A stretch of 26,710 nt of DNA, taken from positions 1-26,710 of the IMG/VR virus record IMGVR_UViG_3300021960_000427, one strand, 5' to 3'. Origin of the DNA: a virus. The translations under genes and the position numbers were made by a program. This document shows positions 1 through 26,710 of this stretch, one piece after another. A model generated the notes under the pieces. It saw only the letters and a program-made list of their open reading frames with translations, was not told the DNA's origin and searched no databases. Each line of letters begins with the position of its first letter. Positions within the stretch are counted from its first letter, which is position 1.

Positions 1-1
1 C

Positions 2-577
2 GGGTTTCATATTGAAGGGCACATTAAGATATTTGACCCTGAAACTAAAGAAGTTTATGTAGATAAACGCAATGCTATTCACTATGAAAACATTAGTGTA
101 GCAATGGCACAAAGTTTGTCAAATCAAGGCGTTGGATGGATTTCAGAAATGAGCTTTGGTAATGGAGGAACAGTAGTTGATCCCACAGGACTCATTACAT
201 ATCTAACACCAAATACGAATGGTACAGACAGCAGTTTGTACAATCAAACATATACTAAAGTTGTTGATCAAAATTCTGCCACAAATACTGACAACACTAG
301 AAATAAAATGGAAGTCCGTCATGTCACTGGAGCAACATATAGTGATGTTGTTGTAAGTTGTTTGTTAGATTATGGTGAGCCAGAAGGCCAAGAAGCATTT
401 GATAATTCAGTAGATATGGATGGTGAATATGTATTCGATGAACTTGGTTTAAAAGCATCAACAGGAAAGTTGTTAACACATGTTGTATTTCACCCTGTTC
501 AAAAATCATTGAACAGATTGATACAAATTGATTACACAGTTAGAATACAGAGTCTAACTGGATTTACTGAGGTATAA
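2..577 (+). CDS. Phage virion structural protein (5'-truncated by window)
   Basis: The reading frame is open from base 2 with no stop, so the ATG at 104 is internal and the gene starts upstream of the window; 191 residues are visible. The part before that ATG (GFHIEGHIKIF, then DKRNAIHYENIS) continues smoothly into MAQSLSNQG, EMSFGNGG and DPTGLITYL. From memory, this is a conserved structural protein of T4-like marine phages that lies just before the tail-fibre genes; I cannot give a T4 gp number. No membrane segment or signal peptide is seen. It ends in TAA, two bases before the first fibre gene, so the two are probably co-transcribed. I am confident that it is coding and partial, and moderately confident that it is a virion protein. 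Confidence 0.75.
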   Translation, partial: GFHIEGHIKIFDPETKEVYVDKRNAIHYENISVAMAQSLSNQGVGWISEMSFGNGGTVVDPTGLITYLTPNTNGTDSSLYNQTYTKVVDQNSATNTDNTRNKMEVRHVTGATYSDVVVSCLLDYGEPEGQEAFDNSVDMDGEYVFDELGLKASTGKLLTHVVFHPVQKSLNRLIQIDYTVRIQSLTGFTEV

Positions 578-579
578 TA

Positions 580-2775
580 ATGTCGTATAAAGTTTATTTT
601 ACAGATGATACACTCCATCCAGAACCATTAGAGATATTTGATAATACTTCAAATGTTGATACAAGTGTAACTATTCCCGGTCGTAACCAAACTGGTTACG
701 GTAAAATTATTGCTGAAAACTTTTTACATCTACTAGAAAATTTTGCTAGTGATGTAGCACCTAGTACTTCACAAGCAGTAATTGGACAACTTTGGTACAA
801 CAGCGTTGAAAATAAACTTTTTGTATACGACGGTATAAGTTGGAAAACAACATCAAATATTAGAACAGGTGTAGATGAACCACAAGGTGCCGCACTTGGC
901 GATTTATGGGTCAATACATCAACACAGCAATTATATCTATGGTCTGGGGTTACTTGGGTCTTAGTAGGACCACAGTTTAGTGAAGGAACTAAATCAGGAC
1001 CGTTAGTTGAAAACTTGTTTGATATTGATAATATTTCTAGAACAGTTATTATATTTTATTCTCAGGATATTCCAGTAACTATTATTTCCAAAGACAGTTT
1101 CACACCAAAAGTTGTAATCCAAGGATTCAACAGCATTGAAGCTGGTATTAATATTACAACTAGAACAGATATTTCAGAAGAACAAGTATTTCCAAAACTT
1201 ATTGGAACAGCTTCGGCGGCCGAAGGTTTAGTTGTAGGCGGCGATACAATTCCTTCAACTAGTTTTATTAGAACAGATGTAATTGGTACAATCCAAAAAC
1301 AATTTAACATTAGAGACGATGCTGGCTTGTTTGTAGGAACAAATGGCAACATGAACGTTCGTGTTCAAAATGCTAACGCTGTTATCTATAATAGTACACC
1401 TGGAGCAAGTATTGATTTACAGTCAAGTAGAACAGGATCGTTTGGTGTTCCGTCTACAGTACTAAGAGTTATTGAAACTAAAGTAGGTATTAATAATCTA
1501 AATCCAAGTGAAACGCTTGACATTGTTGGTACTGTTAAATCTACAGGTGATTTAATTATTACATCTGAAACTCAAAGTACAAATTTACAAAGCGGTAGTA
1601 TTAGAACAGAGGGCGGCCTAAGTGTAGCAAAAAATATTAATGTTGGAGGAGATATAACATTATCTTCTGGATCATTAATTACCAAGTCTATTAAACCATT
1701 AACTGGATCTGAAACAATCGGCGAAGCTAATAACAAATATAGCTCAATTTATGCTAATAAGATTATTGCTAATACAGTTGAAGGCACATTAAGTGGAGAT
1801 ATTGACGGTAACTCTAACTCAGCAACATCCTTGAAATCTGCCACAAACTTTAAGATGGAAGGTGATGTTTCTTCAAACGTCATATCCTTTAATGGTACAG
1901 GAAACCTAAATAAAACATTCCAAACAGAACTTACATCAGATATTATTTCGACTAAACCTAGCGCAGGTAGTGTTAGTTTAAATGACGAAATTTTATTTTA
2001 CAGTAGAACAGGCGGACTAAGAAAAGCAACACGAGAAGTTTTCTTAGGGGATGCTAGTGTTCCTATCGGAACAGTAATTCCTTACGCTGGCGATCAAACA
2101 AATATACCAGACGGTTACTTGTTATGTGATGGTACAGAATACGAACAATATAGATTTAGAGATCTGTACACAGTAATTGGTGACACCTATAATGATGTAC
2201 AAGGAAAAGGCAGTTTACAGTCAACAATCGATAGTACAATTCAACCGTCATTCAGAGTACCAGATTTAAGAGGACGTTTTCCATTAGGTAAACAGAACAT
2301 GAATAGCGGACAAAAAATTCCGCATCCAACAGGGCAGTATGATGCTATTCAAGATCTATCTACACCAAGAGTAGATCAAGCTGAAGCAAGTTTATTAGGT
2401 GCTTATAGTGGTGATGATGCTTACGTAATTGAACAATATAATATTCCAGATCACGATCACGATATGAAAGGTCGTACTGGTACAAATACAGTAAGTGGAT
2501 CACAGTTTTACGCTATAAATGAAGTTTCAACTACACCAAACGATTTTGCCCCAACTACACAAATTGGTGGTACAGGTATAGCAAATACAAGATTAAAATC
2601 AGGCACAGTTACTAACGGTGGTCAAAAAATGGGATCAAGTGGTTTAGTTAGAATTGCAAATGAAAACAAACGAACACCTGGACAACCAGATTCACTTGTT
2701 GGAAGACCGTTTGGAGTAATGAATCCATATATTACAATGAACTATATTATTAGAAGTGGTCTACCACGAGTTTAA
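580..2775 (+). CDS. Tail fibre-like protein with C-terminal tail collar domain
   Basis: This 731-residue protein starts at an ATG preceded by GAGG. The N-terminal module (about 1-180) is the one shared by five genes here: GYGK..AENFLHLLENF near 40-55, GQLWYN near 69-74, then a second GDLWVN unit ending in LVGP. The middle is a Gly/Asn/Thr/Ser-rich beta-structured shaft with the common fibre pattern GTLSGDIDGNSNSATSL. From residue 497 a phage tail collar domain begins (GTVIPYAGD, DGYLLCDGTEY), with PDLRGRFPLG at 561-570 and the typical NPYITMNYIIR end. Collar domains sit at the tips or attachment points of short fibres, for example T4 gp12. It is the only one of the five paralogues with this domain, so it may be the main receptor-binding or short-tail-fibre protein. 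Role inferred from domain content. Confidence 0.85.
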   Translation: MSYKVYFTDDTLHPEPLEIFDNTSNVDTSVTIPGRNQTGYGKIIAENFLHLLENFASDVAPSTSQAVIGQLWYNSVENKLFVYDGISWKTTSNIRTGVDEPQGAALGDLWVNTSTQQLYLWSGVTWVLVGPQFSEGTKSGPLVENLFDIDNISRTVIIFYSQDIPVTIISKDSFTPKVVIQGFNSIEAGINITTRTDISEEQVFPKLIGTASAAEGLVVGGDTIPSTSFIRTDVIGTIQKQFNIRDDAGLFVGTNGNMNVRVQNANAVIYNSTPGASIDLQSSRTGSFGVPSTVLRVIETKVGINNLNPSETLDIVGTVKSTGDLIITSETQSTNLQSGSIRTEGGLSVAKNINVGGDITLSSGSLITKSIKPLTGSETIGEANNKYSSIYANKIIANTVEGTLSGDIDGNSNSATSLKSATNFKMEGDVSSNVISFNGTGNLNKTFQTELTSDIISTKPSAGSVSLNDEILFYSRTGGLRKATREVFLGDASVPIGTVIPYAGDQTNIPDGYLLCDGTEYEQYRFRDLYTVIGDTYNDVQGKGSLQSTIDSTIQPSFRVPDLRGRFPLGKQNMNSGQKIPHPTGQYDAIQDLSTPRVDQAEASLLGAYSGDDAYVIEQYNIPDHDHDMKGRTGTNTVSGSQFYAINEVSTTPNDFAPTTQIGGTGIANTRLKSGTVTNGGQKMGSSGLVRIANENKRTPGQPDSLVGRPFGVMNPYITMNYIIRSGLPRV

Positions 2776-2790
2776 CGGAGCAAAGTATAA

Positions 2791-4797
2791 ATGGCATATA
2801 CAATTAATAGAACAGACGGAACAGCAATAGCAACAGTATCCGACGGGCAAATAGATCAAGCATCAACTGATATTACACTAGTTGGAAAAAACTTTAGTGG
2901 ATACGGTGAATACATTAATGAAAATCTTGTTAAAATGCTTGAAAACTTTGCTGGTGATTCTCAGCCTTCTGCTCCTCTAACTGGTCAGCTATGGTATGAC
3001 ATTACAGAAAATAGAATAAAAGTTTATTCCGGAAATGAATGGAAGTCTGTTGGAACATCTGCTTTAGCAACAGAAAGACCCTTAGATATTAGTTCAGGAG
3101 ATTTTTGGTTTAACATCGTTTCAAGACAACTGTATTTTTATGATGGAACAGCAGATTATTTAATTGGTCCTGACTACAAAATTTCTCAAGGAGTAAGTGG
3201 TGTAGTTGTAGAGGATATAGAAGATTCAAACGGAAACAATAGAACTATCTCAACAGTTTATGTAGGCGGAGATAGAGTAGGATTTTATAGTAAACAAGAA
3301 TTTTCGCCACGTGTTGCTATTCCAAATTTTGATCAAGCATCTGTAAAGATTGGTTACAACCCAATCAAACAAACTCACAAGTTTTTAGGTGTAGCAACTA
3401 ACGCAGAAGCACTAGGTGGTTTAAGTTCTGATATTTTTGCTAAAAAAGATCAAGCAAATGTTTTTACAGAAGAGCTTACTATTCAAACAGCAGGCGGATT
3501 AAGATTCGGCGAAGCAACTAATGGACAGCTAGGTTCAGAAGGTGCTGGCGATTTGTTCTTATTGAACACAACAAACAATCAAAAAATTACAGTAAGAGGC
3601 AGAAGGAATGGAGCCAACGTTAACTTTATTGTTGTAACTCCAAACGATCCTACTGAGCAAAACAAAGATTCAATTAAACTTAACGATCAACTACCAAACA
3701 GCATTGTTAAAATTGGAGGAAGTCTTGTTGTAGACGGAGACTTTACTGTAGCAGGATCTGTTTTAGAAATCCAATCACAGAACGTTCAAGTTGAAGATAA
3801 GTTAATTGAACTAGCAGTACCGAGTTCGGGATCGGCCACAGACTTATTAGCCGACGGTGGAGGTATAGCACTAAAAGGAAATACCGATCACACTATTACT
3901 TGGGATAATGCTACAGACACGTGGCAATTTTCAGAAAATATTAGTATTCCTGCGTTAAAAGGATATCAAATCAACGGAGCAAATGTTTTATATGATACAG
4001 GTAACGGTGTAGAACTTGCCGCGATTGTTAACAGTGCTCCAGGTTTAACCTCTTTTGGTAATCAAATTGAAATGAATGTTGATAATATTACAGTTAACGA
4101 TAATATTATTAGCAACAACGGTGTTAGTGCTCCTTACTCAAATGGAGATCCAGCTAACCCAACAGACATTAAGATTGAACCGAGAGGTAACATTGTATTA
4201 GTAGGAACACCAAATCCTAAAATTACAGGACTTGCTACAACTAATGAAACTAATATTAATCAAACAGCAGAAGCATTTGATAATTTAAGTGTTACAGAAA
4301 GGTCTGAAGCAACCACTAAATCTTATGTGACAAATTATGTAAGAAAAAGAAGTATTCCGTTTTCAATGGATATTACGGGTTACTATCCAAACGAAGAAAA
4401 CCCAATGACAGCAAATGAAATTGCTACTGAACTTTTAAGAATTTGTCCTCCAGCAGAATATGAAGCAGGAACTAGAATACGTATTAGCACGGTAAGATAT
4501 GTATTAAGCAATATTGATTCAGTATCTCCTACATTAACAACTACTTCGCTGTATGATGTTGTTGGTAGCGAAACACCTAGCGGACCAACAGGAACGTTTG
4601 GTGTAATTAGAGAAGTAGACGCTGATACAATAGGTGCTAAGAGACCTCCTAGATTGTATCCTATTAGAGGTATAACAACATATGAGTTAAACACAGGTAA
4701 AACTGCTTGGGTAGTTGCGCCTGGAGGCGGATTAGTTGAAGACCAAACAAACCCAACAGATCCTTTAACAGGACTAGTAAACTTTATTAGGCCATAA
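2791..4797 (+). CDS. Tail fibre-like protein, paralogue 2
   Basis: This 668-residue protein has the shared N-terminal module: VGKNFSGYGE at 31-40, NENLVKMLENFAG, GQLWYD at 65-70, and a second GDFWFN unit at 103-108 followed by LIGP. The middle is a long beta-rich shaft. From about residue 510 (KSYVTNYVRKRSI) a C-terminal domain of about 110 residues resembles the end of the fibre encoded at 6822-8606; both contain a SxD.xG core and an EAGTR/EVGTR segment. A further tail of about 45 residues is present only here. It lies 15 bases after the collar-domain fibre, with GGAG in the gap as a ribosome site. Expected in the baseplate or tail fibres; receptor specificity cannot be read from the sequence. 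Confidence 0.8.
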   Translation: MAYTINRTDGTAIATVSDGQIDQASTDITLVGKNFSGYGEYINENLVKMLENFAGDSQPSAPLTGQLWYDITENRIKVYSGNEWKSVGTSALATERPLDISSGDFWFNIVSRQLYFYDGTADYLIGPDYKISQGVSGVVVEDIEDSNGNNRTISTVYVGGDRVGFYSKQEFSPRVAIPNFDQASVKIGYNPIKQTHKFLGVATNAEALGGLSSDIFAKKDQANVFTEELTIQTAGGLRFGEATNGQLGSEGAGDLFLLNTTNNQKITVRGRRNGANVNFIVVTPNDPTEQNKDSIKLNDQLPNSIVKIGGSLVVDGDFTVAGSVLEIQSQNVQVEDKLIELAVPSSGSATDLLADGGGIALKGNTDHTITWDNATDTWQFSENISIPALKGYQINGANVLYDTGNGVELAAIVNSAPGLTSFGNQIEMNVDNITVNDNIISNNGVSAPYSNGDPANPTDIKIEPRGNIVLVGTPNPKITGLATTNETNINQTAEAFDNLSVTERSEATTKSYVTNYVRKRSIPFSMDITGYYPNEENPMTANEIATELLRICPPAEYEAGTRIRISTVRYVLSNIDSVSPTLTTTSLYDVVGSETPSGPTGTFGVIREVDADTIGAKRPPRLYPIRGITTYELNTGKTAWVVAPGGGLVEDQTNPTDPLTGLVNFIRP

Positions 4798-4829
4798 TAC
4801 GGTAAATATGATATAATGGAAGAGAAAAC

Positions 4830-6452
4830 ATGCCATACCAGATAAACAAATTTAACGGAGATCAATTAGTAGTACTACAAGATGGTACATTAGACTCTAC
4901 TACAAGTATCGGACTTGTTGGTAAAAATTTTGCTGGCTATGGTGAAATTCAAAACGAGAACGCATTATGGATGTTAGAAAATTTTGCTGGAGTTGGTGCT
5001 CCGCCAAAAGCTATTAAAGGTCAACTTTGGTATGATTCTAATGTTGATAGAATTAAAGTTTACGATAGTACTAAATGGTTATTGGTAGGCGGAACAGAAG
5101 TAACTGCGACCGCTCCAACTTCACCCTCAACAGGCGATACTTGGTTAGAATCAGGTACTAAAAAGTTTCATGTATATGATGGTAATCAGTTTGTATTTGT
5201 AGGAGCAGAAGATGTACCTGGATATAATGGTCCTACAAGAGCTATTAGTGCTGAACTAACAGACGATCAAGGTGCTACACATCCTGCTATTAGAATAACA
5301 GTGAATGGAACCACTATTGCTATTGTAACAGATAGTCCATATACTGTAAACAACATTCCAGGATTTACAAATTTAGACGCAGGAATAAATTTAAATTCTG
5401 CTACTTACCTAAAAGGAGCATTACACGGTAATGCCGATACAGCAACTGCACTTCAAACTCCGAGAAATATTAACGGAGTAGCATTTGATGGAAGTCAAAA
5501 TATTACAGTTACATCAAGTACTACCAATCCTTTAATTGCTGGAACATTCTTAACAGGAAACAACTTTGATGGTACAAATTCTACCACATGGTCAGTTAAT
5601 GCTACAGCGAATGATGTAAGCGATACTGTTGTTTCAAGAGATAGCGCAGGCAATTTTAGAGCAAATACAATTACAGCAGATTTAAACGGTAATTCAACAG
5701 GAACACATACAGGACCATTAGTTGGGAATGTAACAGGAAATGTAACAGGAACACATACAGGACCAGTAGTTGGAAATGTAACAGGTAATGTTTCAGGTAA
5801 CGTAACAGGTTTTGTAACAGGTAATGTAACTGGTACATTAGTAGGAAGTATACAAAACACAGATACAAGTGTTGCTTATGATGAAGTTACAAGAACATTC
5901 AATGGAACATTAAATGGAAATGCTTCAAGTGCTAATAAACTTACAGCACCAACAACTATTAATAATGTACCGTTTGATGGTAGTGGTCCAATTACAATTC
6001 AAGATCTAACTAAACTTCCGCTTTCCGGCGGAATATTGTTAGGTACACTATTATTACATCAAGATCCTACACAAAGTTTACAAGCCGCAACAAAACAGTA
6101 TGTAGATGCTAGAGATACAGCAACGGAACAAAGCGTACTAGCTCAACTACCTCCTGCTTATACAATTACGTATGGCAATACACAGTATAGCACAACTGGT
6201 TTTACAAATCAAGTAGGAAGTTTCAACAACAGTAGAAATAATTTTGATGTATTTCCTCCCGCAGGTAAAACAATGGCAGATCTTATAGCATTTATACCTA
6301 GTATTGCTGTAATTCATTATGCCGGCGGTGTTGATGGTAACGATAGTTTAAGATGTATATGGTCTAATCTAGGAGATAGAATTAGAGTTTATGTACAAAA
6401 CACAGAACAGAGAAGTACACCAGCCGCAAACTGGTTGGCGATTTGGAGTTAA
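4830..6452 (+). CDS. Tail fibre-like protein with GNVTG repeats, paralogue 3
   Basis: This 540-residue protein starts at ATG 4830 after GGAAGAG. The N-terminal module is intact: VGKNFAGYGE from residue 30, GQLWYD near 64-69, then a GDTWLE unit ending in FVGA. The shaft carries two copies of the common fibre motif INGV/INNV-x-FDGS-x-x-ITV/ITI. Between them, at about residues 286-340, is a tract of GNVTG-type repeats including two 16-residue units, the usual signature of a repetitive beta-helix or triple-stranded shaft. After a KQYVDAR linker, the last 100 or so residues form a unique C-terminal domain (FDVFPPAGKTM, HYAGGVDGNDS, NWLAIWS) that I remember at the ends of other marine phage fibres. 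The next gene starts one base after its stop and is a likely chaperone for it. Confidence 0.8.
   Translation: MPYQINKFNGDQLVVLQDGTLDSTTSIGLVGKNFAGYGEIQNENALWMLENFAGVGAPPKAIKGQLWYDSNVDRIKVYDSTKWLLVGGTEVTATAPTSPSTGDTWLESGTKKFHVYDGNQFVFVGAEDVPGYNGPTRAISAELTDDQGATHPAIRITVNGTTIAIVTDSPYTVNNIPGFTNLDAGINLNSATYLKGALHGNADTATALQTPRNINGVAFDGSQNITVTSSTTNPLIAGTFLTGNNFDGTNSTTWSVNATANDVSDTVVSRDSAGNFRANTITADLNGNSTGTHTGPLVGNVTGNVTGTHTGPVVGNVTGNVSGNVTGFVTGNVTGTLVGSIQNTDTSVAYDEVTRTFNGTLNGNASSANKLTAPTTINNVPFDGSGPITIQDLTKLPLSGGILLGTLLLHQDPTQSLQAATKQYVDARDTATEQSVLAQLPPAYTITYGNTQYSTTGFTNQVGSFNNSRNNFDVFPPAGKTMADLIAFIPSIAVIHYAGGVDGNDSLRCIWSNLGDRIRVYVQNTEQRSTPAANWLAIWS
5701..5844 (+). repeat. In-frame 48-bp tandem repeat plus 15-bp GNVTG units
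   Basis: Inside the fibre gene at 4830. The sequence beginning GAACACATACAGGACCA recurs exactly 48 bases later (5701 and 5749), encoding two 16-residue units, TGTHTGPLVGNVTGNV and TGTHTGPVVGNVTGNV. Shorter GNVTG, GNVSG and GFVTG units follow to about 5844. The period is a multiple of three, so length changes would keep the frame. Confidence 0.85.
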
Positions 6453-6453
6453 T

Positions 6454-6810
6454 ATGTATTACGTTTGTATAGAAAATAGTGAAGTAACATCAATATTAAA
6501 TTACAGGCCAAATGTGCCTAGCAGTATTGAAGTGGTTGAAATTTCAGATGATAATATGAAATTATTAGAAGCAGGTAACCATTACTTTAATGTTGATACA
6601 AAATCAGTAACATCAAAATCCGCTGAAGAACTACAAGAAAAAGCAGATGCTGAAGCAAATATTGAAAACTTAGAATTTTTACGTAGTACTGACTGGAAAG
6701 TTCTTAGACACATTAGAGAACAGAAGTTAGGTATTACAACTAGTTTAACTGAAGAACAATATGTTTCTTTAGAAATACAAAGAGAAGACGCCGCAAAGGC
6801 AATTAGGTAA
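6454..6810 (+). CDS. Probable tail-fibre assembly chaperone
   Basis: I place the start at ATG 6454, giving 118 residues, because GGAG lies just before it and the ATG follows the stop of the upstream fibre by one base. An in-frame ATG at 6391 would overlap that fibre by 62 bases and has no better ribosome site. The C-terminal half has ENLEFLRSTDWKVLRHI followed by TSLTEEQY and a helical R/E-rich end. That pattern (LxSTDWKVLRHRDQ, then TSLTxEEY) recurs in phage tail-fibre assembly proteins (XkdW or Caudo_TAP type). The protein is small, soluble and helical, with no signal or membrane segment. The role is inferred from this motif and from its place between two fibre genes; it could serve either neighbour. 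Confidence 0.6.
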   Translation: MYYVCIENSEVTSILNYRPNVPSSIEVVEISDDNMKLLEAGNHYFNVDTKSVTSKSAEELQEKADAEANIENLEFLRSTDWKVLRHIREQKLGITTSLTEEQYVSLEIQREDAAKAIR

Positions 6811-6821
6811 CGGAGCGAAGG

Positions 6822-8606
6822 ATGCCATATAACGTAAACAGATACAACGGTGTACTACAAACAACAGTACCTGATCAAACAGTCGATACATCATCAACTG
6901 ACTTAAGATTTGTAGGTAAAAATTACGCAGGATATGGCGAAATCCTAAATGAAAATTTCTTACACTTGCTCGAAAGTTTTAGAGGTGATACTCAACCAAG
7001 AAAAAGCATACCTGGACAAATTTGGTATGACGATCTAAATAACAAAATTAAATTTAGAAGTACAGATAATCAGTGGAGAGGACTTGCTATTGCTGATGTA
7101 AGCAGTATACCTCCAACTGGACTACAAAATAAAGATGTTGGAAACTTTTGGTATAACTCAACTGCTGGACAGATTAGTGTTTGGAATGGATCTGATTTTG
7201 AATTAATTGGTCCAGAAAGAGCAACAGGGTTTTCTGAAACAAAATTAACTTCTGCTGTAATTCGTGATGATAGTAACATTGCTCATGCTATTGTAAAACT
7301 TGTAGTTGATAATACAGTAATTGGTGTTATATCCGATGATGATTTTGTTATTGGAACTATTGAAAGTATTACAGGGTTTACAAATATTAAGAAAGGTATT
7401 ACATTAGTTAATACTGGATCAGACGGTGTTACAACAGGTGATCATAGATTCTGGGGAACAGCCGGAGACACTTTAAGATTTACTGGTTTAGATATTAATA
7501 ACTTCGTACTAAGAGCACCAGGCGGATCAACTTATGATGATGCTGGCTTAACTGTTGGTACAGATGGCGATTTAAGAATTGCTATTGACAACGGTGACGA
7601 AGCAGTTATTGAAAATTCTTTAGGTAATACCGTTAGAGTAAGAGTAAAGACAGGCAATGTAAATGATGACATTGCTATATTTTCAAATGTAGGATTTTTA
7701 CCAGGTACAAGTAATAGATTTAACATTGGTTCTTCAGGACAACGATACAGAGAAATACATTCAAGAGAAATGTATGCTGATACAATTGAAGGTACTCTTA
7801 ATGGTAATGTAGTTAGTGATAGTGGTTTAACAATGGTTAACAAACTAACCAACGAGCTAAATGGTACATTGATTGGAGACCTAAAAGGAAATATTTTAGA
7901 TAGTGCTAACAATTATGTTTATGAAGCCAGCACTAAAACTTTTACCGGTACAAATGCTACAATAACAAATGTAAGCACAGACACTTTGACAGTGGTTAAT
8001 AGAGTTATAGGAGATGTTAAAGGTGATATATACGCACAAGACGACAGTATTGCGTACAATAATAACACCAAGGACTGGTACGGTACCTTTAACGGTAACG
8101 CAGATACCGCTTCAAAACTAGCAGGAACACCACAAATTAATGGAGTTGTGTTCGATGGAAGTCAAAATGTTACAGTAATTGATTCTTCGAGAGTAGCAAA
8201 GACTGGTGATACTATGGTTGGTAATTTAACAATTACAGCACAACCTACGCTAAATGATCATGCGGCAACAGTACAGTATGTTAACACAGCAATTAGAAGT
8301 AGAACAATTTTCTTAAGTTTAGATACTAGAGGTTTAAACGAAACTACCAATGGGCCAGGATCGGTTGCCAACATGCTTAATACACTAGCACCAGTGAGTA
8401 ATTTCGAAGTAGGAACAAGAGCTCATGTAGCAAGTACTAGACAGAATGTTTCATCTACAGGAGTATTAACTTATGCTAGTTGGATTGGTTATACATCTGT
8501 TAGTGGGGTGAATATCACTACAACAGTTTCTGATCCTACAAGAAATAACAATTTAATTTACGAAGTTAACCAAGCGGGGAATAGTTGGGTATATGTCTCA
8601 GGTTAA
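6822..8606 (+). CDS. Tail fibre-like protein, paralogue 4
   Basis: This 594-residue protein starts at ATG 6822 after CGGAGCGAAGG. The N-terminal module is clear: VGKNYAGYGE at 31-40, NENFLHLLESF, GQIWYD at 65-70, and a second unit (VGNFWYN ... ELIGP). The shaft contains an IGSSGQRYREIHSREMYAD segment followed by GTLNGNV, a pattern also seen in the collar-domain fibre, plus a GNADTASKL / INGVVFDGSQNVTV unit and a KTGDTMVGNLTI unit of the type common in T4-like fibres. From about residue 481 the C-terminal domain is related to that of the 2791 fibre but ends earlier, at WVYVSG. Its last 14 bases overlap the start of the dioxygenase gene, which couples their translation. Confidence 0.8.
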   Translation: MPYNVNRYNGVLQTTVPDQTVDTSSTDLRFVGKNYAGYGEILNENFLHLLESFRGDTQPRKSIPGQIWYDDLNNKIKFRSTDNQWRGLAIADVSSIPPTGLQNKDVGNFWYNSTAGQISVWNGSDFELIGPERATGFSETKLTSAVIRDDSNIAHAIVKLVVDNTVIGVISDDDFVIGTIESITGFTNIKKGITLVNTGSDGVTTGDHRFWGTAGDTLRFTGLDINNFVLRAPGGSTYDDAGLTVGTDGDLRIAIDNGDEAVIENSLGNTVRVRVKTGNVNDDIAIFSNVGFLPGTSNRFNIGSSGQRYREIHSREMYADTIEGTLNGNVVSDSGLTMVNKLTNELNGTLIGDLKGNILDSANNYVYEASTKTFTGTNATITNVSTDTLTVVNRVIGDVKGDIYAQDDSIAYNNNTKDWYGTFNGNADTASKLAGTPQINGVVFDGSQNVTVIDSSRVAKTGDTMVGNLTITAQPTLNDHAATVQYVNTAIRSRTIFLSLDTRGLNETTNGPGSVANMLNTLAPVSNFEVGTRAHVASTRQNVSSTGVLTYASWIGYTSVSGVNITTTVSDPTRNNNLIYEVNQAGNSWVYVSG

Positions 8607-9084
8607 TCTTATAGAAAATTATTGTTCGAATCCAAGCGAAATAGTTGAACTAGCTGAAAAATATTCAGATAAGTTTTCAACAAGAACTGATGGCGATAAG
8701 TTTCAATTTAAAACTAAGTATGGAAAAAGTAATATGAAAAGTATGTTTCATATAAACATGCCAGAAGATTTACTTGATACTATTTGGAAAACCATTCCAG
8801 AAGATAGAACATTTGTTGAGAGTGTTACTCTTAATAGGTATGATCCTGGTGACTATCTACCACGCCATAAAGATTCAATCGGAAGTTATTGGAAATTTAA
8901 ATTGATATTCTTACAAAGTGACAAACCTCATTTCAAATGGTACGATAAAGAAGGCAACAGTTACTTAATTGACGAAAAACCAGGAGCAGTTGTTGATATG
9001 CCAATTGATTTAGAACATGAGGTAACAGAAATAGGACAAGACGAAAGACCAAAGTACAGTTTAGTACTGGCATGGGGAGCATAA
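8593..9084 (+). CDS. 2OG-Fe(II) dioxygenase, prolyl-4-hydroxylase-like
   Basis: This 163-residue protein has the residues of the 2-oxoglutarate/Fe(II) oxygenase fold: an H-K-D facial pair (H92, D94), a distal H142 (EHEV) and R152 (ERPKYS) in the position that binds 2-oxoglutarate. The jelly-roll strands between them (FKLIFLQS, FKWYD) fit the family. Such enzymes use O2 and 2-oxoglutarate to hydroxylate proteins, nucleic acids or small molecules. The substrate is not visible here; fibre protein is plausible because the gene overlaps the 3' end of a fibre gene by 14 bases and lies within the fibre cluster. Related genes are common in marine T4-like phages. The fold is quite certain, the substrate unknown. 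Confidence 0.8.
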   Translation: MSQVNLIENYCSNPSEIVELAEKYSDKFSTRTDGDKFQFKTKYGKSNMKSMFHINMPEDLLDTIWKTIPEDRTFVESVTLNRYDPGDYLPRHKDSIGSYWKFKLIFLQSDKPHFKWYDKEGNSYLIDEKPGAVVDMPIDLEHEVTEIGQDERPKYSLVLAWGA

Positions 9085-9085
9085 T

Positions 9086-9556
9086 ATGGCGATAGAAACT
9101 AAAAAATTAATCTTTATGAAGTCCAATGGTGTTCTCGTTGCCATGATGGATAAAGATCAAAGTACAGACTATATTGATACTGAAAAGTTTCAAATTAAAG
9201 TAGTTGAAATGGATAACGAAAATGGTGATTATTGGCATGGTGACCACGATACTGGTAGTGTTCAAAGCAAAAGTGACAAGCCAGTTGTAAACGAATCAAC
9301 TCTTAAGTATAATACTAATATCAAGATACTTCAAGAATATCCTATTCATAAACAACTTAACATTATTATTGAAATGTTAGACGCATCTGATGTGCCTAAC
9401 ACTCCAGAATTTACGGCAATGAAAGCGTTTATTGATGCTGCAAAAGCTAATTTAGATGAAAAAATAACAGCGTACTCAACAAACAGCGATGCTTATACAT
9501 TTGTGTCAACAGATGATGATAAAGCACAAGCTGAAGCGTTAAAGACGTTTGAATAA
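9086..9556 (+). CDS. Unknown acidic protein in fibre cluster
   Basis: This 156-residue protein starts one base after the stop of the dioxygenase gene, with GGGAG just upstream. I do not recognise the family. It is strongly acidic, with a beta-like N-terminal half (KLIFMKSNGVLVAMMD), a Lys/Tyr/His-rich segment (QEYPIHKQLNIIIEMLD) and helices rich in Ala, Lys and Asp at the end. No membrane segment, signal peptide or catalytic motif is seen. Its place just before a fibre gene and its helical C-terminus make a second fibre-assembly helper possible, but that is position-based guesswork. Coding is supported by length, ribosome site and tight spacing. Confidence 0.6.
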   Translation: MAIETKKLIFMKSNGVLVAMMDKDQSTDYIDTEKFQIKVVEMDNENGDYWHGDHDTGSVQSKSDKPVVNESTLKYNTNIKILQEYPIHKQLNIIIEMLDASDVPNTPEFTAMKAFIDAAKANLDEKITAYSTNSDAYTFVSTDDDKAQAEALKTFE

Positions 9557-9559
9557 ATA
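9552..9559 (+). promoter_or_regulatory. T4-type late promoter box (7 of 8)
   Basis: AATAAATA differs from the T4 late consensus TATAAATA at one position. It overlaps the stop codon of the 9086 gene and lies about 20 bases before the 9579 start, which leaves room for a leader carrying the GCGGGAA ribosome site. CGTATA follows directly, as it does after the perfect box at 11380. Confidence 0.5.
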
Positions 9560-9578
9560 CGTATAGAGCGGGAAAAAC

Positions 9579-11384
9579 ATGGCATATCAAGTAGACAAAT
9601 ATAACGGAACATTTTTAGTAAGCGTAGCAGACGGTACTATTGACACTACAACTGATATTAAATTAGTTGGAAGAAACTATAGCGGCTATGGTGAAGTTCA
9701 AAATGAAAACTTTTTACATCTACTTGAAAGTTTTTCAAACAGTGTACAACCAGAAAAGCCAATTCAAGGACAAGTTTGGTTTGACACTAACAGTTTAAAA
9801 TTAAAATTCTACGATGGACAGCGATTTAGAACCGCCAGCGGAGCTGAAATTGGAGCTAGTCCGCCAGTTGGTTTATCACAAGGCGATCTTTGGTTTGATA
9901 GTCAAACTAATCAGTTAAGTGCTTGGAATGGATCAAATTTTGTTTTAATTGGTCCACAAAGCGCACCTGGTTTTGGTACTTCACAGATTGTTACAGAGGT
10001 TGTTAAAGACAATAATAACACTTCGCATGTAATACTTAGAGCAGTTGTTGGTGGTATTACAACAGCAGTGTTTAGTAATGATGATGATTTTACCCTTAGT
10101 AATGATAATACACTAGCTGGTTTCAGTGAAACAGGTCGTCAAATCAAAAAAGGTATTACACTAAACAGTGTTAATGGCACAACTGGTATTAGTGATAGTG
10201 CTGGATTTAGATTTTTCGGTACAGCAAGTAACGCAGAAAAATTAGGCGGGCTAGATCAAACACGTTTTGTTAGAACAGACGGTACAGAAGGATTTATAAC
10301 ACAACAATCATTTGCTGATGTTGGCTTTACTGTTGGTAATCCAGTTAAAGCACTTAAAATTTATATTAACAGTGATCAAAATCCAGCACTTGAAAATCAA
10401 GTTAATGGTAAAATTGTAATTTCGTCAAGCAATCCAAGTAATTCAACTGATAAATTAGACTTTTTAACATTTAGTAGAGAACAAGCATTTGTTAGTGATA
10501 CAGATAGTTTCAATACTATATATCCTGGAGCAACCGGGGTAGTTAACTTAGGTTTGGAATCACGTAAATTTAAAAATATTTGGTCAGAAAATTTAAAAGG
10601 TGAGTTAGTTGGCGATGTACACGGCAATGTTATAGGAGATGTAACAGGTGACATATACGCTCAGACTAGTCCTACTACAACAATTAAGATTTTTGATCAA
10701 GCGACTAGAGAATTTTCAGCACAAAAATTTACAGGACAATTTGTAGGATCGTTAGATGGATTAGCGGCACAATCAGTTACGTCAAATAAGTTAACAAGTT
10801 TAGATCCAAGCAGTACACATACTCCTGGTACAGCTACTATTCCTATTAGATCAGCTACAGGAACTATTAGTGCTGTATTGTTTGATGGACAATCAACTGA
10901 TTCGCAAAGTGTTAATGGTAAAATATTAGATGTTAATAAAACACCTGACACTATTGTTTTACGTAGCGGTGGCGGCGATGTAGACGCTAGATTTTTTAAT
11001 GGTACAGCAACATCAGCTAGATATGCTGATTTAGCAGAAAAGTATACTACCGATCAAGAGTATCCTATTGGAACTGTAATGATGATAGGAAAAGAATCAC
11101 ATGAAGCAGAGTCGTGTAATGGTGCTGGTTTTCCGATAGGAGTAATATCAGCAGAACCGGCTTACTTAATGAACAGTGATATTGATGGTCAAGCAATTGG
11201 TTTGAAAGGACGGGTACCTGTACGTGTAGTTGGTCCAATTTCAAAAGGTCAACCTGTTTACGTAGCAGGCAACGGCGTAGCAAAATATTCTTCAGTATTA
11301 TTACATTATCAAATGGTAGGCATAGCATTAGAAAGTGATTCTAATGAAAATGAAAAATTAATTGAGTGTGTACTTAAAGTATAA
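9579..11384 (+). CDS. Tail fibre-like protein with peptidase-G2-like C-terminus, paralogue 5
   Basis: This 601-residue protein has the shared module: VGRNYSGYGE from about residue 30, NENFLHLLESF, GQVWFD, and a second GDLWFD ... LIGP unit. A beta-rich shaft follows, including a GDVHGNVIGDVTGDIYAQ tract. From about residue 481 the C-terminal domain begins ARYADLAEKY and contains GFPIGVISAEP (from 517) and PVRVVGPISKG. This resembles the C-terminal autoproteolytic chaperone domain of phage appendages (Peptidase_G2 type), in which a DYAE segment precedes a GIVSANP-like strand. Such domains help fibre trimers fold and are then cut off. I cannot see whether the catalytic residues are kept, so self-cleavage is inferred. 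A late promoter box precedes the gene. Confidence 0.8.
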   Translation: MAYQVDKYNGTFLVSVADGTIDTTTDIKLVGRNYSGYGEVQNENFLHLLESFSNSVQPEKPIQGQVWFDTNSLKLKFYDGQRFRTASGAEIGASPPVGLSQGDLWFDSQTNQLSAWNGSNFVLIGPQSAPGFGTSQIVTEVVKDNNNTSHVILRAVVGGITTAVFSNDDDFTLSNDNTLAGFSETGRQIKKGITLNSVNGTTGISDSAGFRFFGTASNAEKLGGLDQTRFVRTDGTEGFITQQSFADVGFTVGNPVKALKIYINSDQNPALENQVNGKIVISSSNPSNSTDKLDFLTFSREQAFVSDTDSFNTIYPGATGVVNLGLESRKFKNIWSENLKGELVGDVHGNVIGDVTGDIYAQTSPTTTIKIFDQATREFSAQKFTGQFVGSLDGLAAQSVTSNKLTSLDPSSTHTPGTATIPIRSATGTISAVLFDGQSTDSQSVNGKILDVNKTPDTIVLRSGGGDVDARFFNGTATSARYADLAEKYTTDQEYPIGTVMMIGKESHEAESCNGAGFPIGVISAEPAYLMNSDIDGQAIGLKGRVPVRVVGPISKGQPVYVAGNGVAKYSSVLLHYQMVGIALESDSNENEKLIECVLKV

Positions 11385-11387
11385 ATA
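11380..11387 (+). promoter_or_regulatory. Consensus T4-type late promoter box
   Basis: TATAAATA matches the T4 late consensus exactly and overlaps the stop codon of the 9579 fibre. It lies 23 bases before the 11411 start, with the ribosome site CGAGGAAT between. A 12-bp palindrome (ATATACGTATAT, 11385-11396) overlaps its 3' end and the expected start point. It implies gp55-type late sigma factor and sliding-clamp control, with those genes outside this window. Confidence 0.75.
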
Positions 11388-11410
11388 TACGTATATAACG
11401 AGGAATTAGA

Positions 11411-12664
11411 ATGCCAGCACAATTTGATCCAATACTTTATTCGGACTGGGACGCAATACAGAGTATTGTTTATGCTCAGTTAGGACCCCTTCAAGAATTT
11501 GCCGGCTCACCTGGAGTATATGTTGAAGGCACAGGGTACGGTCTTCCTACAGCATCTCTATCAAGCAGACCTTATCCTTTTTCAAGAAATATTACACAAA
11601 TTACATCAGAAGCACAAGCACAAGTAACTTTTGATAGTGCCCACCACTTAGTTACAGGTGAAGTTATATTCTTTACAAGTTTTAGCAATTCATGGGGCGG
11701 ATTATCAATAGCAAATAATTTTGCTACAGTAAACTCAGTCCTTGATAGCACAAGAGTAATTATAGATTTCAGTACTTTTGGATTTACACCTTGGCAGATT
11801 GGTGATACAGCTGAAGCTGTACAATATTATATTAGTGCTAATCAATTTGTTAATCTAAGAGCAGATTTAGCAAAAGTAGTACAGCATATTACCGGAGCAC
11901 CTCCAGGACCAGGTAATTTTTTACCAGGCGGCGAAGCAACAGATCTTGCTACTCCTGTCAGAGGGGATATTATCTATCATAGTGTATTTGATCCTTATTA
12001 TAATATTTCTAACAATGTTGACGCTTATAAGTTTATTAACAACGAATTTACAACTGTACAACCTTCTTTACCAGGAAGTGCTATCAATACCGGCGGCTGG
12101 AACGGAGTAAGTGATTTTGAAATTGGTATCACATGGTCAGGATCAGACGGATATGATTTTGTACAGTACTTTAACACCGGCGGACTATTAAAACTTGATA
12201 TGATTAATTTAGACAACAGTGTGGTAGGTAATGCTAATAATGATAATGTGTTTAATCTAAACAGACACTGGAGAGATTTATTGAAAAAAGTCTTTCCTTT
12301 ATGGGTCGGAGCCAAAGGTAAAACACAAATGGGACTAGCAGGCGACTCTAGAAATATTTCTACATCAGGGGCATTTGATTCTATTGGTGTATACTCAAGT
12401 ATTTTCCAAGTTTCAGGTACTGCGGTTACTGCTTATGGCAGTGCTTATGATGATCACTCTGTTAATGTTGAAATGAAACAAACAGTTAATCAAAAAAATC
12501 TATTCTTTAGAATAACACTTACAGATACTTCATCAACTAACGCATACGCTTCTACAGTAGATGTTGATAGAAACTTTGAGTTAAGTTTCAGATACTCAGT
12601 AGGTTCGGTTCCACTAGCATCAGCTCCAAGCAACTATACTATCTCAATCACTAACGGTTGGTAA
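11411..12664 (+). CDS. Phage structural/fibre-like protein of a different family
   Basis: This 417-residue protein lacks the N-terminal module of the five upstream fibres. It starts at ATG 11411 after CGAGGAAT. The first 30 residues (FDPILYSDWDAIQSIVYAQLG) and a segment near 140-162 (ISANQFVNLRADLAKVVQHITG) form a pattern I remember from virion proteins of T4-like cyanophages. Residues of about 60-115 look like a small beta domain (VTFDSAHHLVTGEVIFFTS, then a DSTRVIIDF strand) of the FCCH-like type found in phage fibres. The C-terminal half is beta-rich and ends in a strand-like segment. A perfect late promoter box precedes it, supporting a virion role. The exact place in the particle is not known. 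Confidence 0.7.
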   Translation: MPAQFDPILYSDWDAIQSIVYAQLGPLQEFAGSPGVYVEGTGYGLPTASLSSRPYPFSRNITQITSEAQAQVTFDSAHHLVTGEVIFFTSFSNSWGGLSIANNFATVNSVLDSTRVIIDFSTFGFTPWQIGDTAEAVQYYISANQFVNLRADLAKVVQHITGAPPGPGNFLPGGEATDLATPVRGDIIYHSVFDPYYNISNNVDAYKFINNEFTTVQPSLPGSAINTGGWNGVSDFEIGITWSGSDGYDFVQYFNTGGLLKLDMINLDNSVVGNANNDNVFNLNRHWRDLLKKVFPLWVGAKGKTQMGLAGDSRNISTSGAFDSIGVYSSIFQVSGTAVTAYGSAYDDHSVNVEMKQTVNQKNLFFRITLTDTSSTNAYASTVDVDRNFELSFRYSVGSVPLASAPSNYTISITNGW

Positions 12665-12728
12665 GAACCAAATATCATAATAGTAGCATATTTTTAGCAT
12701 AACTAATAGTATATGCTAGGAATAAGTT
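12665..12728 (+). other. Spacer between fibre block and glycosyltransferase operon
   Basis: This 64-base stretch is the longest non-coding gap in the window. The stop of the preceding gene sits in the loop of a small hairpin (TTGGT...ACCAA, 12658-12671). TAGCATA occurs at 12684-12690 and 12695-12701, and its reverse complement TATGCTA at 12712-12718, which could pair with the second copy across a 10-base loop. AGGAATAAGTT then leads into ATG 12729. CATAAT at 12676-12681 could be a -10 box but has no matching -35. I see no clear terminator: neither hairpin is followed by a T run. Confidence 0.4.
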
Positions 12729-13091
12729 ATGAATAAAGAATCAATCCAAAAAATTATTGATACGTCTGATAAACTTAGAACTTTGAATTTTCAAAAAATT
12801 CGAGCAAAGGAAAAGTTTGAAGCTAACTCTATTTTGGGTTATGAAGGTGGTTTATTTAAAGTAGACTCGACCCTAATCTTATATCTAAATTACCTTTTAC
12901 AAAGCGGTCGTCAAACCGAAACAATATTATTAGATTCTAATCAAAATCCCATTCTAATAAAAGAAGTAAGAAGTTTGCTTGAAGCTGTTCAAGACAAATA
13001 CTACACAGCTCTTGACATTTATCATAATGATATTAAAGAACTTAATATTTTAAAAAATAGTACCGCTAGATACCTTAACTTGGAGGTATAA
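12729..13091 (+). CDS. Conserved small phage protein of unknown function
   Basis: This 120-residue protein starts after AGGA with seven bases of spacing. It is mostly helical: an N-terminal helix rich in Lys and Arg, a central segment (GYEGGLFKVDSTLILYLNYLL), and a final long helix. I remember a similar small protein (KVDSTLxxYLN core, then LLDSN.NPVLI) near the fibre genes of T4-like marine phages, without a known role. No catalytic motif or membrane segment is seen. It opens the operon that continues to 18157; its stop TAA shares one base with the next ATG, so translation is coupled to the glycosyltransferase-like gene that follows. Confidence 0.65.
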   Translation: MNKESIQKIIDTSDKLRTLNFQKIRAKEKFEANSILGYEGGLFKVDSTLILYLNYLLQSGRQTETILLDSNQNPILIKEVRSLLEAVQDKYYTALDIYHNDIKELNILKNSTARYLNLEV

Positions 13092-13855
13092 TGTCAAAAG
13101 GATTCCTTTTATTTGCTCACAATAACGATGTTATTGATTATGTTAAATTGGCAAGTATTTGTGCGAAACGAATTAAAAAGCACTATACAAAACCAGTTGC
13201 GTTAGTTACTGATATTAATATAGATAGTCCAGACTTTGATTTTGTAATAAACACTAAAATTGATAAATCAAATACTAGAAATTTAAATGGTGTTATTCAA
13301 TCTTTTCATAATATTTCAAGATTAGATAGTTTTAGACTATCTCCGTTTGATGAGACAATAGTTTTAGATGTAGACTATATTGTTTGTAGCAATATATTAG
13401 ATCAATATTTTAATAATGATGAAAGTTTTTTAATGGCAGAAGGAGTTTATAATATACATGATTATGAATACTCTGAAATTAAAATGCTTGGTCTAAATAT
13501 GAAATGGGCAACAACACTGTATTTTAAAAAAGATAATATAGCAGAATCTATTTTTAATCAAGCAAAGTTAATCAAAGAGAATTATAATTTTTACAGAGAT
13601 TTTTATAAGTTCAATGCTAGTAATTACAGAAATGATTATTCTTTTACAATAGCAGAGCATATAGTAAAAGGTTTAACAAAATCAAATTCATTGCCTAAAA
13701 TAAACTTTCTTGAACTTCCTACAGACGAAATTATTAGTATAGATGGAGAACGGTTTGTTTGTTCAGTCAATCACAAACCGTCTGTTTTTAAAAATACAGA
13801 TTTACATTTTTTTAACAAACAAACTATTTTAGATTTTGAAAAGGAACTAGCATGA
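13091..13855 (+). CDS. Glycosyltransferase-like protein (DxD), pair A member 1
   Basis: This 254-residue protein starts in the overlap TAATG with GGAG upstream. Its N-terminus (GFLLFAHNN, then YVKLASICAKRIKK) and the PVALVTD strand fit a Rossmann-like nucleotide-sugar transferase (GT-A) fold. The acidic motif TIVLDVDYIV places D93 and D95 like the metal-binding DxD of GT-A enzymes, preceded by a LDSFRLSPFDE segment as in GT8-like families. It is related to the next protein, which has the same layout and LDVDMVF. Donor sugar and acceptor are unknown. No signal peptide or membrane anchor, so it should act in the host cytoplasm. Fold moderately certain; activity inferred. Confidence 0.65.
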   Translation: MSKGFLLFAHNNDVIDYVKLASICAKRIKKHYTKPVALVTDINIDSPDFDFVINTKIDKSNTRNLNGVIQSFHNISRLDSFRLSPFDETIVLDVDYIVCSNILDQYFNNDESFLMAEGVYNIHDYEYSEIKMLGLNMKWATTLYFKKDNIAESIFNQAKLIKENYNFYRDFYKFNASNYRNDYSFTIAEHIVKGLTKSNSLPKINFLELPTDEIISIDGERFVCSVNHKPSVFKNTDLHFFNKQTILDFEKELA

Positions 13856-14685
13856 AAAATTTTGGTTACCTTTTGATAGTAAACAATGATAAAGATAATC
13901 TTTATCACAGAATGGCACATGTACTAGCAAGTAGTATTAAAAAAACACAGCCTAAAAATTACGATAATGTTTGTTTGATAACAGATAGAAAAGATTTATC
14001 TGATAGCGGATATGTGTTTGATAAAATTATTTTTAATGATGATTATGTTGGTTGGGATCAGCGCAATTATATGGATAAACTAACTCCTTATAAGCATACT
14101 ATTTGTTTAGATGTTGATATGGTTTTTACAAGAGATATTAGTCATTGGGTTGATTATTTTGTAAGTGATCCAAACGGTTTGTATATTACCAAAAATGTTT
14201 TAAAATACAATGGAGATAAACTTACTAATTTAAAATGTCGCCCTGGATACGTAGAAAATAACATTTCTATACTGTACAGTGGATTTACTTATTTTAGTAA
14301 AGAATCTAAAATTGTACCTAAATTTTTTAAATTAGTTCATGCTATTACAGAGAATAAAACTACGTTTAAAAACTTATATATGAGTAAAAATTCACCTAAA
14401 GAAATAGGAACAGATGAAGCGTTTAGTATAGCATCACATATACTAGATATTGATTATCTAGAGTTATCCTTTCCAAGATTTGTACACCTAAAATCAGAAT
14501 TACAAGATTATGGACTACAGTCAATATCACGTGATTTAGGATATTATTTAGATAGTAGTGCTAACATAACTATTGGAAACTATGCTCAGTATGATATTAT
14601 ACATTATTCTGAAAAAGATTTTCCTATATCAAATATTCAACAAGTATACAAAGAATTGTTTTTAAAAGGTATTAAACATGTATAA
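13852..14685 (+). CDS. Glycosyltransferase-like protein (DxD), pair A member 2
   Basis: This 277-residue protein starts in an ATGA overlap with the previous gene. It parallels that protein: GYLLIVNNDKDN, a MAHVLASSIKKTQ helix, a VCLITDR strand, and then KLTPYKHTICLDVDMVFTRD with D87 and D89 as the likely metal-binding DxD. It is somewhat longer, with an insert after the DxD that includes SGFTYFSKES and a GTDEAFS segment. Such segments in GT8-like enzymes line the acceptor site. It was probably produced by duplication, and the two may form a heterodimer or add successive sugars. Substrates unknown. No export signal. Confidence 0.65.
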   Translation: MKNFGYLLIVNNDKDNLYHRMAHVLASSIKKTQPKNYDNVCLITDRKDLSDSGYVFDKIIFNDDYVGWDQRNYMDKLTPYKHTICLDVDMVFTRDISHWVDYFVSDPNGLYITKNVLKYNGDKLTNLKCRPGYVENNISILYSGFTYFSKESKIVPKFFKLVHAITENKTTFKNLYMSKNSPKEIGTDEAFSIASHILDIDYLELSFPRFVHLKSELQDYGLQSISRDLGYYLDSSANITIGNYAQYDIIHYSEKDFPISNIQQVYKELFLKGIKHV

Positions 14686-15205
14686 AATCTTTTATGATAA
14701 CAATGGAAATATTTCTCAATACACTAAAGTAATGTTACATGATGTAGAAGGTTTTACATCAGCTATTGTGCCAGAAAGTTATACACATATATTTGATTCT
14801 GTGTCAAACGGAGATTTTAGTTTAAACAAGTATAAAGTAGACATCAACAACAAAGAATTTGATCTTATTGATCAACATCCGGCCAAACCTGTTGAAGATT
14901 ATTTTTCAAACAAACTAGTTGAAATTAGATATGCTAGTATAGATCCAACGTTATCAATAAAGATTAAAAGTATTAATTCTAGGCCTCATATTGTAGTTAA
15001 TAGCAAACATAAGCAAGAAAGAAAATTTGATATATTGTTGACAAGGAAAAATAATGTAAATTTTTTATATCAAACCTTTAGTTGTGAAACAAATAAAACA
15101 AATACATTTTTAATTGATCAACTAGATTATAGACATGTATTTGATAACAATTTTTCTTTATATTATAAAAAGATATTTGATACAGCAGGATATGTAATAG
15201 AATGA
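14678..15205 (+). CDS. Unknown protein in glycosyltransferase operon
   Basis: This 175-residue protein overlaps the previous gene by eight bases (ATGTATAA). I do not recognise it. The first 50 residues (MYKIFYDNNGNISQYTK, then DVEGFTSAIVPES) look beta-rich, and the rest mixes beta strands with Lys/Asn-rich loops. No cysteine cluster, DxD, membrane segment or signal is seen. It lies inside a translationally coupled operon between two glycosyltransferase-like pairs, so a role in the same process (acceptor, adaptor or structural partner) is possible but unproven. Coding is supported by the overlaps at both ends and by codon use like its neighbours. Confidence 0.6.
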   Translation: MYKIFYDNNGNISQYTKVMLHDVEGFTSAIVPESYTHIFDSVSNGDFSLNKYKVDINNKEFDLIDQHPAKPVEDYFSNKLVEIRYASIDPTLSIKIKSINSRPHIVVNSKHKQERKFDILLTRKNNVNFLYQTFSCETNKTNTFLIDQLDYRHVFDNNFSLYYKKIFDTAGYVIE

Positions 15206-16110
15206 AAATACAAGACACAGATATAATTTTTATCAGCTATGACGAACCAAATGCTGAAGAAAATTGGGCGAAACTTAAAAATATTGTTCCATGGGCAAAG
15301 CGTGTACATGGAGTTAAAGGTAGCGATAATGCTCATAAAGAAGCCGCAAGGATTTGTGATACAGAATGGTTTGTCGGAGTTGATGGTGATAATATTATCG
15401 ATCCAAAATTTTTAGAAATAGAAATAAAAGATATTCCTAATATTAACTGCTACAGTTGGTGTGGAAAGAATAATATTAATAATTTAATGTATGGTAACGG
15501 CGGCTTAAAAGTTTGGAACAAGCAGTTTGTTTTACACATGAAAACACACGAAGCATCAGACAGTGATAGAGCTCAAGTAGACTTTTGTTGGGAAAAAGGA
15601 TATCAAAATTTTCCAGAATCATTTAGTACAACTGTAATTAATGCCACTCCTCATCAAGCATGGAGAGCTGGGTTTCGCGAAGGTGTTAAAATGCTAACAG
15701 TACAAGGTATTCTACCATCGGCTGATAAATTAAAAGAACAAGCACATTGGCAAAACTTACATAGATTAAGAGTTTGGTCGTCTATTGGAAGTCACACTAT
15801 AAACGGAAACTATGCTATACTTGGTGCTAGAATGGGCACGGACATGGCATATAGTGATTGGAATTATATTAATGTTAGAGACTTCTCTGAACTAGATAAC
15901 ATATATGAAAAAAATGTAAAAGGAATGAATGAATCTGATGCTGTTTATACTATTAAAGAATTAGGAAAACAGATTAGACAAAAGCTAGGCTTACATTGGG
16001 CATATTTTGATAGTGAACAAAGTTTACATATGATAGAGTTATATGAAGAAGCCGTCGATCTAGGTAAGACATATTATAACAAGGAAAAGATATGGACAAG
16101 TGGTTCCTAG
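15202..16110 (+). CDS. Glycosyltransferase-like protein, pair B member 1
   Basis: This 302-residue protein starts in an ATGA overlap with the previous gene. It opens IIFISYDEPNAEENW, continues WAKRVHGVKGSDNAHKEAA, and has WFVGVDGDNIIDP with D61 and D63 where family-2-like GT-A enzymes have their DxD. A later motif, YGNGGLKVWNK, and HQAWRAGFREGVKM recur in the next protein as YGHGGIKVFDK and FHTWRTAFRECVKL, so the two are paralogues. The C-terminal 80 residues are helical and specific to this copy. I remember related open frames in marine T4-like phages, annotated only as hypothetical or glycosyltransferase-like. Donor and acceptor unknown. Confidence 0.6.
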   Translation: MKIQDTDIIFISYDEPNAEENWAKLKNIVPWAKRVHGVKGSDNAHKEAARICDTEWFVGVDGDNIIDPKFLEIEIKDIPNINCYSWCGKNNINNLMYGNGGLKVWNKQFVLHMKTHEASDSDRAQVDFCWEKGYQNFPESFSTTVINATPHQAWRAGFREGVKMLTVQGILPSADKLKEQAHWQNLHRLRVWSSIGSHTINGNYAILGARMGTDMAYSDWNYINVRDFSELDNIYEKNVKGMNESDAVYTIKELGKQIRQKLGLHWAYFDSEQSLHMIELYEEAVDLGKTYYNKEKIWTSGS

Positions 16111-16748
16111 TTTACGACGATCCTTTTGCTAAACAAAATTTTGAAAAAGCAAAAAGCAAGTTAGAAACTTTACAAAAAGTCGTTACAGCAGATGGAATAC
16201 ACGATAGTCATAAACTATGTGCGAATAAAAGTTTAACTAATAGATTTTTGGTATTAGATGCTGATTGTGATATTTTAGAAAGTTTCTCATACACACATTT
16301 TTTAAATGAGCTTAGTACTGAAAAGAAAGTTTTTGTGTTCAGAGCTATAAATCCTATTAATGATTTAATTTATGGCCATGGCGGAATAAAAGTTTTTGAT
16401 AAGAGGCTGTTTGTAAACAATCAAGGAGTAGATATGACTACTGCTTTTGATATTGTTCCAGTTAATTATGTTACAAACATACACAAATTTAACAGTACAG
16501 CTTTTCATACATGGCGTACAGCTTTTAGAGAATGCGTCAAGTTAGCCAGCGGAACTGTAAAGTTAAAAAATGTTAAAGATGATGAATATAGATTAACTAC
16601 ATGGTGTGAAAAGTTTAATGATGTAGAGTATGCTGAATATGCTAAACTAGGTGCGTTAGCTGGTAGAGAATACGGATATAAAAATAAAGAACTACATAAC
16701 ATAAACAACTTTAATTGGTTGAAAGAAAAATTTAAGGATGTGTCATAA
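16092..16748 (+). CDS. Glycosyltransferase-like protein, pair B member 2
   Basis: This 218-residue protein overlaps the previous gene by 19 bases. It is a shorter paralogue of that protein: FLVYDDPFAKQNFEKAK, DGIHDSHKLCA, then FLVLDADCDIL with D56 and D58 as the presumed DxD, YGHGGIKVFDK, and HTWRTAFRECVKL. It lacks the C-terminal helical extension of about 80 residues. Both copies keep the acidic motif and the GG-KV loop, so neither looks inactivated. Its stop TAA shares a base with the ATG of the radical SAM gene, which implies coupled expression. The function is inferred from fold-like motifs; no family search was possible. Confidence 0.6.
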   Translation: MDKWFLVYDDPFAKQNFEKAKSKLETLQKVVTADGIHDSHKLCANKSLTNRFLVLDADCDILESFSYTHFLNELSTEKKVFVFRAINPINDLIYGHGGIKVFDKRLFVNNQGVDMTTAFDIVPVNYVTNIHKFNSTAFHTWRTAFRECVKLASGTVKLKNVKDDEYRLTTWCEKFNDVEYAEYAKLGALAGREYGYKNKELHNINNFNWLKEKFKDVS

Positions 16749-18157
16749 TGTTTTGGAAACCAGATCCAAATAAAAAATATAAAAAAATTGCCACAAAGAT
16801 TGGAAAAGGTTTTTGTTCAGCAAAGTGGAATCATGTAAGCATACACTTACATACAGGTGACAATCATAGTTGCTATCATCCTAGTATGCATAAAGTTAGT
16901 TTAGATGAATTAAAAGAAAATCCAAGCGCATTACATAATAGCAAATATAAAAAAGAACAACGCAAAATGATGTTAAACGACGAGCGTCCGCCCGAGTGTA
17001 GCTATTGTTGGGCATTAGAAGATTCTGGCTCACTTAGTGACAGACATTTTAGAAGTGCCGAGTTTGAAGAAATGGAGAAAGGCACAGTAGATAAATTAAA
17101 ATCCATGCCGTGGGATGCTGATGTGGCTCCTAAATATTTAGAAGTTAATTTTGGTAATGAATGCCAAATGAAATGTAGTTACTGTACTCCTAGTATTAGT
17201 AGTGCTTGGGAAAACGAATTTAATAAGTTTGGTGATTACCCTTTACTCCAAAATAGAAATAAAAGACAATATCATGCCAACAATAAAAATCGCGAACAGT
17301 GGATTTACAAAGAAAAGAATAACCCTTATATTGAAGCATTTTGGAAATGGTTTCCAGACATATATCCTCAATTACACACTTTGCGTGTAACAGGTGGTGA
17401 ACCGTTGTTAAGCAGTAACGTATTCAAAGTGATGGATTATATGGAAAAGAATCCTAATCCAAAATTAGAATTTAGTGTAAATTCCAATATGTGTGTTCCT
17501 CAAAGAAATCTTAATAAGTTTATAGACAAGGTTACTGTATTAACACAGCATAAAAAAATAGATAGAGTACAACTGTTTACTAGTATTGACACCTGGGGTG
17601 ATCAAGCTGAATATATTAGAAATGGTTTAAATTTGGAACTATGGGAAAAGAATGTAGATACGTTCATGAAAGCAGTTCCTAACGCACAGTGCGGACTTAT
17701 GATCACCGTAAATTTCATGTCTGTGCACCGTTTTAAGGGTCTGCTAGCGCGGATCTTGGAGTGGAAGCACAAATATAACACCTTAACACACAATCGCTTT
17801 ACAATAGACACTCCGTACTTGTTAGAGCCCGAACATTTGAGCTTACAAATACTAGACGATGATCATTTGGATACAATGTATGACTGCTTAGATTTTATGA
17901 AACAAAATACCAAAAATTGGAACTTCAAGTATTTTAGTGATACAGATGTAACAAAATGGGAACGTGTTATAAAATGGGTAGAAAGTAACCGATTTACAGG
18001 CGATCGTTTACTTGAGAATAGAGTTGATTTTTTAAGATTTGTTGATGAACACGATAAAAGACGAGGAACGAACTTTTTAAGAACGTTCCCCGAATTGACA
18101 GATTTTTATAATAAATGTATTACTCACGCAAATCCATTGCCATTGGGAAAATTTTAG
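16748..18157 (+). CDS. Radical SAM enzyme with N-terminal twitch/SPASM-like Cys domain
   Basis: This 469-residue enzyme has the radical SAM cluster motif C139-x3-C143-x2-C146 (CQMKCSYC) and the SAM-binding TGGEP at 215-219. Before the barrel lie four cysteines (C23, C42, C84, C87), in GFCSAKWNH, SCYHP and PPECSYCW, as in the twitch domain that binds an extra Fe-S cluster; the spacing SLDELKENPSA and MMLNDERPPEC is typical of that domain. Twitch and SPASM enzymes usually modify peptides or proteins. The substrate is unknown. It closes the glycosyltransferase operon. A stretch near 17690-17775 uses clearly more GC-rich codons than the rest. The last 38 bases overlap thyX on the other strand. 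Confidence 0.85.
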   Translation: MFWKPDPNKKYKKIATKIGKGFCSAKWNHVSIHLHTGDNHSCYHPSMHKVSLDELKENPSALHNSKYKKEQRKMMLNDERPPECSYCWALEDSGSLSDRHFRSAEFEEMEKGTVDKLKSMPWDADVAPKYLEVNFGNECQMKCSYCTPSISSAWENEFNKFGDYPLLQNRNKRQYHANNKNREQWIYKEKNNPYIEAFWKWFPDIYPQLHTLRVTGGEPLLSSNVFKVMDYMEKNPNPKLEFSVNSNMCVPQRNLNKFIDKVTVLTQHKKIDRVQLFTSIDTWGDQAEYIRNGLNLELWEKNVDTFMKAVPNAQCGLMITVNFMSVHRFKGLLARILEWKHKYNTLTHNRFTIDTPYLLEPEHLSLQILDDDHLDTMYDCLDFMKQNTKNWNFKYFSDTDVTKWERVIKWVESNRFTGDRLLENRVDFLRFVDEHDKRRGTNFLRTFPELTDFYNKCITHANPLPLGKF

Positions 18158-18803
18158 CAATAGTTTTAGCACAAGCATGAGCAATGTCCATATGTTCCTG
18201 TTGTGTGCCATTAGCACCACGTAGTTCAATATAATGTATCCAACTACGAAGTGTTCCGTTCATATACAAACGTGTTTTTGTACAACCTTCTGGTAATACA
18301 GCACGAGCTTGTTCTTTAGCAATACCGTTTTCGATTGCCCACTCGTATGCTTCTTTAGCCGCCGCAATAACTTTTTCTTGTTGCGATTCCCAATCATTAA
18401 TTAGATTCATATCTTGTTGTGTTGTACCCAACGCAATAGAATTTTGTCTATTTTTTGGATCTTGTAGTCGTGCTTCACGCAGTACAAATTGATCTCCGAA
18501 CTCTGCCGGATCAGCATAACGCTGACTAAACTCTTGGAAACTAAACGAACGATGTCTTACAATTTGATGAGCAATGTCACGTGTAGTATTAATTTCTAAA
18601 CAAGCACTAACCATTTCAAGTGGTGACCAGTGGGCATGTTTAATCAAATACCTGATAAGTTTTTCCGAAGTTTCTTTATTCATCTGATTTGATGGATTAG
18701 AAACCCTAGCACAGTAAGCAATTAAATCCTGTACATCTCTTAAATGCTCAGCAGTTAATCCTTCTTCTGGCTGTGAATATGAAATCAATTTTACTTGTGT
18801 CAT
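18120..18803 (-). CDS. thyX: Flavin-dependent thymidylate synthase ThyX
   Basis: This 227-residue protein makes dTMP from dUMP using FAD, NADPH and methylene-tetrahydrofolate, supplying thymidine for phage DNA. The ThyX signature RHR-x7-S-x-R is intact at R83-R95 (RHRSFSFQEFSQR), and the C-terminal LPEGCTKTRLYMNGTLRSW...LR region carries the conserved substrate-binding arginines. Length is usual for the family (about 210-250). The start ATG overlaps the stop of the upstream gene (ATGA) and has GAGGGA as ribosome site. It is the last gene of the minus-strand block and ends inside the radical SAM gene of the opposite strand. ThyX is common in marine T4-like phages, whereas T4 itself uses ThyA-type Td. 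Confidence 0.95.
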   Translation of the reverse strand: MTQVKLISYSQPEEGLTAEHLRDVQDLIAYCARVSNPSNQMNKETSEKLIRYLIKHAHWSPLEMVSACLEINTTRDIAHQIVRHRSFSFQEFSQRYADPAEFGDQFVLREARLQDPKNRQNSIALGTTQQDMNLINDWESQQEKVIAAAKEAYEWAIENGIAKEQARAVLPEGCTKTRLYMNGTLRSWIHYIELRGANGTQQEHMDIAHACAKTIAKIFPMAMDLRE

Positions 18804-19117
18804 TCGTCCCTCAATATATTTTTTGTTTGATCTTCGATATCGGCTTTTAGTTTATTGATGTTGATGTTAAAATTAATAGATTTGACTTCTGATGCGATTT
18901 CTTTTAAGGCTGACGTTAACTTAGCAACTATTTCGTTTTCGCTTGAAAAAGGCAGTTGCTCAGTTATGTCAACCTCCCATATACGACCATCACCAAACTT
19001 AATCTCAACACCGTGAATATACCGTATTGGCATACTCTTCATGTAAATGTGTTCGAAAACTTCCGGCCAGTGTTTAATAAATTCTTCTGGCGGACGGTAA
19101 GGTTTCTTATCAGACAC
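18800..19117 (-). CDS. Conserved phage protein of unknown function
   Basis: This 105-residue protein is read from a GTG start that lies in the overlap with the stop of the upstream gene (GTGTCTGA); GAAGA upstream may act as ribosome site. The N-terminal half (PPEEFIKHWPEVFEHIY, then GVEIKFGDGRIWEVDI) looks like a small alpha/beta unit, and the second half is a long helix with repeated Ile/Asn/Lys, possibly a coiled coil. I remember a similar short protein next to thyX in T4-like cyanophages, with no assigned role. No enzyme motif is seen. The context is nucleotide and DNA metabolism. Confidence 0.65.
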   Translation of the reverse strand: MSDKKPYRPPEEFIKHWPEVFEHIYMKSMPIRYIHGVEIKFGDGRIWEVDITEQLPFSSENEIVAKLTSALKEIASEVKSINFNININKLKADIEDQTKNILRDE

Positions 19118-19730
19118 TTACATCTTCTTTTTTCTTAACAGCGGTTTTTTTCTTAGTTGGTACAAGTGATTCTGCTTGACGTCTTAGTTCTGCCGCTTCT
19201 TTGCTTAGTCTATCTGCTTGTGAGCGATATGATTTAGCAAGGTCTTCATCAGTTAGAGGAGCATCTAGATCCTGTCTAACTTCTGTTGGTGCTTGTTCGG
19301 TTGTAGCAGTTGGCATTTCTTTAGCAGTAGCAACAGTTTCTTCTGTTTCTGTAACTGATAGTTGATCAACGGTCACACCTTTTTGTTCAGCAATCATCTG
19401 ATTTAATTCAGATAATACAACAGTGTTTGAATTTGTTGGTGTCATAATTACACCACTTGTACTAACTTTTTTCAATCTACCGTCGGTATGTAGTGCCATA
19501 AGCATTTGTCTACCGTCTGGAAAATAGCGTCTTGAAAGAACGTCAGCAAGTTCGTTTGCTGTTTGTGCTTGATTGCTTTCTACTACTTTCATTAATTCAT
19601 CGTGTTGTGCGTCTGTTAAACGAGCAACATCAACAACAAGTGCATTATCTGATTCTCCAGGTAATGTACGATATGCTACTAATACTTTAGCATTGTTGTT
19701 TTTCATTTTACCTACATGTTTTAAAGCCAT
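19110..19730 (-). CDS. Conserved T4-like marine phage protein
   Basis: I start this at ATG 19730 (206 residues, MALKHVGKMKNNN) because GGAGAAAGTT directly precedes it. The open frame runs 90 bases further upstream, but that part is the complement-frame shadow of the Pro/Ala/Gln tail of the previous gene and looks non-natural (a His/Lys/Arg run). The N-terminal 130 residues are well ordered (VLVAYRTLPGES, HDELMKVVES, RYFPDGRQMLMALH, VVLSELNQMIAEQKGV) and match a protein I remember as conserved in cyanophages, of unknown role. The last 75 residues are acidic, then a helix, then a Lys-rich tail (KKKTAVKKKED). It may be a virion or DNA-associated protein, but I cannot say which. Confidence 0.7.
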   Translation of the reverse strand: MALKHVGKMKNNNAKVLVAYRTLPGESDNALVVDVARLTDAQHDELMKVVESNQAQTANELADVLSRRYFPDGRQMLMALHTDGRLKKVSTSGVIMTPTNSNTVVLSELNQMIAEQKGVTVDQLSVTETEETVATAKEMPTATTEQAPTEVRQDLDAPLTDEDLAKSYRSQADRLSKEAAELRRQAESLVPTKKKTAVKKKEDVSV

Positions 19731-19740
19731 AACTTTCTCC

Positions 19741-20040
19741 TTACTGCGCTGGTTGCGCCGGTTGTTGTGCTCCTTGATCTGCTGGTGCTTGTGCCGGTGC
19801 TTGTGCCGGTGCTTGTTCACCTTCTGGCTGTTTTGGAGTAACTGATTCTAGGAAAGTATTAAGTTTATTAAAAACTTTTCCTACAGCTTCTAGTTCATTT
19901 GCTCTAAAAGCGCCACGAGTTGATGCTACATCAATAATTGTTTTGATAGCATTGAGATCGTTAATTGTTAATTCAGCTGGAGCTCCTGCTGGCGTTGCTT
20001 CTGCCTTGGGTGCTTCTGCCTGTTTATTTTCATCTGTCAT
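19741..20040 (-). CDS. Small conserved phage protein with PAQ-repeat tail
   Basis: This 99-residue protein starts after AAGGAGATAAAA, a strong ribosome site. A core of about 40 residues (LTINDLNAIKTIIDVASTRGAFRANELEAVGKVFNKLN) lies between an Ala/Pro/Glu-rich N-terminus and a C-terminal tail of PAQ and APA repeats (about 25 residues). I remember the core (LxxxDLxxxxxxIDxAxxRGxFxxxELxxVGxxYxKL) from T4-like cyanophages, role unknown. The tail should be disordered. The gene lies 10 bases upstream of the 19730 gene with matching orientation, so the two are probably co-expressed. Confidence 0.7.
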   Translation of the reverse strand: MTDENKQAEAPKAEATPAGAPAELTINDLNAIKTIIDVASTRGAFRANELEAVGKVFNKLNTFLESVTPKQPEGEQAPAQAPAQAPADQGAQQPAQPAQ

Positions 20041-20042
20041 TT

Positions 20043-20300
20043 TTATCTCCTTGTATATGGACAGGCTAACGTAAAGTAAGTTAGCTCTTTTTCGTCTTCA
20101 AATCCAACAGCGGTTTTAGTACCGCTATTATCTTCTTTAACTATTAAACAATATCTACCTTTCAATTTGTACTCTATCCAATTTTGAACAGCATTATCCC
20201 ATAGCCATTCATTAGATCCTAGTGTAAACATATGAAAGTGAGCTGGTGCCCATTTTAGTTTACGCTTGTTCAAAATGCTTAAAGGTGATATGTCTAACAT
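20043..20300 (-). CDS. Small conserved phage protein of unknown function
   Basis: This 85-residue protein runs from ATG 20300 and ends two bases before the next ATG region. It has a compact alpha/beta look: RKLKWAPAHFHMFTLG, then NAVQNWIEYKLKGRYCLIVKED, then AVGFEDEKELTYFTLAC. I remember similar small proteins (WIExxxKGRY core) in T4-like cyanophages, none with a known role. No clear Shine-Dalgarno precedes the ATG; a TTTAAATA box lies only six bases upstream. A start at the internal ATG of HFHMFTLG is possible but would cut the conserved-looking front. No membrane segment. Confidence 0.6.
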   Translation of the reverse strand: MLDISPLSILNKRKLKWAPAHFHMFTLGSNEWLWDNAVQNWIEYKLKGRYCLIVKEDNSGTKTAVGFEDEKELTYFTLACPYTRR

Positions 20301-20306
20301 TTGTTG

Positions 20307-20314
20307 TATTTAAA
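20307..20314 (-). promoter_or_regulatory. Possible T4-type late promoter box (7 of 8)
   Basis: Read on the minus strand, TTTAAATA has one mismatch to TATAAATA. It falls in a 34-base gap, six bases before the 20300 start, so a transcript from it would be almost leaderless. In DNA this AT-rich, a 7-of-8 match is expected by chance fairly often, so this is weak. Confidence 0.25.
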
Positions 20315-20334
20315 TAATAGTAGTTAATGATTGC

Positions 20335-20727
20335 TTAATCCTGGATCAAGCGTTGCCGTAATGCTCTTGTATATCCAAACTTTTTAACATCTCCACTAAA
20401 AAGATAAAGTTCAAAAGCTGATCTTTCCGAAAACACTGTGATATCCTTCTTTGTTATGTAGTATGGTGTTTCAATAAATTTATCTAACCAAATTAAGATT
20501 TGAGGTGTAATAGTAAACTTACCTGGAAACTTAACAACATATGATTTAAGTTTAGCATCTTTTACTATAAAGTCAAGTCCTTTTTCCGTTAGACGCAGAC
20601 CTCCGGACTCTTTAGATCTTAAGTTATACCACCATTCTGTGATTTTTTCTTTTACTAAGTTGTCGGTTGGGAGGATGTCAGCGGCTTGTAAAAATTTTCT
20701 AGTATAATCATCTTTGTTGATCATCAC
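20335..20727 (-). CDS. Conserved T4-like marine phage protein
   Basis: The reading frame opens with GTG 20727 directly followed by ATG 20724; either could be the start (about 130 residues). Conserved-looking segments are EWWYNLRSKESGGLRLTEKG, KFPGKFTITPQILIWLDKF, PYYITKKDITVFSER and FSGDVKKFGYTRAL. I remember the WWYNLRSKESGGLRLTxxG core in T4-like cyanophages, unnamed. It is basic and could be a small nucleic-acid-binding or winged-helix-like protein; that is only an impression. The start overlaps the end of the 21010 gene by about 20 bases, which implies coupling. Confidence 0.65.
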   Translation of the reverse strand: MMINKDDYTRKFLQAADILPTDNLVKEKITEWWYNLRSKESGGLRLTEKGLDFIVKDAKLKSYVVKFPGKFTITPQILIWLDKFIETPYYITKKDITVFSERSAFELYLFSGDVKKFGYTRALRQRLIQD

Positions 20728-21010
20728 TTTTTAGTACTTCGCCTTTTGTTAATTTAACTACTTCGAAGCTTTCAGTTTTAAACATTCTATTCAATTTTCT
20801 AGCCAAGTTATGTGCGTGTCCTGGATTTGAAAAAGATACCTTTTTATATTTAGGTCCGGGATAGCTAGTAACTAGACTGCCGCTCTTTAAATTGAAAGGA
20901 GAACCGTTGTAAAACACAGCCCAGATTGCTTCTGCTTCGAGAATCTGTTCTACTTTATATGTGTCTTTATTAGCAAATTCTAATAAGACCTTTGGCTTTG
21001 GTCTACTCAT
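20708..21010 (-). CDS. Small conserved phage protein of unknown function
   Basis: This 100-residue protein starts at ATG 21010 with AAAAGGA upstream. It contains KVLLEFANKDTYKVEQILEAEAIWAVFY in two parts around a helix, then SYPGPKYKKVSFSNPGHAHNLARKLNRMF, segments I remember as highly conserved in T4-like cyanophages. No known domain is obvious. It may be a compact alpha/beta protein, basic in its second half. A late-type promoter box (GATAAATA) lies 31 bases upstream in the only sizeable gap nearby, so this gene may begin a late transcript covering the genes down to thyX. Function unknown. Confidence 0.65.
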   Translation of the reverse strand: MSRPKPKVLLEFANKDTYKVEQILEAEAIWAVFYNGSPFNLKSGSLVTSYPGPKYKKVSFSNPGHAHNLARKLNRMFKTESFEVVKLTKGEVLKSDDQQR

Positions 21011-21041
21011 TATACGTAATCCTTTTAATTAACTACGCATA

Positions 21042-21049
21042 TATTTATC
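21042..21049 (-). promoter_or_regulatory. T4-type late promoter box (7 of 8), minus strand
   Basis: Read on the minus strand, GATAAATA has one mismatch to TATAAATA and lies in a 42-base intergenic gap, 31 bases before the 21010 start. It leaves a leader long enough for AAAAGGA. As at 9552 and 11380, CGTA follows within a few bases. Confidence 0.5.
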
Positions 21050-21052
21050 CCT

Positions 21053-21295
21053 TTAGAACTCGCCGCCGTCCATCTTGACATCAATAGTCTGTTCTGCTAT
21101 AGTCAATTTGTCTATTTTAGAACCTATATTGCTAATAGTTTGTGATAGTTTTGATGATATAAGAGCTAAATCGTAAACTAACTCTTTTCCTTCAGATAAT
21201 GTGATTTTAATCTCTTTTTGATTTGCTTGTTCTGCTGTTTTAATACGTTGTACTAGTTTCTCAATACTAGGTACTCTATCAGGTAAGTTACTCAT
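21053..21295 (-). CDS. Small conserved phage protein of unknown function
   Basis: This 80-residue protein starts at ATG 21295 in an ATGA overlap with the upstream gene. It is mainly helical: an N-terminal helix (SIEKLVQRIKTAEQANQK), a short strand region (KEIKITLSEGKELVYDLALI), and a long helix with regular Ile/Leu spacing (SSKLSQTISNIGSKIDKL), probably a short coiled coil. A short acidic end (DVKMDGGEF) follows. No catalytic motif. A strong-looking sigma70-type promoter on the opposite strand lies within its last codons. Coding is supported by overlap and frame; role unknown. Confidence 0.6.
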   Translation of the reverse strand: MSNLPDRVPSIEKLVQRIKTAEQANQKEIKITLSEGKELVYDLALISSKLSQTISNIGSKIDKLTIAEQTIDVKMDGGEF

Positions 21296-21765
21296 TTTGA
21301 AACCTTTGATAACATAGATCTCATTTCCATCTCTGTTTTAAATGGTCCTTTGTAATCATATCGTTGTAGTGTAATTAATTTAGGGCAAAAACTTTTTACC
21401 CAACCTTTGTCAAATCTAATTGTGTAATATCCAGCACAATATAAACTTTTTGAATCCTTACTTTTTGTAAACAGCGGAAGTTTTTTCTTAATATCGTACA
21501 TGCTATTGTGTGGCTTTGTACTAGTAGAAAAGCCATGTACTTCATTAGGTTTAGCATCGTCTGCTTCTTTTTTAATTTTTACAACAAAAAAGTCTTTTCC
21601 AAACTGTTGTAGAATACTTTTTCTATTTGGAAAAAATTGTACTCCGTTTTCGTTGCTCATAACAAATCTTGTTTCGTCTTTGCGAAGAGTAGCAAACTTT
21701 TCTCCGTCTTGTTCAACGATCCAAAACTTGTTTTCAATAATTGGTTTAGCAATTAATGTTGTCAT
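21292..21765 (-). CDS. Conserved T4-like marine phage protein
   Basis: This 157-residue protein starts at ATG 21765 in a 4-base overlap with the 5' nuclease gene, with GAGG just upstream. The front (KPIIENKFWIVEQDGEKFATLRK) and the back (LYCAGYYTIRFDKGWVKSFCPKLITLQRYDYKGPFKTEMEM) match a family I remember as widespread in T4-like cyanophages; a Lys-rich variable loop joins them. It has no known enzyme motif. Its constant place next to the RNase H-like nuclease suggests a replication or DNA-maintenance role. That is inferred from context only. Confidence 0.7.
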   Translation of the reverse strand: MTTLIAKPIIENKFWIVEQDGEKFATLRKDETRFVMSNENGVQFFPNRKSILQQFGKDFFVVKIKKEADDAKPNEVHGFSTSTKPHNSMYDIKKKLPLFTKSKDSKSLYCAGYYTIRFDKGWVKSFCPKLITLQRYDYKGPFKTEMEMRSMLSKVSK

Positions 21766-22751
21766 TGTGGGTACCTCGCATTTAATGGTTCAGCATAGCT
21801 TTGTGCTTGATCCGCAATTTTCTGTAGATCAAACAAATTACAAAACTTCATAAGTCGGATACCAACTTGACTTATGTTTTTATTTTCTTCGATGCTTTCA
21901 GCAATAGTTGTAGCTATTACTTTTTTAATATCATCAGGCTGTGCTGACAAGTCAATAAGTTTTTTATTACGTTCATAGTCTTCTAGTACACGATGTTCTT
22001 GACCATTATGATCAGTCCAACGCTGTAGCATTAGATTATTCCAATTGAATCCTTTAGTATTACGATCTTCAAATGCTTCAGTTAGTCCGACTTTGTTTTT
22101 TGATCCCTTCGTTCTAACTCCCGGATAAGCTGAGAAAACGTTGTCACTTGTGTCTCCTCGCATACACTTTTGGAAGAGGAGCCACTCTGGGTTTGGTGCT
22201 TTTTTTGGCTCTCCAGTTTTTTTGTCTTTGACGGGGTTCCCTTTGGCATCATAATATCCTTCATATGTAATGGTTGTCTCGCTTACTCCATTGTATTGTT
22301 TTACATTAGGAGCGATGAGTTGTTCAAAGTCACTATCTGTAGAAATGATAATATGATTATCATTAGGGTGACTCTGTACCCAGCCAGCAATTAGATCGTC
22401 TGCTTCTAGCTGTGGATTTTGTAAAACACTACAGTTTGTTTTTTCATTAATGAAGTCTTTGAATGTATCAAAAGATTCCCAAAATAGTTTATCTTCTTCT
22501 TGTTCACGTTCAGTAAGTGCGGCACGAGCAACTTGTCTATTACGCTTGTAAGGCTCATAATAGTCCTTGCGCCAGCTTCTACCTTCTAGGCAAAACACAA
22601 CATGATCACCATTAAAGTCTTTCCATGCCTTTCTAATGCTGTTTAGTGTAATGTGAAATGCCATGCCGATTTTAATCTCAGCATCGCCTCTAACTACGTG
22701 TCTAGCACGGAAAAATGTATTTGCTGTGTCTACTAGAATATATGTACTCAT
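21762..22751 (-). CDS. rnh: RNase H / 5'-3' exonuclease of the FEN family (T4 Rnh-like)
   Basis: This 329-residue nuclease, close to T4 Rnh (305), should remove RNA primers and flaps from lagging-strand fragments. Metal-binding acids of the FEN/RNase H type are visible: ILVDTAN with D8, then the LEGRSWRKDYYEPYKRNR arch region at 55-72, EADD at 116-119, STDSD at 137-141, and GDTSDN at 199-204 followed by YPGVRTKG, the helix-turn DNA-binding motif. All appear intact. It starts at ATG 22751 within an ATGA overlap, so it is coupled to the upstream gene. The product acts with the phage clamp and ssDNA-binding protein, encoded elsewhere. Confidence 0.9.
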   Translation of the reverse strand: MSTYILVDTANTFFRARHVVRGDAEIKIGMAFHITLNSIRKAWKDFNGDHVVFCLEGRSWRKDYYEPYKRNRQVARAALTEREQEEDKLFWESFDTFKDFINEKTNCSVLQNPQLEADDLIAGWVQSHPNDNHIIISTDSDFEQLIAPNVKQYNGVSETTITYEGYYDAKGNPVKDKKTGEPKKAPNPEWLLFQKCMRGDTSDNVFSAYPGVRTKGSKNKVGLTEAFEDRNTKGFNWNNLMLQRWTDHNGQEHRVLEDYERNKKLIDLSAQPDDIKKVIATTIAESIEENKNISQVGIRLMKFCNLFDLQKIADQAQSYAEPLNARYPQ

Positions 22752-23134
22752 GATACTTCTGCTTTACCTTTATCAATTGGTGTTATGTTTATAAACCCTG
22801 CGTCAGCTTTAGTATCTTGCCCTTGTTCTTCTAAAATATTACGAGCTAGATCTTTAAACCAACGATCGACGATTTCTTCTTCTGGATCACCGTCATATCC
22901 ATAACCTTCTTGTCTTAATTTTAACACAAAATGTTCGTTCCAGTCAAGTTCAAAGAATCCGTTTTTAACATTTTCTGGATTAATTTGTGTGTCAAGTACA
23001 GCAACCCAAGGTTCTTTCTTCTTTGTCGCCGCTTTCTTTTGTTTTTCTAAAAGTTCACGATGTTCATCTTTCGGAGACTTAGTTGTACTTTTCTTAGTCT
23101 CGTCTTTCTTAAACATTTTCTTTATAAAGTCCAT
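22748..23134 (-). CDS. Conserved phage protein with Lys-rich N-terminus
   Basis: This 128-residue protein has AAGGAAAAG before ATG 23134. Its first 45 residues are dominated by Lys, Asp and Glu and should be disordered. The rest is compact: EPWVAVLDTQINPENVKNGFFELDWNEHFVLKL in pieces, then GYDGDPEEEIVDRWFKDLARNI. I remember this core (GFFELDWNxxFxxxL, GDPEEEIVDRWF) from T4-like cyanophages, of unknown function. It lies between QueE and the nuclease and overlaps the latter by four bases. No catalytic motif. Confidence 0.65.
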   Translation of the reverse strand: MDFIKKMFKKDETKKSTTKSPKDEHRELLEKQKKAATKKKEPWVAVLDTQINPENVKNGFFELDWNEHFVLKLRQEGYGYDGDPEEEIVDRWFKDLARNILEEQGQDTKADAGFINITPIDKGKAEVS

Positions 23135-23143
23135 AACTTTTCC

Positions 23144-24064
23144 TTATGTTCCGATAGCATTGCCAAACAAGTATACGTGTACCCTTGCGGCTACATTATA
23201 TCCACGTTCAAATGCCATCTTAGCAACTTCTCCGGCTGTTGCTGTTTGTTCTTCTTCTCTAGCACCAACTGGCATAACCCATACCGGATAATCTACACCT
23301 TGTGCTTTAAATTGTGAGATAACATCTTCCATTTCTACCCATTGATGTTGTTCACTTCCTACAACAAACTTTAGTTGTCCCCTGTTAGATAAATTAAAGT
23401 ATTCACTTACAGTTTCTGGTTTGATTGCTTTTTTTGCTTGTTCACCTGATACACTCCATAGTTTAGGTGATACACTAAAAAATAGTTCAACATCTTTAGT
23501 CACTTCATTATCTACATGCCAAAAATCTTTAAACTCTTGTGTAAGTGCTTGTGTACCGTTTGTTTCGAATGTAACACTAGCAGGCATATTACCTAAACGT
23601 TTAAATTCTGTCATGATGCCAATAAACGCTTCTTGGCCATGTTTCATTAACGGCTCACCACCTGTAACACAGAAGTGCTGTCTTTGTCCTGTAACAGGAT
23701 GTAGAAACAAACCATCTGGATTACTATCTGTTTTAAGTGTGTCAATAATCTGATGTGCTAGTTCAACAGCAGTCTTTTGACCCATTAAGTGTTTAAACTT
23801 TTTACTCCAAGTGTAACTACTATCACAGCCTTTATCCCATACAGGTAAGTCTTCTACACGTTTTACTGTGCTAGTATCAAACTTTTCGAAAGGCAGATCG
23901 TATGTATCTGGGTTACGAGGATCAATTTGTCCAAACCCGTTACACTGTAGATTACACAAGAAAAAACGTACCCAAGCAGTTGGTACGCCTGTGTAGTGTC
24001 CTTCACCTTGAATGCTGTGAAAGATTTCGCTAAAGTAATATTTCTTATCAGTTGCTATCGTCAT
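23144..24064 (-). CDS. queE: 7-carboxy-7-deazaguanine synthase QueE (radical SAM), variant cluster motif
   Basis: This 306-residue radical SAM enzyme converts carboxy-tetrahydropterin to 7-carboxy-7-deazaguanine, the precursor of queuosine and of deazaguanine DNA bases. Its front (YYFSEIFHSIQGEGHYTGVP) and TGGEPL are typical. The usual C-x3-C-x2-C is altered: C37-x3-C41 (CNLQC) is followed by NGF, and the third cysteine appears as C80 in KGCDSSYTW, after a 38-residue insertion; CDS-SYTW matches the CDTxxTW that normally follows directly. Partner genes (queC, queD, folE) are not in this window. The ATG has no Shine-Dalgarno; a consensus promoter sits just upstream. It starts the sub-block leading to the nuclease. 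Confidence 0.9.
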   Translation of the reverse strand: MTIATDKKYYFSEIFHSIQGEGHYTGVPTAWVRFFLCNLQCNGFGQIDPRNPDTYDLPFEKFDTSTVKRVEDLPVWDKGCDSSYTWSKKFKHLMGQKTAVELAHQIIDTLKTDSNPDGLFLHPVTGQRQHFCVTGGEPLMKHGQEAFIGIMTEFKRLGNMPASVTFETNGTQALTQEFKDFWHVDNEVTKDVELFFSVSPKLWSVSGEQAKKAIKPETVSEYFNLSNRGQLKFVVGSEQHQWVEMEDVISQFKAQGVDYPVWVMPVGAREEEQTATAGEVAKMAFERGYNVAARVHVYLFGNAIGT

Positions 24065-24073
24065 TGTAATACT

Positions 24074-24102
24074 ATTATACCTTTTTTATTGGCTTTTGTC
24101 AA
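24074..24102 (-). promoter_or_regulatory. Consensus sigma70 promoter of queE
   Basis: On the minus strand TTGACA (24097-24102) and TATAAT (24074-24079) are perfect hexamers with 17 bases between. The start point should fall near 24067, only about three bases before ATG 24064. The -35 lies in the last codons of the AbrB-like gene. This is a host-type (early) promoter and the best in the window. Confidence 0.85.
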
Positions 24103-24289
24103 GTTCTTTTTTGGATATAGACCAAGCACCGCCATCAAGTTCTTTCCAAATTAAATCATCTCCTACATCCCAACCTGCTTGGTCAAGAGCTCCGGGAGGA
24201 AATTCTATATAAAGTTCTTTGGTTTTTCCGTCTTGTTTAACTTCGATTGTCCAACTATTTGGACCTGTTTGTTTTGGATACTCACTCAT
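24086..24289 (-). CDS. AbrB-like (swapped-hairpin) small protein
   Basis: This 67-residue protein starts at ATG 24289 in an ATGA overlap with the SGNH hydrolase gene. Residues 27-60 (YIEFPPGALDQAGWDVGDD, then IWKELDGGAWSISK) fit the AbrB/MazE hairpin pattern: a strand, xPxxLLxxxGWxxGD, a strand with GG, and a final strand. Similar short proteins in cyanophages are annotated as AbrB-family regulators. It could bind DNA as a dimer and act on nearby promoters, including the queE promoter that overlaps its last codons; that is inference. No toxin partner is visible next to it. Confidence 0.55.
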   Translation of the reverse strand: MSEYPKQTGPNSWTIEVKQDGKTKELYIEFPPGALDQAGWDVGDDLIWKELDGGAWSISKKELDKSQ

Positions 24290-24879
24290 TTTAAATCTTT
24301 TAACCTTTCTATGATTCTAGCACACACAATTTCGTTTCCTTGATGTGTGTAATGATTAATGTCACCTCGATAATAAGGCCACATACTTGATAAGTCAAGA
24401 CGATATTTTTCTTTAGCATATGATAACGCTGTATCGAAATGATCTATATGTAGTGTAGGAACATATCTTGTTATATTATTAATTTCGTTTCTAACAAGTT
24501 GATAAATGTCTTGGTAGTAATCAGGATCAAAATGATATTTAAAATAACCTTTAGCTGATCTAATTGCTGGATCTAAAGTAAATTTTTTTGCTTCAACATC
24601 AGATAATAGCAAATCGCAATCTTTATGTAATTTTGTATTGTGAATACTTTTGCGTGTATGTACTCTATGCGGACTAGTGTGAGCTATAACAATGTAATTA
24701 TATTGTCCTATATTAGAAATACTTTGTAATTGTTTTAATATTTTATATTCACTTACTCCGGCTTGAGCAACATTAGTAACTTCATATTCTTCACGTAGAA
24801 GCAAAGGCCATCCTTGACCTTTATCATTTGGATATCGAGCGGCGAAGCTATCGCCGGCAATTAATAATCTTTTAGCCAA
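24286..24879 (-). CDS. SGNH/GDSL-type hydrolase (second of tandem pair), TTG start
   Basis: This 197-residue protein starts at TTG 24879, chosen because GGAGG lies 10 bases upstream and because the GDS motif follows directly (LLIAGDSFAARYP, S11). Further SGNH signs are G41 (QAGVSEYKI), the strand VIAHTSPHR near 64-72 and a C-terminal D173-x-x-H176 (DINHYTHQGN). The fold covers esterases, lipases and sugar O-acetyl hydrolases; the substrate cannot be read. It overlaps the upstream SGNH gene by 19 bases. The two share only the family motifs, so they are distant relatives rather than a fresh duplication. No signal peptide, so it should act inside the cell or in the virion. Confidence 0.75.
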   Translation of the reverse strand: MAKRLLIAGDSFAARYPNDKGQGWPLLLREEYEVTNVAQAGVSEYKILKQLQSISNIGQYNYIVIAHTSPHRVHTRKSIHNTKLHKDCDLLLSDVEAKKFTLDPAIRSAKGYFKYHFDPDYYQDIYQLVRNEINNITRYVPTLHIDHFDTALSYAKEKYRLDLSSMWPYYRGDINHYTHQGNEIVCARIIERLKDLK

Positions 24880-25682
24880 GTAAGATAATCCTCCGCTACT
24901 AATTTATGATATTTTTTATTATAATGTTCGCCGTCGTTTAAAAAATATTGTTCATGATTTATAAACTTTTTCTTAAAGTACTCTTCTACAGTAACTGGCG
25001 ATACACTAGTAACTTTTAAATCGCCATAGAAATCAAACTTTTCAGGAAACTTCATTCTGCTAGTCATATTGAAAAAGTATAAAGCACAGTTCTTATCAGC
25101 ACACATTCTATCCATAGTATATATGTCTTTAAAAAAGTCTCTTTGTTCTAGGTGTGTATTTAGATCAAAGAACAATTTTACTTTCATAAAACTATCTTTT
25201 CTTATGTCTGGATCAATTAACGCATTATCATAGTTAAAGTTTACACTAGCGCCAGTTTGAAAATCACCGTGGTGTGGTTTATTATAAAGTTGAAATCTGT
25301 CTTCATTGAATAATTTGTCTTGATAAATGTCAACGAGTCCGTTATGTTTTTCCTCAACCTTAGTTGTAAAATAATCTACAGGCAAAACGTCTGGGGATAA
25401 TGTTTTATTGCCAGCTAACATAAATCTGTTCCATGCTGATAATAAAACAAAAACCTCGTCAACATCCGGATAGCGATCAAACATACTTTTTAGCCAATCA
25501 GGATAAATTCTATTACAAGATCCTGGAACGGCATAAATTGCTGTTTTTTTATTATGAAATAAACTGTATAACTCTGCGTAGTTATTATCATTCCACATTG
25601 AATAACTGCCAGGTCCTGCTTGTCCTGGAACAGAGTCATACCCACATGTATGACTGTCACCTAAAAAAACAGTCGTACCCAT
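24861..25682 (-). CDS. SGNH/GDSL-type hydrolase (first of tandem pair)
   Basis: This 273-residue protein begins TTVFLGDSHTCGY (S10 the presumed nucleophile), with G54 in AVPGSCNRI, a LLSAWNRF strand (N85) in the block III position, and D250-x-x-H253 (DGEHYN) near the C-terminus, so the SGNH catalytic elements are all present. A long middle section (about residues 90-200) with aromatic and acidic stretches has no counterpart in the neighbour. Its ATG lies one base after the stop of the 25890 gene. The substrate is unknown; deacetylation of a surface polysaccharide or lipid is typical for the fold, and pairing with the glycosyltransferase operon is only a guess. Confidence 0.75.
   Translation of the reverse strand: MGTTVFLGDSHTCGYDSVPGQAGPGSYSMWNDNNYAELYSLFHNKKTAIYAVPGSCNRIYPDWLKSMFDRYPDVDEVFVLLSAWNRFMLAGNKTLSPDVLPVDYFTTKVEEKHNGLVDIYQDKLFNEDRFQLYNKPHHGDFQTGASVNFNYDNALIDPDIRKDSFMKVKLFFDLNTHLEQRDFFKDIYTMDRMCADKNCALYFFNMTSRMKFPEKFDFYGDLKVTSVSPVTVEEYFKKKFINHEQYFLNDGEHYNKKYHKLVAEDYLTWLKDY
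24890..24894 (-). promoter_or_regulatory. Strong ribosome site deciding a TTG start
   Basis: GGAGG on the minus strand lies 10 bases before TTG 24879, inside the end of the upstream gene. No ATG is available between it and the GDS motif, so this site fixes the unusual TTG start. Confidence 0.65.
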
Positions 25683-25683
25683 A

Positions 25684-25890
25684 TTAGAAATATTTCTCTA
25701 ATACTTCTAGCTGATCGTGATAGTCAGCAATAACACGTAATTCTTTTTCAATTGTGTCTAGCGTGTCTGGATGTTCAGCAACACCTGCTGTTTTTTGCAT
25801 TAAGATCTCAACATTAATTCTATGTTTTTCAATGTGACCTTTTGCGTGTTCAATTAATCCTTGTTTAATTGTTTCTCTTAAATCAGTCAT
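25684..25890 (-). CDS. Small helical conserved phage protein
   Basis: This 68-residue protein has GGAGAATAGT before ATG 25890 and begins MTDLRETIKQGLIEHAKGHIEKH. The rest is helical with a TAGVAEHPD turn and ends RVIADYHDQLEVLEKYF. I remember the same layout (LIxHAKGHIEKHxxNVEIx, then HxDxLExIExEL, then YHDQLEVLEKYF) in T4-like cyanophages, role unknown. Two helices in a hairpin, perhaps a coiled-coil dimer. It lies between the HIT gene and the SGNH pair. Confidence 0.7.
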   Translation of the reverse strand: MTDLRETIKQGLIEHAKGHIEKHRINVEILMQKTAGVAEHPDTLDTIEKELRVIADYHDQLEVLEKYF

Positions 25891-25891
25891 A

Positions 25892-26245
25892 CTATTCTCC
25901 TTTTTTATAGTTACCTTTGGTTGGTATTACATGACGTACTCCGCCACGTGGATCTTCCATGTCACCTTTACGTCTTGGTATAAGATGTACATGAGGCCAC
26001 ATAACAGTCTGGCCTGCTTCTTTTCCTACATTTTGACCTATGTTATATGAATCACAAATGCCTTTTTGTACCCAATCGTAGCCCCAGGCATAAGCGGCTT
26101 TATAACATTTTGCGAGACTATCCCAGTCTTCAATCTTAGGAACGAACAATAAATGTCCTTCTGTTACAGGAAATCCGTCTTTGAATACTACAAAGTCTCT
26201 AGTATCAATTACTACTTCTCTCCAAGGAACATCTTTAAATTCCAT
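25892..26245 (-). CDS. HIT-family protein with altered histidine triad
   Basis: This 117-residue protein has the HIT fold: VVFKDGFPVTEGHLLFVPK, then KEAGQTVMWPHVHLIPRRKGD and the DPRGGVRHVIP segment usual in bacterial HIT nucleotide hydrolases (Ap4A hydrolase type). Such enzymes cleave dinucleoside polyphosphates or nucleoside monophosphate derivatives. The triad is normally H-x-H-x-H; here it reads W83-P-H85-V-H87, so the first histidine is Trp, while the middle (nucleophile) and third are kept. Activity may persist or be altered. Its ATG shares a base with the stop of the upstream gene, and AGGAG lies just before. Confidence 0.85.
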   Translation of the reverse strand: MEFKDVPWREVVIDTRDFVVFKDGFPVTEGHLLFVPKIEDWDSLAKCYKAAYAWGYDWVQKGICDSYNIGQNVGKEAGQTVMWPHVHLIPRRKGDMEDPRGGVRHVIPTKGNYKKGE

Positions 26246-26496
26246 TAACGTGCTCTCCTAAAAGGTCTAATTGTAGGATCATCTGGTAAGTCACTTGCTT
26301 TGATCGTAAACTCATATCCTGCCATTCTTCCGACATAGTGTTTATGTTTTGCTTCGTAAATAAAATGAACCTTTACTGTATTCATACTTACGTCTAATGT
26401 CTTTTCGAGATTAACATTTAGAATATAACCTTTAGTTTCTTTATCATTATCAGTACAATGTACAGATACCATTTGATCAATCATATTATGCGACAT
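26245..26496 (-). CDS. Small conserved phage protein of unknown function
   Basis: This 83-residue protein starts at ATG 26496 within the end of the upstream glycosylase-like gene (overlap 11 bases). It looks beta-rich: QMVSVHCTDNDKETKGYILNV, then VKVHFIYEAKHKHYVGRMAGYEFTI, and a basic end (RPFRRAR). The alternation suggests a small barrel (SH3- or OB-like), but no family is recognised. No catalytic motif. It is coupled by overlap to genes on both sides. Confidence 0.55.
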   Translation of the reverse strand: MSHNMIDQMVSVHCTDNDKETKGYILNVNLEKTLDVSMNTVKVHFIYEAKHKHYVGRMAGYEFTIKASDLPDDPTIRPFRRAR

Positions 26497-26710
26497 TTAA
26501 TTCTTCCTCAATATATCTCTTGAGTTCGTGATCACCTACGTCCTCAGGTATTTCATTTTTATAAAAAAGTCTATAACTATCACAACCGTACTTGCCAATA
26601 CCGTGTAGTTGTGTAGCATCTTCACCGTCCCAATCTCCAAACTGTTCGCTCATTCGATACAGTCTTTCTGCTCGAACGTGCTTCATACCAAGCGGAGCAA
26701 TTACTTCTTC
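26486..26710 (-). CDS. MBD4-like HhH DNA glycosylase (5'-truncated by window)
   Basis: The frame stays open to the window edge (EEVIAPLG precedes the ATG at 26686), so that ATG is internal and the gene begins outside; 74 residues are visible. The sequence APLGMKHVRAERL ... LHGIGKYGCDSYRLF ... DHELKRY follows the C-terminal part of MBD4-type mismatch glycosylases (PLGLYNLRAKxI, LHGIGKYGNDSYRIF, PEDHKLNKY). The helix-hairpin-helix is intact. The Asp of DHELKRY aligns with the catalytic Asp of human MBD4, after a three-residue insertion. Such enzymes remove T or U from G mismatches. It ends without the usual long final helix. The link is from remembered motifs, so it needs a database search. Confidence 0.65.
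   Translation of the reverse strand, partial: EEVIAPLGMKHVRAERLYRMSEQFGDWDGEDATQLHGIGKYGCDSYRLFYKNEIPEDVGDHELKRYIEEELNVA

Follow-up and report, generated by a model that had tools for sequence, protein, structure and literature searches.

In the window (the whole stretch of viral DNA analysed, 26,710 nucleotides), a run of enzyme genes stands behind one fibre-type gene, c5, in the order c5-g1-GT8-GT8-g4-g5-(g6)-rSAM, and the association of these genes across loci is far beyond chance. We interpret the run as a late accessory cassette in large T4-like phages, one that would glycosylate the c5 fibre, or a neighbouring one, with radical tailoring of the sugar or side chain, and assign this reading a probability of roughly 55%. 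It builds on the observed gene order, the g3 and g5 folds, the catalytic residues and the linkage to c5, from which we infer target and chemistry; the enzyme set, shared by many uncultured large phages behind one fibre gene, suggests that an unusual glycan is placed on the fibre before the virus exits.

An earlier note on this DNA had described g1 to g7 as a coupled seven-gene operon. All seven open reading frames were found at the positions it gave, on the + strand, each touching or overlapping the next (1 base for g1/g2, 4 for g2/g3, 8 for g3/g4, 4 for g4/g5, 19 for g5/g6 and 1 for g6/g7). The coupling of the seven genes thus stood, but the proposed start did not, since the unit begins upstream with c5. 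The features are as follows:

9579..11384, + strand: c3-type fibre/virion gene (PHROG tail fibre/virion structural matches; cluster c3)
11380..11387, + strand: TATAAATA, T4-type late-promoter motif, 31 bases before the c5 start
11411..12664, + strand: c5, fibre-type gene, proposed cassette substrate (linkage to the cassette; PA5oct homologue)
12729..13091, + strand: g1, 120 aa, possible adaptor (present in 35/36 viral loci; D69 and P74 invariant)
13091..13855, + strand: g2, GT8-like putative glycosyltransferase (profile match to the g3 family; catalytic residues)
13852..14685, + strand: g3, GT8/glycogenin-like putative glycosyltransferase (AlphaFold2 model; profile match to glycogenin)
14678..15205, + strand: g4, 175 aa, fast-changing (ORF in the equivalent place in other lineages listed)
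15202..16110, + strand: g5, predicted GT-A domain (residues 1-146) and helical C-terminal part (AlphaFold2 model; DxD)
16092..16748, + strand: g6, shorter g5 paralogue (hhalign to g5; DxD)
16748..18157, + strand: g7, N-terminal-twitch radical SAM enzyme by family membership (NF033640 match; conserved cysteines)

Pfam and PHROGs returned nothing usable for g1 to g6 of the window, and the scanned relatives of g1, g2, g4, g5 and c5 gave weak single family matches only. One relative of g3 (in locus L090) matched phrog_1903, a family of unknown function, with an E value of 7e-5. Structures were predicted with AlphaFold2 for two of the seven cassette proteins, g3 and g5. Both models were of the GT-A type, the fold whose absence the earlier note had named as counting against its proposal.

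The g2/g3 pair is glycosyltransferase-like, with a GT8-type GT-A fold predicted from the g3 model and its catalytic residues kept. The relatedness of the two proteins, already proposed from the sequence, was borne out at profile level (hhalign probability 99.9 between the two families) and not by phmmer, which gave no mutual match at E 10; mean identity between g2 and g3 was approximately 33% across 56 non-redundant loci from viral and genome contigs. The g3 model (pLDDT 93.8) has a full GT8/glycogenin-type fold and was superposed on LARGE1 (Z 15.8, 232/277 residues aligned, rmsd 3.9), GlyE (5gvv; Z 15.5, 221 residues, rmsd 3.8) and glycogenin (Z 15.5, 203 residues, rmsd 3.6), and profile A2 retrieved glycogenin with an E value of 5e-7. 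The DxD residues were as previously read, D93/D95 in g2 and D87/D89 in g3. Across 89 aligned g2/g3 rows, position 87 was D in 80 and E in 9, while D89, D188 and H251 were present in 89/89; all 44 g2 rows have the DxD as well as the residues corresponding to g3 D188 and H251, which we take, from glycogenin, to be the catalytic Asp and the C-terminal metal-binding His. Neither window protein matched a Pfam family at E 1, and the GT8 model was absent among 25 of the 30 families listed for the 89 members (E 0.1), single members of which matched other sugar-transferase models (Mannosyl_trans3, 4 members; Nucleotid_trans, 1). Because the Pfam GT8 model was not matched, g2 and g3 are filed only as GT8-like.

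The second pair, g5 and g6, was confirmed as paralogues (phmmer 1e-16; hhalign probability 100) carrying the DxD motifs reported for them, D61/D63 in g5 and D56/D58 in g6, which were kept in 39/39 aligned g5 rows and 50/50 g6 rows (49 distinct). In loci L194, L199, L202, L203, L207, L213 and L132, g6 is fused behind g5. Residues 1-146 of the g5 model (pLDDT 90.9) were superposed on B4GALNT1 (Z 11.1, 140 residues, rmsd 3.0), and a further structural match of the model was 2p72, a capsid glycosyltransferase of PBCV-1 (Z 9.3, 141 residues, rmsd 3.6). The Pfam model Glycos_transf_2 stayed below its cut-off of 23.3 for g5 (12.5 bits, E 0.14) and did not match g6 at E 1; the g5 profile found no match below E 0.07 among PDB sequences, and for three g5 proteins tblastn against 50,697 phage records gave no match. 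Judged by its model, g5 would act like a GT-A enzyme, and it is not filed as GT2.

Membership of the NCBIfam family NF033640 (N_Twi_rSAM; 325.9 bits, cut-off 170) identifies g7 as an N-terminal-twitch radical SAM enzyme. The CxxxCxxC motif (C139/C143/C146) is accompanied, as noticed previously, by four N-terminal cysteines (C23, C42, C84, C87), and in 85 aligned rows (84 distinct) each of the seven positions was kept 84 or 85 times, every miss being an X. Nor are the four extra cysteines an oddity, because they lie inside the NF033640-matched stretch and are conserved in aligned relatives; they may bind an auxiliary cluster.

Conservation was assessed after near-identical proteins (shared 5-mers > 70%) had been dropped, and the non-redundant counts of g5 and c5 loci refer to the reduced sets. 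Among 36 viral loci with enough upstream sequence, both GT8-like genes were present in 36/36, g1 in 35/36 (the exception being L066) and c5 in 31/36, and a radical SAM gene lay within 3.5 kb downstream in 38 of 40 viral loci. D69 and P74 of g1 were invariant in 43 aligned sequences; ORFs in the g4 position were mostly 110-210 aa long, reaching 444 aa in L123. A scan with the window g3 alone as pattern found no relative, and c5 proteins were therefore chosen as bait. From 72 c5 loci, removal of 14 with less than 3.6 kb of downstream sequence and of 26 redundant ones left 32, of which 31 have g5, g1 and a GT8-like pair (L209 being the lone cassette-free locus), a linkage that reaches c5 proteins approximately 35% identical to the bait. 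All baits came from loci that have the cassette, and for 12 of the 32 an identical protein occurs in the earlier loci; the other 20 share no identical c5, g2, g3 or g5 with them, and 19 of these 20 have the cassette. Loci from separate searches may share a contig, and one set of relatives kept 80 of 143.

Pairwise identities of the cassette proteins tracked those of g5 (Spearman 0.72 for g1, 0.68 for g2, 0.64 for g3 and 0.51 for c5; 0/500 shuffles as high). Co-inheritance with g5 was weak for g7 (0.24; 2/500 shuffles as high), and the radical SAM gene alone was rejected as the definition of the system, since 12 loci have g7 alone (nine of which offer 4 kb or more upstream; redundancy kept). 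Chance or misread ORFs were rejected because the order is kept over distant relatives, and an artefact of a single contig family was rejected on the basis of 46 non-redundant viral g5 loci and 32 non-redundant c5 loci. The earlier note had proposed checking whether the order recurs, with scattered homologues speaking against it; gene order was conserved across viral loci.

In genome contigs, 29 loci had enough upstream sequence, and g1 was found in 10, two GT8-like genes in 10 and c5 in 9; these cassette loci probably come from phages whose contigs were binned into MAGs. Additionally, in bacterial contigs a g5 relative stands next to another glycosyltransferase in Ruegeria and is fused to one in a Paraburkholderia MAG, which favours a glycosylating role, and Rhodobacteraceae contigs carry g5 without GT8-like genes. 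Neighbour clusters in the relatives matched UDP-glucose/GDP-mannose dehydrogenase, DegT aminotransferase and NAD epimerase models, with one member each. Neighbours resembling SGNH hydrolases, amidinotransferases and methyltransferases by eye were not confirmed by Pfam.

The motif TATAAATA, identified by what we take to be the T4-type late-promoter consensus, has a single exact copy in the window (shuffles average 4.57) and occupies position -31/-32 relative to c5, both there and in six relatives. It was found within 100 bases upstream of 8 of 55 distinct c5 genes, the other 47 lacking an exact copy, versus 8 occurrences in 575,031 intragenic positions. Sigma-70-type promoters and intrinsic terminators showed no excess over shuffles. 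The Ser+Thr fraction of c5 (0.18) was not raised relative to other upstream genes (0.13-0.20), for which reason a glycosylation-rich fibre deduced from composition was rejected; c5 has four N-x-S/T sites and other upstream genes up to 15. The suggestion that fibres are the target, made earlier from the position of the operon behind fibre genes, gains support from the near-obligate linkage to one fibre-type gene, presumably an adhesin, and from the late-promoter motif, and c5 would be the favoured substrate.

An unlikely alternative, though the best surviving one, is that the cassette alters a host surface glycan, for instance the LPS O-chain, and thereby blocks adsorption of competing phages. 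O-antigen conversion cassettes of the gtrABC type are defined by a membrane-spanning flippase and transferase, and no membrane-spanning stretch was seen in g1 to g7 of the window, where the largest 19-residue hydropathy mean was 0.99 and none exceeded 1.0 (means above 1.6 occurred in 1/51 g1, 2/64 g5 and 8/100 g7 relatives). A g5 relative beside another glycosyltransferase (GT4-type) in Ruegeria would suit such a role, as would the pelagimyophages, around whose fibre region the available text of PMC7029224 places GT8-type glycosyltransferases and radical SAM cassettes, the glycosyltransferases of this host-recognition region being read by its authors as changing the host O-chain. That cluster resembles ours in combining glycosyltransferases and radical SAM genes in a T4-like fibre region; however, no fixed cassette is named in that text, and the gp23 proteins of two of our relatives come closest to those of jumbo phages, Phosso and PA5oct among them. 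The T4 neck-protein model PF11649 matched none of 23 records and none of the controls either, and is uninformative here. Virion assembly fits better than host alteration because of the tight c5 linkage and the late-promoter motif.

Rather improbable is the modification of another virion protein (baseplate, tail or capsid), with the cassette behind c5 only since c5 ends the late run. In the cultured jumbo phages PA5oct and Paride a c3 homologue adjoins c5 (E 4e-64 and 8e-64, respectively) and the pair closes the structural gene run; c5, as its last gene, is thus a natural insertion point, and a passage of PMC12619734 cites glycans that mycobacteriophages carry on capsid and tail tube. Placement alone, however, poorly explains a cassette in 31/32 c5 loci down to approximately 35% c5 identity. 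In favour of fibre glycosylation, the PA5oct c5 homologue carries the annotation ESI-MS/MS, and the whole records of both phages contained no g2/g3 or g5 relative by profiles A1 and A2, which matched five positive-control records. Auxiliary metabolism, with a nucleotide, a DNA base or a small molecule as the substrate, is very improbable: phage glycosyltransferases can hypermodify DNA, as cited in the same passage of PMC12619734, and the window has a QueE-like radical SAM gene at another place, but the cassette follows the fibre genes on the strand of the structural genes, whereas thyX and the QueE-like gene are on the opposite one.

Under the preferred reading of fibre glycosylation, c5, and possibly c3 fibres too, would be modified in the host cytoplasm during late expression. 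The two GT8-like and two g5-type GT-A enzymes would assemble a short glycan on c5 step by step, using nucleotide sugars, with g1 and g4 serving in substrate presentation or binding, after which the twitch radical SAM enzyme would oxidise, epimerise or dehydrate the sugar (or a side chain). Speaking against this reading are the cassette-free locus L209, the ordinary Ser+Thr content and few N-x-S/T sites of c5, the weak co-inheritance of g7 and the loci with g7 alone, the Rhodobacteraceae g5 genes, the 47 c5 genes lacking the exact promoter motif and the few relatives with high hydropathy means; linkage, moreover, is no proof of substrate. This last step may vary among lineages through an exchanged or multiplied radical SAM gene, and decoration of the fibre might alter how it binds receptors or resists host factors. 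We advance more tentatively a fuller version, in which c5 is a glycosylated adhesin, rare sugars are made by one or more exchangeable radical SAM enzymes of the twitch type, and the last step sets fibre specificity.

In the papers searched, no such cassette or virion protein modification is described. Serine-rich-repeat adhesin loci, such as that of pneumococcal PsrP with its GT8-type GlyE, place an adhesin gene beside dedicated cytoplasmic glycosyltransferases. The tight linkage of an adhesin-type gene to glycosyltransferases (31/36 and 31/32) is analogous, the glycan here being putative; unlike those loci, the cassette would serve a phage protein and includes a radical SAM enzyme, and no accessory Sec protein was recognised among g1 to g7. 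Viral glycosyltransferases acting on their own virion are also represented by the PBCV-1 capsid (2p72) and, in the consulted part of PMC12619734, by the mycobacteriophage capsid and tail tube, whereas the present cassette is fibre-linked, would add a radical SAM step to a presumed glycan and has in g5 a protein without a sequence match to a PDB glycosyltransferase. The accessible sections of PMC5332604 report 12 radical SAM genes in one marine T4-like genome, similar in their abundance, but describe no glycosyltransferase cassette. The NF033640 description, as far as its extract goes, names no substrate, whereas g7 is tied to a fibre/glycosyltransferase cassette.

If the preferred reading is true, the tail fibres of a large uncultured phage group would be glycoproteins whose glycan forms part of host recognition or protection, and their hosts would consequently not be predictable from fibre sequence alone. 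It would also supply a substrate hypothesis for many radical SAM genes of large T4-like phages. A twitch radical SAM chemistry would become open to testing in a single operon, and PA5oct and Paride would offer a comparison with and without the cassette.

Re-reading the open reading frames and translations of this 26,710-base IMG/VR virus record bore out the seven frames, overlaps and DxD motifs described in the earlier note for genes g1-g7. Of the two paralogue pairs proposed there, g5/g6 was upheld by direct comparison, whereas g2/g3 could be linked through family profiles only (hhalign 99.9). Fibre and virion-type genes lie 5' of the seven genes; on the 3' side the opposite strand carries thyX and then further genes, including a QueE-like one:

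18120-18803, minus strand: thyX (PF02511, E = 5e-46), convergent with g7, whose last 38 bases it overlaps
23144-24064, minus strand: QueE-like radical SAM gene (PHROG 2076, E = 6e-55)

The latter is the window's second radical SAM enzyme and lies outside the cassette, and the convergent thyX 3' of the cassette is retained in many near relatives.

Scans of IMG/VR returned 42 loci for the radical SAM gene g7 and 143 stretches encoding g5 relatives (80 kept), with 46 viral loci remaining after near-identical g5 proteins were dropped. Among the 36 non-redundant viral loci with at least 4 kb upstream, all had two GT8-like genes (g2 and g3 in the window), 35 had g1 and 31 had c5, the fibre-type gene just upstream of g1. 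A radical SAM gene was located no more than 3.5 kb downstream in 38 of the 40 non-redundant viral loci with at least 3 kb downstream; two or more were present in 12 and g6 was nearby in 20. Genes touched or overlapped in 51/53 cases for g1-g2 and 53/56 for g2-g3, and the other lineages listed have an ORF of slight sequence likeness at the g4 position. The reverse test, in which two c5 proteins served as bait, produced 72 loci; 32 of them were non-redundant and extended at least 3.6 kb downstream, and g1, two GT8-like genes and g5 were all present in 31 of these. Twenty of the 32 had no c5, g2, g3 or g5 protein identical to one in the earlier loci; the cassette was present in 19 of the twenty. 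On these counts, a gene order shared across relatives, which the earlier note had put forward for checking, is borne out. The sole exception among the 32 lacked the cassette despite sufficient sequence:

1568-5050 of locus L209: c5, then a 406-aa and a 340-aa ORF

Neither ORF had a Pfam match, and the stretch is possibly an alternative module. The 406-aa ORF matches PHROG 14998, a function-unknown family (E = 7e-17).

Pairwise identities of g1, g2 and g3 followed those of g5 (Spearman 0.72, 0.68 and 0.64, 56 loci; 0/500 shuffles as high), as did those of c5 (0.51, 43 loci; 0/500), while the correlation of radical SAM with g5 identities was weak (0.24, 44 loci; 2/500 shuffles as high). By this pattern c5-g1-g2-g3-g4-g5 form the core, with the radical SAM enzymes as the exchangeable part.

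Gp23 is present in 11 of the relatives' 38 records examined, which makes at least those 11 T4-like (the largest of them being 363,943 bases). For two relatives the nearest gp23 sequences were from jumbo phages such as Phosso, PA5oct, Paride and Vibrio phage 2.275.O (67-74% identity). A tblastn search of 50,697 phage records gave no match for three g5, one g2, one g3 and one g4 proteins, nor for a second g7 type; the window's g7 matched only Vibrio phages K566 and K567 (24%), and the cassette was found in no cultured phage among these records. A c5 search returned 11 Pseudomonas phage records (~32% over 53% of the protein), of which PA5oct and Paride were examined. Both contain c5 paired with c3, the fibre/virion gene preceding it (E = 4e-64 and 8e-64 for c3, 2e-47 and 2e-48 for c5), followed directly 3' by opposite-strand genes. 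Family profiles for g5 (A1) and g2/g3 (A2) had no match in either whole record and matched five positive-control records; NF033640, the g7 family, matched each record once and weakly (16.6 bits against a cut-off of 170), and g1 and g4 were sought in 14.5 kb around c5. The presence of the c3-c5 pair without A1 or A2 matches suggests that the cassette was inserted or lost directly behind a virion gene. The PA5oct c5 homologue is annotated ESI-MS/MS, in our reading a sign that the protein was detected in the virion; Paride's record lacks this note.

Built from 89 g2/g3 proteins, a family profile matched glycogenin in PDB (E = 5e-7). The predicted g3 model (pLDDT 93.8) aligned with LARGE1 (Z 15.8, rmsd 3.9, 232 of 277 residues), and with Streptococcus pneumoniae GlyE and glycogenin (Z 15.5 each). 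Position 87 is D in 80 rows and E in nine, and D89, D188 and H251 are present in all 89; by glycogenin, we take 87/89, D188 and H251 to be catalytic and metal-binding residues. The name GT8-like was chosen because the Pfam GT8 model did not match g2 or g3 of the window; it was likewise absent among the matches listed for the 89 members.

In the g5 model (pLDDT 90.9), residues 1-146 form a predicted GT-A domain (B4GALNT1, Z 11.1, 140 residues, rmsd 3.0), and the C-terminal half is helical and hardly covered by the structure search. The GT-A fold expected in the earlier note thus holds for the g3 and g5 models. D61 and D63 are present in 39/39 g5 rows and the g6 DxD in 50/50 (49 distinct), and g5 and g6 are fused in seven proteins examined. 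Against a viral structure library, the g5 model matched best to two proteins larger than itself, both from uncultured Caudovirales phages (E = 7e-17 and 3e-15).

Bacterial and archaeal contigs, when scanned, yielded 36 loci. Rhodobacteraceae contigs, isolates included, carry g5 without GT8-like genes; g5 adjoins a glycosyltransferase in Ruegeria, is fused to a UDP-glycosyltransferase-type domain in a Paraburkholderia MAG, and accompanies g6 and radical SAM genes in four Bdellovibrionota MAG contigs (L127, L130, L135, L154). These settings support a general glycan role for g5. In Bdellovibrionota and other MAGs (L146, L149, L151, L153, L154), g5 relatives lie among several radical SAM genes, mostly on both strands. 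Eight loci of Rhodobacteraceae and allies (L139, L140, L142, L145, L148, L150, L157, L158) have g5 relatives near gene cluster c53, which by eye encodes caspase-like/SEL1-repeat proteins, and near c46; in some of them the glycosyltransferase cluster c77 is close by as well. The gene calls of L141 place neither c53 nor c46 near g5.

The T4-type late-promoter motif TATAAATA has a single copy in the window, 31 bases ahead of c5, with no exact copy between c5 and g1; in six relatives it stands at -31 or -32 of c5. Within 100 bases upstream it was found for 8/55 distinct c5, 2/62 g1, 2/63 c3 and 1/189 g7 sequences and for none of g2-g6, against a background inside genes of 8 in 575,031 positions. 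The hits come mostly from closely related phages, and the majority of the remaining c5 genes are without the exact motif, so its support is confined to the window's own lineage.

We put glycosylation of the c5 fibre by the cassette at slightly better than even (about 0.55). Position, overlaps and motif suggest that c5 and the cassette would be co-expressed late in infection. The GT8-like pair g2/g3 and the GT-A-type pair g5/g6 would then add sugars to c5, presumably in the cytoplasm (the window's cassette proteins have no membrane-spanning stretch); this draws on predicted folds for g3 and g5 and on conserved residues for all four, c5 as substrate being inferred. The NF033640 member g7 may then use radical chemistry to alter a sugar or a side chain; an aminocyclitol is the substrate of the twitch enzyme BtrN. 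Our guess for g1 and g4 is a part in holding or presenting the substrate, and the outcome would be a decorated fibre. The fibre target favoured by the earlier note gains from the conserved c5 linkage (31/36 and 31/32 loci) and the late motif, but no modified protein was seen, and c5 composition gives no hint of glycosylation.

In pelagimyophages, PMC7029224 describes fibre regions that contain glycosyltransferases as well as radical SAM cassettes, and its authors' view is that glycosyltransferases of this kind modify the host O-chain. Alternatively, c5 may be no more than the end of a gene run. PMC12619734 cites virion glycosylation in mycobacteriophages; PMC6892783 reports four MIJ3 virion proteins by mass spectrometry, none of which could be linked to c5. 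PMC5332604 reports 12 radical SAM genes in a single T4-like genome. No description of the cassette was found in the accessible parts of the open-access literature, most subscription journals lying outside this scope.

The window's g7 scores 325.9 bits against NF033640 (cut-off 170). Its cysteines C23, C42, C84, C87, C139, C143 and C146 are each kept in 84 or 85 of the 85 rows, 84 of which are distinct, with an X wherever one is missing. Some loci have five or six g7-type genes. In 12 g7 loci (L012, L014, L018-L023, L026, L037, L038, L041) g7-type genes stand without g1-g6 in the stretch available (at least 4 kb upstream in nine, less than 4 kb in three), which gives radical SAM genes a second context among viruses. 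Several share another conserved order, c38-c39-c40-c44-c36-c41-g7-c51. A named phage has a further run:

161581-168239 of Vibrio phage K566 (L233): four radical SAM genes resembling the N-terminal-twitch type; a fifth lies at 177902

Two genes of the run exceed the NF033640 cut-off, and K566 has no A1 or A2 match. K566 offers a named phage for the study of N-terminal-twitch radical SAM chemistry.
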